Assembly (NCBI RefSeq): GCF_000420765.1
Contig: NZ_ATVO01000008.1
Location: forward strand, 1-64,000
DNA length: 64,000 bases
Direction: 5' to 3'
Origin: Sandarakinorhabdus limnophila DSM 17366
GTDB lineage: Bacteria > Pseudomonadota > Alphaproteobacteria > Sphingomonadales > Sphingomonadaceae
The position numbers and the translations under genes were made by a program. Below are positions 1 through 64,000 of this stretch, in pieces (the stretch's first letter is position 1; each line of letters starts with the position of its first letter). The notes under the pieces were generated by a model. It was not told the DNA's origin and ran no database searches. It saw nothing but the letters and a program-made list of their open reading frames with translations.

Positions 1-30
1 CTGCTCTTCCGTGAACCTCGTTCGCTTCAT
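1..30 (-). CDS. IS3-family transposase OrfA, N-terminal fragment (cut by window edge)
   Basis: The reverse strand from base 30 reads ATG followed by codons for MKRTRFTEEQ. This is the very common opening of OrfA proteins in IS3-family elements, where it precedes the helix-turn-helix that binds the element ends. Only ten codons are inside the window. The matching terminal repeat at 68-93 supports the call. OrfA normally works with OrfB, often by programmed frameshifting, but nothing of that part is visible here. Confidence 0.7.
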   Translation of the reverse strand, partial: MKRTRFTEEQ

Positions 31-93
31 CGTCCGTCCTCTCCAAGGGCCGGACTCTAATCGATCGTGGAGGAAAATCAGGGGGTCAGGTCA
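1..93 (-). mobile_element. IS3-family insertion sequence, 5' end only
   Basis: Bases 68-93 (tggaggaaaatc, then agggggtcaggtca) have the form of an IS3-family terminal inverted repeat ending in TGACCTGACCCCC when read outward. Inside it, reading left, lies the start of an IS3 OrfA-type transposase at bases 1-30. The element therefore enters from the left edge and ends at about base 93, some 250 bases from tRNA-Thr. The other end and any target-site duplication are outside the window, so the exact subgroup and completeness cannot be judged. Confidence 0.72.
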
Positions 94-300
94 GGACGGC
101 CAGCGGCAGCTGCTCGGGTTCGTCTAACGCCGCTGCATCGCGCAATCGCGCATCGCATCCGCATCGCATCTGAGGCCAGCAAAACCGGGGGGTGGAGAAT
201 ACTGCCCCCGCGGCCGTTCTGCGGCCTGCCAGAAAGGTCTTTAGTCCTGGGGGCCGAAAACTGGCCAGCGCAAGTGCCGGAAAAGGCGCGCGCTATCCCA

Positions 301-331
301 CGCAATCCCGGACAATCCCGGCCAATCCCGG
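301..331. repeat. short tandem repeat, 10-base period
   Basis: Three consecutive copies of caatcccgg are spaced ten bases apart. They lie between the IS end and tRNA-Thr, downstream of the tRNA on its own strand. No gene is visible in bases 94-345: the short open frames there overlap on both strands and show no family signature. The repeat is probably minor slippage and has no assigned function. Confidence 0.5.
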
Positions 332-345
332 GCTGCGGGGCTGGG

Positions 346-421
346 TGGTGCCGCTTAGGTGACTCGAACACCTGACCCCCGCATTACGAATGCGGTGCTC
401 TACCGGCTGAGCTAAAGCGGC
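346..421 (-). tRNA. tRNA-Thr (CGU anticodon)
   Basis: The reverse strand folds into a full cloverleaf. It has a seven-base acceptor stem GCCGCUU/AAGCGGC, a D arm GCUCAGCCGGUAGAGC, an anticodon arm CCGCA-UUCGUAA-UGCGG with anticodon CGU (reads ACG, threonine), and a T arm with UUCGAGUC. Discriminator A is followed by an encoded CCA (rc of bases 346-348). The length of 76 nt including CCA is normal. Confidence 0.95.
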
Positions 422-556
422 ATCTCGGTAAGGTGGGCGATTTATCAGCGAGCGGGTGGACTGGCAAGGGGCAAGGCGGCGGCAGTGCGAACGCCCTGAG
501 TGGGGCGGCGGGCCAGGCTGGCTCAATACGGGGACGAACCGGCCGTTATCCGGGGC

Positions 557-1225
557 ATGAACCCTGCAAACCCCGGCTACGTCATCCCGCTCCGCGCCTT
601 GGGCATGCATGATGCAGGCGTTGATCGATCGGCCCTCGATCGGCCGGGGCCGCTGCGGGAAGACCAGGTGCCGCGCAGCGTCTTGGTGGAACGGCGTCTC
701 ACAAACCGGGCGCTGGCGGCCTGGCAGAGCGCGCACGACGATGGGATGGCACCAGCGCTGGCACCGTTCTTCGATCACAGCATCGTGGTGCGCGATCCGG
801 CGGGCCGCGCCATCATCGAAAGCGTGGGCGGCCCGGTTTCGGCGCGTTTTGGCCTCATCGCCGGGGTAGCGCTGCTGCGCGATCCCGGCCTGTCTGAAGA
901 ACTGATGGCGGCCTGCGAACTGGTGGCGCTGCAACCGATGCCGATCCCGTTCGAAGCCAGCGTGAACGATCCGATGGGCGCACAGATGCTGGTGCGCGGC
1001 CTGGCGCTGCCGCTGCCCGAAGCCGGCGATCCGGCGGCGCTGGTGCAGATCGTGCTGAGTTGGCGCGAAGTGTTGTCGAAGAGCGCGGCGAAGCGCCTGC
1101 GCGCCGAACTGGCCAGCGCCTTTGCCCAGGTGCAGCGGTTGCCGCCGGTGGCCGATCCCTTCCCGCGGCGGCCCCGGTCCGGTGCGGCCCTTGATGTGTT
1201 CAATCGCACAAAGATTACAGAGTGA
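557..1225 (+). CDS. conserved-type hypothetical protein
   Basis: This 222-residue protein has no family I can name. The central part (around the stretch reading HSIVVRDPAGRAIIESVGG) has the alternating hydrophobic pattern of a small alpha/beta sensory fold such as PAS, but no diagnostic residue supports that. The C-terminus is basic. Codon use is GC-rich in the third position, like the neighbouring genes, which favours a real gene. ATG at 557 is preceded by GGGG and is preferred over a GTG at 500 in the same frame. The gene ends just before the NAD-glutamate dehydrogenase, so the two may be cotranscribed. The function is unknown. Confidence 0.5.
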   Translation: MNPANPGYVIPLRALGMHDAGVDRSALDRPGPLREDQVPRSVLVERRLTNRALAAWQSAHDDGMAPALAPFFDHSIVVRDPAGRAIIESVGGPVSARFGLIAGVALLRDPGLSEELMAACELVALQPMPIPFEASVNDPMGAQMLVRGLALPLPEAGDPAALVQIVLSWREVLSKSAAKRLRAELASAFAQVQRLPPVADPFPRRPRSGAALDVFNRTKITE

Positions 1226-1299
1226 GCTTCGAATCACACTTTTCTTTCGCGACAGCGCGGCGCATAAGCTGCGGGAAAAATGTCGCGGGAGCGATCGAA

Positions 1300-4200
1300 G
1301 TGTCTGAAACGACCAAGCCCGGCACTGCTGCGGCCACTGCAAACACTACATTGGCACAGGCGCTGGCGGGGTGCCTGTTTGCCCGCGCCTTGCCCGGCGA
1401 AATCGAAGGCCTGGACGAGGCGGCACGTGCTGCCGTGGCCGGCTTCATGGCCGGTGCTGCCGCCCGGCGCGCGCCCGATCAGCCAGTGATCCACATCGAT
1501 CCGCTGGCCGAGGATGGCGCCCGCCGCCTGCGCCTGGCCATCATCGGCGAAGATCGGCCGTTCCTGGTGGATTCCACCGCTGCCGCCGTCACTGCCGCTG
1601 GGGTGGACATCCACCGCCTGCTGCACCCGATCATCGATGTGCGCCGTGATGCGGACGGCACGCTGCTGGAGGTGATCGGACTGGGCAAGAATGGCGCCCC
1701 CCTGCCCGGCCACACCCGCGAATCCATGATCTACATGGAGATCGAGCAGGTTGGCCACAAGACGCGCGCCGCGCTGGAGGCCAGCCTGGCCCAGGTGCTG
1801 GCCGATGTGCGCGCCGCGGTGACCGATTGGCAGGCGATGCTGGCCCTGCTGCGCGAACGCATTCGCGCCCTTTCGGACAATCCGCCGCCGCTGGCCCCGC
1901 ACCGCACCGCAGAAGCCATGGCCTTCCTCGAATGGCTGGCGGCCGACAACTTCACCCTGCTGGGCGCCCGCCATTACCGCCTTGAAGGCGATCTGGACGA
2001 TCCGGCGATGGAGGTGACCAGCGATGTTGGTCTTGGTCTGCTCGCCGATCCGGATTACCCGGTGTGGAGCGGCACGCGCGGCCCGGCCGATACGCCGCGC
2101 GCCTTCAAGGCCCTGCTGGCCAGTCCGGAACCCCTGCTGATCACGCGCGCCGGTGCGGTGGTGAGCGTACACCGCCGGGTGAACGGCGATCTGGTTGCGG
2201 TGAAGGGCTTCGACCGCCAGGGCCGCGTGGTATCCGAAACGCGCTTCCTGGGGCTCTACACGTCCGCTGCACTCTCCACCTCGCCGCGCCAGGTGCCCTT
2301 GCTGCGCCGCAAGGTGGGCGAGATCATCGATGCGCTCGGCTTTGGCGAGGGCGGCCATTCGGCCAAGGCGTTGGTGCATGTGCTGGAAAGCTTCCCGCGC
2401 ATGGAATTGTTCGAGGCCAGCCCCGATCAGCTGAAGGCGATGGCGCTGGGCCTGCTCTCGCTGCTCGACCGGCCGCGGCCGAAGCTGTTCGCCCGCGCCG
2501 ATCCGTTCGGTCGCTTTGTCTCCGCGCTCGTTTATGTGCCGCGCGATCTCTACACCAGCCGCCTGCGCGAAGCCGCCGGCCAGATGCTGGCACAGGAATT
2601 GAAGGGCAGCATCGCGCGGTACGAGGTGGAACTGCGCGAAGAGGGCCTGGCGCGCGTGCACTATGTGGTGGATGTGGCCGAGGCTGCGAGCTTCACCGCC
2701 GATCAGGCCGCCGGGCTCGATCGCCGACTGCGCCAGTTGGTGCGCGGTTGGGAAGAAGATCTGGAAGCTGCCCTGGCTGAGCTGGTGACGCCGACCCGCG
2801 CGGCGCGACTGGCGCGCAGCCACGGCCGGGCTTTTTCCGCCAGCTATCGCGCCCAGCACCAGCCGGCCGAAGCCGCGGCCGACATCATGGCGCTCGCCAC
2901 GCTGGAGGACGAGAATGACCGCGCTGTGCGTATCATGGCCGCCTCTAAACCCGGCCAGGTGCGCCTGAAACTGTATCGCCTCGGCCCGATCATTCCGCTT
3001 TCCGAAGCGGTGCCGGTGCTGGAGAATTTTGGCCTGAAGGTGATCGAGGAATATCCGTTCGATCTCGACGATGGCCGGCTGGGCCGCATCAACGATTTCA
3101 TCTGTGAAGTGCCCGATCCGGCCATCCTTGCCGATCTGTCGTCGCTGGCGGTGCGGCTGGAGCCGGCGCTGGTCGCCGTGCTCCTGGGCACGCAGGAGAA
3201 CGACGGCTTCAACGCGCTGATCCCAGGCTGCGGCCTTGAGGCACGTGATGCCTCGCTGCTGCGGGCGTGGTTCCGTTATCTGCGGCAAACCGGGGTCACC
3301 TACGGCGTGATGACGGCGGTGGATGCGCTGAAACGCTATCCCGATATCACGCGCGATCTGGTGGGGCTGTTCACGGCGCGCTTTGCGTTGAATGTCGCGA
3401 ACCGCGCCATGGCGCAGGAAGAGGTGCTGGCCCGCATCGATGCCGGCCTGGCCGAAGTGTCCAGCATCGATGATGATCGCATCATCCGGCTCTATCGCGC
3501 GGCCATGCTTGCCACGCTGCGGACCAATTTCTTCGTGCCCGGCGGGCCGGAGGCGATGGCCTTCAAGATCGATTCCGCCGCCATGCCCGGATTGCCCCAC
3601 CCAATCCCCTATCGCGAGATCTGGGTGTTCTCTCCGCGCGTGGAGGGCATCCACCTGCGCGGCGGCCCGATTGCGCGTGGCGGCCTGCGCTGGTCTGACC
3701 GGCGCGACGACTTCCGCACCGAAGTGCTGGGCCTGGTGAAGGCGCAGAAGGTAAAGAACACGGTGATCGTGCCGACCGGCGCCAAGGGCGGTTTCTATCC
3801 CAAACTGCTGCCGCCGGCATCGAACCGTGATGCGTGGCTGGCGGAAGGCACCGAGGCCTATCGCATCTATATCCGCGCGCTGCTGTCGATCACCGACAAT
3901 CTGGATGTGGCCGGCACCGTCCTGCCGCCAGCCGGCGTGGTGTGCCATGATGCGCCCGATCCGTATCTGGTGGTCGCCGCCGACAAGGGCACCGCAACCT
4001 TTTCCGACACCGCCAATGGCATTGCCGAGAGCCAAGGCTTCTGGCTGGGCGATGCCTTCGCGTCGGGTGGCGGTAATGGCTATGACCACAAGGCGATGGC
4101 CATCACCGCCAAGGGTGCGTGGATCTCGGTGCAGCGGCATTTCCGCGAACTGGGTACCGACGTGCAGACCCAGACCATCCGCGTGGCCGGCGTGGGCGAC

Positions 4201-6054
4201 ATGTCGGGCGATGTGTTCGGCAACGGCCTGCTGCTGTCGCCCGCCGTGGCGCTGGTGGCGGCCTTTGACCATCGCCACATCTTCCTTGATCCCACGCCCA
4301 ATATCCCGGCCGGCTTTGCAGAGCGCCAGCGCATGTTCGCGCTGCCGCGATCGAGCTGGGACGATTATGACAAGGCGCTGATTTCGGAAGGCGGCGGCGT
4401 GTTTGCGCGAAGCCTGAAATCCATCCCGCTTTCGCCCCAGGTGCAGGCCATGCTGGGCGTGAGCGTGGACGCAATGGCGCCCGGCGAATTGCTCAGCGCC
4501 ATCCTGAAGATGCAGGTCGATCTGATCTGGTTCGGCGGCATCGGAACGTATGTGAAGGCGTCGACCGAAAGCAATGCCGACGCCGGGGACCGCGCCAATG
4601 ATGCGATCCGGGTGGACGCACACGCGTTGAAGGCAAAGGCGATCGGCGAAGGTGCCAATTTGGGCCTCACCCAGGCCGCGCGCATCGAATTCGCGCGCAC
4701 CGGCGGCCGCATCAACACCGATTTCATCGACAATTCGGCCGGGGTCGATTGCTCCGACCACGAAGTCAACATCAAGATCGCTCTGAACGGCGAGGTCGCC
4801 GCCGGCCGCCTGTCGCGGCCGGATCGCGATGCGCTGCTCAAGGTAATGACCGACGACGTTTCGGAACTGGTGCTGCGCGACAATCGCCTGCAAACCCAGG
4901 CCATCAGCCTGGCCGAAACCGGCGGTGCGGCCGCCGTGCCGGTGCTCCAGCGGCTGATCCAGACTCTGGAAGGCCGTGTTGGACTGGACCGCAAGGTTGA
5001 AGGCCTGCCCGGTGACGATGTGCTGGGCCAGCGTGCGCAGGCCGGCGAAGGCCTGACCAGGCCGGAACTCGCGGTGGTGATGGCCTATGCCAAGATGGCC
5101 GCCTATGACGTGCTGGTGACCAGCGCGGTGGTGGATGATCCGCTGCTGGAAGCTGATCTGATCGCCGCGTTCCCGGCTGCCATGCAGGGCACGCACCGCG
5201 ATGCGATCCTGCATCACCGCCTGCGCCGCGAACTGGTGGCGACCAAGCTGACCAATGAACTGATCAACCGCGCCGGCCTTTCGGCGCCCTTCGAACTGGC
5301 CGAAGAACTGGGCGCCGGCATCGCCGATATCGCCCGCGCCTTTGTGGCGGCGCGGCAGCTGTTCGGCTTTGCCGGGCTGTGGCAGGCGATCGATACGGCG
5401 GCAGTGCCGGCCACGGCGGCCAATGCGCTGCACCGCGCTGCGCAGGGCGTGCTGCGTGCCCAGATGGCCGATCTGGTGCGGCTGGGCGGCGGCCGCAGCG
5501 CCTCCGCACTGGTTGCCGCGATCGCACCGGGCCTGAAGGCGCTGGGCAACAGCATCGAACAACTGGTCAAGGCCGAAGTGCGCGGCCAGCTCGACCGTTC
5601 GGCGGCTGAACTGGCCAGCGCCGGCGCCCCGGCCGATCTGGCGCGCAGCATCGTGCATGTCGAAGCGCTTGATGGCGCGGTGGGCGTTGCGCTGCTGGCG
5701 GCCGAACGCCGGCTTGATGTGGCGGCCACGGCCCGGGCCTATACAATGCTGGGCGAAACCGCCGGGCTGGATTGGGCGCGCGGCGCGGCGGCGGCGCTGA
5801 ACCCGGCCGATCCGTGGGAACGGCTACTGACGGCGGCACTGGTGCGTGATTTCGAGCAGATCAGGCTTGATCTGCTGCGCCATATCGTGCCGGAGGGCAG
5901 CAACCCGGTGCAGGTGCTGGCGCTGTGGCTGGAAGCCCATGCGGCGCGGGTGGCGCGCATCGCGGCCTCCATCACCCGGGCGCGCGACAGCGGCATGGTG
6001 AGCGCGGCGATGCTGGCGCATATTGCGGGGCAGGCGCGCGCGGCCTTGACGTGA
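1300..6054 (+). CDS. gdhB: NAD-specific glutamate dehydrogenase, large (180 kDa) type
   Basis: The enzyme oxidatively deaminates L-glutamate to 2-oxoglutarate and ammonium with NAD, in the cytoplasm, feeding the TCA cycle. The product is about 1,584 residues, the usual size of the large class. It has the long N-terminal regulatory region of that class, then the catalytic core: RGGPIARGGLRWSDRRDDFR begins at about residue 787 and VPTGAKGGF has its lysine at about 829. A downstream NTDFIDNSAGVDCSDHE segment belongs to the nucleotide domain. A GTG at 1300 with GGAG eight bases upstream is chosen as start over a GTG at 1222. A long open frame on the opposite strand is only a GC-bias shadow. Gene names differ between species (gdhB, gdhZ). 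Confidence 0.95.
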   Translation: MSETTKPGTAAATANTTLAQALAGCLFARALPGEIEGLDEAARAAVAGFMAGAAARRAPDQPVIHIDPLAEDGARRLRLAIIGEDRPFLVDSTAAAVTAAGVDIHRLLHPIIDVRRDADGTLLEVIGLGKNGAPLPGHTRESMIYMEIEQVGHKTRAALEASLAQVLADVRAAVTDWQAMLALLRERIRALSDNPPPLAPHRTAEAMAFLEWLAADNFTLLGARHYRLEGDLDDPAMEVTSDVGLGLLADPDYPVWSGTRGPADTPRAFKALLASPEPLLITRAGAVVSVHRRVNGDLVAVKGFDRQGRVVSETRFLGLYTSAALSTSPRQVPLLRRKVGEIIDALGFGEGGHSAKALVHVLESFPRMELFEASPDQLKAMALGLLSLLDRPRPKLFARADPFGRFVSALVYVPRDLYTSRLREAAGQMLAQELKGSIARYEVELREEGLARVHYVVDVAEAASFTADQAAGLDRRLRQLVRGWEEDLEAALAELVTPTRAARLARSHGRAFSASYRAQHQPAEAAADIMALATLEDENDRAVRIMAASKPGQVRLKLYRLGPIIPLSEAVPVLENFGLKVIEEYPFDLDDGRLGRINDFICEVPDPAILADLSSLAVRLEPALVAVLLGTQENDGFNALIPGCGLEARDASLLRAWFRYLRQTGVTYGVMTAVDALKRYPDITRDLVGLFTARFALNVANRAMAQEEVLARIDAGLAEVSSIDDDRIIRLYRAAMLATLRTNFFVPGGPEAMAFKIDSAAMPGLPHPIPYREIWVFSPRVEGIHLRGGPIARGGLRWSDRRDDFRTEVLGLVKAQKVKNTVIVPTGAKGGFYPKLLPPASNRDAWLAEGTEAYRIYIRALLSITDNLDVAGTVLPPAGVVCHDAPDPYLVVAADKGTATFSDTANGIAESQGFWLGDAFASGGGNGYDHKAMAITAKGAWISVQRHFRELGTDVQTQTIRVAGVGDMSGDVFGNGLLLSPAVALVAAFDHRHIFLDPTPNIPAGFAERQRMFALPRSSWDDYDKALISEGGGVFARSLKSIPLSPQVQAMLGVSVDAMAPGELLSAILKMQVDLIWFGGIGTYVKASTESNADAGDRANDAIRVDAHALKAKAIGEGANLGLTQAARIEFARTGGRINTDFIDNSAGVDCSDHEVNIKIALNGEVAAGRLSRPDRDALLKVMTDDVSELVLRDNRLQTQAISLAETGGAAAVPVLQRLIQTLEGRVGLDRKVEGLPGDDVLGQRAQAGEGLTRPELAVVMAYAKMAAYDVLVTSAVVDDPLLEADLIAAFPAAMQGTHRDAILHHRLRRELVATKLTNELINRAGLSAPFELAEELGAGIADIARAFVAARQLFGFAGLWQAIDTAAVPATAANALHRAAQGVLRAQMADLVRLGGGRSASALVAAIAPGLKALGNSIEQLVKAEVRGQLDRSAAELASAGAPADLARSIVHVEALDGAVGVALLAAERRLDVAATARAYTMLGETAGLDWARGAAAALNPADPWERLLTAALVRDFEQIRLDLLRHIVPEGSNPVQVLALWLEAHAARVARIAASITRARDSGMVSAAMLAHIAGQARAALT

Positions 6055-6117
6055 CAAGCGGTCGGGGAAGCGTTCGCCCCCTTGTTGCAAACGGCCTCGC
6101 CTGCTAGCGGCAGCGAC

Positions 6118-6405
6118 ATGTCTGTGGATAGCCAAACCGTACGCAAGATCGCGCGCCTGGCGCGGATCGCCGTCACCGATGATGAGGTGCCCGGCCTTGT
6201 CGAGCAACTCAACGGTATCCTTGGCTGGGTGGAACAGTTGGGCGAGGTCGATACCAAGGGGGTCGAACCGATGGCCAGCGTCATGCCCGGTAACATGCGC
6301 TGGCGCGAAGACGTGGTGACCGACGGCGGCATCCAGGACAAGGTGCTGGCCAACGCACCCGATGCGGCCAGCGGCTTCTTTGCTGTGCCCAAGGTGATCG
6401 AATGA
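6118..6405 (+). CDS. gatC: Asp-tRNA(Asn)/Glu-tRNA(Gln) amidotransferase subunit C
   Basis: This 95-residue subunit stabilises the GatA-GatB contact in the GatCAB enzyme, which amidates mischarged Glu-tRNA(Gln) or Asp-tRNA(Asn). The sequence opens [19 protein letters not shown] and carries the typical [11 protein letters not shown] helix and the VEPMASV segment. The start ATG at 6118 is the family-typical one; the frame stays open upstream but without homology. Its stop overlaps the gatA start in an ATGA arrangement at 6402-6405, indicating translational coupling. Confidence 0.95.
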
Positions 6406-7856
6406 GCGCGCTGACCGATCTTTCGCTGGCCGAGATGAAGGCGGGGCTGGACGCCAGGCAGTTCAGCGCGGTTGAACTGGCGCAGGCGCATCTCGATGCG
6501 ATGGCAGCCAATCGGCATCTGAACGCGTTCATTGTCGAAACGCCGGAACTGGCGCTGACGCAGGCCAAGGCCGTTGACGACGGCACACGTAGCGGCCCAC
6601 TGGCCGGCATTCCGCTGGGCATCAAGGATCTGTTTGCCGTTGAAGGCGTGCAGACCACGGCGGGCTCAAACATCCTCAAGGGTTTCGTGCCGCGCTATGA
6701 ATCGAGCGTGACGGCCAATCTGCTGCGCGATGGCGCCGTGTTCCTCGGCAAGCTCAATATGGATGAATTCGCCATGGGCTCGTCGAACGAGACCAGCGCC
6801 TTTGGACGCGTCATCAGCCCGTGGAAGGCCAAGGGCTCAGACGCTGAACTGGTGCCAGGCGGTTCGTCCGGCGGTTCGGCGGCAGCCGTTTCGGCGCGGC
6901 TGTGTGCCGGCGCCACCGGCACCGATACCGGCGGCTCGATCCGCCAGCCCGCCGCCTTCGTCGGCATCGCCGGCATCAAACCAACCTATGGCCGGGCTTC
7001 GCGTTGGGGCACGATCGCCTTTGCCTCCTCGCTCGATCAGGCCGGGCCGATGGCACGCACCGTCACCGACTGTGCGCTCATGCTCACCTCCATGTGCGGG
7101 TTCGATGCCAAGGATTCGACCAGCCTCGATATCCCGGTTCCGGATTACGCTGCCGGCCTGACGGGCGGCATGAAGGGCAAGCGCGTCGGCATCCCGGCCG
7201 AATATCGGCTCGACGGCATGGATCCCGAAATCGCCGCGCTTTGGGATCAGGGTATTGCCTTGCTGAAAGCCGAGGGCGCCGAGATCGTCTCGGTCTCGCT
7301 GCCGCACACGAAATACGCCCTGCCCACTTATTATATCGTCGCCCCGGCCGAAGCCTCGTCCAACCTCGCCCGCTATGACGGCGTGCGTTACGGCAACCGC
7401 GTCACGCCTGCGGGCGGCAACGTGCACGACATGTATGCCGCCACCCGCGCCGCCGGCTTCGGCAAGGAAGTGAAGCGCCGCATCATGATCGGCACCTATG
7501 TGCTGTCGGCCGGCTTTTACGACGCCTATTACACTCAGGCGCAAAAGGTGCGGGCCCTGATAGCGCGCGATTTTGAAGCAGCCTTTGAAAAGTGTGACGT
7601 GCTGCTCACGCCAACGGCGCCCAGCCCGGCGTTCGCGTTTGGTGCCAAGGCCGATCCGCTGGCCATGTATCTGAACGATGTCTTCACCGTACCGGCCAGC
7701 CTTGCCGGCCTGCCGGCGATGAGCGTGCCGGCGGGGCTGTCCGCCTCCGGGCTGCCGCTGGGCCTGCAGATCATCGGTCGCCCGCTTGACGAGATGGGCG
7801 TGCTCGATGCCGGACTTGCCATCGAACGGGCGGCGGGCTTCAGCACCCGCCCGTGA
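6402..7856 (+). CDS. gatA: Glu-tRNA(Gln) amidotransferase subunit A (amidase)
   Basis: This 484-residue amidase-signature protein hydrolyses glutamine and supplies ammonia to GatB. The Ser-cisSer-Lys catalytic set is visible: Lys75 in GIKDLF, the serine-rich [10 protein letters not shown] loop from about residue 153, and the nucleophile Ser179 in [10 protein letters not shown]. The length and the C-terminal [12 protein letters not shown] motif are normal. It overlaps gatC by four bases. gatB follows after about 150 bases that hold only a small putative remnant. This is a core translation gene for an organism without GlnRS and/or AsnRS. Confidence 0.97.
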
Positions 7857-7866
7857 TCGCGGCCTG

Positions 7867-8016
7867 ATGAAAGCAGTCGCTCCCAAAGAAAAACTGGCAA
7901 CGCGCGCAGGGCTGGCGCAGTTCCTGCGTTTCGGCTTGGTGGGCGTCGCCACTGATACGCCAAGCTGCGGGCTTGCAAAGCCAGACGACGCTGGCCATAG
8001 CGACAGACATGTCTGA
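7867..8016 (+). pseudogene. possible GtrA-like gene remnant between gatA and gatB
   Basis: A 49-codon frame starting ATG at 7867 reads [15 protein letters not shown] and then [15 protein letters not shown] before turning into unrelated sequence. The LRFGLVGVA segment resembles the first transmembrane helix of GtrA-family flippase-like proteins, which normally run to about 130 residues. The frame overlaps the gatB start by eight bases. It could be a decayed gene, or simply a leader region whose frame happens to be open. Evidence is thin. Confidence 0.25.
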
Positions 8017-9505
8017 AGCCCCAAACTACATCGTTAAGGGCGCCACCGGCGATTGGGAAATCGTGGTTGGCCTCGAAGTTCATGCTCAGGTGACGGCCAA
8101 AGCCAAACTGTTTTCAGGCGCCAGCACCGAATTTGGTGCCGAACCCAATGCGCAGGTGAGCCTGGTCGATGCCGCGATGCCGGGCATGCTGCCGGTAATC
8201 AACGGCGAATGCGTGCGCCAGGCGGTGCGGACGGGCCTCGCCATCGATGCACAGATCAACAAATGGTCGCGCTTTGATCGCAAGAATTATTTCTACCCCG
8301 ATCTGCCGCAGGGTTACCAGATCAGCCAGCTCTATCACCCGATCGTGGGCGAAGGCCATCTGGACATCGAACTGGACGATGGCACTAAGAAGCGCATCGG
8401 TATCGAGCGCATTCATCTGGAGCAGGACGCCGGCAAATCGGTCCATGATCTGCATCCGTCGATGTCCTATGTTGATCTCAACCGCTGCGGGTGCGCGCTG
8501 ATGGAGATCGTGTCGCGGCCCGATATTCGCTCGCCAGCCGAAGCCGGCGCCTATGTGGCCGGCTTGCGCCAGTTGCTGCGCTATGTCGGCAGTTGCGATG
8601 GCAATATGGACGAAGGCTCCATGCGGGCCGATGTGAACGTATCGGTGCGCAAGGCCGGCCAGCCCTTTGGCACCCGCACCGAAACCAAGAACGTGAACAG
8701 CGTGCGCTTCATCATGCAGGCGGTGGAACATGAAGCCCGTCGCCAGGTTGATCTGATTGAAAGCGGCGGCACGGTAATACAGGAAACCCGCCTGTTCGAT
8801 CCCGGCAGCAGCACCACCCGAGCGATGCGCGGCAAGGAAGACGCGCATGATTATCGCTATTTCCCCGATCCCGATCTGTTGCCGCTGGTGTTCGATGATG
8901 CATTCATCGCGCAGTGCCGCGGGAGCCTGCCGGAACTGCCGGCCGCCAAGCGCGCCCGTTATGAATCCACGCTGGGCCTGTCGCCGTATCTGGCTGCCGT
9001 GCTGTCGGCCGAGAAGGAAACGGCGGACTGGTTCGAAACCGCGCTAGCCGCCACGGCTGCGAAAGTCGGCCAGCCGGTCACAGAGGTGGCGCTGCGTGTT
9101 GCCAATTTCATTTCGAGCGATCTGTTCGGCGCGCTAAAGAAGTTGGGCAAGGAAATCGGCGACAGTCCGGTGTCCCCGGATGCGCTGGCCGAACTGCTGG
9201 CGCTGGCCGCCGATGGCACCTTGTCGGGCCCGCTGGTGAAGCAGGTGTTCGAAGCCATGCTGGAAACCGGCGAAGGCGCTGCCAGCATCGTTGAGCAGCG
9301 CGGGCTGAAGCAGGTTTCCGACACCGGCGCCATCGATGCCGCCATCCAGACCGTGATGGACGCCAACCCCAACAAGGTTGCCGAATATCGCAGCGGCAAG
9401 GACAAATTGTTCGGCTTCTTCGTCGGTCAGGTCATGCGCGCCATGGCCGGCAAGGCGGCACCGGGCGTGGTCAACGATCGGTTGAAGGCGCTGCTGGAAG
9501 TCTGA
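8009..9505 (+). CDS. gatB: Asp/Glu-tRNA amidotransferase subunit B
   Basis: This 498-residue kinase and tRNA-binding subunit of GatCAB phosphorylates the misacylated Glu or Asp and then transfers ammonia from GatA. Visible signatures are [13 protein letters not shown] at the N-terminus, [20 protein letters not shown], and [15 protein letters not shown] with cysteines of the metal site. The C-terminal YqeY-like helical tail ends in [16 protein letters not shown] 8009 gives the family-typical start [11 protein letters not shown]. It is separated from gatA by about 150 bases but almost certainly belongs to the same transcription unit. Confidence 0.96.
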
Positions 9506-9745
9506 TTCGAGGGCGGCGACGTACGGTGCAGCACCGAGGCCCAATCCGGCCCAACGGTTCAACTGGTCGCCGCAAGGGCGCAGTTCGTCGCTGATTGCTT
9601 GACGAAAGGTGAACAGCCGCCGTATCCGCCGGCCTCAAGAAGGCAGGATTGCGCTGGCGTTGGCGGCACATCCTGCAGGTCGTGTCTGTCGCGTTGGTGG
9701 CTTGTGTTTTTCGCTGCCAACTGCCGCAGGGGCGCATATTCGGCA

Positions 9746-10288
9746 ATGAATGTGAAATTCACTCCGCGTCTTCAGATGCAGGCTGCTGCCGCAGCCGTGT
9801 TGCTGGCTTCGGGCCTAGCCTTGGGCCATGTCGCAGCCCAGACTCCGGAATCACAGGCTGCTGCTCATCCTGTTGCCCCCGACCAGACGGCGCTGGTGGC
9901 CGCTGAACCGGAACAGCCCAAATTGAATGAGCGCCACGTCAATTGCGTGGCCAAGGTTGTCCACCACGAGGCTGGCAACCAGCCGCGCGAAGGCAAGATC
10001 GCCGTCGCCCATGTGCTGTTGAACCGGGTGAAGAAGGGCTTTGGCGACAATGTCTGCGCCGTGGCCAAGCAGCCCGGCCAATTCTTCCGCATTGATCGCT
10101 ATCACCCTGATCGCAAGAGTGACGGCTGGGCCGAAGCGGTGGACGTGGCCCGCGACGTGCTGGCCGGCGAAGCCCGCGACATATCGAGGGGCGCGCTTTA
10201 TTTCCACGCCAACTGGGCCAGGCCCAACGGCTTTTTCCGCAGCCGCACCAAGGTGGCGCGGCTCGACGATCACGATTTCTATCGCTGA
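9746..10288 (+). CDS. SleB-type cell wall hydrolase, exported
   Basis: This 180-residue protein has an N-terminal signal peptide (LQMQAAAAAVLLASGLALG, cleavage probably after HVAAQ) and a C-terminal Hydrolase_2/SleB domain. The domain shows HHEAGNQPREGKIAVAHVLL, NRVKKGFGDNVCAV, the aromatic-rich GQFFRI, and GALYFHANWARP. The glutamate in HHEAGNQ is the expected catalytic residue. Such enzymes cut peptidoglycan glycan strands in the periplasm, and in alphaproteobacteria they are thought to serve wall remodelling rather than spore germination. ATG 9746 is preferred because it places the signal peptide at the terminus. The 240 bases between gatB and this gene show no other feature. Confidence 0.85.
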   Translation: MNVKFTPRLQMQAAAAAVLLASGLALGHVAAQTPESQAAAHPVAPDQTALVAAEPEQPKLNERHVNCVAKVVHHEAGNQPREGKIAVAHVLLNRVKKGFGDNVCAVAKQPGQFFRIDRYHPDRKSDGWAEAVDVARDVLAGEARDISRGALYFHANWARPNGFFRSRTKVARLDDHDFYR

Positions 10289-10596
10289 TCCTGATTGCCG
10301 CTGGCCTGATCGGGCCAGCGCGCGGCTTTCACCCGATCCCACTGCTGTTTCAGCGCCGCACGCGGTCCATCAAGTCCGTGCGTGGCTGCCTGATCTGCGA
10401 GGCCGTGGGCGACAGCACTGATGCGCGCCGTGCGGGCGTCCGGTTCTAGCCCGTCGGCCCAGGCACCAAGCGCGTGGGCGTTGAGCATGGCCAGCATGAA
10501 GACAGCGATGCCCACGGCCACCGCCATCTGCGCGAGGCCGGACAAGCCCTGATCATCCGCCTCGACATCCACCGGTGAGTCAAACTGGTCGGCCAT
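10279..10596 (-). CDS. small single-pass membrane protein of the O-acyltransferase locus
   Basis: This 105-residue protein has an acidic N-terminus, one hydrophobic segment (LAQMAVAVGIAVFMLAML, roughly residues 22-40) and a charged C-terminal half. No family is recognised. ATG 10596 has AAAGGTG nine bases upstream and starts ten bases after the MBOAT stop, so it is the last gene of that operon. It may be an accessory or partner of the acyltransferase. Its 3' end overlaps the convergent cell wall hydrolase by ten bases. Confidence 0.65.
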   Translation of the reverse strand: MADQFDSPVDVEADDQGLSGLAQMAVAVGIAVFMLAMLNAHALGAWADGLEPDARTARISAVAHGLADQAATHGLDGPRAALKQQWDRVKAARWPDQASGNQDQR

Positions 10597-10605
10597 GCTC
10601 ACCTT

Positions 10606-12018
10606 TCAGAACTGATAATAAATGAAGGCGGCGACGCCTTCGAATCGCATCGCGTCGGTGAGCAAGATCGCCAGTCCGACGGCCAGCCCCAGCACCGGCG
10701 CCGGCCATGCCGCCACGCGCCGGCCCAGTGCAGGCAGCAGGGTGGGCGGCGTGAAATGAATGGCCAGGCCGAACGCAATCAGGCCGCACAGCAGCGGGCT
10801 GGCCAACGTCAGGCCAGGGCGGAAGGCCCAAAGCTGGCTGAAATAAGCCAGCGCGCCTTCCAGCGTGTCGGCGCGGAAGAAGATCCAGCCCGCCACCACG
10901 ATGTGGAAGATGATCAGGATGGCGATGGGCTTGGGCAGCGCGGGAAAGCCTTCCGGCCGCCATTCGCGCCACAGCCGCTCGATCGCCAGCACGCCGCCGT
11001 GCAGCGCGCCCCAGATCAGGAAGGTCCATTTGGCACCGTGCCAGAAACCGCCCAGCAGCATGGTGATCATCAGGTTGCGGCAGATGAACCAAACGCCGCC
11101 ACGGTTGCCACCCAGGCTGATGTAGAGATAGTCGCGCAGCCAGCTCGACAGCGAGATATGCCAGCGCCGCCAGAAATCCTGCAGCGAGGTGGCCCTGTAT
11201 GGCTGATCGAAATTGCGCGGGAAGCGATAGCCGAGCAGCGCCGCCAGCCCCACCGCCATATCGGAATAGGCCGAAAAATCGCAGTAGATCTGAACGGCAT
11301 AGCCATAGGCACCCAGCGCGAGATCAAGGCCGGTTTGCGCCGAAGGATCGAAGAAGGTCTTGTCCACCAGGCCCGTGGCGAGCTCGCTGGCCACAACCGT
11401 CTTCTTGAACAGCCCCCAGCAGATCAGCATCAGCGCAGTCGCCACCATGCCGCGTGTCAGCCTTGGCACCGCCTTGAATTGCGGCACCAGATGGCTGGCG
11501 CGCACGATCGGCCCGGCCACGAGGTGGGGGAAAAAGCTCATCAGCAGCGTGATGTCGAGGAAGCTGGCCGGGGCTGTCTGGCGGCGGGCGATATCGATCA
11601 GGTAGCTCATGCCCTGGAAGGTGAAGAAGCTGATGCCAACCGGCAGGATGATTTCCAGCACCGGCAGATCGCGGCCCCAGCCGGCGCGGGCAAGGATGGG
11701 GGCCAACTGTTCAAGGAAGAAGCCGAAATATTTGAAGAACCCCAATATGGCGAGATTGGCCGCCACGCCGATGCCCAGCCAGGGCTGAGCGCTGCGGCCA
11801 TCATCCAGCCGGCGCTGAATGGCCTGCGCACAGCCCCAGTTGATCGCCGCCGACGCGATCAGCAGCGCCACGAAGCGCCAATCCCAGAAGCCATAGAACA
11901 CCCAGCTGGCCAGCAGCAGGATGATCTTGCGCCATTCGTTCGACGCCAGCCCCACCGTCCAGACGAGCAGCAGCACAGGCAGGAAGAACAAGCCAAAATC
12001 CAGCGTGGGGAACAGCAT
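10606..12018 (-). CDS. MBOAT-family O-acyltransferase (AlgI-like)
   Basis: This 470-residue polytopic inner-membrane protein belongs to the family that moves acyl groups across the membrane for O-acetylation of exported polysaccharides. It opens MLFPTLDFGLFFLPVLLLVW and contains SFFPHLVAGPIVRASHLVPQ, YCDFSAYSDMAVGLAALLGY and DFWRRWHISLSSWLRDYLYI. The putative active-site histidine is in LLGGFWHGAKWTFLIWG. All of these are hallmarks of AlgI/DltB-type MBOAT proteins. The start overlaps the stop of the upstream SGNH gene as TGATG, so translation is coupled. The substrate glycan cannot be told from the window; no alginate or cellulose synthase genes are adjacent. Confidence 0.92.
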   Translation of the reverse strand: MLFPTLDFGLFFLPVLLLVWTVGLASNEWRKIILLLASWVFYGFWDWRFVALLIASAAINWGCAQAIQRRLDDGRSAQPWLGIGVAANLAILGFFKYFGFFLEQLAPILARAGWGRDLPVLEIILPVGISFFTFQGMSYLIDIARRQTAPASFLDITLLMSFFPHLVAGPIVRASHLVPQFKAVPRLTRGMVATALMLICWGLFKKTVVASELATGLVDKTFFDPSAQTGLDLALGAYGYAVQIYCDFSAYSDMAVGLAALLGYRFPRNFDQPYRATSLQDFWRRWHISLSSWLRDYLYISLGGNRGGVWFICRNLMITMLLGGFWHGAKWTFLIWGALHGGVLAIERLWREWRPEGFPALPKPIAILIIFHIVVAGWIFFRADTLEGALAYFSQLWAFRPGLTLASPLLCGLIAFGLAIHFTPPTLLPALGRRVAAWPAPVLGLAVGLAILLTDAMRFEGVAAFIYYQF

Positions 12019-13340
12019 CAGTGCAGCCCGCCCACCCGTGCCGCATCCAGATCGGCCAACAACAGCCGGGCCACTTCCACGCCGCCCGCCGCGGAATAAT
12101 GGATGAAATCCGGGCCCATCAGCCCGGCCTGCATCCAGCGCACCGCCGAACAGGCCCCGCCCTGCCGTGCCCGCCAATCCCAGAAGGCGATGCCCAGATC
12201 GGCCGCCACCCGGCGCTGCACGGCGCTGGCCGCGGCCAGCGCCGGCGGGTTGAACAGCGGCAGCCCGCGCCGCACGGCACGCGGCATCGGGCCGGACAGC
12301 GTCACCGGATCGGGCGCCAGCGTACCGCCTTCATCATTCCACAACGGGATGTCGATACCGTCCACCGGCAGGCGATCGGGGGTAGCCTGAATGGCACTGT
12401 TGCAATCAGTAGCACCGCCGGGCGCGCCGCCCACCACATTGTCCCTCAATTCACGGTTGCGGCTGGCGGCATCGGGCGGACCAAGCAGCAGGATCGGCAC
12501 CGGCCCAGCCAGCCGGCGGATGCGCGCCACCTGTTCGCGAATCTGGCTTTCCAAGCGCGTGGAGTCGAAAAAGGGCGCAAAGCCTTCGTTGGTGCCAAAG
12601 GCCAGGATCACCAGATCGGCCGGCAGCGCCTGAAACTGCGCGGCGATGGTCGCCTCATCGGCGCGCCCAAGGAATTGCAGCTGCGATCCCGGCACTCCCA
12701 GATTGGAGACGACGACACCGCTTGGCCGTTCCAGCCACCAGCCGGTGATGATCGCCTCGCCAGCGACCAGTTCCAGCCGCGCGCTGTCGGTGGCGGCGCC
12801 CGGCACGATGCGGCGGCACTGCGGGCCTTCGCCAGCAAAGGCCAGTTCCTGTGTGTCGGTGCCAAGGGTGAGATTGAGGCGCGGGCCATCAGGGCTGGCC
12901 ATCACACACAGGCCAAAGGCGGTAAAACTGGCGTCGGCGGTGAGCGCCAGCGCCGACCCCGGCGCGCTGCTGCTGACCGTATAACCCGTGATACCGCGCG
13001 GCGGCCAGGGTTCTGCAGCCCCGCTGCCGAACAGGCCGCGTACGCTCCACGGCCCGGACGTGGAGACGCTCACCCCGCGCAGGCGCACCCCGGCATGCGG
13101 GCGCCCGGCCGGCATCAGGCCGCGCCCGCCATTGCCCAGCCGCGCCTGCAATGCGTCGCGCAGGGCGCCGGTGATGGCATCGCCCGCCGTGTGCGAATCG
13201 CCGATCTGCACGATATGCACGGGGCGATCCGTGGGCATCTGTGCCGCGCTGAGCGGCACGCCCGCCAGATGCTCGGCCCCGCACAGCGCCGCCAGGCACG
13301 GCGCAGCGGCAAGCGCCAGCGATGCAAGCAACGCCGGCAT
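12018..13340 (-). CDS. exported SGNH/GDSL hydrolase, probable glycan O-acetyl transfer partner
   Basis: This 440-residue protein has an N-terminal signal peptide ([19 protein letters not shown]). Block I is IVQIGDSHTAGDAITGALR with the nucleophile serine in GDSH. Block III is FGTNEG, and a late DFIHYSAAGG supplies the Asp/His pair. This set matches periplasmic SGNH esterases or acetyltransferases that accept acetyl groups from MBOAT proteins (compare AlgJ/AlgX and PatB logic). It is joined by TGATG overlaps both to the upstream DUF459-like gene and to the downstream MBOAT gene, so the three products are probably made in balance. The direction of chemistry (transfer or removal of acetyl) is not settled by sequence. 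Confidence 0.85.
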   Translation of the reverse strand: MPALLASLALAAAPCLAALCGAEHLAGVPLSAAQMPTDRPVHIVQIGDSHTAGDAITGALRDALQARLGNGGRGLMPAGRPHAGVRLRGVSVSTSGPWSVRGLFGSGAAEPWPPRGITGYTVSSSAPGSALALTADASFTAFGLCVMASPDGPRLNLTLGTDTQELAFAGEGPQCRRIVPGAATDSARLELVAGEAIITGWWLERPSGVVVSNLGVPGSQLQFLGRADEATIAAQFQALPADLVILAFGTNEGFAPFFDSTRLESQIREQVARIRRLAGPVPILLLGPPDAASRNRELRDNVVGGAPGGATDCNSAIQATPDRLPVDGIDIPLWNDEGGTLAPDPVTLSGPMPRAVRRGLPLFNPPALAAASAVQRRVAADLGIAFWDWRARQGGACSAVRWMQAGLMGPDFIHYSAAGGVEVARLLLADLDAARVGGLH

Positions 13341-14479
13341 CAGGGCCGGGGCGGTTCGGCTGGCGGCGGCGGCGTCTGCTCTGGCGGCGCCGCGGGTTGC
13401 GGCGGCAGCAGTTGCATCGGCGCTGAATCGGTGTCCGGAACAGGCGCGGCGGTGTCCGGCGCCGGGCTGGGCGCTGGCGGCGTGCTGACATCGGCTCGCG
13501 GTTCGCTGCCGGCGGTGTCCGGCGCGGGTTCAGGCGCCGTCACGGGCACATTTGCGGCCGGCGGCGGCACCAGATCTGCCGTTACCGGCTTGCCGGCGCG
13601 GGCGGTCTGCCCCCAGGCGCGCAGGCGCGTGGCCAGTGAATCGGTCAGCAGGCGATAGCCCTTCATGCTCATGTGAATGCCATCGCCGGCACGCACGAGC
13701 CACGGCACGCCATCCTTGCCCGGCAGGTGCGAGGCATAGCGGCCCTCGCCATCAACGGCGGCGGCGCGGGTATCGATGAACGGCACACCCAGATCGGCCA
13801 TCAGCGCCGCGTAAAACGCATTCAGCCCCTGCACCTGGGCATCATATTTCGGATCGCGCATCACCGGCAGGCCCACCCATACCACGCTGGCGCCCTGGGC
13901 CTGCAGCGCCTTCACATAACGGGTGATGCGCGTCGCGATTTCCGCCTTCCAGCGCGCCGACAACAGGGGTGCCACCTTGCCATTCACATAAATGCCTTGG
14001 GTGTCGTTGGCGCCGAAACTGATCACCGCCACATCCACCGGCCCTTCGGCCAGGATGCCGGCCAGCCGATCTTCCAGATTGTTCTGGGCGTAACGGGTGA
14101 AGCCGGTGGCCTGTTCGGAATGGCGCAGCACCTGAAAGGCTTCGCGGCGCGGCAACTGGTTATAGAGCGCCGCCCACAGGCCATCACCGAAACTGTCGCC
14201 AAACACGCCGATGCGGAACGCGCGCTTTTCAGCAACGGCGCGGGCCAGGCCAGCCGGCACGTCGGCCGCTGCCGCCACGGCTTGCGGCAGACCATCGACG
14301 TCCACCGCCTGCGCCGGAGCGGCGGCCGCCACCGTTACCGGCGGCCCTTCTGCTATCCAGGCGCTCAGTTGCGGCGCAAAGGCCAGGCCAATGGCAACGC
14401 CGGCCGCCACGCCGCAAAACAGCACGGCGGTGCGATCGATCAGCAGGAGAGCCGGATTGGGAGCGGTAGGATCGGACAT
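13340..14479 (-). CDS. DUF459-type SGNH hydrolase with proline-rich tail
   Basis: This 379-residue protein has an N-terminal membrane anchor (about residues 14-40). The SGNH domain runs from about residue 90 to 290, with FRIGVFGDSFGDGLWAALY (block I), SFGANDTQGIY (block III) and DGIHMSMKGYRLL (Asp/His block V). After residue 310 comes a low-complexity tail rich in Pro, Ala and Thr, which probably spans the wall or acts as a linker. It heads the tightly overlapped run into the second SGNH gene and the MBOAT gene. The two SGNH paralogues may act one after the other on the same exported polymer. This is the DUF459 family as I recall its motifs; the molecular function is not established. Confidence 0.8.
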   Translation of the reverse strand: MSDPTAPNPALLLIDRTAVLFCGVAAGVAIGLAFAPQLSAWIAEGPPVTVAAAAPAQAVDVDGLPQAVAAAADVPAGLARAVAEKRAFRIGVFGDSFGDGLWAALYNQLPRREAFQVLRHSEQATGFTRYAQNNLEDRLAGILAEGPVDVAVISFGANDTQGIYVNGKVAPLLSARWKAEIATRITRYVKALQAQGASVVWVGLPVMRDPKYDAQVQGLNAFYAALMADLGVPFIDTRAAAVDGEGRYASHLPGKDGVPWLVRAGDGIHMSMKGYRLLTDSLATRLRAWGQTARAGKPVTADLVPPPAANVPVTAPEPAPDTAGSEPRADVSTPPAPSPAPDTAAPVPDTDSAPMQLLPPQPAAPPEQTPPPPAEPPRP

Positions 14480-14525
14480 GATGTGCGCCGGTCTTCACCA
14501 CGGCCGGCGCGGAGTGGCAAGAGGG

Positions 14526-15599
14526 TCAGCCGCCGGTGAGCGGCGAAGAGCGACCAAGACGCGCCAACCGCACCTTCAACAGCGCCATGCCCACCACCGT
14601 GAGCGGCACCGCCAGCACCACGCCCAACGGGCCCATCAGCGTGCCGGCCGCAATCAGGCTGAAGATGGTGAGCACCGGCGGCAGATCGCCAAAGGTGCTT
14701 TGCGCGATCGGCATCACCACATTGCCCTGCAACTGCTGCACCACCACCAGCGCGATGATGGTGAAGATGCCGGTATCCGCCCCCTGGCCAAAACCCAGGA
14801 TCACCGTGGGCACCGCCACCAGAATGACACCCAGATAGGGCACGAATTCGCACAACCCGGCCACCAGCCCGATCGCCAGCGGCGACGGCAGGCCCACCAG
14901 CCACAGGCCCAGCGAGGTGCCCACCGCCACAAACGCCATGCCAATGGCCTGCACCTTCAGCCAGGCCGTGAGCGAAGCCCGCACCGCCGCCACGGTTTCA
15001 CTGGCACGCACCCGCGATTCCGATGGCAGCAGGGCGATCAAGCCATCGATATGCAGCCGCGGTTGCGCCGCCAGATACAGCGCCGCGACCAGCACGACCG
15101 CAAAGCCGGTGATCGCTGATCCGATATTGGCCAGCGTCGCCTGCACGATGCCCACCACCTGTTCCATCTTGGGCGCATAATTGGTCAGCTGGGAAATGAG
15201 ATCATCACCAATGGCATAACTGCGCACCCAGCTTTCCACTTGCGCCAGCGCCGCCGGGAAGCGTTCCGAAAGATGGATGAACTGTTCCACCATCATGGTG
15301 CCGAACAACCCGAAAATGGTGGCCAACGCGGCGAGCGGGATCAAGATCGCCGCCGCAATCGCCAGCGCGAACGGCAGCCGCAGCCGGCGCTGCAACAGCG
15401 CGGCAAAATCGCTGAGCATCAACCCCACCAGCGCGCTGGCAAACAACACCAGCAACAATTGCTGCAAATGCCAGGCCGCCAACGCCAGCCCGATGCCGGC
15501 CATCACCGCCAACGTGCGCCGGAACCAGCGGCCGCTGTCATCCGGGCTGGGGCCATGGCCGGGGATGTGATGGGGTTCAGTGGCGGGGGGCGTTGTCAT
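14526..15599 (-). CDS. AI-2E/PerM-family permease
   Basis: This 357-residue membrane protein has seven or eight helices. Two helices come first (LAVMAGIGLALAAWHLQQLL and SALVGLMLSDF), then a soluble mid-section, then a cluster of C-terminal helices. The family signature PSPLAIGLVAGLCEFVPYLG and the later GPLGVVLAVPLTVVGMALLK are both present. Members export small solutes or sodium, and most are of unknown substrate. It lies 46 bases upstream of the SGNH-SGNH-MBOAT run on the same strand and could share its transcript. Whether it takes part in glycan modification is a guess from position only. Confidence 0.85.
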   Translation of the reverse strand: MTTPPATEPHHIPGHGPSPDDSGRWFRRTLAVMAGIGLALAAWHLQQLLLVLFASALVGLMLSDFAALLQRRLRLPFALAIAAAILIPLAALATIFGLFGTMMVEQFIHLSERFPAALAQVESWVRSYAIGDDLISQLTNYAPKMEQVVGIVQATLANIGSAITGFAVVLVAALYLAAQPRLHIDGLIALLPSESRVRASETVAAVRASLTAWLKVQAIGMAFVAVGTSLGLWLVGLPSPLAIGLVAGLCEFVPYLGVILVAVPTVILGFGQGADTGIFTIIALVVVQQLQGNVVMPIAQSTFGDLPPVLTIFSLIAAGTLMGPLGVVLAVPLTVVGMALLKVRLARLGRSSPLTGG

Positions 15600-15640
15600 G
15601 CCATGCCATCATGGCCGCGTGAGCGGCGGAAAGAAAGAGG

Positions 15641-15680
15641 GCCTCCGGCGGGCCGGGACGAGACGGTCCGGTTTCGGATG
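15641..15680. repeat. REP-like hairpin element, single copy
   Basis: The 13-base head gcctccggcgggc is followed by a small hairpin (ccggga...tcccg-like arms around cgagacggtccgg). The same head occurs at 28888, at 36006 and, inverted, at 30021 and 36122. This copy lies between the AI-2E permease and the LysR remnant and is the only unpaired one in the window. Confidence 0.6.
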
Positions 15681-15745
15681 GTCAGGGTCGGAAAGCACCT
15701 CGTCGGCAGCCAACCCAACACACGCCAATCCGATTGGGTAAGTGA

Positions 15746-16144
15746 ATTGACGCGGAACGGGTTGTCGCTCGGGAGCGCCTCGGCCTCGTCGGCCCGCCGG
15801 GCCTGCTGCACCGCCCGCTGCGCTTTCCGCAGGATCTCACCAACCTGCCGGTGTTGTTGCCAGCGAAAGGCCTCGATATCCGCACCGGGTTCGATCAGCT
15901 GCTGGATCAGGCCGGCATCCAGCCGATTATCCTGGCCGAAGTGGACGACATGGCGATGCTGCGCCTGCTCGCCCGCTCCTCTGACGCGCTCACCCTGGTG
16001 CCGCCGATCGTGGTGAAGGACGAACTCGCCGCCGGCACGCTGGTGGAGGTGTTCACCATCCCCGGCCTGACCGAGGAGTTTCACGCCATCACCCAGCGCC
16101 GGCGATTCCCCAATCCGCTGCTGAGGGAATTGCTAGAGGGTTAG
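15746..16144 (+). pseudogene. LysR-family regulator remnant (NhaR-like effector-binding half)
   Basis: The frame is open from 15746 to the stop at 16144 but has no convincing start and no DNA-binding domain. It reads ERLGLVGPPGLLHRPLRFP, then LPVLLPAKGLDIRTGFDQLL, AEVDDMAMLRLLARSSDALT and LVPPIVVKDELAAGTLVEVF. This matches the second half of the effector domain of LysR regulators, closest in style to NhaR. About 180 N-terminal residues are missing, and a REP-like repeat lies where the upstream part should be, so this is a 5'-deleted pseudogene. It converges with and slightly overlaps ccmI. Confidence 0.72.
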
Positions 16145-17394
16145 AGCCCCATTTCCGCCGCAGCCGCCCTGATGCGCCCCTGCGCACCGGCATCCCCGGC
16201 AAAGGCCGCCAGTGCCTGATCGCGCGCCGTCTTTGCCGCCGGCACATCACCCAGCACCTGCCGGGCGCGCATCAGGCGCAGCCAGCCGGCTTCATCCTTC
16301 GGGTTGGCCTTCAGCTTTTCGGCAAGGCCATCAACCATTGAACGGATCATCGCCTGGCGATCCGACGGCTTCATCGCTTGCGCGGCCTGCACCTGTTCGC
16401 GGCTTGGGCTGGGCATCACGCCCGCCGGCGCTGCGGCATTGGCGGCGGCTGCGGCGGCCACGGGCGGAGGCAGGCCGGGCACGGCGGCGTTGCCCACCGG
16501 CTTGGTGGCGGCCAACCGCGCGGCAATGTCGATGCCGGCGGCCTGCGCCGTCTGCTGAACCACGGAACGCAACTGCGGCAGCCAGGGCGCATCCGCGGGC
16601 GAATCGGCGACCAGGCGCAACATGTCCTCGATGGCCCCCTTCCGGTCACCTTGTTCGGCCTTGCGCACGGCGAGGAAATAGCGGGCGCGCGCATCAGCAC
16701 CATCCTGCGCCGCGGCCTTTTCGAAGGCAGCGGCAGCGGCGGGCGTGATCTGGCCGCCGGCTTCCTGCACCAACGCCTCGCCATAGGCTGATTGATAGCC
16801 TTCGCCATCGGGCTTCAACGCGATCGCACGGGCATAGGCCTTGGCAGCATCGCTGTAACGAGCGGTCTGGAAATAGCTCCAGCCCAGCATGCGCCAGCCT
16901 TCCGGATCGTTGGGGTTGGCCTGCATCTTCTGTTCAAGGCCGGTGACCAGCTGGTTCACCTCGCCCTGCGCGGCGGCATCGGGCACCGGGCCAGCAGCCG
17001 GAGCGGCTGCGGGCGCGCCAGCCGGAGCAGCAGCACCCGCCAGTTCGGGCTGGCCCATGCTGACATAAAGCGCGGCGCCGGCCACGGCGACCATGGCCGC
17101 CAGGCCCAGCGCCAGGCCGGAAAGCGCCTTCTGGCCCATGGTGCGATCAAGTTCGGCCGGGATATGGCCGGCGGCCAGCAGGCGACGGCGAATCTCGTTG
17201 CGCAGCCCTTCGGCTTCGCCGGGCTGGATGCTGCCAGTGGCCAGTTGCACATCGACATCGGCCAACTGATCCTTCAGCACGGCGATGGTGGCGGCACGGG
17301 CGTCAACCCTTGCTTCGTGGCGGCGCACCAGCGGAATGGTGAGCCAGGCCGCGGCCAGGGCCGTGAGCGCAGTGAGGATAATCCAGAGTGTCAT
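16141..17394 (-). CDS. ccmI: cytochrome c maturation protein CcmI (CycH)
   Basis: This 417-residue inner-membrane TPR protein binds apocytochrome c and delivers it to the CcmF-CcmH haem lyase. Two N-terminal helices (MTLWIILTALTALAAAWLTI, and one near residue 100 reading LSGLALGLAAMVAVAGAAL) frame a cytoplasmic loop. The periplasmic part contains TPR units such as EGWRMLGWSYFQTARYSDAA and an Ala/Pro-rich linker before a last domain ending in IRAAAAEMGL. ATG 17394 is used because the first helix follows directly. It is the last gene of ccmF-G-H-I. Confidence 0.9.
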   Translation of the reverse strand: MTLWIILTALTALAAAWLTIPLVRRHEARVDARAATIAVLKDQLADVDVQLATGSIQPGEAEGLRNEIRRRLLAAGHIPAELDRTMGQKALSGLALGLAAMVAVAGAALYVSMGQPELAGAAAPAGAPAAAPAAGPVPDAAAQGEVNQLVTGLEQKMQANPNDPEGWRMLGWSYFQTARYSDAAKAYARAIALKPDGEGYQSAYGEALVQEAGGQITPAAAAAFEKAAAQDGADARARYFLAVRKAEQGDRKGAIEDMLRLVADSPADAPWLPQLRSVVQQTAQAAGIDIAARLAATKPVGNAAVPGLPPPVAAAAAANAAAPAGVMPSPSREQVQAAQAMKPSDRQAMIRSMVDGLAEKLKANPKDEAGWLRLMRARQVLGDVPAAKTARDQALAAFAGDAGAQGRIRAAAAEMGL

Positions 17395-17401
17395 GTTGGT
17401 C

Positions 17402-17860
17402 TCAGTCTTGGGGGCCCGCCAGCCGGTCAAGCTCGGCGCGTTCAGCCTCGGTGAGCGGGGTGGCATCAGGCGTTGCAACGGGCTTGCGCCGTTGCCAGAA
17501 AATCAGGCCGGCGCCGCCCAGCAACAGGATCGCGAACGGCCCCAGCCACAGCAGCAGCGTGTCGCCTTCCATCGGCGGTTTCAGCAGCACGAAATTGCCG
17601 TACCGCGCCACGACATAGTCGCGCACTTCGGCATCGCTGCTGCCCCTGGCGATCTGTTCGCGCACCAGTACCCGCAGATCGCGGGCAAGCGGCGCATCGC
17701 TGTCGTCGATGGACTGGTTCTGGCAGACAACGCAGCGCAAATCCTTGGAAATGGCGCGGGCGCGGGCTTCCTGCGCTGCATCAGGCAGCATTTCATCGGG
17801 CAGCACGGCAGCCGCCGGGGTGGCCAGCATCAGCGCCAGGGCAAGCAACGCGCGCTTCAT
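17402..17860 (-). CDS. ccmH: cytochrome c maturation protein CcmH (CycL)
   Basis: This 152-residue periplasmic thiol-redox protein, anchored by a C-terminal helix (LLLWLGPFAILLLGGAGLIF), keeps the CxxCH cysteines of apocytochrome c reduced. The signature LRCVVCQNQSIDDSDAPLA gives the active-site CVVC. A signal peptide runs from ATG 17860 (MKRALLALALMLATPAAA). It overlaps ccmG by four bases (ATGA) and is followed by ccmI after seven bases. The length is normal for the short alphaproteobacterial form. Confidence 0.93.
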   Translation of the reverse strand: MKRALLALALMLATPAAAVLPDEMLPDAAQEARARAISKDLRCVVCQNQSIDDSDAPLARDLRVLVREQIARGSSDAEVRDYVVARYGNFVLLKPPMEGDTLLLWLGPFAILLLGGAGLIFWQRRKPVATPDATPLTEAERAELDRLAGPQD

Positions 17861-18399
17861 GCTTCGGCTCGCAATTTCTGCATCAGCGGCCTGATCTGGC
17901 CTTCCCACACTTCCGGGCTGATCGGGCCGATCTGCTTGAAGCGGACCCGGCCCTTCTTGTCGACCACGAACGTCTCCGGCGCACCGGTCACGCCCAGATC
18001 AATGGCGGTGCGACCGGGGAAATCACTGCCCATGCCGGAATAGGGATCGCCGTAGCGCGCGAGGAAAGCGCGGCTGTCTTCCGGCTTGTCCTTCCAGGCG
18101 ATGCCATAAACGGGGAAGCCTTCGGCGGCAATGCGTTCCAGCACGGGGTGTTCCTGCGGGCAGGCGGCGCACCAGCTTGCCCACACGTTGAGCAGCCGCG
18201 GTTCGCCCTTGAAGCTGGCGCTGGCCAGGCCCGGACCACCGCCCGGTGCATCGGTGATGCCGGGCAGTACGAATTCGGGCAACGGCCGGTCGATCAACTG
18301 GCTCGGCAGTTCCTTGGGGTCCTGCGTCAGGCCAAAGCCCAGAAAGGCGGCAAGCCCGGCAAAGGCGATGACCGGCAGGATGAACAACACACGCTTCAT
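17857..18399 (-). CDS. ccmG: thiol:disulfide interchange protein CcmG (DsbE)
   Basis: This 180-residue membrane-anchored, thioredoxin-fold protein works with CcmH in reducing apocytochrome c. One N-terminal anchor (MKRVLFILPVIAFAGLAAFL) is followed by the domain with the WASWCAACPQEHPVL active site (CAAC) and the cis-proline in GVTGAPETFVVD. The family GVxGxPETF motif is intact. ATG 18399 gives the normal length; the frame is open far upstream only because of GC bias. The next gene, ccmF, is 10 bases upstream on the same strand. Confidence 0.94.
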   Translation of the reverse strand: MKRVLFILPVIAFAGLAAFLGFGLTQDPKELPSQLIDRPLPEFVLPGITDAPGGGPGLASASFKGEPRLLNVWASWCAACPQEHPVLERIAAEGFPVYGIAWKDKPEDSRAFLARYGDPYSGMGSDFPGRTAIDLGVTGAPETFVVDKKGRVRFKQIGPISPEVWEGQIRPLMQKLRAEA

Positions 18400-18409
18400 G
18401 ATGGGCCGC

Positions 18410-20395
18410 TTATTCCGCCGGAACCAGAGTGGGCGCAAGGGGTGACCGCACCTGCGGCGCGCCGATGCGGAAGCGGCGATCGGCCAGGCTGGCCGCGCCG
18501 CCCATCGCCATGAGGAGCCCGCCAAACCAGATCCAGCCCACGAGGGGATGCCAGTAGATGCGCACCACCAGCCCCTGCCCGCGTGCATCCTGCTGCACAT
18601 CGCCGATGGCGACATATTGATTGCCCAGCGGCGACACGCCGATGCCGGCTTCCGTCGTCTGGCTGCCCGAAACGGTGTAAATCCGGCGTTCGGATACCAG
18701 CGCGTGTTCGTTGCCGTTCTGGCTGACCGTGAAGCGGGCGCGCAGGGCACGATAATTGGCGCCGTCCACTTCCTCGGCGCCCAGCATGGTGACGCTCACC
18801 GGTCCGGCTGCGGCCGTTTCACCGGGGCGCATCACCAGGATCTTTTCAGCGGCAAAACTCGTCATCGTCGCGATACCGGCAGTGGTGAAACCCAGACCAG
18901 CGTGGGCCAATACAAGCCCGACGGTCGCCGCCGGCGTGGTGCGCACCAGCCGCCACGAAAAGCCGCCCGCGCCCCACCAGCGCCGCACCAGCACGAGCAC
19001 AGCGCCCAGCACCAGCCAGCCGCCGAGCGCGAGACCTAACGCGGCCACGACCTGCGCCGCGCCCAGCCATAGAGTCAGCCCGGCAAGCAGCGCCGCGATC
19101 ACGGCCACCGGCACCAGCAGTTTCTTGCCCAGCACCGCCAGATCATCGCGCTTCCATGACAGCATCGGCCCGATGGTGACGAGGATGAGCAGCGGCGCCA
19201 CCAGCGGCACGAAGACGAGGTTGTAATAGGGCGGGCCGACCGAAATCTTGTTGGTGGGCGACACGGCTTCCATAATCACCGGATAGAAGGTGCCGAGGAA
19301 CACCACCGCGGTGAGCGCCATCAGCAGCAGATTGTTGAAGGTGAGCCCCGATTCACGGCTGATGCTGCCAAACAGGGCGCCGGAACGCAGCATCGGCGCG
19401 CGGGCGGCAAACAGCGCCAGTGCCGTGCCGGTGGCGCCGATGATCATGGCGAGGATGAACACGCCGCGTTCCGGATCGACCGCAAAGGCATGCACCGAAG
19501 TGAGAATGCCGGAGCGGACAAGGAAGGTGCCGATCAGCGACAGCGAGAAGGCGAGAATGGCGAGCAGGATTGTCCAACCGGCGAGGCTGCCGCGCTTTTC
19601 GGTGACGATGGCCGAATGCAGCAGCGCCGTGCCGATCAGCCATGGCATGAAGCTGGCATTTTCCACCGGATCCCAGAACCACCAGCCGCCCCAGCCCAGT
19701 TCGTAATAGGCCCAGAAACTGCCCAGCGTGATGCCGCATGTAAGCGGCACCCAGGCCGCCAGCACCCACGGCCGCATCCAGCGCGCCCACGCCGGATCGG
19801 CACGGCCTTCCAGCAAGGCAGCGACGGCAAAGCTGAAGGTGACGGAAAAGCCGACATATCCCAGGTACAGCAGCGGCGGGTGGAAGACGAGGCCGGGATC
19901 CTGGAGCAACGGGTTCAATTCCGCGCCGTCGAGCGGCACCGGGAACAGGCGCTCAAACGGGTTGGACGTGAACAACGCAAAGGCAAGGAAGGCAACGCTG
20001 ATCATCGCCTGCACCGAAAGGATGCGCGCCTGCAGCGTGACGCGCAGATTGTCGCCAAAGCGCGCGATGCCAGCACCATAGATCGACAGCACCAGCACCC
20101 ACAGCAGCATGGAGCCTTCGTGATTGCCCCACGTCGCCGCCAGCCGGTAGGGCAGCGGTTGCGACAGGGCGCTGTGATTGGCGACCAGCTTGACCGAGAA
20201 ATCGGCCTGGCCGAACAGCGTCATCAGGCAGCCAAAGCTGATGGCGATCAGCAAAGCCTGCAAGGCCGCCGCGCTGCGCCCGAACGCCATCAGCGCCGCA
20301 TCCCCGCGGATCGCGCCCAGCATCGGCAGCACCGCTTGCGCAACCGCCACCAGCAAGGTGAGGATCAGGGCGAAATGGCCGATTTCGGCAAGCAT
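18410..20395 (-). CDS. ccmF: haem lyase CcmF
   Basis: This 661-residue polytopic membrane protein attaches haem to CxxCH cysteines together with CcmH/I. Family marks are ATWGNHEGSMLLWVLVLS, the tryptophan-rich WWD signature WGGWWFWDPVENASFMPWL, and conserved histidines including the one in ATWGNHEG. The length is typical. It is the first gene of ccmF-G-H-I; ccmA-E are not in the window. It is divergent from the flavoprotein at 20564, so the 168-base gap must hold both promoters. The neighbourhood suits a locus whose divergent partner needs ten covalent haems. Confidence 0.96.
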   Translation of the reverse strand: MLAEIGHFALILTLLVAVAQAVLPMLGAIRGDAALMAFGRSAAALQALLIAISFGCLMTLFGQADFSVKLVANHSALSQPLPYRLAATWGNHEGSMLLWVLVLSIYGAGIARFGDNLRVTLQARILSVQAMISVAFLAFALFTSNPFERLFPVPLDGAELNPLLQDPGLVFHPPLLYLGYVGFSVTFSFAVAALLEGRADPAWARWMRPWVLAAWVPLTCGITLGSFWAYYELGWGGWWFWDPVENASFMPWLIGTALLHSAIVTEKRGSLAGWTILLAILAFSLSLIGTFLVRSGILTSVHAFAVDPERGVFILAMIIGATGTALALFAARAPMLRSGALFGSISRESGLTFNNLLLMALTAVVFLGTFYPVIMEAVSPTNKISVGPPYYNLVFVPLVAPLLILVTIGPMLSWKRDDLAVLGKKLLVPVAVIAALLAGLTLWLGAAQVVAALGLALGGWLVLGAVLVLVRRWWGAGGFSWRLVRTTPAATVGLVLAHAGLGFTTAGIATMTSFAAEKILVMRPGETAAAGPVSVTMLGAEEVDGANYRALRARFTVSQNGNEHALVSERRIYTVSGSQTTEAGIGVSPLGNQYVAIGDVQQDARGQGLVVRIYWHPLVGWIWFGGLLMAMGGAASLADRRFRIGAPQVRSPLAPTLVPAE

Positions 20396-20503
20396 CTGCG
20401 GGTGGTCTCCAACGGTTGGCGGCGGCAGAATGGCGAAATATTGCCTCTGCTTGCATTCTTGCTCTAGCCGATACGTATGAAGATGCTAGGGATTTATCTG
20501 GAA

Positions 20504-20527
20504 TCAAAGCGCTGCTACAGGCTTTGA
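20504..20527. promoter_or_regulatory. inverted repeat TCAAAGC-N10-GCTTTGA upstream of the redox module
   Basis: Two perfect seven-base arms lie ten bases apart, 37 bases before the flavoprotein start and 109 bases before ccmF on the other side. The symmetry and spacing suit a dimeric regulator. It is not a canonical CRP (TGTGA-N6-TCACA) or FNR (TTGAT-N4-ATCAA) site. It could also fold as a hairpin in the 5' leader. The function is inferred from position only. Confidence 0.45.
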
Positions 20528-20563
20528 ATCGAAGGGTGTGAGCCCGGGGGGGGCAAGATCATT

Positions 20564-23095
20564 GTGACGACGTACCGCATCGCGATTGTGGGATCGGGGC
20601 CTGCCGGGCTTTCGGCAGCGGCTCATGCTGCCAAGTTGGGGCTGAGCCATATCCTGCTCGAAAAGACCGACCATCTGTCGGATACGATCTACAAATACCA
20701 GAAGGGCAAGCATGTGATGGCAACGCCATCGCAACTGGTTCTGCGCTCGCCGCTGGATTTCGAAGCCGGCAAGCGCGAGGTTATTCTGGGCACCTGGAAT
20801 GAGCAGACGGCCGCCGCCGGCGTGAACGTCAAGCACGGCGCTGAAGTGAAGAACATCGTTGGCACCGGCGCGCCCATCCCCGGATCGGTGATGCCGATCG
20901 TGAGCCGCAACCGCGATGGCACGACCAGCACGACCGAACTGCAGCGCAACGCCCCGCCCTATCGCCTGACGCTGGTGAGCGGCGAAGAGATCATGGCCGA
21001 AACCGTGATCATGGCGCTCGGCACCCAGGGCAACCCCAATCTGATGGGCTGCCCGGGTGGCAACCTGCCTCATGTCCAGTACCAGCTCGACGATCCCACC
21101 GAATATACCGACGAACATATCTTTGTGATCGGCGGCGGCGATGCCGGGATCGAAAATGCGCTGGGCCTGTGCGCCGATCCGGCGCAGAACAACACGGTCA
21201 CGCTGATCAACCGTACTGCCGATTTCCCCACCGCCAAGGATGCTAACGTCAAGGCGCTGATGGCGGCGCGCGATTCGGGGCGCATCAGCATCATGGCCGA
21301 AGCCAACACCACAGCGGTGGAACCCGGCTTCATTACGGTTGAAACCCGCGATGGCGAAGTGCGGGCGCGCTGCGACCGGATTATCGCCCGTATCGGTTCG
21401 GCACCGCCGCGCAGCTTTGTCGAAGGCTGCGGCATCGAATTTGCCAGCGCCGACCGGCTCGCCTTCCCCAAGCTTTCCGCCACCTTCGAATCGACCGCGC
21501 CGGGCATCTATGTCACCGGCGCGCTGGCCGGCTATCCTTTGATCAAGCACTGCATGAACCAGGGCCACGACGTGGTGGAGTTCATCAACGGCAATCTCGA
21601 TCTCAAGCCCGCCGACGAACCGATCCTGGAAGCCAAATTTGCCGGCCTGCCCGGCAAGCGCAGCGTTGCCGAATGGCTGGAATATTTGCGGACAAGCGTT
21701 TCGATCCTGAATGGCATGAGCAGCCTGCAGATACGCGAATTCATGCTGGACTCGAGCGTGAAGCGTTATGCGCAGGGTGAGGTGATCTTCGAACGCAACG
21801 CCCCCGGTTCATCGCTGTTCGGCATTGCCGATGGCGAGGTGGTGGTGGAAGTGAATCCAAACGATCCGTCCATAACCGTGTCAATCGGCACCGGGCAGAT
21901 TTTTGGCGAAGTCGGCCTGATTTCCGGCCGGCGGCGCGGGGCGACCATCAAGGCCGCGCGCGATACCATCGTGGTGGAAATCAGCCGCAATGCCGCGCTG
22001 AAACTGATGAGCCAGGTGCCATCGGCATCGCGCGAGATCACCCGCATCAACACCGAACGCACCTTGCTGCAGATCTTCAAATCAGGCCTCGCGCCCGCCG
22101 ATCTGGTCGACGTGATCGCCGGCGCCAAGGTGGAAACCATCCGTTCCGGCCAGGCCATCATCAAGGAAGGCGAAACCGGCGACGACATCTTCATCATCCG
22201 CTCCGGCTCGATGGTGGTGGAAAAGTCGATCGGCGGCAAACCGGTGTTCCTCAGTTATGTTCCCGCCGGCAGCTTTGTTGGCGAGATGAGCGTGATCGAC
22301 GGCAGTGCGCGTTCTGCCACGGTGCGCGCGGCGGTGAAGAGCGACGTGATCCGCCTTTCGGGCGAACCGTTCCGCGCGCTGCTCGCCACCAAGCCGCAAT
22401 TGCTCGACAAGTTGCGCGGCGAAATGGCCAGCCGCACCCAGCTCAACAATTTTGTCGAATCCAAGAAGGACAGCTTCTCCGGCGTGGTCGACATGTACAC
22501 CGGGGTGGCAAACTTCCTGGTGGAACAGGGCCTGGGTGAAGCCACCGACGTGCTGCTCATCGATGAGAAATTGTGCGTTGGTTGCGACAATTGCGAGAAG
22601 GCCTGCGCCGATACGCATGACGGCCTGTCGCGGCTGGATCGCGAGGCCGGGCGCACCTATGCCCATCTGCATGTGCCGACCAGCTGCCGCCACTGCGAAC
22701 ATCCGCACTGCATGGCCGATTGCCCGCCCAACGCCATCCACCGCGGGCCCACCGGCGAAGTCTATATTGATGAAACCTGCATCGGCTGCGGCAACTGCCA
22801 GCGCAACTGCCCCTATGGCGTGATCCGGCTCGACAAGACGCCGCCGAAAAAGCCGTGGCTGCTCAGCTGGTTCATGTTCGGCAGCGGCCCCGGCCCCGGC
22901 GAAGCCAGCCACAAATGGGCCAAGAAACATGATCCCGCCTATGCCGAAAAGGCCAAGAAGGCGATAAAGTGCGACATGTGTTCGGGCCAAGAAGGCGGCC
23001 CGGCCTGCGTGCGCTCTTGCCCCACTGGCGCTGCCATTCGTGTCTCGCCGGAACAATTCCTCGGTGTCGCCCTGATGAAACGGGAGGACCGCTGA
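20564..23095 (+). CDS. FAD oxidoreductase with two cyclic-nucleotide-binding domains and a four-cluster ferredoxin domain
   Basis: This 843-residue cytoplasmic protein has several domains. Residues 1-330 form a two-dinucleotide-binding flavoprotein of thioredoxin-reductase type, with IVGSGPAGLSAAAHA near residue 8 for FAD and VIGGGDAGIENALG near 187 for NAD(P). The redox-active CxxC of thioredoxin reductases is absent. Two cNMP-binding domains follow. The first has FGEVGLISGRRRGATI (Gly448-Glu449) and the second VGEMSVIDGSARSATV (Gly573-Glu574), with the phosphate-binding Arg present. From residue 671 comes a DmsB/NrfC-like domain with sixteen cysteines in four groups (CVGCDNCEKAC, CRHCEHPHCMADC, CIGCGNCQRNC, CDMC...CVRSC), enough for four [4Fe-4S] clusters. 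The GTG start follows a G-rich stretch. Its TGA overlaps the next ATG. Likely role: cNMP-controlled electron transfer from NAD(P)H to the membrane partner (inference). Confidence 0.85.
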   Translation: MTTYRIAIVGSGPAGLSAAAHAAKLGLSHILLEKTDHLSDTIYKYQKGKHVMATPSQLVLRSPLDFEAGKREVILGTWNEQTAAAGVNVKHGAEVKNIVGTGAPIPGSVMPIVSRNRDGTTSTTELQRNAPPYRLTLVSGEEIMAETVIMALGTQGNPNLMGCPGGNLPHVQYQLDDPTEYTDEHIFVIGGGDAGIENALGLCADPAQNNTVTLINRTADFPTAKDANVKALMAARDSGRISIMAEANTTAVEPGFITVETRDGEVRARCDRIIARIGSAPPRSFVEGCGIEFASADRLAFPKLSATFESTAPGIYVTGALAGYPLIKHCMNQGHDVVEFINGNLDLKPADEPILEAKFAGLPGKRSVAEWLEYLRTSVSILNGMSSLQIREFMLDSSVKRYAQGEVIFERNAPGSSLFGIADGEVVVEVNPNDPSITVSIGTGQIFGEVGLISGRRRGATIKAARDTIVVEISRNAALKLMSQVPSASREITRINTERTLLQIFKSGLAPADLVDVIAGAKVETIRSGQAIIKEGETGDDIFIIRSGSMVVEKSIGGKPVFLSYVPAGSFVGEMSVIDGSARSATVRAAVKSDVIRLSGEPFRALLATKPQLLDKLRGEMASRTQLNNFVESKKDSFSGVVDMYTGVANFLVEQGLGEATDVLLIDEKLCVGCDNCEKACADTHDGLSRLDREAGRTYAHLHVPTSCRHCEHPHCMADCPPNAIHRGPTGEVYIDETCIGCGNCQRNCPYGVIRLDKTPPKKPWLLSWFMFGSGPGPGEASHKWAKKHDPAYAEKAKKAIKCDMCSGQEGGPACVRSCPTGAAIRVSPEQFLGVALMKREDR

Positions 23096-24000
23096 TGGCC
23101 AGCAAGACACAGGCCAGCCGGGCGATGACCGGCAAGGCCGTCACTCGCGCGCCGCGTGACACCGCGCACGAGGGCTTCCTCAATCACAAGCGCGGGCGCT
23201 GGGCCAAGGTGGCGATCACCCTGAGCGTGGTGGCCCTCGGCGCTTATCTGCTCACCGATCCGGTGCCGCGCCACAATGGCGGCACCTGGCTGGGCTATCT
23301 GCTCGGCAGCATCGGCGCCGGCATGATCGTCTGGCTGTCGCTGCTGGGCGTACGCAAGCGCGTGATCGGATCAAAGCCGTTCAGCCTGAAGGGCTGGACC
23401 AGTGCGCACGTCTATCTGGGTCTGTCGCTGATCGTCGTGGGCACGCTGCACACCGGCTTCCAGCTGGGCTGGAACGTGCACACGCTGGCGTGGGCGCTCA
23501 TGATGATCGTAATCCTGTCTGGCCTGTGGGGCATCAGCCTCTATGCGACCCTGCCCGAACGCTTGTCGGCCAACCGCGGCGAGGTCACGCAGTTGCAGAT
23601 GCTGGAAGCAATCCGCACCCTCGATCGTCAGCTCGACATAGCCGCACAGCCGCTGGATGCCGACGACGCGGCGCTGGTGCGGATGAGCCTGGAAGATTGC
23701 CGCATCGCCGGTTCGCTGGGCCAGCGTTTGTCGGGCAATTACGCCAATGATGGCAACGCCCGGGCGCTGGCGATCATCATCGAAAAGGTGATGACTGGCC
23801 GGCGCACCGGCCGGGTCGATGATCGCCTGGAGCAGATCGAATTCCTGCTGGAAAGGAAGGAGGCGGCGCTGGCCCAGGCCCGCCGCCATATACGTATGAA
23901 AACTCAATTGGAATTGTGGCTTTACGTGCATGTGCCGGTAACGATCGCGCTGCTGGCAGCATTGCTGGCGCACATCATTTCCGTGTTCCTGTACTGGTAA
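23095..24000 (+). CDS. five-helix membrane protein, probable di-haem cytochrome b of the redox module
   Basis: This 301-residue protein has hydrophobic segments near residues 39-57, 65-90, 104-122, 128-150 and 275-300, and a long soluble stretch at about 160-270. Histidines sit inside or at the ends of the helices: His105 (SAHVYLG), His119 (GTLHTGF), His129 (NVHTLAW), His279 (YVHVPV) and His293 (AHIISV). That pattern fits two b-type haems, as in cytochrome b561 or the ferric-reductase fold, though no family signature is certain. Its ATG overlaps the flavoprotein TGA, and the decaheme gene follows 13 bases later. It probably carries electrons from the ferredoxin domain across the inner membrane. 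Confidence 0.75.
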   Translation: MASKTQASRAMTGKAVTRAPRDTAHEGFLNHKRGRWAKVAITLSVVALGAYLLTDPVPRHNGGTWLGYLLGSIGAGMIVWLSLLGVRKRVIGSKPFSLKGWTSAHVYLGLSLIVVGTLHTGFQLGWNVHTLAWALMMIVILSGLWGISLYATLPERLSANRGEVTQLQMLEAIRTLDRQLDIAAQPLDADDAALVRMSLEDCRIAGSLGQRLSGNYANDGNARALAIIIEKVMTGRRTGRVDDRLEQIEFLLERKEAALAQARRHIRMKTQLELWLYVHVPVTIALLAALLAHIISVFLYW

Positions 24001-24013
24001 GGGGGAGGCGGGC

Positions 24014-25945
24014 ATGAGCTTTATCGTTCGCCAGGTCGCCAAGCGCGCCGATGGTGGGGACATCATTCGCACCCGCACGTTGGTGCAGGCCGAATTGACC
24101 GTTGGCAGAGGCACGGATTGCGATATCCAGCTGGCCGATCTGGCCGTGATGCTGCGCCACGCCCGGCTGGTGCAGATTACCGCCGGCAAGGTAAGTGTGG
24201 AAACCACCGGCGGTGTGCCGGTGGAAGTGGGCGGCAAGTTCGTCACCCGCGCCGATCTGGCCGTGGCCGAGAATCCCACCATCGATATCGGCCCGTTCCG
24301 GCTGTCGCTGTCCCCCGGGGAGGACGGCGCCGTTGCCATCACCGCCGAACGCGTGGTGCCGCCGATCGAAGCCGCCGATGCGGCGCATGAAACCAGCATC
24401 TTCTCGCTTTCCGGCGCGATGCCGACCAAGCGCCGCATGGCGTGGATTGGCGGGCTGGCGGTGCTGGTGCTGCTGTTGCTGGTGCCGCTGTTCCACTTCA
24501 TCGGTGAAGGCGAACCCGCACTGCCCCAGACGATGGTGGCTGAAGCCGCCCGGCCGGTCACCCCCGGCCAGGGCTTTGGTGATGGAAAATTGTCTGTCCC
24601 CACGGCCCGGCCCGCGGCTGCCGGCGGCTTTGCCCCGGATGAAAGCTGGTCGAGCGGCACGCTCTCAGATGCCCACGCCAGCCTGTCCAACAATTGCAGC
24701 GCCTGTCACCAGAAGGCGTTTGTTTCAGTGACCGATGGCGCCTGCCAGGCGTGCCACACGGCTTCGGCCCTGCCCGATCACGCTGCACCGGCACGCATGG
24801 CCAAGGGCCGGCTGCCCGACGGCGGCGTGATGGGCGCCGCGCACAGCGCCTTCAATCTGCCGCAGGGCCGCTGCACCAGCTGCCACAAGGAACATGAAGG
24901 CGCAGCCACCGTCATGACCGTGGCGGAAAGCTTCTGCACCGATTGCCACGGCGGCCTGAAATCGCGCCTTGCCGATACGGCGGTCGCCAACGTGCCGGGC
25001 TGGGCCAAGCACCCGGATTTCCGGGCCACGCTGGTCTCCTCGCCATCGGCGGACAAGCCGGTCTTCACCCGCACCGCCCTCGCCGGCGCGCGGGAGAAAT
25101 CGGGGCTGATCTACCCGCACGACATCCACCAATCCACCACCAACGCGGTTGCCAACATGGCACAGAAACAGCGGCTGCCGCAGGGTGCCGATGGCGCCCT
25201 GCCCTGCAGCTACTGCCACAAGGCCGATAGTGACCAGGTGCGGTTCAAACCGATCGACATGGAAGCCAATTGCGGCGCCTGCCACGATTTGGCCTTTGCC
25301 CGCGATGGCGGCACCGTCCGCACACTGCCGCACGGCAAACCCGCCCAGGTGGCCGGCATCATCCGCGATTTCACCCTGTCCGAAAGCTTTGCGCCGCGCG
25401 CTGGTGTGCAACGCCTGAGCTTTGATCGTCACCTGCCCGGCAAGGCGCCGCCGCCGCTGCCCGGCGGCAATCCGGCGGCCCGCGCCCAGGCGGCCGTGGT
25501 GAGCGTGTTTACCGGCAAGGGCCTGTGCACGGAATGCCATGTCGTCACGGATACCGGTGCAGCCGATCTCACCCGGCGTTTCGCCATCGCCCCGGTCAGC
25601 ATCAACGATCATTATCTGCCGCAGGGCCAGTTCCCGCATGGCAAGCACAAGAGCTATGACGCCAAGACCGGCCAGGCCGCCTGTGTCGCCTGCCACACCG
25701 GCGTGACGAAATCCAAGGTCTCCACCGACGTGAACATTCCCGGCGTTGCCAATTGCCGCGAATGCCACGGCGCTCCGGCGAAGACCCTGCTCAGCACTAC
25801 GGCCAAGGCCGGCGCCAGTTGCGACACCTGCCATGGCTTTCATGATGGGGTTGCGCCCACAGGTGCGCTCCCCGCCGGCCATGTCCAACCCGCCCGGGTT
25901 GCCGGGCGGCAGGCTGCTGGCCGCAGCCGGCAGACACCGGCCTGA
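24014..25945 (+). CDS. membrane-anchored FHA-domain decaheme c-type cytochrome
   Basis: This 643-residue protein has three parts. Residues 1-120 look like an FHA domain (VGRGTDCDIQL, then LRHARL), which in other proteins recognises phosphothreonine. A transmembrane helix follows at about 143-164 (AWIGGLAVLVLLLLVPLF). The rest is periplasmic with ten CxxCH haem-binding motifs at Cys228, 244, 287, 308, 398, 420, 505, 557, 581 and 603. Between motifs there are further histidines able to serve as distal ligands. The last 30 residues are basic. There is no classical signal peptide; the internal helix must act as the export anchor, leaving FHA in the cytoplasm. It is the third gene of the module and needs the divergently encoded Ccm proteins. 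The electron acceptor is unknown. Confidence 0.85.
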   Translation: MSFIVRQVAKRADGGDIIRTRTLVQAELTVGRGTDCDIQLADLAVMLRHARLVQITAGKVSVETTGGVPVEVGGKFVTRADLAVAENPTIDIGPFRLSLSPGEDGAVAITAERVVPPIEAADAAHETSIFSLSGAMPTKRRMAWIGGLAVLVLLLLVPLFHFIGEGEPALPQTMVAEAARPVTPGQGFGDGKLSVPTARPAAAGGFAPDESWSSGTLSDAHASLSNNCSACHQKAFVSVTDGACQACHTASALPDHAAPARMAKGRLPDGGVMGAAHSAFNLPQGRCTSCHKEHEGAATVMTVAESFCTDCHGGLKSRLADTAVANVPGWAKHPDFRATLVSSPSADKPVFTRTALAGAREKSGLIYPHDIHQSTTNAVANMAQKQRLPQGADGALPCSYCHKADSDQVRFKPIDMEANCGACHDLAFARDGGTVRTLPHGKPAQVAGIIRDFTLSESFAPRAGVQRLSFDRHLPGKAPPPLPGGNPAARAQAAVVSVFTGKGLCTECHVVTDTGAADLTRRFAIAPVSINDHYLPQGQFPHGKHKSYDAKTGQAACVACHTGVTKSKVSTDVNIPGVANCRECHGAPAKTLLSTTAKAGASCDTCHGFHDGVAPTGALPAGHVQPARVAGRQAAGRSRQTPA

Positions 25946-26069
25946 TGCGCGGCGCCCCTTATCATCGCCGCATCGTTGCGTCAGTTGCTGCCTTCGTGCC
26001 GTATCTGGTCAGGCAACGGCCATCTGGGGGGCAGCCCGCGCGTTGTGAGTCGACGCATAGAGGCGCGAG

Positions 26070-26924
26070 ATGCTGATTGCCCAGGTGACCGATATCCACC
26101 TTGGTTTCCAGCCGGATGATCCGGCGGAAATGAACCGCAAGCGCTTCGACGAGGTGGTGGAATCGCTGCTGGCGCTCACTCCGCAGCCCGATCTGTTGCT
26201 GGCCACCGGCGATCTCAGCGAAAGCGGCAGCATCACGTCTTATGAGACCCTGAAAAGCATCGCCGAACGTCTGCCGTTTCCGGTGCATTTCGCGCTGGGC
26301 AATCATGATCTCAGGGCCAATTTCCGCAGCGTCTTTCCCGATGTGCCGGTGAGCGGCACCGGCCATGTGCAATATGCCTTCGTGCACGGCCCGCTGCGCT
26401 TCGTGGTGCTCGACACGCTGCAGGAAGGGCACCACGGCGGCGCGCTTTCCGCCGAACAGGCCACGTGGCTGGATGAAACGCTGCTGGAAGACAATCGGCC
26501 GACCGTGCTTGTCCTCCATCACCCGCCAATCGAAAGCGGCAACGGCTGGATGACCGAGGATCTGCATGCACCCTGGGTACAGCGCCTGGCCGAAGTGGTG
26601 CGCCGCCACCCGCAGATCATCCGCATGATCACCGGGCACCTCCATCGCGCCATCGTCACCGGCTGGCACGGCACCACGCTCGCCGTGTGTCCCTCATCGG
26701 CGCCGCAAGTCGCCATCGATTTTCGCGAGATCGACGGTGAGAATCCCGATGGCCGCGACATGATCGTGGCTGAACCGCCTGGCTTTGCGCTGCATTACTG
26801 GACTGGGCGCGACCTGATCAGCCATTTCTGCGCCGGCGGCGAACACCCGGTGCTGGCCCGCTACAACGCGCGCATGCAGCCGACGGTTCAGCATATCCTG
26901 GCAGAGCGCACCGAGGCGCAGTGA
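26070..26924 (+). CDS. metallophosphoesterase, CpdA-like cyclic nucleotide phosphodiesterase
   Basis: This 284-residue cytoplasmic protein has the complete set of class III phosphodiesterase metal motifs: QVTDIHLG (DxH), LLATGDLSESG (GD), FALGNHDLR (GNHD), VLHHPPIESG and MITGHLHRAIV (GHxH). This matches CpdA, which hydrolyses 3',5'-cAMP to AMP. The length is close to the family norm. It starts 124 bases after the decaheme gene on the same strand and is followed by a terminator at 26966. Substrate choice (cAMP, cGMP or another phosphodiester) cannot be fixed by motif. Its position beside a protein with two cNMP-binding domains suggests it turns off their ligand. Confidence 0.82.
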   Translation: MLIAQVTDIHLGFQPDDPAEMNRKRFDEVVESLLALTPQPDLLLATGDLSESGSITSYETLKSIAERLPFPVHFALGNHDLRANFRSVFPDVPVSGTGHVQYAFVHGPLRFVVLDTLQEGHHGGALSAEQATWLDETLLEDNRPTVLVLHHPPIESGNGWMTEDLHAPWVQRLAEVVRRHPQIIRMITGHLHRAIVTGWHGTTLAVCPSSAPQVAIDFREIDGENPDGRDMIVAEPPGFALHYWTGRDLISHFCAGGEHPVLARYNARMQPTVQHILAERTEAQ

Positions 26925-26965
26925 GCCGGACGGCCAGTGGCAAAGCCGCGCCGTCAAACGAAACG

Positions 26966-26998
26966 AAAAAGGGCGGCCTGTTGGGGCCGCCCTTTTTT
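26966..26998. terminator. bidirectional intrinsic terminator between the phosphodiesterase and dnaN
   Basis: A strong GC hairpin (gggcggcc tgttg ggccgccc) is flanked by a run of A on the left and of T on the right. It can therefore stop transcription from both convergent genes. Confidence 0.9.
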
Positions 26999-27017
26999 TC
27001 GCTCGCTTTCGCTCGCT

Positions 27018-28139
27018 TCACACACGCATGGGCATGAGGACGTAAAGCGCCTTGGCCTCGTCATTCTCACGGATCAGCGTTGGTGCCGAGGCATCAGCCA
27101 GGTGCACATCCACCAGATCGCTGCCAACCTGGCCGAGGATATCGAGCAGGTAGCGATAGTTGAAGCCCACCTCGATGTCGGCGGCGGCATAATCGGCCGG
27201 CACTTCTTCCGAAGCGGTGCCGTTCTCCGGGCTGGTGACCGACAGCGTGACCTTGTCCCGGCCCAGCGCCAGCTTCACCGCGCGGGTCTTTTCGGTGGTG
27301 GCGATGGCGGCCACGCGGTCCACGCCTTCGGCCAGCACCTTGGCATCGATCTTCAGCAACTTGTCGTTCGCCGTCGGGATCACGCGGGTATAATCCGGGA
27401 AGGTGCCGTCGATCAGCTTGCTGGTCAGCGTCGAATCCGCCGAGAAGCGGAACCGGACTTTTGCGGGCGACAGGCCGATTTCCACCGGCGCATCAGCGGC
27501 CATTTCATCCAGCAGCTTGCGCACTTCGTTCACGCATTTGCGCGGCACGATGACGCCCGGCATGTCGGCCGCGCCATCCGGCAGATCCAGCTCGATGCGG
27601 GCAAGGCGGTGGCCATCGGTGGCAACGCCGCGCAGCTTGGGCGACGGGCCCGTGGTGGCATGTAGATAGATACCATTCAGATAATAACGGGTTTCCTCGG
27701 TGGAGATCGCAAACTTCACCGCGTCGATCAATTCCTTCAGTTCACCGGCCGAAAGCGTGAAGCGCACCGGCAGATCGGTTTCGGCGATCACCGGGAAATC
27801 ATCGCGCTTCAACGTCGCCAGGCTGAACCGGCTGCGGCCGGCATTCACGCTCATGCGGTCACCCGAAACGGCGAGTTCAACCTGCGAGCCCTCGGGCAGC
27901 TTGCGCACGATATCGAACAGCGTGTGCGCCGAAACCGTGGTGGCGCCGTTCAGATCGATCGCGGCGGGGATATTTTCCACCACCTGCAGATCAAGATCGG
28001 TCGCCATCAACCGCAGGCCATCGGCGCGCGCTTCGATCAGCACGTTCGAAAGGATCGGGATGGTGTTGCGACGCTCCACCACCGACTGGATATGGCCCAG
28101 GCACTTCAGCAGGGTTGCGCGCTCAACGGTGGCCTTCAT
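27018..28139 (-). CDS. dnaN: DNA polymerase III beta subunit (sliding clamp)
   Basis: This 373-residue ring-forming clamp tethers the replicase to DNA. It opens MKATVERATLLKCLGHIQSV with the typical VVERRNTIPILSNVLIEA. It contains TDGHRLARIELDLPDGA and ends with the conserved YVLMPMRV tail. It is monocistronic here, with the shared terminator 20 bases after its stop. dnaA and recF are not next to it, as in several alphaproteobacteria where dnaN is separated from dnaA. Confidence 0.97.
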   Translation of the reverse strand: MKATVERATLLKCLGHIQSVVERRNTIPILSNVLIEARADGLRLMATDLDLQVVENIPAAIDLNGATTVSAHTLFDIVRKLPEGSQVELAVSGDRMSVNAGRSRFSLATLKRDDFPVIAETDLPVRFTLSAGELKELIDAVKFAISTEETRYYLNGIYLHATTGPSPKLRGVATDGHRLARIELDLPDGAADMPGVIVPRKCVNEVRKLLDEMAADAPVEIGLSPAKVRFRFSADSTLTSKLIDGTFPDYTRVIPTANDKLLKIDAKVLAEGVDRVAAIATTEKTRAVKLALGRDKVTLSVTSPENGTASEEVPADYAAADIEVGFNYRYLLDILGQVGSDLVDVHLADASAPTLIRENDEAKALYVLMPMRV

Positions 28140-28239
28140 TCTGATCCCTGTAACGAAATGGTGAAGATGGCGGCACTATAGCCACAAACGCGCACGGTGG
28201 TAGTGGCGATGTGCGGGGAAATGGGCCTATGAATGGCAG

Positions 28240-28866
28240 ATGGATCTGATTCTCGCCCGCCACGCCGAAACCGTGTTCAACGCCGCCGCCCGCATGCAGG
28301 GCCACATGGCGCACACCCCGCTCACCCGCAGCGGCATCGCCCAGGCCGAAGCCATGGGCGCCGCCCTGCGCGAAACCCTGGGCGAAGCGCCGGATCGCGA
28401 TTTCTGGGTCTCCCCCTCCGGCCGCACCCAGCAAACCGCCGCCATCGTAGGCGAGCATCTGGGCGTGCCCTTCTTTGATTGGCGGCAAGACACACGCCTG
28501 CTCGAAATCGACGTCGGCCAGTGGGAAGGCCGCTACTACGCCGATATCGTCGCTGACCTTGGCGAACACATCGTCTGCCCCGATCGCCGCCTGTTCCGCG
28601 TGCCACCACCCGGCGGCGAATGGTTCCCCGAAATCGCCGCCCGCCTGACCGACTGGCTGGCCGGGCTGGACATGACGCGACCCCTGCTGGTGATCAGCCA
28701 CGGCATCACCGCCCGCGTGCTGCGCGGCATCCTGGTGGGCGGGCAGGATTGGCAAGGCGTCCCCGTCGCCGCCGATGCGCCGCAAGGCACGGTGTTCCAT
28801 ATTCGCGATGGCGCCGAAACCATGCTGCACGTGGGCAGCGGCGTGCAGGGCGTGCGGGCGGCCTGA
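28240..28866 (+). CDS. histidine phosphatase family protein (phosphoglycerate mutase-like)
   Basis: This 208-residue protein has LILARHAETVFNAAARMQGH at the N-terminus, where RHAE replaces the usual RHGE around the phospho-accepting His8. The second catalytic His is in LLVISHGITARVLRG. SPSGRTQQTAAIVGEHL and LLEIDVGQWEG complete the set. Related proteins dephosphorylate small metabolites such as phosphosugars or alpha-ribazole phosphate, and the substrate here is unknown. It is divergent from dnaN with a 100-base gap, and its stop is followed by a REP-like repeat. Confidence 0.88.
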   Translation: MDLILARHAETVFNAAARMQGHMAHTPLTRSGIAQAEAMGAALRETLGEAPDRDFWVSPSGRTQQTAAIVGEHLGVPFFDWRQDTRLLEIDVGQWEGRYYADIVADLGEHIVCPDRRLFRVPPPGGEWFPEIAARLTDWLAGLDMTRPLLVISHGITARVLRGILVGGQDWQGVPVAADAPQGTVFHIRDGAETMLHVGSGVQGVRAA

Positions 28867-28887
28867 AGGGTTTCAGTCAGGGGTAGA

Positions 28888-28930
28888 GCCTCCGGCGGGC
28901 AGGGACGCAGTCCCTGCACCCGTTTGATTT
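28888..28930 (+). repeat. REP-like element, left inverted partner around mrr
   Basis: The head gcctccggcgggc is followed by the hairpin aggga-cgcag-tccct and the tail gcacccgtttgatttt. An inverted copy with the same head, hairpin position and tail stands at 29979-30021. The pair encloses the decayed mrr gene. Confidence 0.8.
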
Positions 28931-29081
28931 TGGGCGGCGCTTGGTGGTGGAATTGAAGTGTTGAGCAGCGGTTCAGCTATCAGCCGTATAAGCGTTTGTT
29001 TCGGTCATTTGGTACCCGTCTTTTGATTGCAAAGACGCGAGCCATCCTGATAATCGCAACGAAAATGGGATGTTCTTGTCG

Positions 29082-29975
29082 ATGAACGTGCAATAACTCC
29101 GCAAAGACGATTTTTATCTGCCAATCCTTCGCCTGCTTGAAGCGTTAGGCGGATCGGCATCAATTGAGGAGATGGAGCAGCGACTAGTTGACGAGTTCGC
29201 GTTCAACGACGCTGATCTCGCCGAAGCCCACGAAAAGAGCGGGACGCCGATTATCCTCAACAAGATGGCTTGGGCGCGCAGCTACTTAAAAGTAGCTGGT
29301 TTCCTAGCAAATGAGCGCCGGGGGGTATGGTTGCTGACTGAATCCGGCCGACGTGCACTCTCAGACGGTGAAGCGGCCATTCATACTGGGGTCGCGTCAG
29401 CAATGCGCGAGTATAATGCTCGGCGTAGGGCGGCATCAGAAGCAAGCGCTGCGGAGGAGATATCGCCAGACGAGCTTTCCTTTGAAGCCTCAGCTCCGAC
29501 TGAAGGCGTAGGGGATTGGCGGGATCAGTTGCTTTCAGCGCTCAAGGGCATGGACCCGACCGCATTCGAGCGGCTCTGCCAGAGGCTTCTTCGTGAAAGC
29601 GGCTTCGTCAAAGTGGAAGTTACAGGCAAATCTGCGGATGGCGGAATCGACGGAGTCGGCGTTCTTCGCATGAACCTGATTTCGTTCCAGGTTTTGTTTC
29701 AGTGCAAGCGGTACGCGGGCGCTGTCACCTCACCAATCGTGCGCGATTTTCGAGGCGCAATGTAGGGACGTGCCGATAAAGGGCTAATTATTACCACTGG
29801 TAGTTTTACAGCCGATGCTAGACGTGAGGCGACAAGAGACGGCGCTCCTGCAATCGACCTAGTTGACGGGGAACTCCTGTGCGACCTCCTTAAGGAGCGG
29901 CAACTTGGCGTCACTGTTCGCGAGGTGCGAACAGAAGAGGTCAGCGTCGATATGACCTTTTTGTCCACGATTTAG
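29082..29975 (+). pseudogene. mrr: Mrr-type type IV restriction endonuclease, interrupted by two in-frame stops
   Basis: Read in one frame from ATG 29082 to the stop at 29973-29975, this is 297 codons, the normal Mrr length. TAA interrupts codon 5 (29094-29096) and TAG stands at 29763-29765. The N-terminal winged-helix domain shows WARSYLKVAGFLANERRGVW. The Mrr_cat nuclease has GGIDGVG and FQCKRY (variant PD-QxK site), PIVRDFRGAM, then after the TAG GRADKGLIITTGSFTADA and IDLVDGELL. The largest intact piece is 29172-29765. Mrr enzymes cut methylated DNA. Codon use (AGA, CTA, ATT, ACT) and lower GC differ from all neighbours, pointing to acquisition by transfer. Inverted REP-like repeats flank it. 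Unless the stops are read through, it is inactive. Confidence 0.85.
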
Positions 29976-29978
29976 CCG

Positions 29979-30021
29979 AAAACGAACGGGTGCAGGGTCC
30001 ACGACCCTGCCCGCCGGAGGC
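29979..30021 (-). repeat. REP-like element, right inverted partner around mrr
   Basis: This is the reverse complement of the 28888 element: tail aaaacgaacgggtgc, hairpin agggt-ccacg-accct, head gcccgccggaggc. It starts four bases after the mrr stop. The two copies point toward each other, as in a REP doublet that has been pulled apart by about 1.05 kb. Confidence 0.8.
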
Positions 30022-30089
30022 CCGCTTTCTCCCTTCCTCCCGTAACCTCACCCTCGTAAAAGGCGCTCACAGCAACCGGAGTCCCCACC

Positions 30090-31271
30090 ATGTCTGATCC
30101 CATCGTCATCGCTAGCTATGCCCGCACGCCGATGGGTGGGTTCCACGGCGCGCTTTCGGGTTTGAAGGCGACCGAGTTGGGCGCGGCGGCCGTGCAGGCG
30201 GCGGTGGCGCGGGCGGGGGTTTCGCCCATGGCGGTGGATCAGATCGTGATGGGGTGTGTGTTGCCGGGTGGGTTGGGCCAGGCGCCGGCGCGGCAGGCGG
30301 CGTTGGGGGCCGGGTTGCCGTTGCATGTGGAGGCGGTGACCATCAACAAGATGTGTGGCAGCGGCATGCAGGCGATGATCATGGCGCATGATGCGTTGGC
30401 CGCGGGCAGCGCCAATGTGATCATTGCGGGCGGCATGGAGAGCATGACCAATGCGCCCTATCTGCTGTTGAAGCATCGCGGCGGCGCGCGGATTGGCCAT
30501 GATGCCATTAAAGACTCGATGTATCTGGATGGGCTGGAGGATGCCTATGACCCCGGCCGGTTGATGGGCAGTTTCGCAGAGGAGAGCGCGCGCGATTACC
30601 AGTTCACGCGGCAAGCGCAGGATGATTTTGCCATCGCCAGCCTGGGCCGCGCGCAGGCGGCGATTGCCAGCGGCGCCTTTGCCGGCGAGATCGTGCCGGT
30701 GGCGGTGCCGGGCAAGGGTGGCGAGGTGCTGATCGACACCGACGAACAGCCCGGCAAGGCCCGGCCGGACAAGATCCCGACGTTAAAGCCAGCCTTTGCC
30801 AAGGATGGCACCATCACGGCGGCCAACGCCTCCTCGATCAGTGATGGTGCCGCCGCACTGGTGCTGACGCGGGCGAGCGTGGCCGACGCGCAGGGATTGA
30901 GCGTGAAGGCGCGCATTGTCGCCCATGCCGCCCACGCGCATGAACCGGCCAAGTTCACCACGGCGCCGGTACCGGCGATCCAGAAGGTGCTGGCCAAGGC
31001 GGGATGGACGGTGGCGGATGTGGACCTGTTTGAAGTGAACGAAGCGTTTGCGGCGGTGGCGATGATCGCCATGCACGATCTGGCCATCCCGCATGAGAAG
31101 CTCAATATCCACGGCGGCGCCTGCGCACTGGGCCACCCGATCGGCGCATCGGGTGCGCGCATCGTGGCGACCCTGCTGGCGGCGCTGGAGCGGACGGGCG
31201 GCAAGCGCGGAGTAGCGGCCCTGTGCATCGGTGGCGGTGAAGCCATGGCGATTGCGGTGGAATTGATCTAA
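30090..31271 (+). CDS. acetyl-CoA C-acetyltransferase (thiolase)
   Basis: This 393-residue cytoplasmic enzyme condenses two acetyl-CoA to acetoacetyl-CoA or runs the reverse thiolysis. The acyl-accepting cysteine is in INKMCGSGMQA (about residue 89), the active-site histidine in GGACALGHPIGASGARI, and the second cysteine in ALCIGGGEAMAI. GMESMTNAPYLL is also typical. The length is standard. The start ATG 30090 has GGAG upstream. It could serve polyhydroxybutyrate synthesis, isoprenoid or ketone metabolism. No phaB or other pathway gene is adjacent, so phaA and atoB cannot be told apart. Confidence 0.93.
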   Translation: MSDPIVIASYARTPMGGFHGALSGLKATELGAAAVQAAVARAGVSPMAVDQIVMGCVLPGGLGQAPARQAALGAGLPLHVEAVTINKMCGSGMQAMIMAHDALAAGSANVIIAGGMESMTNAPYLLLKHRGGARIGHDAIKDSMYLDGLEDAYDPGRLMGSFAEESARDYQFTRQAQDDFAIASLGRAQAAIASGAFAGEIVPVAVPGKGGEVLIDTDEQPGKARPDKIPTLKPAFAKDGTITAANASSISDGAAALVLTRASVADAQGLSVKARIVAHAAHAHEPAKFTTAPVPAIQKVLAKAGWTVADVDLFEVNEAFAAVAMIAMHDLAIPHEKLNIHGGACALGHPIGASGARIVATLLAALERTGGKRGVAALCIGGGEAMAIAVELI

Positions 31272-31297
31272 GCCCGATTCCATCCCCGTTATCCCCG

Positions 31298-31306
31298 TTA
31301 TCCACA
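31298..31306 (+). promoter_or_regulatory. perfect DnaA-box sequence (TTATCCACA)
   Basis: The nine-base consensus TTATCCACA occurs here, next to a near match (ttatccccg) nine bases upstream. It is just after the thiolase stop and about 3 kb from dnaN. A single box is not an origin, and nearby AT-rich unwinding sequence is missing. It may be a titration or chance site. Confidence 0.3.
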
Positions 31307-31500
31307 GGCTGGATGGTGAAAATTTTGCTTTGACGACTCACCCAGAAGGTGAGAGCATTCACTTGTAGCCGGGAATTGACGGCGGCAGAAATGCCAACGA
31401 AATGAAGCGGTTATCGCCATTGAAGACGTATATTCTTGCCTTCGGGTGGGAATTGAAATCGGCAAGTGGTGTGGCTGGAGACCCCGTGAGGGCGGAAGAG

Positions 31501-32040
31501 CTGGACTGATGAAAATCAGGCCTGAACGACGCCGGAAACGACCACCAGCCAGGGCTGAAACGCCAGCCAAAGCGCCACGGGCACGGGGGCAACCCCAGGC
31601 CCGGAAATGGAGGGAACGGAGGTTCCGCAAAGCATCTCCGCACCCGAAGCCACCGGGCCGAACCTTCACAGGTATGTTCTGGGTGCAATGGCAAGGGCAG
31701 CAGCCAAGCGGATGGAAGGCCAGTCCGCAGCCATGAGCGGTTCCGCGCAAGCAGGGCCGCAAGGGCGAGGGACAAGGATACCAGCCGTGGGCCAATGCGC
31801 CCACCCAAAGACCAGGCGGCAGGCGCAAGCCGACACGCAAGGCCGAGCGGGTGGAGCGAAAAGGTCCGGCACTGCAGACAAGCAGGCCCGGAAGGGCCGA
31901 GATGGATGCAGATGCAAAAGTGCCGTGGAAGTGCGCGAGGCCAGCCGCCGCAGCTCCAGCCGACGAGGTTGTGAGCGCAGGCGCCGACCGGACCGCCCAT
32001 GTCCTCCGCAAGGAGGGGCACGACACAGTGGCCGCTGGTG
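31501..32040 (+). other. unassigned region with strong T depletion on the plus strand
   Basis: The 31272-32212 interval has no recognisable gene. By hand count, bases 31501-32040 hold about 47 T and about 134 A, close to a threefold difference, whereas coding regions around it are roughly balanced. Open frames exist on both strands. The plus-strand ones give Arg/Lys/Pro/Gln-rich strings with rare codons (AGG, CGA, CCA), and the minus-strand ones give Leu/Ser/Cys/Trp-rich strings. Neither looks like a protein family, and frames change repeatedly. It could be a U-poor structured RNA, a degraded gene for a basic protein, or a repeat relic. I cannot decide between these. Confidence 0.4.
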
Positions 32041-32103
32041 GCGACACCAGCGGCCATTAGTGTTTTTGGGCTACTTTTGGGCCCCGTTGCACAAAAATCG
32101 AAA

Positions 32104-32187
32104 CGTCGCCCCGGACTTGATCCGGGGCCCCGCTGTTCTTTCGGCGCCAAGGAAGCGGGGCCCCGGGTCAAACCCGGGGCGGCGACC
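32104..32187. repeat. large imperfect palindrome (CGTCGCCCCGGACTTGATCC-type repeat)
   Basis: The left arm cgtcgccccggacttgatcc is followed by ggggccccgct. After a 22-base loop the right arm agcggggccccgggtc, aaacccggggcggcgac is its imperfect reverse complement. Palindromic units with the ccccggacttgatccgggg core are common between genes in alphaproteobacteria. It lies 25 bases downstream of the dipeptidase stop and may also act as its terminator or mRNA stabiliser. Confidence 0.8.
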
Positions 32188-32212
32188 GCCTCAATCAGAA
32201 AGCGACCGTGGG

Positions 32213-33448
32213 TTACGGCTTCACATCCGGTGGCACTTCACCCGCCATGCTCGCTGCCACCTTTTCCGCTGCTTCCATCGCCCGCAGCAGATTGCCGCCG
32301 GCGATCTTCTCGCAATCGGCTTCGGAATAGCCGCGGCGCAGCAGCTCGGCGATCAGCGCCGGATAGGTTTCCACGCCTTCCAGCCCGGTGGGGGTGGAAT
32401 CGATGCCATCCAGATCGCCGCCGATGCCGACATGATCGACGCCGGCCAGCTTCACCATCCGATCGATATGATCGGCCACGTCGCCGATGCCGACCGGCGG
32501 GCGCGGGCTCTTTGCATCCCACTCCGCCATCGCAGCGCCTTGGCGTTCCAGTTGGCCGATATACAGCGCGGCCAGCCGCTGCCGTTCACCGGCGCGGGCC
32601 GCTTCCCAGACTTGGCGGGCCGCATTGATGAAGCCGGGCACATAGGTCGCCATCACCACGCCGCCATTGGCCTTCACCAGCGGCAGCACATCATCGGGCA
32701 CATTGCGCACATGATCGGCGATGCCGCGGGCGGAAGAGTGGCTGTAGATCACCGGCGCCTTGGTCACCGCCAGCACCGCCTTCATCGTGCCGGGCGACAC
32801 GTGGGACAGATCAACCAGCATGCCGATGCGGTTCATCTCCTTGATCACGGCCTTGCCATAGTCGCTCAACGGCTGCGGGCGCGGCGATTCATTGGCGCTG
32901 TCGGCCCAATCATTGTGCTTGGTGTGGGTCAGCGTCATGTAACGCACGCCCAGCGCATGATACATGCGCAGCACGGGCAGCGAATTGTCGATTTGGCTGC
33001 CGCCTTCCACGCCCATCAGGCTGGCGACCTTGCCGGTTTTCTGGATGCGGCGGATATCGGCCGCGGTGCCGGCTAGTTCGAGATCCTGCGGATATTTCGC
33101 CACGAATCCGCGCACGATATCGATCTGCTCGATCGTCTGCTTCACTGCCGCCGGGCCGGTAACGGTGGCCGCCACATACACGCTCCAGAACTGCCCGCCC
33201 ACGCGGCCCTGATGCAGGCGGGTGATATCGGTCATCAGCGGCCGTTTGAATGTGCGGCTGTCAGCCTTCAGGTCCTGGCTCCACCAGCCCTCACCGAAAC
33301 TGCCGCGCAGCGCGCCCGGATAGTCATTATGGCCATCGATGATCGGCTGCCGCTTCAGCACGGCCTCCGCGCGTTTCAGCATGGGATCGTCCAGCGCCAG
33401 GGCCGGGGTGGCGGCCAGCAGGCCGATGAGCAACAGAGCGGTTTTCAT
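32213..33448 (-). CDS. exported membrane-dipeptidase family protein (M19)
   Basis: This 411-residue protein has a signal peptide (MKTALLLIGLLAATPALA). It carries the zinc-binding motifs of renal dipeptidase-type peptidases: IIDGHNDYP (HxD), the bridging Glu in GVEGGSQIDN, His residues in VDLSHVSPGTM and VIYSHSSARG, and VGIGGDLDGI near the end. These metalloenzymes split dipeptides, including D-amino acid ones, in the periplasm. ATG 33448 is used since it places the signal peptide first. It is divergent from the acyl-CoA dehydrogenase (gap about 100 bases). Confidence 0.9.
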   Translation of the reverse strand: MKTALLLIGLLAATPALALDDPMLKRAEAVLKRQPIIDGHNDYPGALRGSFGEGWWSQDLKADSRTFKRPLMTDITRLHQGRVGGQFWSVYVAATVTGPAAVKQTIEQIDIVRGFVAKYPQDLELAGTAADIRRIQKTGKVASLMGVEGGSQIDNSLPVLRMYHALGVRYMTLTHTKHNDWADSANESPRPQPLSDYGKAVIKEMNRIGMLVDLSHVSPGTMKAVLAVTKAPVIYSHSSARGIADHVRNVPDDVLPLVKANGGVVMATYVPGFINAARQVWEAARAGERQRLAALYIGQLERQGAAMAEWDAKSPRPPVGIGDVADHIDRMVKLAGVDHVGIGGDLDGIDSTPTGLEGVETYPALIAELLRRGYSEADCEKIAGGNLLRAMEAAEKVAASMAGEVPPDVKP

Positions 33449-33552
33449 GGCGGCAGTGTGACACCGCGCCGCCCTCTCTTGCAAGACAGGTGACGCACGC
33501 ATGGCACAAGCGTCATAAACAGGGCAGCAACGACGAACTGCCGGAGAAAACC

Positions 33553-34695
33553 ATGCTCGACGCCAATGATCGCCGCGTTTACGGCCCCGATGAAACCGCC
33601 TTCCGTGATACGGTGCGCAAGGTGTTCGAAAAGGAGCTGCTGCCCAACCTCGACCGGTTCGAGGATGAGGGGCTGGTGAGCCGCGACTTCTGGCGCGCCT
33701 GCGGCGATGCCGGGATGCTGTGCCCCGGTGTACCGGAGGAGTATGGCGGGCTGGGTCTGGATTTCCGGTACAATGCCATCATCGATGAAGAACTGGCCTA
33801 TGCCGGTTCGTCGGCCGGTATCACGCTGCAATCCGATATCGTCGCCGATTATCTCGTCGCCTATGGTTCGCCGGAGCAGAAGGCCAAATATCTGCCCAAG
33901 ATGATCAGCGGCGAGGTGATCACCGCCATCGCCATGACCGAGCCCGGCGCCGGCAGCGACCTGCAGGGCATCAAGACCACCGCCCGCAAGGACGGCAATC
34001 ATTATGTCATCAACGGCAGCAAGACCTATATCACCAACGGCCAGAACGCCGATCTGATCATCGTTGTCGCCAAGACCGATCCGGAAAAGGGCGCCAAGGG
34101 CACCAGCCTGATCCTGGTCGAAGCCGACCGTGAAGGCTTTGCCCGCGGCCGCAACCTGGACAAGATCGGCCAGAACAGCGCCGACACGTCGGAATTGTTC
34201 TTCAACGATGTGCGCGTGCCGATGACCAACTGCCTGGGCGAGGAAAACAAGGGTTTCATCTACCTGATGAGCCAGCTGCCGCAGGAGCGCCTGTCCATCG
34301 CCATTTCCGCCCAGGCCGGCGCCCAGCGCGCCTTTGATGAAGCGGTGAAATTCGTGAAGGAACGCAAGGCCTTCGGCAAGACGGTGTGGGAATTCCAGAA
34401 CACCCAGTTCGTGCTCGCCGGCCTGAAAACCGAATTGCAGGTGGGCTGGGCCCACATCGATTGGGGCCTGCAGAAGCTGATCGAAGGCAAGCTGACCGAC
34501 GCCGAAGCCAGCGCCGCAAAGCTGTGGCACACCGAACTGCAAGGCCGCGTGTGCGATGAAGCGCTGCAACTGCACGGCGGCGCCGGTTACATGAATGAAT
34601 ATCCCATCGCCCGCCTGTGGCGCGACGCGCGCGTGCAGCGGATTTACGGCGGCACCAGCGAAATCATGAAGCTGGTGGTGAGCCGCACGATTTGA
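33553..34695 (+). CDS. acyl-CoA dehydrogenase
   Basis: This 380-residue FAD enzyme carries out the first oxidation step of acyl-CoA degradation, passing electrons to ETF. Both family signatures are clear: AMTEPGAGSDLQGIKTTA in the middle domain and LQLHGGAGYMNEYPIARLWR at the C-terminus, followed by RIYGGTSEIMK. The catalytic base position in the medium-chain type is Glu within IYGGTSEI, present here. The start ATG 33553 has GGAGAAAA upstream; an in-frame ATG at 33490 would add a non-homologous extension. Acyl-chain preference is unknown. Confidence 0.94.
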   Translation: MLDANDRRVYGPDETAFRDTVRKVFEKELLPNLDRFEDEGLVSRDFWRACGDAGMLCPGVPEEYGGLGLDFRYNAIIDEELAYAGSSAGITLQSDIVADYLVAYGSPEQKAKYLPKMISGEVITAIAMTEPGAGSDLQGIKTTARKDGNHYVINGSKTYITNGQNADLIIVVAKTDPEKGAKGTSLILVEADREGFARGRNLDKIGQNSADTSELFFNDVRVPMTNCLGEENKGFIYLMSQLPQERLSIAISAQAGAQRAFDEAVKFVKERKAFGKTVWEFQNTQFVLAGLKTELQVGWAHIDWGLQKLIEGKLTDAEASAAKLWHTELQGRVCDEALQLHGGAGYMNEYPIARLWRDARVQRIYGGTSEIMKLVVSRTI

Positions 34696-34700
34696 GGCTG

Positions 34701-34770
34701 TTCCCCTCTCCCCTCGCGGGAGAGGGCGACTCGCCAACGGCGAGCGGGTGAGGGGGCGCGCCCGCACCAA
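34701..34770. repeat. intergenic hairpin repeat (ctcccctcgcgggagagg type)
   Basis: Two adjacent hairpins, cctctccc-ctcgc-gggagagg and ctcgcc-aac-ggcgag, follow the acyl-CoA dehydrogenase stop within ten bases. This sequence type is widespread between genes in many proteobacteria. Here it may double as a transcription terminator for the dehydrogenase. Confidence 0.65.
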
Positions 34771-34845
34771 CTGCGGCAATTCCCGGACTGGCCCTGCCCG
34801 GTTTCTGCCCTTATCGGGTCGCAATCCTCTGCGATAAGCGATGCC

Positions 34846-35943
34846 ATGATGACTGCAACTGCCGCCCGTTTTGCCGAAACCGCCCCCAGCCCGCGTGAAA
34901 ACGCCGGGTCGATGGCCGGCGAAGACGTGGCGATGATCAGGCTGGCCGCCACGCTTGGCCGCGAACTGGGCGCGTACAAGCCGGCCGTCTACTGGGTGGA
35001 TACGCTGGGCAGCGCCGCGCTGGGCTGGGGCGCGCTGGCGGCGTTGATCCTTGTACCGGGTCTGCCGGTGGCCGCGACTGCCGCACTGGCAGCGGTCGCG
35101 GTGCTGGCGCTGTACCGGCTGGGCAGCTTCATCCACGAAATCACCCACATGAAAGATGATTCGGTGCCGGGCTACCGCCTGGGCTGGAACCTGGTGGCTG
35201 GCATCCCGCTTATGATCCCCAGCTTCATGTATGAAGGCGTGCACAATCTGCACCATGCCCGCAACCGGTACGGCACGGTGCGCGATCCTGAGTATATGGC
35301 CCTCGCGCTGAAGCCCAAGATCAGTGTACCGCTGTTCGTCATGGTGGCCGCGCTTGGCCCGATTGGCCTGATCATTCGCTGGGGCCTGCTGGCGCCGCTG
35401 TCGCTGCTGAGGCCGGTGCGCGATTTCGTGCGGGCGCGCTTCTCGGCGCTGTCGATCAACCCGGATTTCCGCCGCGATCCGCCGGCTGGCCCGGCCGCCA
35501 AACGCTGGAACGTCATGGAAGTGGCGACGTCACTGTTCGTCATCGCCGTGCTGGCGGCCGTCGCCACCGGCTTCATCCCGCTGCGCGCCTTCGGCATCTG
35601 GCTGGCCGTGCTGTCGGCCAGCATGGTGATCAACCAGATCCGCACGCTGGCAGCGCATCTGTGGGAGAATGACGGCAAGGTAATGAGCATCACCGATCAG
35701 TATCTCGACAGCGTGAATGTGCCGCCGCCGGCGCTGCTGCCCGAACTGTGGGCACCGGTGGGCCTGCGCTATCACGCGCTGCACCATCTGCTGCCCAGCG
35801 TTCCCTATCACGCCCTGCCCGCCGCACACCGCCGGCTGGTGGCGGAACTGCCGGCCGACAGCAGCTATCATGGCGGCAACCACCCCACGCTGGCCGGCGT
35901 CATCGCCCGGCTGTGGGCGAGTGCAGGGACAGCGCGCGCCTGA
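34846..35943 (+). CDS. membrane fatty acid desaturase family protein
   Basis: This 365-residue membrane protein carries the three histidine boxes that hold the di-iron centre: HEITH at about residue 104, HNLHH at about 127 and HALHH at about 308. Hydrophobic segments around residues 45-75, 115-125, 160-185 and 225-260 fit a four-helix desaturase or hydroxylase. The substrate could be an acyl lipid or a carotenoid-like molecule. HxxxH-HxxHH-HxxHH spacing agrees best with acyl-lipid desaturases. Its stop is followed by a paired REP-like element. Confidence 0.85.
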   Translation: MMTATAARFAETAPSPRENAGSMAGEDVAMIRLAATLGRELGAYKPAVYWVDTLGSAALGWGALAALILVPGLPVAATAALAAVAVLALYRLGSFIHEITHMKDDSVPGYRLGWNLVAGIPLMIPSFMYEGVHNLHHARNRYGTVRDPEYMALALKPKISVPLFVMVAALGPIGLIIRWGLLAPLSLLRPVRDFVRARFSALSINPDFRRDPPAGPAAKRWNVMEVATSLFVIAVLAAVATGFIPLRAFGIWLAVLSASMVINQIRTLAAHLWENDGKVMSITDQYLDSVNVPPPALLPELWAPVGLRYHALHHLLPSVPYHALPAAHRRLVAELPADSSYHGGNHPTLAGVIARLWASAGTARA

Positions 35944-36005
35944 GGGCGGCTGGTTGTTACCTTCTGCGGCCATCGATTGGCGCGGAAAGAAGTATCAGAG
36001 ACAAT

Positions 36006-36122
36006 TGCCTCCGGCGGGCAGGCCTGAGGCCTGCACCCATTTGAATTTTTTGGCTCACGTTCGTCACAGGGCACACGCCCACGAAAGTGGGTCCAGGGCC
36101 TCAGGCCCTGGCCGCCGGAGGC
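36006..36122. repeat. paired REP-like elements in inverted orientation (REPIN-like)
   Basis: The forward copy at 36006-36050 (gcctccggcgggc, hairpin aggcctgaggcct, tail gcacccatttgaattt) faces an inverted copy at 36078-36122 (tail cccacgaaagtgggtcc, hairpin agggcctcaggccct, head ggccgccggaggc). A 27-base spacer lies between them. The whole unit can fold into one long cruciform. It sits between the convergent desaturase and monooxygenase genes and shows what the undisturbed form of the pair around mrr would look like. Confidence 0.8.
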
Positions 36123-36136
36123 ATCCCGTCCCGACT

Positions 36137-37864
36137 TTAAACCCGGCCGTGCTCCTGCATCCAGTTCATCACCCGGCCCATCGCCATTTCCATCAAGTGC
36201 GGCGCCATGTTTTCGGGCGGCGGCGGCAGGCTGTCGAACACCCGGCTCTCGCTGAGCACCTGATCGCCGCGGGCGATCACAAAGCCCTGCCAACCCTTGT
36301 CCCGCACCGCATTGCAGATATCGGTATAGGTGTGCAGCCCGCCGGCATAGGCCATGAAACGGCGCGGCTTGCCCGGCACGTTGGCGCCCATGTACCAGCT
36401 GTTGGCCTGCGGCAGCAGCGTCATTGCGGCAGTCTGGTCGCAATGATCGGTCCACGCCTGTTCGGCCTCACGGCTGGCCTCGATGCGAGCGGCTTGGGCA
36501 GCGTTCAATGATCCGATGATGCTGGCCACATATTCCACATGCTGTTCGATGCTGTGGATCATGTTGGTCAGCACCGATGGGCTGCCCGGTCCGGTGATCA
36601 GGAACAGATTGGGGAAGCCGGCGACCATCAAGCCAAGATAGGTTTCCGGGCCGGCGGCCCAATGCTCCTTGATGGTCTCGCCGCCCACGCCCCGGATATC
36701 GATGCGCTCGATGGCGCCGGTCATCGCGTCGAATCCAGTGGCCAGCACCACGGCATCGAAATCGAAGCTGTTGTGCTTCGTCTTGATGCCGGTGGCGGTG
36801 AAATGTTGAAGCGGATCAGCGCGCAGATCGATCAGCGAGACGTTGTCGCGATTGTAGGTCGCGTAATAGCCGGTATCGACGCACGGCCGCTTGGTGCCGA
36901 ACGGGTGATCCTTGGGCGTGAGCAGTTCGGCGACCTTGGGATCCTTCACCTGTTCGCGGATCTTGGCGGCGACGAAATCGGCGATGATCTTGTTGGCTTC
37001 GGCATCAATGCCCTGATCGGCAAAGCCGCTGAGCAGCCGGAACCCGCCCCAAGCCCAGCGCCGTTCCAGTTCGGCCTTGATCTCTTCCGGTGGCGTGTGG
37101 ATGGCGATCACGTCTTCGCGGGCCTCGTTCCAGAAACCGCCCACTGTGGCGCGGCTGCGGGCGCGATAAGCGCGGGGGTCCTTCAGCCATTCCTGGAAAT
37201 CATCGTCTGGAATCGGGCCATTGTGGGCCGGCATCGAATAATTGGGCGTGCGCTGGAACACGGTGAGGTGCGCGGCGGTTTCGGCGATGATCGGGATCGA
37301 CTGGATGGCCGACGATCCGGTGCCGATGATGCCGACGCGCTGCCCGCTGAAATCCACGCCCTCATGCGGCCAGCGCGAGGTGCGATAGATGGTGCCCTGA
37401 TAATCCTCGATGCCGGGGAAGGTGACATCGGTGGGCACGGACAGGCAGCCGGTGGCCATCACCACAAAGCGGGCCGGGATCACCTCGCCGCTGTCGAGCG
37501 TGACGTTCCAGCCATCGGCCTTGGCATCCCAGTGGGCGGCGGTCACGCGGGTGTTGAAGCTGATGTCGGGTTTCAGGTCGAAACGTTCGGCGACATGGTT
37601 TGCATAGGCCAGCAGTTCGGGCTGCGGCGCATAGCGCTCCGACCAGCGCCATTCCTGTTCAAGTTTCTCATCAAAGCCGAAGCTGTATTCCAGGCTCTGG
37701 ATATCGACGCGGGCGCCGGGATAGCGATTCCAGTACCAGGTGCCGCCAACGCCGCTGCCGGCCTCGATCACGCGGGTCTTCAGGCCCTGCTCCCGGCATT
37801 TCAGCAGCATGTACATGCCGGAAAATCCGGCCCCCACAATCAGCACATCCAGACGGTCTGCCAT
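36137..37864 (-). CDS. Baeyer-Villiger-type flavin monooxygenase
   Basis: This 575-residue cytoplasmic protein has two Rossmann motifs, LIVGAGFSGMYMLLK (FAD) and VGIIGTGSSAIQSIP (NADPH). GVGGTWYWNRYPGARVDIQS is typical of cyclohexanone or steroid monooxygenases. The fingerprint FxGxxxHxxxW reads YQGTIYRTSRWP here, so an Arg replaces the signature His. The enzyme may therefore have altered activity, or belong to a variant class. The product would be an ester or lactone from a ketone; the substrate is unknown. ATG 37864 gives MADRLDVLIVG. It marks the edge of the photosynthesis cluster and is separated from pufC by a terminator. Confidence 0.88.
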   Translation of the reverse strand: MADRLDVLIVGAGFSGMYMLLKCREQGLKTRVIEAGSGVGGTWYWNRYPGARVDIQSLEYSFGFDEKLEQEWRWSERYAPQPELLAYANHVAERFDLKPDISFNTRVTAAHWDAKADGWNVTLDSGEVIPARFVVMATGCLSVPTDVTFPGIEDYQGTIYRTSRWPHEGVDFSGQRVGIIGTGSSAIQSIPIIAETAAHLTVFQRTPNYSMPAHNGPIPDDDFQEWLKDPRAYRARSRATVGGFWNEAREDVIAIHTPPEEIKAELERRWAWGGFRLLSGFADQGIDAEANKIIADFVAAKIREQVKDPKVAELLTPKDHPFGTKRPCVDTGYYATYNRDNVSLIDLRADPLQHFTATGIKTKHNSFDFDAVVLATGFDAMTGAIERIDIRGVGGETIKEHWAAGPETYLGLMVAGFPNLFLITGPGSPSVLTNMIHSIEQHVEYVASIIGSLNAAQAARIEASREAEQAWTDHCDQTAAMTLLPQANSWYMGANVPGKPRRFMAYAGGLHTYTDICNAVRDKGWQGFVIARGDQVLSESRVFDSLPPPPENMAPHLMEMAMGRVMNWMQEHGRV

Positions 37865-37982
37865 GATCTTCTCCCCAATCTTGCGGCCCCTCCCCAGGGG
37901 CATGACCACCGCACGCTACCACGGCCCGAACTGGGGCAAAGCTGGGAATATTAGGTGCGACAGGCCTTCCCCGGAAATGAAA

Positions 37983-38014
37983 CAGGCCCCGGCGTCTGTG
38001 AACGCCGGGGCCTG
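37983..38014 (-). terminator. intrinsic terminator after pufC
   Basis: A perfect 12-base stem (caggccccggcg / cgccggggcctg) with an eight-base loop lies 23 bases after the pufC stop. Reading with the puf operon it is followed by a T-rich stretch (TTTCATTT). It ends the puf transcript. Confidence 0.88.
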
Positions 38015-38036
38015 CCCATACCTGCTGCGCTGTAAC

Positions 38037-39179
38037 TCAAGCGGCGGGCTTCACAGCCTCCGCCGCCGCAGCGGTCTCTGCCGGTGCCGGAGTGGCAGCC
38101 ACCACGGGTGCCGGAGCGGCAACCGGAGCAGCGCCCTTCAGCGCCGGATAGTCTTTCAGCATCTTGTATCCGCCCAGCGGCTTGTTCACGCCCTGGTGGC
38201 AGGTGGCGCAGTTCACCTTCAGCGGATCGCCGTGCGGGCCACGGCGGTTGCCATAGGCACCCTTGCCGTTGGCTGGCCACACATCGCCCAGAGCGCTGAT
38301 GTAGTTGTTGTTGGTGTCACGCACCATGCGGATGCCATACCAGGCATTCACACGCTGCGGCCGGCTGTCTTCCCACTTCGCGAAGTTATTCGAGTTGTGG
38401 CAGAAGGTGCAGTTCACGCCCAGGCCCTGGCTCATGTGCATCATGAGGCCATAGGTCTTTTCGGTGGACTGGATGGCAGCCTTGCTGGCGGCGGTCGGGA
38501 ATTCCTTGCCGCCCACCCGGATGGTTTCCTTGCCGGCCAGATAATCCGTGAACGGATCAGAGTTCAGCGAGGCGTAGGCCACCGTTTGCGCCGGGGTGTT
38601 GCCGCCCCGCTTGTTGCCGGTGATGGTGCTCGGATCCGGAACAGCGGAAGACCAGTTGTTCACCGGCACCGGATTGCCGCGGTGGCAGGTCCAGCAGGTG
38701 ACACCGGCGTTTTCCTGATCAGCGCCCTGGCCTGCGAAGTGCGGCTTCCAGTTGGCGTTGATGTTCTGGGTCATCAGCAACATCTTGCGGGCTACGACCT
38801 TGGTGTATTTCTCGTCCGAGGCCATGTTTTCCGGATTGTGGCAGTAGGTGCAGCCAGCATCCTTGACGTTGGAACCGTCGGGCGCGATCCATGTGGTCAT
38901 CGCCTGCATCAGATAGTTGAACTCGTCCACCGAGACGTTGCCCAGCACGGGCACATTCTCATAGGCCGTGCTCGCCCGGTCGCCAGCGATCATCTCAGCG
39001 GTCAGCTCATAGGGTGGGGCTGGAATGTCCCCAACCTTGGCCTTGCTGTCAGGATCGCTGATCTGGACCATGGCGGTGCCGCGGAAGCCAACCTGCTCCT
39101 GCTCTTTCGAGCCGAGTTCACAACCCGCCAGCAGCAGGGCCGGCAAAGCGATGGCGACAAGCTTGTTCAGCGTCTTCAT
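38037..39179 (-). CDS. pufC: photosynthetic reaction centre tetraheme cytochrome c subunit
   Basis: This 380-residue periplasmic lipoprotein re-reduces the photo-oxidised special pair. The signal peptide ends in a lipobox ([10 protein letters not shown]), giving a lipid-anchored Cys. Four haem motifs are seen in order: [27 protein letters not shown] and NCATCHQGV. Methionines for axial ligation lie in the preceding helices (for example [18 protein letters not shown]). The tail after residue 345 is an Ala/Pro/Val-rich extension. It overlaps pufM by four bases. Haem attachment depends on the Ccm system encoded at 16-20 kb. Confidence 0.97.
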
Positions 39180-40147
39180 TGCGGTGCTCCCGGAAGGGTG
39201 GCGGGATCAACGACACCGGTGGCCGGATATTCGCGGGCAAAGCCGTGATCGACCGCCCACAGGAACCAGTTGTCGACAACCGTGCCGGTGAGCAGGATGC
39301 CGATGCCGCCCGTGAGCGTCGTCAGCACTGCAAACCACCAAGCCCAACGGTGGATGGATTCCATCGTGGCGTTCCAGCCCATGGTCCAGCGCCAGAACAG
39401 CGCTGCACGTTCAGAGGCAGTACCGCGATCGGTGATCTGTTCGATTTCGCGTTCGCCGCCATAACGGCCCACCGCGAGGATGGTCGCGCCGTGCATGGCG
39501 AACAGCAGGGTCGATCCATAAAGGAAGGCGATGCTGAGCGCGTGGAACGGATTGTAGAACAGATTGCCGTAGCGGATCGAGAAGGCCGCGGTCCAATCCA
39601 GGTGCGGGAAGATGCCGAACGGCACCGCTTCGGCCCAGCTGCCCATCATCATCGGGCGGATGAAGCCGAGCACGAGGTAGAGCCAGATCGCCGAGCCGAA
39701 GGCCCAGGCCACGTGCGTGCCCATGCCCAGTTCCTTGGCGCGCACATAAGTGCGGGCCCACCACAGCAAGATGGACGCCGTGAGGAAGAAGCCGGCGGCA
39801 ATCCACCAGCCGCCTTCGTTCAACGGCACGCCAACGGTGAAGCCATATTTGGCGGCCGGCGGTTCAAGCGCGAGCCAGAAGAACTGGCGCACGAACTGGA
39901 TCGGATCCCAGTTCACCGATGCCGCCATGTTGAGACCCATGATCTCGATGGCGATGAAGCCACTCAGCAGAGAGGCGATGCCGAGCTTGCCGAGGTAGAC
40001 GGGACCAAGCTGGGCGCCGCCCAGCTTGCCCATCAGCCACGACGTGCCGAACGGACCAAAGCGCTCATCGTTGTGAGGACCAAGCGGAACGCCGGCTTCC
40101 AGCTCACCACGGAGCTGTACCTGCGTGAAGATGTTTTGATATGCCAT
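39176..40147 (-). CDS. pufM: photosynthetic reaction centre subunit M
   Basis: This 323-residue, five-helix inner-membrane protein forms the reaction centre core with PufL. Key histidines are His202 in [11 protein letters not shown] (special-pair bacteriochlorophyll), His219 in [10 protein letters not shown] and the one in [12 protein letters not shown] (non-haem iron). The Glu ligand to iron lies in the GGEREIEQ loop. It opens [19 protein letters not shown]. The gene lies 15 bases after pufL and overlaps pufC with ATGA. Confidence 0.98.
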
Positions 40148-40162
40148 GGCGCGTCCCTGTCC

Positions 40163-40987
40163 TCAGCTCCAGATCGGCAGATTGAGCCACCACGTCCACC
40201 ACTCCGGCCAGCCGCGTGACCAGAAGGGACCCGAGATGATGATGCACACCGCGCTCCAGAAACCGGCATTCATTGCCAGCAGCAGGCCCACGCGGTGGAT
40301 GCCCAGCGTACCGACGGAATAACCGATCAGATCGCGGAAAAATGTATCTTCATACTCTGGCGACTTGACCGTTTCGCCCTTGGCCGGGTTGACCGCCGAC
40401 AACACCAGCGCGCCATGCAAACCAAGCGCCAGGGTGGTGGTGAAGAAGAAGCTCACCGCCAGCATGTGCGCCGGGTTGTAATGGAAATGCAGATATTGAT
40501 AGCCGGTGTTCGACACCCAATCGAGGTGCGGGAAGATGCCGTAGGGGAAACCATAGCCCCAGGCACCCATGAGCAGCGGGCGGAACACTACCAGCGTGAC
40601 ATAGGCAAAGATCGCCATGCCGAACGCGGCCGGCACATGATAGCCGATGCCGAGCTTGCGGCAGATTTCCACTTCACGCAGCGCCCAACTGACAAACGCG
40701 CCAACAGCGCAGATCGTGACGATCTGCCAGAGGCCGCCTTCCTTCAGCGGCGCCAGCTTCAGCCCATAGCTGATGTCTGGCGGTGCGATGTTGATAAGCC
40801 AGGGGTTCCAGGTGTCGCCGATGGCAGCACCATAGATGATCAGTGCCGTACCCAGGGCAGCGAAGAAGGCCGTCGTGACTCCGAAGAAGCCAACGTAAAA
40901 GGGACCAACCCAGAAGTCGAAGAGGTCGCCGCCAATCAGCGTGCCTCCGCGAACTCGATATTTTCGTTCAAAACTCAACACTGCCAT
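40163..40987 (-). CDS. pufL: photosynthetic reaction centre subunit L
   Basis: This 274-residue, five-helix protein binds the active-branch pigments and the secondary quinone site. It opens [20 protein letters not shown]. His174 in [10 protein letters not shown] corresponds to the special-pair ligand (His173 in Rhodobacter numbering). Further iron ligands are in [10 protein letters not shown] and [15 protein letters not shown] 40987 has a strong GGGGGAGG ribosome site, matching high expression. A GC-rich leader with two hairpins separates it from pufA. Confidence 0.98.
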
Positions 40988-41020
40988 GGCGCACCTCCCC
41001 CATGTTACCGCGGAAGCTTG

Positions 41021-41037
41021 GCTGACCAACGGTCAGC
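41021..41037 (-). promoter_or_regulatory. hairpin in the pufA-pufL spacer, near pufL
   Basis: A perfect seven-base stem gctgacc-aac-ggtcagc stands 34 bases before pufL. With the larger hairpin at 41070-41101 it probably blocks 3' exonucleases and lets the light-harvesting message outlast the reaction-centre message, as is known for puf mRNA in Rhodobacter. Confidence 0.7.
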
Positions 41038-41069
41038 AGCCAGCGGAACGGGCCCGTTGCAAGGGTGTG

Positions 41070-41101
41070 GATGGGCGGGCGGCGGAACCGGCCCGCCCAT
41101 C
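41070..41101 (-). promoter_or_regulatory. strong intercistronic hairpin in the pufA-pufL spacer
   Basis: A perfect 11-base GC stem gatgggcgggc / gcccgcccatc has a ten-base loop, 40 bases after the pufA stop. There is no T run, so it is more likely a segmental mRNA stabiliser than a terminator. This fits the need for many LH1 polypeptides per reaction centre. Confidence 0.8.
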
Positions 41102-41140
41102 GCACGCTTGACCGGAACAGCCCGGGCAGCCTGACGGATG

Positions 41141-41320
41141 TCAGGCGGCCTGGGTAGTTTCCGTGATGGCTGCAGCCTTCGCCGGTTCGGCGCCGTCCAA
41201 CCAATTGTACCGCTCGGTGCTGAGCAGGATGAAATGGATCAGCACGGCCAGCGTGAACAGGAAGACCGCCAGGGCGGTCAGGATGCGCTGCGGATTGAAA
41301 GTTTGCCAGATCTTCCACAT
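41141..41320 (-). CDS. pufA: light-harvesting 1 alpha polypeptide
   Basis: This 59-residue single-helix membrane protein of the LH1 ring opens [20 protein letters not shown]. The bacteriochlorophyll-ligating histidine is in [16 protein letters not shown]. The N-terminal WKIW segment and the post-helix ERYNWL are standard for LH1 alpha chains. The gene is short and easily missed. The start ATG 41320 has AAGGAG twelve bases upstream and lies 12 bases after the pufB stop. It ends with a short Ala/Thr-rich tail. Confidence 0.96.
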
Positions 41321-41332
41321 TGTCGTCGCTCC

Positions 41333-41563
41333 TTAAGCGTGGGGCGCAGCGACGCTGGAAGCGTCAGCCTGCTGGATCTGGTGGATTTCCACGGCCGCGT
41401 ACGGACGCTTCGAACCGAACCAGGGGCGCCAAACCCAAACGAGCCAGTGGGCGATCACAGCCACGATCACGAAGAACGCCATCGACACGACGAAGCCCTT
41501 GTGGAACTCCCGCGCTTCGGCGTCGGTCAGGTAGGTACCCGGACCAATCTTGTTGTCACTCAT
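41333..41563 (-). CDS. pufB: light-harvesting 1 beta polypeptide
   Basis: This 76-residue single-helix protein opens [20 protein letters not shown]. The helix reads [20 protein letters not shown], with the pigment-binding His in [12 protein letters not shown]. Usual LH1 beta chains have about 48-55 residues. This one carries a hydrophilic extension of about 18 residues after [21 protein letters not shown] site precedes ATG 41563. It is the first gene of pufBALMC, following bchZ after 187 bases; no pufQ is seen. Confidence 0.95.
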
Positions 41564-41659
41564 GCCTTTTCCTCCGATGGTTCCGCCGCACGCTGCCAAT
41601 ATGGCATCGCCCGACCGGCGGCTTTGCGGCGTAGGATGATTCCACCGCAAAGAGATTGA

Positions 41660-41688
41660 GACTGTGTCAGATTGTCTCTGCGACAGTC
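41660..41688. promoter_or_regulatory. inverted repeat in the puf leader (GACTGT-N17-ACAGTC)
   Basis: Perfect six-base arms lie about 100 bases before pufB, with an inner shorter palindrome tgtc-tctgc-gaca at 41673-41685. The TGT/ACA ends resemble a PpsR half-site pair, but the spacing is 17 rather than 12. It lies where a puf promoter is expected, after bchZ. The regulator is unknown. Confidence 0.4.
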
Positions 41689-41750
41689 TATGCCTGACCT
41701 TGCCAGCAAGGCAAGTGAATTACAGCTTGAATTGAGGGCGATAGCGCCGA

Positions 41751-43199
41751 TCATGCCGCCTGGGCCTCATAAAGGCGCACAGCGGAGCGCAAACGGTCCA
41801 CGGTTACCAATTTTTCACCCGCGTCGCGGGCCGCACGCTCTGCCGCATCACGCAAACGCTTGGCCGCAGAGATCCGCACCAAAACCGGCTCCTTGTCGAC
41901 AATCCGGTCGAGCTCTGAACGGGCCTCGTCTTCCCAGCCCACCGCTTCCAGCAGGCGCGACGGCGTCGCATCGGCCTTGTCCATCATGGTGGACAGCGGC
42001 AGGATGAAGAACAGCGCATCGAACAGGGCGTTGCACACTTCCTGCATGATCCAGGTGCAGCCGGCGTAGCCCATGAAGGGCGTACCGGTGTGGCGGCGGA
42101 TAGCGGCACCGGGGAAGCTGGCGTTGATGTAGATCGACCGGCTGTTCGATTCGGCCATGTACATGCGTTCGTTGTAGCTGCCGAACACGATCAGCGGGCT
42201 CGACGTGGCGATGGCCTGTTTCACGGCTTCATTGTCGGGCTTCACGCCGGCGTTGCGCTGGAAGTCGAACACGCAGGGCATGCCCATGTCATCTTCCAGG
42301 AATACCTTCATGCCGCGGGCATAGGTTTCCGTCGCCACGATGCCAAAGCTGGCGGTGGCAAAGAAATCCTGGGTGACCGAACGCCACAGATCCCACAGCG
42401 GCTTGATGGTGGTGTGCTTTTCCTTCTCGATGAAGGGTTCCGGGTCCACACCGGTGAGCTCACCCAGCTTGCGCAGGAAGGCGGTGGTGCTGGCCAGACC
42501 GATGGGGGCCTGGAGATAGGGCCGCTCCAGCGTCTCGCACAGGTTGCGGCCCCATTCGCGGTACATGCACACGTTCACCGACGCATCGGCAAGGCGGCGG
42601 ATATCGGCAAGGTGCGTGCCCAGCGGGAACACCATGTTCACCTCGCAGCCCATGCCTTCGATCAGGCGGCGGATCTCCGCCAGGTCCGACGGCATGTTGA
42701 AGGTGCCATATTGCGGCCCGATGATGTTGACGAGCGGCTTTTCGCCCTCTTTCCGCACCTTGGGCGCCGGCATCTTCTTCGGGCCGAATTCCTTCCACAG
42801 CCAGGTCAGCGCGCGGTCGGCGGCCTGCCATTGATCCTCATCGATGGTGCGCGGCAGGAAGCGGACGATGCTGGTGCCTTCCGGCGTCACGCCGCCACCG
42901 ATCATTTCGGCGATGGAGCCGGTGACGACCACCGCAGGAAGCGCCGGATCGAGCGTGCGCCAGGCGCGCTTCATGGCGCCCTCGGTGCCGGTCTTTGCCA
43001 GTTCATCCTCGCCCAGGCCGGTAACAACGATGGGCAGTTCGTGCGGCGGCAGGCCGTCAGTGTAGTGCAGCACCGAAGTGACCGGAAGGTTTTCGCAGCC
43101 CACCGGGCCATCAATGACAACCTGCAGGCCCTTCACCGAGGTGAAGCTGTACACGGCGCCCCAATAGCCGCCGGCCCTATCATGATCGAGCACGAGCAT
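41751..43199 (-). CDS. bchZ: chlorophyllide a reductase subunit Z
   Basis: This 482-residue catalytic subunit (NifK-like) of chlorophyllide a reductase reduces the C7-C8 bond of ring B. It opens [35 protein letters not shown] carries a cluster-ligating cysteine, and [20 protein letters not shown] lies near the C-terminus. The enzyme works with BchY and the ATP-dependent reductase BchX. The gene follows bchY after four bases and ends 187 bases before pufB, so bchCXYZ can read through into puf, as in other purple bacteria. Confidence 0.97.
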
Positions 43200-43203
43200 G
43201 GCG

Positions 43204-44703
43204 TCAGTCCCCGATCGCTTCGCTCGCCTTGGCGGCAGCGATCATCTTACCAGCGTATTTCTTCTTGAACTCGGGCCGGTCACGAGGGACCTCTTCCCAG
43301 ATGCCGGCGGCATGGCCTTCGCCAACGCCCTGGAAAAAGTCCTTCATCATGTCGAACCGGCCCTTGTTGCCAAGCGCGCCGTTGATCACCTGCGCCAGGC
43401 TGCCGGCGCCGGCCGGCCCCATCAGCGGCCGTGCCGAGATGAGGTTGGTGAAATACAGGCCGGGGATGGCGCGCGTCTTGGCGTGCTGCACCACCGGCGT
43501 GGTGCCAATGGCCAGATCGGGGTGATATTCCTCCACCGCCGCGATGTCCTGTTCCAGGCTGGCGCGATACTGGATGCGCACGCCCTTGGCTTCCAGCCAT
43601 TCGCGATCGGGATCAGACCATTTGGTGCGCGGGCAGGCGGTGCCCACATAGGGCACATCGGCACCGGATTCGATCAGCAGCCGCGCCACCAGCAGTTCCG
43701 AGCCCTCGTAACCCGAAACCGTGATACGGCCCTTGATCGGCTTGGCCGAAAGCGCGCCGGTGATCGCCGGCAGCCACTTGTTCTGCGCGGCGGCCACCTT
43801 GTCAGCGGGCAGCCCGAACGCGTCGCCGATGGCAGCCAACCAGGCGGCCGTGCCATCCCGGCCCACCGGGGCCGAACCAACGACGGTGCGGCCGGCGGCT
43901 TCGAATTCACGCACGGCCGCCGTGTAGAACGGGTGGATGGCCGCCACCACCGGCGAGGCCAGCGCGGCATAAAGTTCCCGCCATTCGCGGGTGGGCACCA
44001 CTGGCCCAGCTGTCAGGCCCATCGGCTCCAGCAGCATCGAAATGCCCACCGGATCGGCCGGGAACATTTCGCCAAGCAGGGTCACGGTCGGCTTGTCAGG
44101 CATCACGGCGGGCGCCGCGACCGGGCCGGCCATGATTTCATTGCGCGCATAATTCAGCATCGCGCCGGCCAGCACGTCCTTGGCTTCGGCATGGGTCGGC
44201 ACGCCAAAGCCCGGCACGTCGATGCCGATGATGCGCACACCGTTGATCGCATCGGGCAGCAACTGCAGCGGCACACCCGAAGCGGTCGGCACGCACAAAT
44301 TGGTCACCACGATCGTGTCGTATTTTTCCGGGTCGGCCATGTCGTGCACAGCGTCGCGGATATCCTCGAACAACTTGCCGGTAACCAATGTTTCCGAATT
44401 GAACGGCACATAGCCCACCGTGCGCCGCGCTCCGTAGAAGTGCGACGTGAAGGTGAGGCCATAAACGCAGCAGGCCGAGCCCGACAGGATGGTAGCGGTG
44501 CGGCGCATGCGCAGGCCAACGCGCAGGGAACCGAAGGCCGGGCACATGGATTGCGGCTGGTCGTGCGGGCCCTTGGGATAATCGGCCGCATAGCGATCCA
44601 GCACTTCAGACTTGCCTGCCTTGGCCGCTGCATCGCGCATCGTGTCGGCGCCGGCGTGGCAGCCGGCCCCTTCCGCGGGCGGAACCGCCAAGTCTTCAGA
44701 CAT
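43204..44703 (-). CDS. bchY: chlorophyllide a reductase subunit Y
   Basis: This 499-residue NifD-like subunit pairs with BchZ and holds the [4Fe-4S] cluster and substrate site. [34 protein letters not shown] and [18 protein letters not shown] carry the conserved cysteines. Its start ATG 44703 lies inside the end of bchX (eight-base overlap), indicating coupled translation. The length is as expected. It ends [12 protein letters not shown]. Confidence 0.97.
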
Positions 44704-45691
44704 TGTCGTACACCACTTCCAGGCTCGGCTTCGTCTCATAGACGCCGCCGCGCATGTCGGCCTGAGAAGCCGGTTTCAAGGTGAAGTTGCCACCGGTATC
44801 TTCCGGCTTGAACAGGCCGAGCAGGCCATCCTGATCGAGTGGGGTCGGCCGAACCGGCGGCGCGGTTGCAACGGCTTCTGCCAGTTCGGCGAACAACGGG
44901 CCCCACTGGCTGTCTGACGTGCCGATGATCTGATAATTGGCGGATTTCTTGCGGATATCTTCATGCGCCGGGATGCTGACGAGCACCGGGATGCCGACCG
45001 CCTTGGCAAAGGCCTGGGCCTCGCCCGAACCATCATCCTTGTTGATCAGGATGCCGGCGACGCCAACATTGCCGCCCATCTTGCGGAAATATTCCACCGC
45101 CTTGCAGACATTGTTGGCGACATACAGCGATTGCAGATCGTTCGAACCGACCACGATCACTTTCTGGCACATGTCGCGGGCGATCGGCAGGCCAAAGCCG
45201 CCGCACACCACGTCGCCCAGGAAATCGAGCAGGACGTAATCGAAGCCCCAATCGTGGAAGCCCAATTTTTCCAGGGTTTCAAAGCCGTGGATGATGCCAC
45301 GACCGCCGCAGCCACGGCCAACCTCGGGCCCGCCCAGTTCCATGGCGAACACGCCGTCGCGCTGGAAGCAGACGTCTTCAATCGACAGTTCTTCGCCCGA
45401 AAGCTTCTTCTTGGACGAGGTTTCGATGATCGTTGGCGTCGCCTTGCCGCCAAACAGCAGGCTGGTGGTGTCGCTCTTGGGATCGCAGCCGATCAGCAGC
45501 ACGCGCTTGCCCTGCTGCGCCATCATGTAGGAGAGGTTGGCGAGCGCGAAGCTCTTGCCGGAACCGCCCTTGCCGTAAATGGCAATGATCTGGGTTTCCT
45601 TGGTGATTTCGCCGGTGTGAACGGGATCAGGTTCCAGTTCAGCCTCCTCGCGAAGCGCGGCAACCTGATCGAGAAGATTATTGATGCTCAT
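44696..45691 (-). CDS. bchX: chlorophyllide a reductase iron protein
   Basis: This 331-residue NifH-like homodimeric ATPase feeds electrons to BchYZ. The P-loop IYGKGGSGKSFALANLSYM, the switch region IGCDPKSDTTSLL and the cluster cysteines in GRGCGGRGII and DVVCGGFGLPIA are intact. ATG 45691 gives MSINNLLDQVAAL and overlaps the bchC stop as ATGA. The N-terminal 40 residues before the P-loop are longer than in NifH, as usual for BchX. Confidence 0.97.
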   Translation of the reverse strand: MSINNLLDQVAALREEAELEPDPVHTGEITKETQIIAIYGKGGSGKSFALANLSYMMAQQGKRVLLIGCDPKSDTTSLLFGGKATPTIIETSSKKKLSGEELSIEDVCFQRDGVFAMELGGPEVGRGCGGRGIIHGFETLEKLGFHDWGFDYVLLDFLGDVVCGGFGLPIARDMCQKVIVVGSNDLQSLYVANNVCKAVEYFRKMGGNVGVAGILINKDDGSGEAQAFAKAVGIPVLVSIPAHEDIRKKSANYQIIGTSDSQWGPLFAELAEAVATAPPVRPTPLDQDGLLGLFKPEDTGGNFTLKPASQADMRGGVYETKPSLEVVYDNV

Positions 45692-46620
45692 GCGATATCT
45701 CTCCAGTCGAAGACCATCTTGAGACAATTGGGGTCCGAAAAGGCCTGACCATAAGCGGTCGGGGCTTCTGTTGCCGGTACCTTGTGCGTCACAAGGCCCT
45801 CGAGTGACAGCCTACCGCTGCCCACCAGCGCGAGCGAAGTCGCGAGGTCGTCAGGCTGGAACTCTGTGGCGATGCGGATGCGAAGTTCACGCCGGAATGC
45901 TGGCGCGAAGTTGAACGACAGCGGATCGCTGTAGAAGCCGGCCAACACGATCTCGCCCCCACGCGCCATGTGCATGACGGTCTGGTCGATCACGCGGTGG
46001 TCACCGCTGGCGTCGTAGACCGAGCGGTAATCCCGCCGCTCGTCGGTCTCGGGCCTGACCACCCGATATCCCTCTGCGCCCGCCATGCGGGCGTCATTGA
46101 TTTCCCACACCGTCGGCTCCACACCAGCCGCCAGCGCGATGCGCGCCAGCAGGCGGCCGAGCACGCCGTGGCCGATGATCAGATCCGGCATCTCGCCGCC
46201 CGCCACCGCATGCTGGGCAGTGGCCGCTAGGCTCATCAGCACGGCCTTTTCGTGGAGTTCGGCCGGCAGCGGAATCACCCGCGCCGCACCAGTAATCAAC
46301 GTCTTGGCCTGGCCGCCAAACAGCCCGCGTGCGCCTTCGAATTTGGAGGATCCCGGCACGAACACAGTCTTGCCGATCATCGCGGTCGCATTCTCGCCGG
46401 CGTCCACCACCGTGCCGACTGCTTCATATCCGGGAACCAACGGATATCCCATGCCGGGGAACATGGGCATGGATCCATTGTACATCAGCTTTTCCGTACC
46501 CATGGAAATGCCTGAAAAGTCGATCGACACCACCACGTCATCGGCTTGGCAGGGCGTGAGCGTCAGCGAGCGCAAGGTAACGCGCTCAGGCTCTTCCACC
46601 ACAACGGCCAGTGTTTCCAT
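45688..46620 (-). CDS. bchC: 3-hydroxyethyl bacteriochlorophyllide a dehydrogenase
   Basis: This 310-residue medium-chain dehydrogenase relative oxidises the C3 hydroxyethyl group to acetyl in bacteriochlorophyllide a. It opens METLAVVVEEPERVTLRSL. Family segments are SIDFSGISMGTEKLMYNG, YPLVPGYEAVGTVVDAG and LIIGHGVLGRLLARIAL (nucleotide-binding). It heads bchC-X-Y-Z. A PpsR-type site lies about 90 bases upstream in the 177-base gap to crtF. Confidence 0.96.
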   Translation of the reverse strand: METLAVVVEEPERVTLRSLTLTPCQADDVVVSIDFSGISMGTEKLMYNGSMPMFPGMGYPLVPGYEAVGTVVDAGENATAMIGKTVFVPGSSKFEGARGLFGGQAKTLITGAARVIPLPAELHEKAVLMSLAATAQHAVAGGEMPDLIIGHGVLGRLLARIALAAGVEPTVWEINDARMAGAEGYRVVRPETDERRDYRSVYDASGDHRVIDQTVMHMARGGEIVLAGFYSDPLSFNFAPAFRRELRIRIATEFQPDDLATSLALVGSGRLSLEGLVTHKVPATEAPTAYGQAFSDPNCLKMVFDWRDIA

Positions 46621-46705
46621 TCAAACAACCCCATAAGGAAACCGGCCAGTTTTGCCCCGCTGAGCCGTCCCAATGCAATGGCTAATATCCAAAGCGCCCT
46701 GCGGC

Positions 46706-46723
46706 TGTAAAGCGCACATGACA
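46706..46723. promoter_or_regulatory. PpsR/CrtJ-type binding site before bchC
   Basis: The sequence TGT-aaagcgcacatg-ACA matches TGT-N12-ACA exactly. It lies 86 bases upstream of the bchC start and 75 bases past the crtF stop. In purple bacteria the redox- and light-responsive repressor PpsR/CrtJ uses this pattern to shut down bch and puf genes in air or bright light. Only one copy is seen here, whereas cooperative binding usually needs two, and ppsR itself is not in the window. Confidence 0.65.
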
Positions 46724-46797
46724 GATCGGAAAGCAAAAAATTGGACGGGCTTGGTCGTCTTTAGGCTTGACGAAACCGGCAAACGCCGTTCCGCAGC

Positions 46798-47958
46798 TCA
46801 GCGCTGTGCAACGATCAACCGTGTGACCATTGGCAGCGCCGTGGCCACCTCGCGGGCGCTGCCGAATCCGGCTTCGGCCAGCAGCGCCAGATAAGCCGCC
46901 ACCGTGCGGGGCCGGCCCGATCCCATCGCCCACAGATAGAGGCCGAAATAGGCATCGCCCATCACTTCGGCGCCCATCGTACCGGCCATCGGTTCGGCCA
47001 GCAGCAGGCGGCCGCCGGGCGGCAGCGCGGCATGCGCCTTGCGCAGCAGTGCGCGCACCACATCATCATCATGATCATGGCAGATGCGCACCAGGCTGAT
47101 CACATCAGCGCCCTGCGGCAGCGGATCATCGCGGAAACTGCCGCCGTGCAGCGAGACGTGGGAAAGCCCCCGCGCCGCCAGCTTGGCTTTCGCGCCCTCC
47201 ACCACGGCGGGCAGATCGAACAATTTCAGGCTCAGGCGCGGGTGGCGCTGCGCCACTTCGGCCAGGAAGGCGCCATGCCCGCCACCCACATCCATCAGAC
47301 AAGTGTGCCGGCTGAAATCATAGGCATCCAGCACCTGTTCGGCCACCATCGGCTGGCTGGCCGCCATCAGCGCCGAATAAGGCGCCACTGCTCCTTGGCC
47401 GCCGCCCTGCCAGCTCGCCGCATCGGTGGCTGCCGGCAGCCCCTGCCCGGCGGCCGGTGCATAGGTCCAGAACGCCGCCAGCTTGCCCTGGCCGCGCCCG
47501 CCTTTCAGCATGGCGATGGGATCGGCCAGATCATCATAGAAGATCTTGTGATGCTCGATCATCGCCAGCGCGCCCTGGTTGGTGGAAAGCGCCGCGCCGC
47601 GCTGGCCCAGCACCCACAGATCGGGCGCCGCCAGTTCCACCAGGTCAATCGCCTTCGCCGCGCCCAGCAGCCGCTGCATCGCCTCTTGGGCAAGGCCCGC
47701 GCCCTGCGCCAGTTCGGCGGTGCTGGCCGGCCCCTCGCCCAGGCGGCGAATCACGCCGGCATCCACGGTCGCGGTCAGCGCCTTGGTCTGCACGAAACCG
47801 GTGATCACCGCGAACATGGCATTGGCGTGGTACCGCGCCGTGCGCCGCATCAACGGGTTGCGCATGGCAAAGCGCTGGAACGCCGGATTGGCCAGCATCC
47901 GGTTGCGCGCGTTCAGCCAGCGCAATTTCCACGCGTAAGAGGCCGTGTTTTCAGCCAT
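46798..47958 (-). CDS. crtF: hydroxyneurosporene/demethylspheroidene O-methyltransferase
   Basis: This 386-residue SAM-dependent methyltransferase methylates the C1 hydroxyl of acyclic carotenoids to give the methoxy end group of spheroidene-type pigments. SAM motif I is CLMDVGGGHGAFLAEVA. LFDLPAVVEGA and the catalytic-region histidine in VRICHDHDDD follow. The N-terminal half is the helical dimerisation domain (RNPLMRRTARYHANAMFAV). ATG 47958 with GGGG upstream is preferred to a GTG nine bases earlier. It lies between bchC and the divergent crtD, the classical crtF-bchCXYZ-puf order. Confidence 0.94.
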   Translation of the reverse strand: MAENTASYAWKLRWLNARNRMLANPAFQRFAMRNPLMRRTARYHANAMFAVITGFVQTKALTATVDAGVIRRLGEGPASTAELAQGAGLAQEAMQRLLGAAKAIDLVELAAPDLWVLGQRGAALSTNQGALAMIEHHKIFYDDLADPIAMLKGGRGQGKLAAFWTYAPAAGQGLPAATDAASWQGGGQGAVAPYSALMAASQPMVAEQVLDAYDFSRHTCLMDVGGGHGAFLAEVAQRHPRLSLKLFDLPAVVEGAKAKLAARGLSHVSLHGGSFRDDPLPQGADVISLVRICHDHDDDVVRALLRKAHAALPPGGRLLLAEPMAGTMGAEVMGDAYFGLYLWAMGSGRPRTVAAYLALLAEAGFGSAREVATALPMVTRLIVAQR

Positions 47959-48014
47959 GTGCCCCACAAGCTCGTCTCAAACCGTCTGGACAGTCGCTGC
48001 CCAAAGGTCAATCA

Positions 48015-48029
48015 TGACCCCTGTGGTCA
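48015..48029. promoter_or_regulatory. palindrome TGACC-N5-GGTCA in the crtF-crtD divergent gap
   Basis: Perfect five-base arms with a five-base spacer lie between the crtF and crtD starts (98-base gap), 28 bases before crtD. No TGT-N12-ACA site is found in this gap, so this may be an alternative operator for the two carotenoid genes, or chance. Confidence 0.35.
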
Positions 48030-48056
48030 GGTTTAGCTGCCAGACCTTAACGATAG

Positions 48057-49631
48057 ATGATTCGGAAGTGCGATTTGGCAGGCCCTGACAGCGTTGTCAT
48101 CATCGGAGCCGGCATGGCGGGCCTGTCGGCGGCCGTGCTGCTGGCGGCGCGCGGCGTGCCGGTGACCGTGGTGGAGCGCATGGGCGCCCCCGGCGGCAAG
48201 CTGCGCACGGTCAATGTCGGCGGCGTGCCGGTGGATGCCGGCCCCACTGTTTTCACCCATCGCCCGGTGTTCGAACGCATCTTTGCCGATGCCGGCACCA
48301 CGCTCGACGCGCATCTCACCCTGCACAAATCCGATCGCCTCGCCCGCCACGCCTGGCAGGATGGCAGCAGCCTTGATCTGTGGGCCGATCACGCCCGCAG
48401 CCGCGATGCCGTCGCGGCCTTTGCCGGCCCGCGTGAGGCCGAGGGCTGGACGCGCTTTCAGGCCGAATCCGCCCGCATCTGGAACGCGCTGGAATCCCGC
48501 TTCATGGAAAGCCCGGCGATGGGCCCCGTTGGCCTCACGCTGAAATACGCCCCCTTCCACCTGCACGAGATGTTCGCGATCAACCCGTTCGCGACCCTGT
48601 GGAACACATTGGGCAAATATTTCCGCGATCCGCGCCTGCACCAGCTATACGGCCGCTATGCCACCTACACCGGCGCCGATCCCTTCCAGGCCACCGCCAC
48701 GCTGATGCTGATCGCCCATCTGGAGGCGCGCGGCGTCTGGCTGGTGGAAGGCGGCATGCACGAAGTCGCCCGCCAGATGGCGCTGCTGGCCGAGCGGCTG
48801 GGCGCGAAATTCCATTACAACGCCCACGTTTCCGAAATCATGGTACGGAACGGCCGCGCCGCCGGGGTTCGCCTTGCCAGCGGCGAAGAACTCCCCGCCC
48901 ACGACATCCTGTCCAACAGCGATATTTCCGCTCTCGCCGATGGTCGCTTCGGCGCTGCCGCCTCCCGCGCTGTCACCGGCGTCAAACCCCACGAACGCTC
49001 GCTTTCCGGCCTTGTCACCATGATGACGGCTGAGTGCTCCGGCTTCGAGATGGACCGGCACAACGTCTTCTTCTCCACCGATTATGCCGCCGAATTCCGG
49101 CACATCTTCGGTGAGCACCGCCTGCCCGCCGAACCCAGCATCTATATCTGCGCGCAGGATCGTGGCATCGGCAAACCGCCCGATGGCCCCGAACGCCTGC
49201 AACTCATCGTCAACGCCCCGCCCACTGGCGACGGCTCCCCACCAACGCCAGAGGAGATGGAACAATGTCAGACAGCAACGCTGGCGGTCCTCGCCCGGTG
49301 CGGGCTGACACTGAAACCAACAGCGATGGTGCCAGTGGGCCCAGCGATGTTCGAGGCGCTTTTCCCTTCGAGCGGTGGGGCCCTTTATGGTCGGGCCTCG
49401 CACGGGTGGCAGGCCAGCTTCCGCCGGCCTGGCAGCAAGACGAAGCTGCCCGGGCTCTGGGTCGCCAGTGGTTCGGCGCACCCGGGAGCGGGCGTGCCGA
49501 TGGCGGCCTTGTCCGGCCGCTTGGCGAGCGCAGCGATCCTGCAGGCCCGCGCTTCGATCAGGACGTTGCACCCGGTGGCTACCGCTGGTGGTATGTCGAC
49601 GCCGAAAGCGACTGCGGACAATATGGCCTGA
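48057..49631 (+). CDS. crtD: 1-hydroxycarotenoid 3,4-desaturase (methoxyneurosporene dehydrogenase)
   Basis: This 524-residue FAD-dependent phytoene-desaturase-type enzyme introduces the C3-C4 double bond after CrtC hydration. [19 protein letters not shown] binds [40 protein letters not shown] and the C-terminal [19 protein letters not shown] are family signatures. After that last signature there is a tail of about 30 residues. The last 226 bases at least are shared, out of frame, with crtC. The start ATG 48057 leaves a short N-terminal lead before the dinucleotide fold. Confidence 0.94.
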
Positions 49632-50464
49632 CGATCATCGCCTTCATCGGCTCGGTCTTCTCCCCCTATTACAAGGCCGCCGGCCGCGATGCCCCGGAAG
49701 ATCATGTTTCCCTGAACGTCGCACTCTATGGCAAGGGCTGTCGCCGCTGGGCGATGACCGAACGCGGCACCGGCGCCCTGTTCCGTGATCGCGCCACGCT
49801 GCGCATCGGCCCCAGCCAGCTGCGCTGGGATGGCGCCACGCTGGTCATCGATATCGAGGAAGAATGCGCCGTGCTGCCGATGAAAGTGCGCGGCCAGGTG
49901 CGGGTGACGCCGCAGGTGTATGGCCAGCGCCGTTTCCGGCTTGATCCCGGCGGCAAGCATGTGTGGGAACCGATCGGCCCGTGCGCGCGGGTGGAAGCCA
50001 CCTTTACCAACCCCGATATCAAATGGGCCGGCACCGGATATCTGGATGCCAACCACGGAGCTGAATCACTGGAAGACGGCTTTGCCGATTGGCAGTGGAG
50101 CCGGGCCCATCTGAAGGATGGCTCCACCGCGGTGATGTACGAAGGCCAGCTGAAAGACGGCGCCGATTTCGGCATGGCCCTGCGCATCACGCCCGATGGC
50201 CAGGCCGAAGTGATGGAAATGCCCGCCCCGGTGGTGCTGCCGAAAACCGCCTGGCGCCTTGACCGCATGACCCGCGCCGACGCCGGCTACACCGCCCGCA
50301 TCCGCGCCACCTGGGAAGACACCCCCTTCTACAGCCGCACCGCGCTGGCCACCCGCCTGTGGGGGGAGGATGTGGTGGCCGTGCATGAATCGCTCAACAT
50401 GCGGCGGTTCGATACGGGCGCGGTGCAGTGGATGCTGCCTTGGCGGATGCCGCGGAAGGTGTGA
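49265..50464 (+). CDS. crtC: acyclic carotenoid 1,2-hydratase (hydroxyneurosporene synthase)
   Basis: This enzyme adds water to the C1-C2 double bond of neurosporene or lycopene derivatives. Conserved parts begin at about base 49555: [56 protein letters not shown] and GYLDANHGAESLEDGFADW. The only in-frame starts before them are ATG 49265 (with GAGGAG about ten bases upstream, 399 residues) and GTG 49406 (352 residues), both deep inside crtD. The two genes therefore overlap by 226-367 bases in different frames. The region before residue 95 shows no family signature. ATG 49265 is given here because of its ribosome site; the true start is uncertain. Confidence 0.85.
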   Translation: MSDSNAGGPRPVRADTETNSDGASGPSDVRGAFPFERWGPLWSGLARVAGQLPPAWQQDEAARALGRQWFGAPGSGRADGGLVRPLGERSDPAGPRFDQDVAPGGYRWWYVDAESDCGQYGLTIIAFIGSVFSPYYKAAGRDAPEDHVSLNVALYGKGCRRWAMTERGTGALFRDRATLRIGPSQLRWDGATLVIDIEEECAVLPMKVRGQVRVTPQVYGQRRFRLDPGGKHVWEPIGPCARVEATFTNPDIKWAGTGYLDANHGAESLEDGFADWQWSRAHLKDGSTAVMYEGQLKDGADFGMALRITPDGQAEVMEMPAPVVLPKTAWRLDRMTRADAGYTARIRATWEDTPFYSRTALATRLWGEDVVAVHESLNMRRFDTGAVQWMLPWRMPRKV

Positions 50465-50631
50465 GGGCGAATCTTGTCGTTATAAACAATGTCACAGCTT
50501 TCTATTCAAATAAAAACCACCCCTTCAGTGATAAAGATAATTTTTCAACTTCCGATCTTTCGCTAAAATTAATACGCATAGTCCATCTCCAAAGCGTCAA
50601 GCATAATCGTTTCTCCTACATCGAAGGATGA
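50465..50631. other. AT-rich junction sequence downstream of crtC
   Basis: About 160 bases of clearly AT-rich DNA follow the crtC stop in an otherwise GC-rich cluster. On the minus strand it contains a good ribosome site (aggagaaacg) before an 11-codon frame MLDALEMDYAY, but no gene. It abuts the broken end of an enoyl-CoA hydratase gene, so it looks like inserted or deletion-junction sequence. Confidence 0.5.
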
Positions 50632-50920
50632 AACTGTCCTGCTTGCCGCGCCGTTCGTCGCGGCCGCCGAAATTGCCGGCGCCTTCGCCGGCCATGTCAA
50701 AGCTTTCCGCTCCGGCCGACACGTCCGCCCCGGCGCAAAAGGCGCGGCCGGCCCCGGTGATGATGATGGCGCGGATGGCGTCATCATCACTCGCAGCGCG
50801 CACCGCACGAGCCAGCGCCCGGCCCATCGCATCGGTATAGGCGTTCAATTTCTCCGGCCGATCAAGTGTGATCGTCATCACCCCGGCTTCGTTGCTGACA
50901 GTCAGCCCATCTTGCGCCAT
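50632..50920 (-). pseudogene. enoyl-CoA hydratase, 3'-truncated
   Basis: From ATG 50920 (with GGGAGG upstream) the reverse strand reads MAQDGLTVSNEAGVMTITLD, RPEKLNAYTDAMGRALARAV, AIIITGAGRAFCAGADVSAG and GNFGGRDERRGKQ. This is the first 95 or so residues of a crotonase-fold hydratase with its oxyanion-hole segment. It then runs into unrelated AT-rich sequence and stops. Full-length members have about 260-300 residues, so about two thirds is missing. An intact hydratase lies 800 bases away on the other strand, but the two are different subfamilies rather than duplicates. Confidence 0.8.
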
Positions 50921-50991
50921 CATCGCCTCCCTTGCCTGGCCATGCTGCGCCGGAGACTTGGGAGCAGCAACGACTGCTTTGGGGAGGACAC

Positions 50992-51714
50992 ATGCTGCGC
51001 TTGCGCCAGATTGCGATGGTTGCGCCAGATCTGGCGCCGGTGGAGGAAGTGGTTGGCCAGATGCTGGCTGCCGAAGTTTGCTACCGCGACCCCGGTGTGG
51101 GCAAATACGGCCTGCACAATGCGCTGTGGGCGCTGGGCGGTACATTTCTGGAGGCGCTGGCGCCCTTGCAGGAAAACACCACCGCTGGCCGCTACATGGC
51201 CCGGCGTGGCGGTGCGACGGGTTACATGGTGATTCTCGACACCGATGACCTTGCTCCCGTGCGCGACCGGCTAGCCGCACAAGGCACGCGCATCGTGGAG
51301 GATCTCACCGTCGGCGACGCCGCACTGCACGCCACCGCACTGCACCTGCACCCGCGTGATACCGGCGGCTGCCTGCTCTCCATCGATCATCACGGGCCAG
51401 ACGGCGGCATGATGGGCAGTTACATGTGGGCCGGCAGCGCCTGGCAGCCCTATGCCAACGCCAGCCTTGCCATCAGCGGCGCGATGATGACCTGCGATGA
51501 CCCGGCCGCCACCGCGTCGCGCTGGAGCCATATTCTTGAACGGCCTGCCGTGCCGCATGGCGCTGGCTGGCGTGTCACCCTGGATAATGCTGCGCTGGAT
51601 TTCATGCCAAACAATGGCCCGGCCGGCGAAGGGCTGGCGGCGATCCGCGTCGCCGGCCTCACCATCCCGGCCCGCAGTTGCGGCCTCGATTTTCTTCCGG
51701 AGACCAACCAATGA
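50992..51714 (+). CDS. VOC-superfamily (glyoxalase-like) protein
   Basis: This 240-residue protein opens MLRLRQIAMVAPDLAPVEEV, the beta-alpha start of a VOC module, and contains GTFLEALAPLQENTTAGRYM and a second half-module ending in GLTIPARSCGLDFL. Such proteins hold a metal between paired modules and act as isomerases, dioxygenases or epimerases. Possible metal residues (His/Glu) are present, but the specific activity is unknown. ATG 50992 follows GGGGAGG. Its stop overlaps the next gene, enoyl-CoA hydratase, as ATGA, so both probably act in one acyl-CoA pathway. Confidence 0.8.
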   Translation: MLRLRQIAMVAPDLAPVEEVVGQMLAAEVCYRDPGVGKYGLHNALWALGGTFLEALAPLQENTTAGRYMARRGGATGYMVILDTDDLAPVRDRLAAQGTRIVEDLTVGDAALHATALHLHPRDTGGCLLSIDHHGPDGGMMGSYMWAGSAWQPYANASLAISGAMMTCDDPAATASRWSHILERPAVPHGAGWRVTLDNAALDFMPNNGPAGEGLAAIRVAGLTIPARSCGLDFLPETNQ

Positions 51715-52529
51715 GCTACGAAACCGGTACCGAAGACCTGCTGGCCCGCGTCGTTGACGGCGTACTCACACTCACCTTGAACCGCCCGGCGGCGCGCAAT
51801 GCGTTGTCGCGCGCCATGCTCGACGGGCTGGCTCGCCTGCTAGGCGAAGCCGAAGCCGATCCCACCATCGGCGCCATTGTGATCACCGGTGCGGGCGGCG
51901 CGTTCTGCGCCGGCGGCGACGTGAAGGGCATGGCGGCGCGCAATGAAAGCGGCGAGCCTGAACCCATCGATGTCGCCATCGCCCGCCAGCGCCGCAACCA
52001 GCGCGAAACCGCCGGGCGCCTGCATGCCATGCCGAAACCCACCATTGCCGCCATCCCCGGCGCGGCGGCCGGCGCTGGTCTCAGCATGGCGCTGGCCTGC
52101 GATCTGCGCGTGATGGCCGACACGGCCTTCATGACGACCGCCTTCGCCAAGGTCGGCTTTTCCGGCGATTATGGCGGCACCTATTTCCTCACCCAATTGG
52201 TGGGCGCGGCCAAGGCGCGGGAGATGTATTTTCTCTCCGACCGGGTCGATGCTGCCGAGGCGCTGCGACTGGGGCTGGCCAACCGCGTGGTGCCGGCCGA
52301 CGCCCTTCTCACCGAAGCCCAAGCGCTGGCCACGCGATTGGCCGCGGGCCCACGCGTGGCCTATCGCTACATGAAAGAAAACCTCAACCGCGCCTTCTCC
52401 GGCGGAGACATGGATGATTGCCTGGATCTGGAGGCCACCCACCATGTCCATTGCGGCCTGACCGAGGATCACAAGGACGCAGCGAAGGCGTTCGTCGAAA
52501 AGCGCGCGCCGGTGTTCCGGGGGCGTTAG
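51711..52529 (+). CDS. enoyl-CoA hydratase/isomerase family protein
   Basis: This 272-residue crotonase-fold enzyme contains TLTLNRPAARNALSRAMLDG, the oxyanion-hole segment ITGAGGAFCAGGDVKGMAAR, and the second one, PGAAAGAGLSMALACDLRVM. FAKVGFSGDYGGTYFLTQLV is placed where catalytic acids occur. It is cotranslated with the VOC protein (four-base overlap). It converges with bchO, overlapping its stop by four bases. This two-gene unit is not part of known pigment pathways and seems to be an insert in the photosynthesis cluster. Confidence 0.9.
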   Translation: MSYETGTEDLLARVVDGVLTLTLNRPAARNALSRAMLDGLARLLGEAEADPTIGAIVITGAGGAFCAGGDVKGMAARNESGEPEPIDVAIARQRRNQRETAGRLHAMPKPTIAAIPGAAAGAGLSMALACDLRVMADTAFMTTAFAKVGFSGDYGGTYFLTQLVGAAKAREMYFLSDRVDAAEALRLGLANRVVPADALLTEAQALATRLAAGPRVAYRYMKENLNRAFSGGDMDDCLDLEATHHVHCGLTEDHKDAAKAFVEKRAPVFRGR

Positions 52530-53407
52530 GCCAACATTCCCAGCTTGCGGGCAAAGTCCGCTACCATTTGCGCATGCCGCTCCGGCGCTTCCTCATGCGC
52601 AAGGTGGCCTAGGCCGGGCAGGCCGTGATGCTCGGCGGTGGTGCCGTGATGGGCAAGGCGCTGCGCGACGATGTGGCTTGTGGACGGCGGCACCGTCTTG
52701 TCGCGCTCACCGTGCAGCAGCAGCACCGGGCATTTGATATGAGCGATGCTGCGCTCGATCGTGTCCAGATCCCAGTGCGCCATCAACGACAGCGCACCGC
52801 CGGTGTGGCCGGGATTGCGGAACAGGCGTTCGTAATAGGCGACCTGCTCGCGGCTGGAGTGCGAGCCGGTCCAGCGCTTGAGCAGATCAGGCATCGACTG
52901 GAAGCGGGTGGTGAACGAGAAGATCGACGGCATGAACGGGTTGACGAACAGCGCCTTGGCCAGACTGGGATAGGCCTTGCCCATACCCTCGAACGGCAGC
53001 AGCGCTCCACCCAGCGAGACGATGGCTTGCGGCTGCAGATGGCCGCCCGCCGCCAGCATGAACGCAATTGCCGCTCCTACGCTATGGCCCAGGATCAGCG
53101 CCGGTTGCACGCCCAATTCGGCCAGCAACGCAGCCAGCGCCTTGGCGACATTGTCCGGATCCGGCGAATAGAGCTTCTGGGTAAAACCGTGACCGGGCAG
53201 ATCGGGAATGACCAACCGGAAATGCGGCGCCAACAGCGGCGCCAGGCCGGCGAAACTGTGCGTGGTCGCCCCGGTGCCGTGGATCAGCAGCAGGACCGGT
53301 GCATCCTCTGGCCCGGTGATCTGCACGTGATATTTCACACCACCGGCGGTGACGAACTGGCTCCATTCCTTATTCGGCACATGACGGCCATCAATATCCC
53401 AACGCAT
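52526..53407 (-). CDS. bchO: BchO, alpha/beta hydrolase of Mg-protoporphyrin synthesis
   Basis: This 293-residue alpha/beta-hydrolase-fold protein is found in bchI-D-O operons and linked to Mg chelation or later handling, though its reaction is not proven. It opens MRWDIDGRHVPNKEWSQFV. It has LLLIHGTGATTHSFAGLA (oxyanion), the nucleophile elbow LILGHSVGAAIAFMLA and a terminal histidine in LPGLGHLAHEEAPE. Start and bchD stop overlap, so I, D and O are translationally linked. Confidence 0.92.
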   Translation of the reverse strand: MRWDIDGRHVPNKEWSQFVTAGGVKYHVQITGPEDAPVLLLIHGTGATTHSFAGLAPLLAPHFRLVIPDLPGHGFTQKLYSPDPDNVAKALAALLAELGVQPALILGHSVGAAIAFMLAAGGHLQPQAIVSLGGALLPFEGMGKAYPSLAKALFVNPFMPSIFSFTTRFQSMPDLLKRWTGSHSSREQVAYYERLFRNPGHTGGALSLMAHWDLDTIERSIAHIKCPVLLLHGERDKTVPPSTSHIVAQRLAHHGTTAEHHGLPGLGHLAHEEAPERHAQMVADFARKLGMLA

Positions 53408-55164
53408 CAGACCGCCCCACCACTCGCGGCCTTCACCGCCGCTACCACTGACTTGGCATCAACCCGCGGCAGTGTCACCAGTCGGGCACCCATCGCATTT
53501 GCCAGTTCCGTTCCCTGCGGGCGCGGACGCGGGCTGCAATCAATAAAAACGCACGCGATCCCGCTGGCGCGATAGGCGCGTGCCGAAGCCAGCGCCGCGT
53601 CCTGCGGGCTTTGGCCGGCGTTGCCGCCAACATTGGCCCTGCCATCGGTAAGCACCACGACCAACGGCGTGCGGCCCCTGCCCTTCTCGGCTTCGGCCAC
53701 CTTGCGGGCGAGATCAAGCCCGGCTGCAATCGGCGTGCCGCCACCACCGGCCAGCCCGGCCAGTTCCTTCTTGGCGCGCGGCAGGCTGCGCGTGGGCGGC
53801 AGCGCCAATGCGGCTTCCGTGCCGCGGAAGGCAACCAGCGCCACTTCAGCGCGTTTCACATAGGCTTCGGCGAGCAGCAATTCGACCGCGCCCTTGGCCT
53901 CAGCCAGGCGCGCGAACGCCGCCGAGCCACTGGCATCAACGGCAAAAATGGTGGTGGATTGCGTCTGCGCGATGAAGCGACGGATGCGCAAATCGTCGGT
54001 GCGAATGGCGAGGCGGCCGTCTTCGCGGACGGGGCGGATCTTCTGCCAAGGGGCAGCGGTCTTGATGGTTTCAATCAGCGCAAGCCGCGCGCCGCGGCCC
54101 GGCATTCCAGGCCGCACGCCAGCCGTGCGCCCGCTGGTGATGCTTTTCTGCTTGGCGCCGGATGAACCGCTGGCCTTGGGCGCCTTGCCCATGGTGCCAG
54201 CCGCCAGCGCATCGAGCAGGCCCGGCGGCAGCGCGGTTTGTGCCGCATCCAGGATCATGTCGGTCGGATCAAACGGCGGCGGTTCCGGCTGATCCTGATC
54301 GTCGCCCTGGATGTCGTCGCTGGGCGGCGGTGGAGGCGGCGGCTCTTCTGGCGGCGGCTGGTCGTCGGGCTGTTCCTCCGGGGGCGGTGGTTCCTGCTCA
54401 GGCGGCGGCGGCAGGCGAGTGGCCCGCGGCCCAAGCACCAGCGCGGCGGCAGCGGCCATGTCCGCCTCACGCAGCTGCTCGATATCATCTGGCCGGTCAT
54501 CGGCACGGGCATGGGCACGGGCGACGCGCACCGCCATGATCGGCGCGCGCACCGACGCGATGCCCAGCGCTGCAGCCGCCACGGCCAGTGCGGTCTCCGG
54601 GTCCTTGGCGATCGCGCCGGGCTCGGCCAGCATTTCCAGCGGTGGTGGCGGCGCTTCACCGGCGATCAGGGACGCCATGTCCAGCCGCACGCTGTTCAGA
54701 TCGATATGAATGGCCAGTCGGTCAGCCAGGCCCTGCGGAATCCGTTCCCGATCCGCATCCTCGGGATCGCCTTCGTCGAACAGCACCAGCGGCGGCGCGC
54801 CATCGTCGATCGCCGTGGCCAGCCGCGCCGCCAGCGCCGGATTGAGTCGCTCCGCCATCGGCACCACCAACGCCTTGCCTTGGGCATCGGCCAATATGCC
54901 GGCGCGGTGCACGGGTTTGCCGCTGGCCAATGTCGCCGTCAGGTCCAGCCCGCCATCCATGGCTTCGGCATCGGCGCTGGCCGGCAAGCGGCGGGTGGGG
55001 ACGACCAGATTCAGTGCATCGGCCCAGGCATCGCGTACCGGGCCGGGGCGGGCGCGCAGCAGGATGCCTCCAACTGCATTGCCGGCCGCCACCAACACGT
55101 CGATCGCCGCCAGCGCCAGCGCCCAGCGTTCTCCCGACGTGTCACTCTCCCCTTCAGGGGTCAT
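53407..55164 (-). CDS. bchD: magnesium chelatase subunit D
   Basis: This 585-residue protein forms the I-D motor ring of Mg chelatase, which inserts Mg into protoporphyrin IX with BchH. The AAA+ related N-terminal half is followed by an acidic, very proline-rich linker (about residues 250-300) and a C-terminal von Willebrand A domain. The MIDAS motif is FAVDASGSAAFARLAEAKGA, with GGGGTPIAAGLDLAR and VVLTDGRANVGG. It overlaps bchI by four bases and bchO by one. The linker length fits the family. Confidence 0.95.
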   Translation of the reverse strand: MTPEGESDTSGERWALALAAIDVLVAAGNAVGGILLRARPGPVRDAWADALNLVVPTRRLPASADAEAMDGGLDLTATLASGKPVHRAGILADAQGKALVVPMAERLNPALAARLATAIDDGAPPLVLFDEGDPEDADRERIPQGLADRLAIHIDLNSVRLDMASLIAGEAPPPPLEMLAEPGAIAKDPETALAVAAAALGIASVRAPIMAVRVARAHARADDRPDDIEQLREADMAAAAALVLGPRATRLPPPPEQEPPPPEEQPDDQPPPEEPPPPPPPSDDIQGDDQDQPEPPPFDPTDMILDAAQTALPPGLLDALAAGTMGKAPKASGSSGAKQKSITSGRTAGVRPGMPGRGARLALIETIKTAAPWQKIRPVREDGRLAIRTDDLRIRRFIAQTQSTTIFAVDASGSAAFARLAEAKGAVELLLAEAYVKRAEVALVAFRGTEAALALPPTRSLPRAKKELAGLAGGGGTPIAAGLDLARKVAEAEKGRGRTPLVVVLTDGRANVGGNAGQSPQDAALASARAYRASGIACVFIDCSPRPRPQGTELANAMGARLVTLPRVDAKSVVAAVKAASGGAV

Positions 55165-56189
55165 GCCGGGACAAGTTCCGCAATGGCGCGGGTGATGCGG
55201 GCGGTGGAGCCGGTGTCGTCCAGCACATTGCGGCGCAGGCGGTGGCGCAGTGCCATGGTGGCGACTTCGGCCAGATGATGCGGCTTCACATGCTTCTTGC
55301 CGGCCAATGCCGCCTGGGCGCGGGCGGCACGCAGCAGGGTCAGCTCGCCGCGAAGGCCATCAGCACCCACCGCCGAGCAGAGCTGGGCACCAAGGCCCAG
55401 CATCTCGTCTTCCACTTGCACCTTGGGCAGCAGCTTGCGCGCCTTGGCGATGGCTTCCAGCGTGTGCTGCTCGCTGTCCTCGAACTCGGCCACAAAGCCT
55501 GCCGGGTCACGGTCGAAGCGGTCGCAGCGTTTCACGATCTCGATCCGGTCGCCGATATCGGTCGGGGTGCGCACATCGACGCTGAGGCCGAACCGGTCCA
55601 GCAACTGCGGGCGCAGTTCGCCTTCTTCCGGGTTGCCGCTGCCGACCAGAATGAAACGCGCCGGGTGACGGATGGAAAGCCCTTCGCGCTCGACAACGTT
55701 GGTGCCCGACACCGCGACATCGAGCAGCAGATCGACAAGATGATCTTCGAGCAGGTTGATTTCGTCGATATAAAGAAAACCGCGATTGGCCTTGGCGAGC
55801 AGGCCGGGTTCAAAGCGCTTTTCGCCCGTGGCCAATGCCCGTTCGAGATCGAGGCTGCCGACGACGCGGTCTTCTGTGGCGCCCAGCGGCAGATCCACGA
55901 ATGGCACGGCGCTTTCTTCCGTCTGCTTGCCGGCGCGCTCGCGGCATCCTTCGATGCACGGGCTGCGATCATCGGGGGCGCATTTGTACCGGCAGCCGGG
56001 CACAACCTTCATTGGCGGCAGCAGGCCGGCCAGCGCGCGCACGGCGGTGGATTTGCCGGTGCCACGATCGCCGAACACCATGACACCGCCCAGCCGCGGT
56101 TCCACTGCCGCCAGCAGCAGCGCCTGCTTCATCTCGGCCTGGCCAACAATGGCGGTGAACGGAAAGGGAGTGCGCGCGGGCGTTGCCAT
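55161..56189 (-). CDS. bchI: magnesium chelatase ATPase subunit I
   Basis: This 342-residue AAA+ ATPase of Mg chelatase has Walker A GGVMVFGDRGTGKSTAVRAL, Walker B GFLYIDEINLLEDHLVDLLL, sensor-type GSGNPEEGELRPQLLDRFGL, and cysteines in CRYKCAPDD and CIEGC typical of the family. ATG 56189 gives MATPARTPFPFTAIVGQAEM. It is the first gene of bchI-D-O. The 138-base gap to the divergent PEP-CTERM gene is AT-rich and holds two palindromes. Confidence 0.97.
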   Translation of the reverse strand: MATPARTPFPFTAIVGQAEMKQALLLAAVEPRLGGVMVFGDRGTGKSTAVRALAGLLPPMKVVPGCRYKCAPDDRSPCIEGCRERAGKQTEESAVPFVDLPLGATEDRVVGSLDLERALATGEKRFEPGLLAKANRGFLYIDEINLLEDHLVDLLLDVAVSGTNVVEREGLSIRHPARFILVGSGNPEEGELRPQLLDRFGLSVDVRTPTDIGDRIEIVKRCDRFDRDPAGFVAEFEDSEQHTLEAIAKARKLLPKVQVEDEMLGLGAQLCSAVGADGLRGELTLLRAARAQAALAGKKHVKPHHLAEVATMALRHRLRRNVLDDTGSTARITRAIAELVPA

Positions 56190-56237
56190 GCCCGTTGCCT
56201 TAAGCGGCAGGCCGCCTTGCTGCAAGTCGGTCGGCGA

Positions 56238-56253
56238 TGTGTCGCGCCTGACA
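56238..56253. promoter_or_regulatory. PpsR-like palindrome with short spacing before bchI
   Basis: TGT-gtcgcgcctg-ACA has a ten-base spacer instead of twelve, with an inner perfect TGTC-N6-GACA. It lies 49 bases upstream of bchI. The ends fit a PpsR site but the spacing does not, so a PpsR role is only possible. Confidence 0.35.
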
Positions 56254-56262
56254 GTACTCCCG

Positions 56263-56295
56263 TTTAACTTTACAATTCGTTACTATTAAGTTAAA
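56263..56295. promoter_or_regulatory. AT-rich inverted repeat TTTAACTT-N17-AAGTTAAA
   Basis: Perfect eight-base arms separated by 17 bases sit between bchI and the PEP-CTERM gene, 33 bases before the latter. The AT-rich stretch is the most promoter-like sequence in the gap. It may be an operator or two promoter elements in mirror arrangement. Confidence 0.4.
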
Positions 56296-56327
56296 TTCTT
56301 CGCAGTGTTGAGTCGGGGGTATGTAGC

Positions 56328-57008
56328 ATGAGTAAGATTTTGGGTTTGGCCGTGAGCGCCACACTGCTGGCGGCATCGCCGGCGCTGGCGATCACCAATC
56401 TGGTGAGCAACGGCAGTTTCGAGAACGGTCTCGCCAACTGGACAATCGGTGGCAGCGACGGCCAGAATTTCCCGCCAGTCGCCATCTTCTACAACAGCGC
56501 ATCGGCCTATCCGATTGGTGCCTTCGGCGAATCTGTTCCGCCCGACAATAGCGCTTCGAACAGCCCGGACGCCGTTGGCCAGCGCGCCGCCTATTTCGTC
56601 ACCGATCTGGCGCGTGCCCAGTCGCTATCGCAAACCATCTTCCTGACGCCGGGCCGTTATGAATTCGGCTTCTCGGCCTTCGCGCCGCAGAATGGCTACA
56701 ACAACGCCGGCGATGCCCGCTTCCAGGCCACCATTTTGGGCACCACGGTCGCCAATTATCTGGTGTCGACTGGCCCAGTGCGCACATGGCAGGCCTTCAC
56801 CGGCCAGACTACGATCCAGACCGCTGGCCTGTAAACGGTGAACTTCCAGTTCGACACCAACCTCAATCCGTCGAAAGACATCGTGATCGACCGCGTTTAT
56901 GTGGGCTCGGTGCCGGAACCGGAGAGTTGGGCGATGCTGCTGGCCGGCTTTGGCCTGATCGGCCTGATGCGCCGCCGTTCGCATCGCGCCACGGTGGTTT
57001 CCGCTTGA
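56328..57008 (+). pseudogene. PEP-CTERM exported protein with in-frame stop before the sorting signal
   Basis: ATG 56328 starts a signal peptide (MSKILGLAVSATLLAASPAL) and a secreted domain beginning LVSNGSFENGLANW, a carbohydrate-binding-like fold of the PEP-CTERM family. The frame meets TAA at 56832-56834 after 168 residues. Directly beyond the stop the same frame continues TVNFQFDTNLNPSKDIVIDR and then VPEPESWAMLLAGFGLIG with LMRRR, a full PEP-CTERM sorting tag, to TGA 57006-57008. A single nonsense change has thus cut off the tag. As read, the product would be secreted unanchored. The alternative is read-through. The intact protein would have about 226 residues. Confidence 0.85.
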
Positions 57009-57030
57009 TTCTTCACGCCGCTGGCTGACA

Positions 57031-57069
57031 AAAGAAACCCCGCAACGCTAAATGGCCTGCGGGGTTTCT
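57031..57069. terminator. intrinsic terminator between the PEP-CTERM gene and the M24 peptidase
   Basis: The hairpin agaaaccccgca-...-tgcggggtttct has A-rich and T-rich flanks, placed between two convergent genes, and can work in both directions. Confidence 0.88.
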
Positions 57070-57096
57070 GTTTGCCAGGGCACGCAGAACCACAGC

Positions 57097-58362
57097 TCAG
57101 CCGAATGGCGCATCCAGACTGCGCGATGGCGGTGTGAACCACTGCGGCCCGGTTTCGGTCATGTGGAAACAATCTTCCAGCCGGATGCCGAACCGACCGG
57201 GCAGATAGAGGCCCGGCTCGTTGGAAAAGCACATGCCCGGTGCCAGCGGCGTTGCCTCGTTATGCACCAGGTTTACCGGTTCATGCCCGTCCATGCCGAT
57301 GCCATGTCCGGTGCGATGCGACAGGCCGGGCAACTGGTAACGCGGCCCGAAGCCTTTCGATTCATAGAAGGCGCGCACGGCGTCGTCCACGGCTCCCGCC
57401 GGCGTGCCCAACTGAGCGGCAGCTAGCGCACGTTGCTGGCCTTCCGCCACGACATCCCACACCCGTCGCACGTCGTCGGGCACGCGGCCGAACACGAAGC
57501 TGCGCGAGATGTCAGAGGCATAGCCGCCGACGCTGCAGCCGCAATCGATCAGCACCACCTCGCCCTCGCGCACGGCCTGCGGCTTGGCCGAGCCGTGCGG
57601 ATAGGCCGACGCCTCGCCCAGCAGTACCAGCCCGTCGCTCGCCTTGCCGCCCAACGCCGCAGTTGCGGCATCGATCAACGCGGCGATGTCACCCGGGGTC
57701 ATACCGGCGCGGATGCGCTGCCAGGCCCAACGCTGGGCCGTCAGCGTCACGTCACTGGCCGCCTGCATCAATGCGATTTCGGTCGCGGTCTTCACCATGC
57801 GGCAGGCGCGCACCACCGGGTTGGCCGACGCGATCCGCGCCTGCGGCAGACGCCGCGCAAGGCCATCACTGATAAAGAAGCGCACCGTCTCCTCGATGCC
57901 GATGGCGGACGTGGCGCCGCCGGCCTGGCGCAACGCTTCGGCGACAAGTGCCAGAGGGTCCTCGTCCTCCTGCCACACGCGCACATCGGCCGGAACGCCC
58001 AGACTCTGGCGGATCGAGGGCTCTTCGAAAAAGGGCGTAACGATCACTGGCTGGCCGCTGGCCGGGATGATGGCCGCTGTCACCCGCTCGCTGCGCCACC
58101 ACTTGATGCCGGTGAAATAGTCCAGGCTCGATCCGGGCTCAACGACGATCGCCGCCATGCCCGCCTTGGCCATCAACGCCTGCGCCCGGGCGATGCGAGC
58201 GGCGCGTTCGGCCGCGTCGATCGGCTTGAGGCCGCTTGTGATTGGCGTGAGCCCGCTGGTGTCGACGGCGGCAGCGCGCAAAGGTCCCGGCAGGGCAGCC
58301 AACCCGGCAAGACCAAGGGCGGTGGCAGCGAAGCGGCGGCGGTTCGGGCGAAGATCGATCAT
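57097..58362 (-). CDS. exported M24-family (Xaa-Pro aminopeptidase-like) peptidase
   Basis: This 421-residue protein has a twin-arginine-type signal (RPNRRRFAATALGLAGLAAL). The creatinase-like N-domain (PGSSLDYFTGIKWW) is followed by the pita-bread domain with all five metal ligands: VVLIDCGCSVGG, YASDISRSF, RTGHGIGMDGHEP, CFSNEPGLYLPG and GIRLEDCFHM. It likely removes N-terminal residues next to proline in the periplasm. ATG 58362 follows GTG 58365, either of which could serve. It is not a photosynthesis gene but sits inside the cluster. Confidence 0.9.
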   Translation of the reverse strand: MIDLRPNRRRFAATALGLAGLAALPGPLRAAAVDTSGLTPITSGLKPIDAAERAARIARAQALMAKAGMAAIVVEPGSSLDYFTGIKWWRSERVTAAIIPASGQPVIVTPFFEEPSIRQSLGVPADVRVWQEDEDPLALVAEALRQAGGATSAIGIEETVRFFISDGLARRLPQARIASANPVVRACRMVKTATEIALMQAASDVTLTAQRWAWQRIRAGMTPGDIAALIDAATAALGGKASDGLVLLGEASAYPHGSAKPQAVREGEVVLIDCGCSVGGYASDISRSFVFGRVPDDVRRVWDVVAEGQQRALAAAQLGTPAGAVDDAVRAFYESKGFGPRYQLPGLSHRTGHGIGMDGHEPVNLVHNEATPLAPGMCFSNEPGLYLPGRFGIRLEDCFHMTETGPQWFTPPSRSLDAPFG

Positions 58363-58398
58363 CACCCAAACCTCGCAGCTTGAGTCATAAAAGCAAGA

Positions 58399-58427
58399 GG
58401 GGGCGCCGCCAGGCCGGCGACGCCCCC
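58399..58427 (-). terminator. intrinsic terminator after the TonB receptor gene
   Basis: The GC hairpin gggggcgccgcc-aggcc-ggcgacgccccc is 23 bases beyond the receptor stop. Reading leftward it is followed by a T-rich stretch (CTCTTGCTTTTATG). Confidence 0.7.
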
Positions 58428-58449
58428 ACTTTTCAGAAATCCTGACGGA

Positions 58450-60774
58450 TCAGAAATCCTTGCGGAGCGTCACGAAAAACTGGCGCGGCGCGGCCGGCAG
58501 CAGCGTCTGGTTGTCGCCAGAGAAGCCGAAGCCGTTGGAACCGATGGTGGCGACATAACGGCGATCGAACAAGTTGGTGACCGTGCCTTCGATCGCCAGA
58601 TTGTTCAGCCAGCGATTGTCGCTGGTGAAGCGATAACCGAGCTTGCCATCGACCACGACGCGGCCGGAGACTTCGCGATCGTTGGAGAAGGTGAAGAACC
58701 GGCCCGACATGGCGTTGGCATTGGCGCGACCGTAAAAGGCGCCATCGTCATAGGCCAGTTCCAGGTTGGCGATGCTGCGCGGGCTGTCGACCACAGTCTT
58801 GCCGCGAATTGCCTGCACCACGGCGCCGGCGGCATTGCGAACGTCATCGCGGTAGGTGTTTTCGTTGTAGGCATAGCTCGCTGTGACGGTGAACGCCTTC
58901 ACCGGCTGCCATTGCAGGCCGATTTCCACACCCAGCGAGCGCACATCGCCGACGTTGGACAGCAAGGACGCGTTGCCGACAATGCCCGGACCCTGCGGGA
59001 TGGAGAGCAGCCGGTTGGAGAAATTGACCAGGTAAGCGGCGATCACGCCGTTCACCTTGCCTTCGCCAAAGCGGAAGCCGCCTTCGAAGGTGTTGGTCTT
59101 TTCCGGGCGCAACTGGCTGGAGATCACACCAAAGCCGGCTGCAGAGGTGGCAAACGGCCCGGTGGTGGCCGCCGCGGTGAAGGCGCGCTGGTTCTGGGTG
59201 AAGCTGGCGAACAGTTCGTTGCCGCCGCCCAATTTGTAGAGCAGGCCGACCTGCGGAAGGAACAGATCCTCTGCCTTGATGCGGCCCAGCGCCAGCGGGC
59301 CTGGCACCGGATTGATGGCTTCGGCGCGCAGCTTCACGCTCTGGCCCTTGAAACCGGCGGTGACGGTGAAATCCTCGGTCACTTCCCACTGATCTTGAAC
59401 CGCGAACTGGAAGGTGCGGGTGTTGTAATCGTTGTTCCACTGCGTGAAGAACGGGTTCGATTGATACGTCAGGGCGCTGGTCAGCGGCACGGTCTGGCTG
59501 GTGCCCATGTCGTAGAAGCGGCGGGCCTGTTCGAAATCGTTGTTTTCGTACCAGACATTCAGGCGCAGCGTGTTGCTGCCGAACTCGGCCGTCAGATCGC
59601 CGATCACGCCGATGCGCGCGATTTCATATTCGGTGGTCCGAAAGCTGAGCGGCAGGCCACCCGGGCTGGCGCGATACGGCGTGATCCACGAACCCTGGCC
59701 CTTGTTGCTGTGGTAATAGGCCTGGATGCCGCCCTTCACCTTGTCGGTGAAATCATGTTCGACGCGGCCACCGGCCAGCCAATCGCGGCGCAGGCCGGCA
59801 GCATCATAATAGGTATCATCGACAAATCGGATCGGCGCCGGATAGGTGGTGCCGAAACTGTTGGGCGCGACCACCACGCCGGTGTCGCGGCGGTTGGCAC
59901 CAACAAAGGCGATGCGCACGGCGGTCGGCCAATCATTGGCGATATTGTCAAAGAACGGACCGAGACGACCCAGCATTTCCTGGTTGAAATCCTGGTAATC
60001 GCTTTCCTTGCGGTCGCTGAAGTTCAGGAAGGCGCTGAAGCGGGTCGAGGCGGTCGCATCGGTTGCGATCTTGGCGTTGATCTGGGTCGAGCGCTGCGGA
60101 CCAAAGCCCTTCCACTTGTCGGCACTGATGTGCGCGCCGCTGATGTAGGCCGACACGCCGCCGAGATCACCGGTGTCGAGCGTGCCATAAACGCGGAACG
60201 TGTTGCTGTCGCCATAGGTCGCGTTGCCGGCAATGCCCAGTTCCTGCTGCGGCGCGCGGCTGAAGAATTCGATGGTGCCGCCCAGGTTGGAGGTGGAGGC
60301 GGTGCCGAGCGCGCCGGCGCCCTGGCTGACGCGGGTGGTGCCGATATTGTCGGCGATGATGGCGCGGCTGATGTGAAGGCCGTTGGTGTTGCCATAGCTC
60401 ATGTCGCCCAGCGGCACGCCATCCAGCGTGAAGCCGAGCTGGTTCTGGTTAAAACCGCGCAGCGTGATGCGGGTCGACCATTCATAGACGCCGAACGGAT
60501 CGGCCGACTGGAAATTGACGCCCGGCAGCTTCTGGATGGCGACAAACGGGCTGCCGCCCGGAACGGTCAGCTTGATGTCATCGGCCTTGATCTCGGTGAC
60601 CTGACGCACTTCACCCTTGCCGTACACGACGATCTCGGCATCTTCGACCACGGCATCAGCACCGGCGGCCTCAGCAGCCTCGGCAGCGGCGGTGACAATG
60701 ACGGGTTGGGCAAACACCGGCCCGGCGAGGGCGGCGCTGGCGAGAAGGGCGAAACGGTGGAGCGAACGGCGCAT
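58450..60774 (-). CDS. TonB-dependent outer-membrane receptor
   Basis: This 774-residue protein has a signal peptide (MRRSLHRFALLASAALAGPV). The plug domain contains TVPGGSPFVAIQKLPGVNFQ and ITLRGFNQNQLGFTLDGVPL, followed by a 22-strand type barrel with a typical C-terminal aromatic end (RQFFVTLRKDF). A short Ala/Glu-rich region at residues 29-45 precedes the plug. It would import a scarce ligand such as a siderophore, cobalamin, metal chelate or sugar; the ligand is unknown. No riboswitch is visible upstream. It is bracketed by terminators and stands between bchI and hemA, where other phototrophs have only pigment genes. Confidence 0.92.
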   Translation of the reverse strand: MRRSLHRFALLASAALAGPVFAQPVIVTAAAEAAEAAGADAVVEDAEIVVYGKGEVRQVTEIKADDIKLTVPGGSPFVAIQKLPGVNFQSADPFGVYEWSTRITLRGFNQNQLGFTLDGVPLGDMSYGNTNGLHISRAIIADNIGTTRVSQGAGALGTASTSNLGGTIEFFSRAPQQELGIAGNATYGDSNTFRVYGTLDTGDLGGVSAYISGAHISADKWKGFGPQRSTQINAKIATDATASTRFSAFLNFSDRKESDYQDFNQEMLGRLGPFFDNIANDWPTAVRIAFVGANRRDTGVVVAPNSFGTTYPAPIRFVDDTYYDAAGLRRDWLAGGRVEHDFTDKVKGGIQAYYHSNKGQGSWITPYRASPGGLPLSFRTTEYEIARIGVIGDLTAEFGSNTLRLNVWYENNDFEQARRFYDMGTSQTVPLTSALTYQSNPFFTQWNNDYNTRTFQFAVQDQWEVTEDFTVTAGFKGQSVKLRAEAINPVPGPLALGRIKAEDLFLPQVGLLYKLGGGNELFASFTQNQRAFTAAATTGPFATSAAGFGVISSQLRPEKTNTFEGGFRFGEGKVNGVIAAYLVNFSNRLLSIPQGPGIVGNASLLSNVGDVRSLGVEIGLQWQPVKAFTVTASYAYNENTYRDDVRNAAGAVVQAIRGKTVVDSPRSIANLELAYDDGAFYGRANANAMSGRFFTFSNDREVSGRVVVDGKLGYRFTSDNRWLNNLAIEGTVTNLFDRRYVATIGSNGFGFSGDNQTLLPAAPRQFFVTLRKDF

Positions 60775-60925
60775 GATCTGGGTTTCCCGGTTGTTGGTTG
60801 CCGGGCAGCCCGTGACAGGTGAATGTTGCGCCGCGATGCCAATTGGGTGGCGGCACGGTTGCAGTCAGATGGCAGATTGGTGACGTGTCCGCCAGGCAAC
60901 AGGGCGAAAGCCATGCCTGAAAGCA

Positions 60926-60956
60926 AAGGGCCCGGCAGTTTGGCTGCCGGGCCCTT
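60926..60956 (-). terminator. intrinsic terminator after hemA
   Basis: A perfect 13-base stem aagggcccggcag / ctgccgggccctt with a short loop is 24 bases past the hemA stop, with T-rich sequence beyond it in the hemA direction. It separates the hemA-puhE-acsF message from the TonB receptor gene. Confidence 0.88.
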
Positions 60957-60980
60957 GTCATCCTTGCGGACTGCGGCGCC

Positions 60981-62204
60981 TCAGGCGGCTGCTTCAACCC
61001 GGTGCAGGGCGCACTGGCCCCAGATATCGGAAAGCGCCTTCACCAGCTGCTCGATGTCGTCATCGCTATGCACAGGGCTGGGCGTGATGCGCAGACGTTC
61101 CGTGCCAACGGGGACGGTCGGATAATTGATCGGCTGCACATAGATGCCGTGATGTTCCATCAGCCAGTCGCTGATCATCTTGGCCTTCTTGGCGTCGCCC
61201 ACCATCACCGGGATGATGTGGCTGGGATTGTCGAGCTGCGGAATGCCGGTGGCACGCAAGGCGGCACGCACCTTGGCCACGCGCTCCTGCTGACGCTTGC
61301 GCTCGAACGGGCTTTCCTTGAGGTGCTTGACCGAAGCCAGCGCACCGGCGGCAATCGACGGGGGCAGCGCCGTGGTGAAGATGAAACCGGAGGCGAAGCT
61401 GCGCACGAAATCGCACAGCGCCTTGGACGCCGCGATATAGCCACCAACGACACCATAGGCCTTGGCCAGCGTGCCTTCGATCACGGTCAGTTCGTCCATC
61501 AGGCCTTCGCGTTCGGCAACGCCGCCGCCGCGCGGGCCATACATGCCAACGGCATGGACTTCGTCGATATAGGTCATAGCGCCATGCTTCTTGGCCACGT
61601 CGCAGATTTCCTTGATGGGCGCGATGTCGCCATCCATCGAATAGACACTTTCAAACGCCACCAGCTTGGGCACGTCCGGACCATACTGGCTCAGCAGCCG
61701 GTCCAGATCTTCCGCGTCATTGTGCTTGAACACATGGCACTTGGCGCGGCTGTGGCGGATGCCTTCGATCATGGAGGCATGGTTCAGCGCGTCGGAGAAG
61801 ACAACGCAGCCGGGGATCTTGGAGGCCAGCGTGGACAGCGCAGCCCAGTTCGAGACATAACCCGATGTGAACAGCAGCGCATCTTCCTTGCCGTGCAGAT
61901 CCGCCAATTCCAGTTCGAGCTGGCGGTGCACGTGCATGGTGCCTGAGATGTTGCGGGTGCCGCCAGCGCCGGCGCCCGACCGGTCCAGTTCTTCATGCAT
62001 AGCGGCAAGCACATCCGGGTGCTGGCCCATGCCGAGATAATCGTTTGAGCACCACACCGTCACATCCTGGGTGCGGCCGTCCTCCAGATAACGGGTGGCA
62101 TGCGGGTAATCACCCTGGTGCCGCTGCAATTCGGCAAACACGCGGTAATTGCCGCGTTCTTTCAAGCCGTCCAGCGCCGCCTGGAAGTGAGCTTCAAAGT
62201 CCAT
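60981..62204 (-). CDS. hemA: 5-aminolevulinate synthase
   Basis: This 407-residue PLP enzyme condenses glycine and succinyl-CoA to 5-aminolevulinate, the entry step for haem and bacteriochlorophyll in alphaproteobacteria. It opens [59 protein letters not shown] and [15 protein letters not shown] hold the cofactor site. The PLP lysine falls at position 248, the same number as in Rhodobacter HemA. It follows puhE after 20 bases. Being inside the cluster it is probably the phototrophy-linked copy. Confidence 0.97.
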
Positions 62205-62224
62205 TCATCTTCTCCCGGCGCCGT

Positions 62225-63073
62225 TCATTGCACGGCGTTTTGTCGCACCGCAAGCGGATTCGTGTCGGTTTGGGCCGACATTGTGACAGTTTCGTTAGCC
62301 GATTTCTGCAGGCGCTGTCTCGCCTGTTCGGGCATCGCCCAGCGGAAGATTGCCGTGTCCTGCCACGGCACCACCAGGAACCCATGTTCAAGGAAGGCCA
62401 GCGCCACTAGGGCAAAGGCCAGCGCATAGCCAGTGGCAATACCGCCGCGGCTGCTGAGCGCCAGATCGGCCAGCCACGCCGCCAGCACGGCAATGCCCGA
62501 CACCGACAGGATGAAGAACCAGCGCGGCGGCGCGATGCGGAAATAGCTGGCCAGATAGCGCATGTGATCCGGCATCATCTCGGTCGACAGATGGGGCACA
62601 CCGGCGAAAATATTGAACTTGGCCGAAAGCCGCATGACGAACAGCAGCAGGAAGGTGAGCGTCGCAGTCTGGTTCGGCTTGCCCCAGGTGGCCGCCGCCA
62701 TCACCAGCAGACACACGAACATTGCCACTTCATGATAGATGAGAGTGCTGGCCGCCAGCCGGAAGCGCCGCCAGCCGCGCGCATCGGGTGGGCAGGGATT
62801 GCGGTTAGGTCCAGTGACAAAGCCCATCAGGAACGACAATTCGTGCCAGCCCCACAACACCAGCGCACAGGCAAAGGCGACATAGGCCGCCCAGGCGCTG
62901 GTCTCCTCGGCCGTGGCAATGATGCCGCCCATGGCAAAGCCCGACGCGACCGAAGCCAGCGTGATACTTACCGGCCAGGTGTGGCTGGGCAGCTTATCCA
63001 GCCACAGCACGAAGCCGGTGGCCACGAACCACAGCACGGTCGCAAACAGCAGAGGCAGTGCAAACTCGGTCAC
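62225..63073 (-). CDS. puhE: photosynthetic complex assembly protein PuhE
   Basis: This 282-residue polytopic membrane protein (DUF3623 type) has about seven helices. It contains PNRNPCPPDARGWRRFRLA, LSAKFNIFAGVPHLSTEMMP and RYLASYFRIAPPRWFFILSV, the most conserved blocks of the family. It is needed for normal reaction-centre or bacteriochlorophyll levels in Rhodobacter, but its biochemical role is unknown. It lies between acsF (13 bases) and hemA (20 bases), the usual order in phototrophic alphaproteobacteria. Confidence 0.93.
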   Translation of the reverse strand: MTEFALPLLFATVLWFVATGFVLWLDKLPSHTWPVSITLASVASGFAMGGIIATAEETSAWAAYVAFACALVLWGWHELSFLMGFVTGPNRNPCPPDARGWRRFRLAASTLIYHEVAMFVCLLVMAAATWGKPNQTATLTFLLLFVMRLSAKFNIFAGVPHLSTEMMPDHMRYLASYFRIAPPRWFFILSVSGIAVLAAWLADLALSSRGGIATGYALAFALVALAFLEHGFLVVPWQDTAIFRWAMPEQARQRLQKSANETVTMSAQTDTNPLAVRQNAVQ

Positions 63074-63086
63074 GACCCGCCCGCGC

Positions 63087-64000
63087 TTACCAGACCGGCG
63101 CCATGCGCACGTTGGGGGTGACCGCCATCTTGTCCACCGGGTGGAGATAGAGGCGGGCGAAGGTGGCAGCTGCCTTCAGCGACAGGCCGACGCGCTTGAT
63201 GCTGCCCATCAGGCCACCCTGCGCAACGGCGGCGTCAATAGCGTCGCTGGTCTCGCGCATGGATTCCAGCAGGGCGCGATAGGTCGGTGCATCGCTCTGC
63301 ACGCCGATCGGGAAAACCTGGCGGGTAATGTCAGTGGTGATACGAAAGACCTTGAAGCCGAAGTCTGTCGGATTGATGCCGAAGGCGTTGTACAGCGCCG
63401 GCCGCTTGTGATCGCGTACATACATGGTGGCATAGACCGCGTTCAGGAAGAAGCGGATCCACAGCACGTTGAGACCAGAGGTGAGCTTGGGATCGGACCG
63501 CATTAGCAGCGCAAAGGCCTCACCGTGGCGATACTCGTCGTTGCACCATTCCTGGAACCACTTGAAGATCGGGTGGAAGCGCTTTTCCGGATGGGCCTCC
63601 AAGTGGCGGTGGATGGTGATGTACCGGGCGTAGCCAATCTTTTCAGACAGATAGGTGGCGTAGAAGATGAACTTCGGCCGGAAATAGGTATATTTCTTGG
63701 TCTTGGTCAGGAACCCGAGATCGATACCGATACCGGCGTCCTTCAGGCTGTCGTTGATGAAACCCGCGTGGCGGCTTTCGTCACGAGCCATCAGCTTGAA
63801 CAGCGCCTTGGCATCCGGGTTCTTCATGCGCTTGGTGATCTCGGCGTACAGGATGCAGCCGGAAAATTCCGACGTCATCGACGAGACCAGGAAATCAATG
63901 AACTCCGGCTTCAGTTCCGGGTCCATTGCGGCGATCACGCCATCAAATTCCGGCGTGCGCTTGAAATGCTTCTTGTTGGGATCGGCGTTCATCTCGTCGA
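63087..64000 (-). CDS. acsF: aerobic Mg-protoporphyrin IX monomethyl ester cyclase (5' end outside window)
   Basis: This is the oxygen-dependent di-iron cyclase that forms ring E. The visible part is about 303 residues of an expected 350 or so; the reading frame is still open at the right edge (..[14 protein letters not shown]). Di-iron ligands are seen in [33 protein letters not shown] and [19 protein letters not shown]. The end reads [13 protein letters not shown]. An aerobic cyclase instead of, or beside, BchE fits an obligately aerobic phototroph. It is the upstream gene of acsF-puhE-hemA. Confidence 0.96.

Follow-up and report, generated by a model that had tools for sequence, protein, structure and literature searches.

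Extracellular electron transfer (EET) is known mainly from anaerobes. In proteins of the NOX/ferric reductase type, NAD(P)H gives electrons to FAD, and two stacked haems b, each with bis-His ligation, carry them across the membrane. The MtrCAB, MtoAB and PioAB conduits and the Pcc conduits of Geobacter combine an inner-membrane cytochrome, a periplasmic multihaem carrier and an outer-membrane barrel with a large multihaem cytochrome. In the available sections of PMC6295460, the inner-membrane EET entry proteins analysed oxidise quinol and/or reduce quinone, and CbcL combines nine haems c with a dihaem b membrane part of the HydC/FdnI kind. The Geobacter selenite/tellurite cluster extHIJKLMNOPQS, as described in the parts of PMC5877670 considered here, encodes a Rieske protein as well as a b cytochrome of the inner membrane. 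Here we describe a gene trio of Sandarakinorhabdus limnophila DSM 17366, found in a 64,000-nucleotide stretch of DNA (the window). We propose, with a probability of about 0.6, that it constitutes the input half, in the inner membrane, of a quinone-independent, cNMP-responsive electron conduit that has two parts and leads from NAD(P)H to the surface of the cell.

The three genes of the trio, FLAV, TM5 and DECA, and a metallophosphoesterase gene, CPDA, all lie on the plus strand between positions 20564 and 26924 of the window (Table 1). FLAV starts with GTG and encodes 843 amino acids; the TM5 ATG shares one base with the FLAV stop codon (TGATG), and 13 bases separate TM5 from DECA. These coordinates bear out the tight packing and the adjoining metallophosphoesterase of the original prediction. 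Its range, 20504-26924, contains the genes, while its first 60 bases (20504-20563) are upstream of the trio. Pyr_redox_2/3, two cNMP_binding stretches, 4Fe-4S domains, cytochrome c7/c3 domains and Metallophos all scored above the Pfam gathering scores. A gene related to the divergent CcmF/NrfE neighbour is found 5′ of FLAV in 13 of the 88 loci compared. Glutamate dehydrogenase, TPP-enzyme and aldehyde dehydrogenase genes near the compared loci were taken as ordinary neighbours, and the representative of a cluster of 138-aa upstream proteins had no Pfam match.

Table 1. Features of the locus, with positions in the window.
Feature	Position	Strand	Basis
CcmF/NrfE-family haem lyase (cytochrome c maturation), divergent neighbour, accessory	18410..20395	-	TIGR00353 634.8 bits, cut-off 569.05
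FLAV, NAD(P)H:FAD oxidoreductase with two cNMP-binding domains and four [4Fe-4S] sites	20564..23095	+	Pfam, NCBIfam and PDB sequence matches; distant-relative alignment
FLAV, FAD/NAD(P)H-binding part (aa about 4-345), remotely YpdA/thioredoxin-reductase-like	20573..21598	+	PF13738/PF07992
FLAV, CNB domain 1	21737..22033	+	Pfam; relatives' alignment
FLAV, CNB domain 2	22115..22399	+	Pfam; relatives' alignment
FLAV, ferredoxin part, 16 Cys for four [4Fe-4S]	22553..23038	+	Pfam; relatives' alignment
TM5, five-helix membrane protein, probable dihaem b cytochrome	23095..24000	+	Conservation, AF2 model, Pfam
DECA, inner-membrane-anchored periplasmic decahaem c cytochrome (643 aa)	24014..25945	+	Sequence, Pfam, conservation
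DECA, FHA-like domain (aa 20-101), predicted cytoplasmic	24071..24316	+	PF16697, PF00498; family profile against structures
DECA, single membrane helix (about aa 143-165), KRR just before	24440..24508	+	Sequence; hydropathy scan
DECA, ten CXXCH sites	24695..25834	+	Conservation
CPDA, CpdA/SpdA-like metallophosphoesterase	26070..26924	+	D-x-H, GD, GNHD and GHxH motifs; Pfam, NCBIfam

Outside the host family, a strong FLAV match was found in 7 of the 398 genomes searched, and all seven keep the order FLAV-TM5-DECA. The NAD(P)H flavoprotein is either fused to TM5, as in two of these genomes, or encoded directly 5′ of it. Thus the trio is conserved in order well beyond this strain, the point on which the original prediction had offered itself for refutation. 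As to its second such point, the libraries searched gave no curated family of characterised enzymes that the trio matches. No title or abstract opening among the matches listed for open papers describes the trio or the second module (below).

The predicted domain content of FLAV, an NAD(P)H flavoprotein with two cNMP domains and four Fe-S clusters, was upheld by Pfam and by conservation. All 16 cluster Cys residues are kept in 88/88 sequences, as are the Glu and Arg of both phosphate cassettes (Glu449 and Arg458 in CNB domain 1, Glu574 and Arg583 in CNB domain 2), although overall identity falls as low as 43%. The best NCBIfam match, TIGR04018, reached 116.7 bits against a cut-off of 339.9. 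AegA/YgfT and HycB-type ferredoxin fusions likewise unite an FAD/NAD(P)H part with several [4Fe-4S] clusters in one protein. However, the best alignment with AegA/YgfT is limited to the ferredoxin part, the CNB pair is additional in FLAV, and FLAV stays below both curated equivalog cut-offs (72.4 versus 1003 and 46.2 versus 1154 bits). We take FLAV to be cytoplasmic.

TM5 carries His105 and His119 in helix 3 and His279 and His293 in helix 5, each pair 14 residues apart (H-x13-H). The first pair is kept in 85/85 sequences and the second in 84/85, with one gap; His129 is likewise conserved. Together with an AF2 model (pLDDT 80.8), this conservation confirms the five-helix protein with paired histidines that had been predicted. 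The four conserved His residues fit two haems b rather than the single one assigned to it. Two helices with conserved His residues about 14 apart are the mark of dihaem transmembrane b proteins, and on this pattern TM5 is probably a dihaem b cytochrome. Because the FLAV part is joined to the TM5 N terminus in the two fusions (L040 and L041), this terminus should lie inside. The window TM5 matched no Pfam family above its gathering score (best, PF01292, cytochrome b561/Ni-hydrogenase b subunit, 12.4-12.5 versus 30.1 bits). Among 50 family members, this model (Ni_hydr_CYTB) matched 49 at E≤1 (best 5.7e-8), a weak likeness to b-type cytochromes, and Ferric_reduct matched 15 at E≤1 (best 0.0011). 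A structure search of the PDB with the AF2 model gave no match at E≤0.001.

The reading of DECA as an inner-membrane-anchored periplasmic decahaem cytochrome stands, although its N-terminal FHA-like domain had been missed. PF16697 and PF00498 each matched 32 of 35 DECA members at E≤0.01, and the family profile matched GarA/OdhI structures in this part (best E 2.8e-7). A hydropathy scan placed one helix at a like position in 7/8 relatives and none in L043. Nine further His residues that fit distal haem ligands occur in 80/80 sequences and a tenth in 73/80. DECA also passed PF22113 (MtrC/MtrF-like domain II/IV; 32.9 bits, gathering score 30), which was found in 27/35 members at E≤0.01.

These features suggest a path across the inner membrane. 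In the cytoplasm NAD(P)H would reduce the FLAV flavin (FAD), and the four [4Fe-4S] clusters would relay the electrons to TM5. There they would meet two stacked haems b, one held by His105/His279 on the cytoplasmic side and the other by His119/His293 on the periplasmic side, before moving on to DECA and its ten haems c. The FHA-like domain, reaching back into the cytoplasm, probably docks FLAV. This order within the trio, which agrees with the original prediction, is supported, and the FLAV-TM5 fusion strengthens it. It resembles the route from NAD(P)H through FAD to two stacked haems b in NOX and ferric reductases. In contrast to these enzymes, the trio has its flavin part on a YpdA-like protein of its own, puts four Fe-S clusters in between, and would send electrons on to haems c.

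The CNB pair lies between the flavin and Fe-S parts, where cAMP or cGMP would switch electron flow, and the CPDA phosphodiesterase would reset the switch. A rather unlikely alternative, which is compatible with the other readings considered here, is that the CNB and FHA-like domains are structural docking modules free of cNMP or phosphorylation control. In its favour, CNB folds of many other proteins do not bind cNMP, and the phosphothreonine-reader signature (Gly-Arg plus SxxH) of the FHA-like domain of DECA has mostly lost its Ser. Gly31 and Arg32 are kept in 80/80 sequences and His49 in 77/80, but 73/80 have E, D, N, T, M or A at position 46, the Ser of SxxH; L041, among the other seven, has Ser. 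The invariant CNB cassettes argue against the docking-only reading, as do four class III cyclase-domain (PF00211) matches in the host genome and the presence of CPDA within 800 bp 3′ of DECA in 61/69 loci. The cassettes and cyclase domains are permissive only for cAMP/cGMP control. As to CPDA itself, its metallophosphoesterase motifs fit the predicted CpdA-like phosphodiesterase, but the scores fall short of the curated cut-offs (CpdA, 98.2 versus 225 bits; SpdA, 115.6 versus 400 bits).

We also scanned 80 upstream stretches of 300 bases for regulator patterns, with five crude two-base-block shuffles of each (n=400) for comparison. No box common to most of these stretches was found. With up to two mismatches, the CRP pattern occurred in 14/80 stretches versus 33/400 shuffles and the FNR pattern in 15/80 versus 20/400; this excess could be real, or it could reflect how closely the sequences are related and how weak the null is. 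Perfect Dnr-type half-site pairs occurred in 2/80 stretches versus 19/400 shuffles.

The original prediction had the wire complete and ending at DECA. Its inner-membrane half stands, but the periplasmic and outer-membrane half was missing from it: DECA is probably not the last carrier, and a further module lies elsewhere in the genome. Among 296 genomes of the host's order, a very large ten-haem LVIVD cytochrome was present in 74/74 with a strong TM5 match and in 0/222 others. It is within 25 kb of the trio in just 41 of the 74, and in the host genome the second module is on another contig. At every locus examined for this module, the large cytochrome followed a tetrahaem c554-like cytochrome, a HbpS-like lipoprotein (HBPS; PF03928, with a lipobox by eye in 11/12 starts) and an outer-membrane-type barrel. 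The host's c554-like gene is interrupted by a frameshift, a point against the proposed conduit. The barrel AF2 model is poor (pLDDT 52.6), with about 18 strands, and resembles AlgE (Foldseek E 1.7e-10). Chance assembly of adjacent genes was considered for the trio and rejected: distant genomes keep the order, two of them fuse FLAV to TM5, and the large cytochrome has the same phylogenetic profile as a strong TM5. We propose that DECA would pass electrons to the c554-like protein and then to the large cytochrome, which, made together with the barrel and the HbpS-like lipoprotein, would deliver them to a surface acceptor. The conduit would need no quinone.

The trio can have other partners. In G296, which also has an additional lone FLAV copy, and in G328 and G444, the trio is present and neither the large cytochrome nor the barrel was found; one of the cytochrome searches in these genomes had an internal positive control and one did not, and the G444 genome is 76% complete. 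In G445 the barrel is present and the large cytochrome was not found, though the contig stops 0.3 kb past the barrel. The first three genomes would fit a trio that acts in the inner membrane as an NAD(P)H:cytochrome c reductase for periplasmic acceptors, with the outer module as a frequent but separate client. We regard this as distinctly unlikely, because in the host's order the large cytochrome and TM5 occur together or not at all, across at least seven genera of mixed presence, and because two other lineages, G653 and G645, carry both modules together.

The two-part conduit also has to be weighed against a chain of the same make-up that is no respiratory outlet but powers one surface or periplasmic reductase. 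In this reading the large cytochrome or HBPS would reduce haem or ferric iron, to gain iron, or an oxyanion such as selenite or tellurite, to detoxify it. Genera with the trio include Sphingobium, Novosphingobium, Erythrobacter and Phenylobacterium; these are known mainly as aerobes in which a need for extracellular respiration is not obvious, which favours this alternative. HBPS, being HbpS-like with a lipoprotein-type start, points the same way. So does the best NCBIfam match of the large cytochrome, ExtM of the Geobacter operon, although its 58.7 and 67.4 bits are far under the cut-off of 800. In the parts of PMC5877670 considered here, that cluster resembles the second module in its porin-like barrel and several multihaem cytochromes, and ExtH and ExtKL are reported to be Fur-regulated; its gene list, as given there, has no cyclic-nucleotide-binding flavoprotein. 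Upstream of FLAV, however, Fur-like patterns (up to six mismatches) were no commoner than in shuffles (2/80 versus 8/400), and ten-, four- and ten-haem proteins together look, in our opinion, like wiring. We consider a dedicated reductase supply a rather unlikely alternative.

Reaction-centre genes (PF00124, our control gene) lie at 39-41 kb of the window. They occur in 29/74 trio genomes versus 22/222 others in the host's order, so the link with phototrophy stands as an enrichment. Phototrophy as a requirement for the trio was rejected, since 45/74 trio genomes lack these genes. Multihaem chains are reversible, and a host with reaction centres could use extra reductant from an extracellular donor, whose electrons would flow inward through the cytochromes for FLAV to reduce NAD(P)+. 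We think this very improbable: forming NAD(P)H would need a donor of very low potential, no coupling site is evident, and most trio genomes lack reaction-centre genes.

The proposed outward conduit shares its overall plan with MtrCAB-type systems, but its input is an NAD(P)H flavoprotein rather than quinol. DECA and the large cytochrome had no match to the OmcA/MtrC (TIGR03507) or DmsE/MtrA (TIGR03508) NCBIfam models, and the c554-like protein reached 17.2 versus 209.3 and 24.8 versus 192.2 bits, respectively. The large cytochrome scored 14.4 and 13.4 bits with PF22113, under the gathering score of 30. The barrels of Sphingobium fuliginis (L067) and G000 (L141) matched no NCBIfam family at E≤0.1 and no Pfam family, and so gave no MtrB/PioB-family assignment in libraries that presumably hold an MtrB model. 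The barrel is also small next to MtrB, too small for a haem-filled pore to be assumed. Of the entry cytochromes CymA, CbcL/MtrH/MtoC and ImcH, CbcL, as described in the available sections of PMC6295460, has the b plus c arrangement proposed for TM5 and DECA. Unlike CbcL, the trio has separate genes, ten haems c, a FAD/4x[4Fe-4S]/CNB subunit and an FHA-like domain. A quinone site, while possible, is not proposed for it.

Eight genes with generic annotation in a reference record, two of them merely hypothetical proteins, gain partners from this analysis. We tentatively suggest, somewhat short of calling it probable, that a distinct class of EET is widespread in sphingomonads and occurs in other Pseudomonadota. 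In it, electrons would go straight from NAD(P)H, past the quinones, through a second-messenger-gated FLAV, the dihaem b TM5 and an FHA-docked DECA into the barrel, LVIVD cytochrome and HbpS-like module. The question of the trio and its second module is testable in cultured environmental strains. We know of no earlier cytochrome-based conduit across the envelope whose enzyme itself carries an allosteric cAMP/cGMP valve, and the matches listed in the searches showed none; this one, if true, would be the first. Electron export would then be more widespread than assumed, could draw directly on the NAD(P)H pool and could be switched post-translationally by cyclic nucleotides.

The trio was predicted to consist of three tightly packed, co-directional genes, and this was borne out by a one-base overlap (TGATG) between FLAV, the flavoprotein gene, and TM5, the gene for a five-helix protein, followed by a gap of 13 bases between TM5 and DECA, which encodes a decahaem cytochrome c. 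The metallophosphoesterase gene CPDA lies 124 bases beyond DECA. The neighbouring genes are on the opposite strand and consist of a ccmF/nrfE-family gene upstream and dnaN downstream. The window belongs to contig C8 of the 2.6-Mb genome, and the same contig carries photosynthetic reaction-centre genes (two PF00124 matches) about 12 kb from CPDA.

Positions of the trio, CPDA and other features discussed in the text
Feature	Sequence	Positions	Strand
FLAV	window	20564-23095	+
TM5	window	23095-24000	+
DECA	window	24014-25945	+
CPDA, metallophosphoesterase	window	26070-26924	+
Photosynthetic reaction-centre genes	window	39239-40900	
C554, frameshifted	L141 (G000:C4)	15567-16960	
FLAV paralogue	L042 (G296:C17:46000-63000)	6485-8962	
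Remote version of the system	L047 (G010:C2:106000-122000)	3855-12218	
Weak TM5-like gene	L048 (G268:C5)	7404-8291	
CPDA-like gene	L146 (G105:C2)	6662-7517	
6.3-kb hypothetical-protein gene	L176; NZ_CP020539.1	30409-30502; 794671-800949	

As predicted, FLAV is an NAD(P)H flavoprotein with two cyclic-nucleotide-binding (CNB) domains and four Fe-S clusters. By Pfam, FLAV has a Pyr_redox fold that binds FAD/NAD(P), 4Fe-4S domains and two stretches matching cNMP_binding. In addition to a separate nine-sequence alignment, FLAV was aligned with its relatives in a set of 88 sequences that are related rather than independent (the window, 79 loci of the named-record scan and eight distant loci). All 16 cluster cysteines were invariant in this set, as were Glu449/Arg458 and Glu574/Arg583 of the two phosphate-binding cassettes, which we take, going by CRP and PKA, to be the nucleotide-contacting residues. 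No curated NCBIfam cut-off was reached among the 25 matches listed of 151, including YpdA, CRP and AegA. Because seven of eight relatives gave no membrane helix in a hydropathy scan of their FLAV part (L039 gave one), we took FLAV to be cytoplasmic. One genome with a complete trio, G296, has a further FLAV paralogue that stands alone, with neither TM5 nor DECA beside it.

The prediction of a five-helix protein with paired histidines was likewise supported. The AF2 model of TM5 (pLDDT 80.8) contains five long helices compatible with membrane spans, and the histidines of each pair, His105/His119 in helix 3 and His279/His293 in helix 5, are 14 residues apart. In NOX enzymes and bc1 cytochrome b, histidines spaced in this way on two helices hold stacked bis-His haems b. 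The first pair was conserved in 85 of 85 sequences and the second in 84, with one gap; His129 was also kept in 84. The window's TM5 scored 12.4 bits against Pfam Ni_hydr_CYTB (gathering score 30.1), a model matched at E<=1 by 49 of 50 family members (best 5.7e-8), and 15 of the 50 matched Ferric_reduct at the same threshold (best 0.0011). A Foldseek search of the PDB with the AF2 model returned nothing at E<=0.001. In two loci, L040 and L041, TM5 is fused onto the C terminus of FLAV. This fusion places the TM5 N terminus inside, with His105 and His279 toward the cytoplasm and His119 and His293 toward the periplasm.

DECA proved to be a membrane-anchored decahaem cytochrome, as claimed; it has one membrane helix and also carries an N-terminal FHA-like domain that had been overlooked. 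The Cys, Cys and His columns of the ten CXXCH motifs aligned in all 80 sequences; 78 contain ten such motifs, and L040 and L041 contain nine plus one site with longer spacing. Nine further histidines present in 80/80 sequences and a tenth in 73/80 are candidate distal ligands, a number that suffices. At E<=0.01, Yop-YscD_cpl and FHA were each detected in 32 of 35 members, with the window's DECA scoring below the gathering score of both, and in the PDB the family profile picked up GarA and OdhI, both of them FHA proteins (best E 2.8e-7). Since at least 73 of 80 sequences have another residue in place of the phosphothreonine-binding Ser, the FHA-like domain is more likely to have a docking role than to read phosphorylation. 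A KRR motif preceding the single membrane helix suggests that this domain is inside and the haems outside. The closest PDB match of the c-type part was the Geobacter-like c7-type cytochrome 3ov0 (E 3.2e-16).

A CpdA-like phosphodiesterase had been predicted to follow the trio. The metallophosphoesterase assignment and the linkage held: CPDA carries the usual metal motifs and is related to the phosphohydrolase 2dxl and to Rv0805. It fell under the NCBIfam cut-offs for both CpdA and SpdA. Linkage of CPDA to the trio is strong. Among the 69 named loci whose sequence extends 2.5 kb or more past DECA, CPDA starts within 800 bp of DECA in 61; in the eight exceptions it was found at 2.2 and 4.9 kb, at about 5.5 kb at the locus end (two loci), or not within the fetched stretch (four loci). 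The CPDA-like gene of G105 adjoins the large cytochrome of the second module described below rather than DECA, as though the gene moves together with the system. The class III cyclase domain PF00211 is found above cut-off at four places in the window's genome. Regarding the region upstream, FNR-like patterns with up to two mismatches were present within 300 bases of FLAV in 15 of 80 stretches (the window and L049-L128) versus 20 of 400 crude shuffles, which may be a hint of regulation by low oxygen in some members.

The trio is conserved well beyond this strain. A search of 398 genomes sampled from the whole phylum detected FLAV at E<=1e-60 in 15, and all seven of these outside the host family (G296, G328, G444, G445, G544, G653 and G645) contain FLAV, TM5 and DECA in order, with FLAV and TM5 fused in two. 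In the order, 86 of 296 genomes have TM5 at E<=0.001, 74 of them strongly (E 7.3e-82 or better) and 12 weakly (7.0e-11 or worse). Among the best 80 of 519 confirmed named loci, a set biased to near relatives, TM5 begins within 200 bp of FLAV in 76 of 77, and DECA within 62 bp of TM5 in 72 of 72 measurable pairs. The relatives in the named-record scan are mostly Sphingomonadales, and some of the records are labelled Phenylobacterium or only Alphaproteobacteria. FLAV also occurs on twelve Sphingobium plasmid records. L047, from another family of the order, holds a more distant form of the system. There a flavoprotein carrying 4Fe-4S domains is accompanied by an ankyrin/Sel1 protein, a protein resembling TM5 (29% identity, E 7e-11) and a pair of cytochromes, one of 520 aa with 21 CXXCH motifs and the other of 858 aa with 33. 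Another locus, L048, encodes a weakly TM5-like protein (E 3.5e-4) that also matches Ni_hydr_CYTB weakly; a DUF1622 protein is encoded nearby.

When all ORFs in the surroundings of 88 loci (80 named, eight distant) were clustered, a second module emerged. GIANT (about 1,350 aa), near the trio in 32 of the 88 loci, has a hydrophobic, signal-like N-terminal start, ten CXXCH motifs and C-terminal LVIVD repeats; the ten motifs were found in 38 of 38 long sequences, of which the subset from L141-L152 was preselected for at least eight. BARREL (about 610-660 aa), near the trio in 31 loci, has no Pfam match. For the Sphingobium BARREL, AF2 gave a poor model (pLDDT 52.6), which nevertheless has 18 long strands and matches AlgE, an outer-membrane protein (Foldseek E 1.7e-10). 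HBPS (about 650-790 aa, PF03928) was present in seven loci, many loci ending before its position, and 11 of 12 starts showed by eye a lipoprotein-type signal and Cys, the twelfth start being over-long. The fourth member, C554, is a tetrahaem cytochrome c554-like protein (PF13435).

Order-wide, GIANT was searched for by itself, the other three members being seen where loci were fetched. At E<=1e-30, 74 of the 296 genomes contained GIANT, and these are the same 74 that have strong TM5. The two genes are within 25 kb in 41 of these genomes; another 14 have them on one contig but more widely separated, and 19 have them on separate contigs. Presence and absence both occur, among the genomes listed, within at least seven genera (g2, g3, g4, g6, g7, g16 and g20); thus, the match does not reflect one inherited event. 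The Fisher value for this match takes no account of relatedness and should not be read at face value. As a patchy control, the reaction-centre family PF00124 was found in 29 of the 74 trio genomes versus 22 of the 222 others. Across the phylum, GIANT occurred in 11 of 398 genomes, all within the 15 with FLAV. Neither GIANT nor BARREL was found in the trio genomes G296, G328 and G444. In G445, HBPS and BARREL adjoin the trio; the contig ends 0.3 kb past BARREL, and the rest of the genome yielded no GIANT.

C554, HBPS, BARREL and GIANT are arranged in this order on one strand in all nine fetched genomes of the 74 (L141-L149). By order and size the same arrangement is present on Sphingobium herbicidovorans pMSHV, where C554 was confirmed by tblastn. 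The eight genes that make up the two modules are annotated in the pMSHV record as cyclic nucleotide-binding domain-containing protein, hypothetical protein, cytochrome c3 family protein, metallophosphoesterase, multiheme c-type cytochrome, hypothetical protein, heme-binding protein and cytochrome c family protein. A 6.3-kb hypothetical-protein gene immediately adjoins the C554-like gene in S. herbicidovorans. In G653 the second module comes straight after the trio, with an additional ORF inside, and in G645 the order after the trio is HBPS-BARREL-GIANT-C554. In the window's genome the second module is on contig C4, away from the trio, and a frameshift divides C554 into two overlapping ORFs of 160 and 304 aa; C554 is in one frame in three relatives of the same genus.

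The original prediction was an electron wire, controlled by cyclic nucleotides, that ends in DECA. Its observations were confirmed and extended, and its interpretation was supported only in part: the inner half is in the window, but the wire probably does not end there, as the other half is elsewhere in the genome. Within FLAV, electrons would pass from NAD(P)H to FAD and the four [4Fe-4S] clusters, then to the inner-face and outer-face haems b of TM5 and to the ten haems c of DECA. Domain order, the FLAV-TM5 fusion and the invariant ligands argue for these steps; co-occurrence and clustering argue for transfer from DECA to the second module, where electrons would pass through C554 to GIANT with BARREL and on to a surface acceptor. 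Lying between the flavin part and the Fe-S part, the CNB pair could act as a gate on transfer from one to the other, and the FHA-like domain may be DECA's cytoplasmic hold on FLAV. We infer both the acceptor and the direction, outward flow from NAD(P)H being downhill.

This arrangement would work like porin-cytochrome conduits, and DECA passed the Pfam MtrC/MtrF domain II/IV model (32.9; gathering score 30). However, the system's cytochromes did not reach the NCBIfam models of Mtr-family cytochromes, nor that of ExtM (at most 67.4 of 800 bits) from the Geobacter Ext family, whose cluster is described in PMC5877670. Those inner-membrane entry proteins that PMC6295460 analysed are quinol oxidases and/or quinone reductases, and its main text uses none of the terms NADH, flavoprotein, 4Fe-4S or cyclic nucleotide. 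The main text of PMC11475568, a large-scale survey of outer-membrane multihaem cytochromes, makes no mention of sphingomonads or Alphaproteobacteria. Among the papers listed in literature searches, no title or abstract opening described the trio or the second module. From these data we conclude that the two modules probably constitute an unnamed, conserved electron system, and that its input and sensor set it apart as a variant of the extracellular-electron-transfer kind. If the acceptor is extracellular and the CNB pair is a valve, the system would merit its own class.
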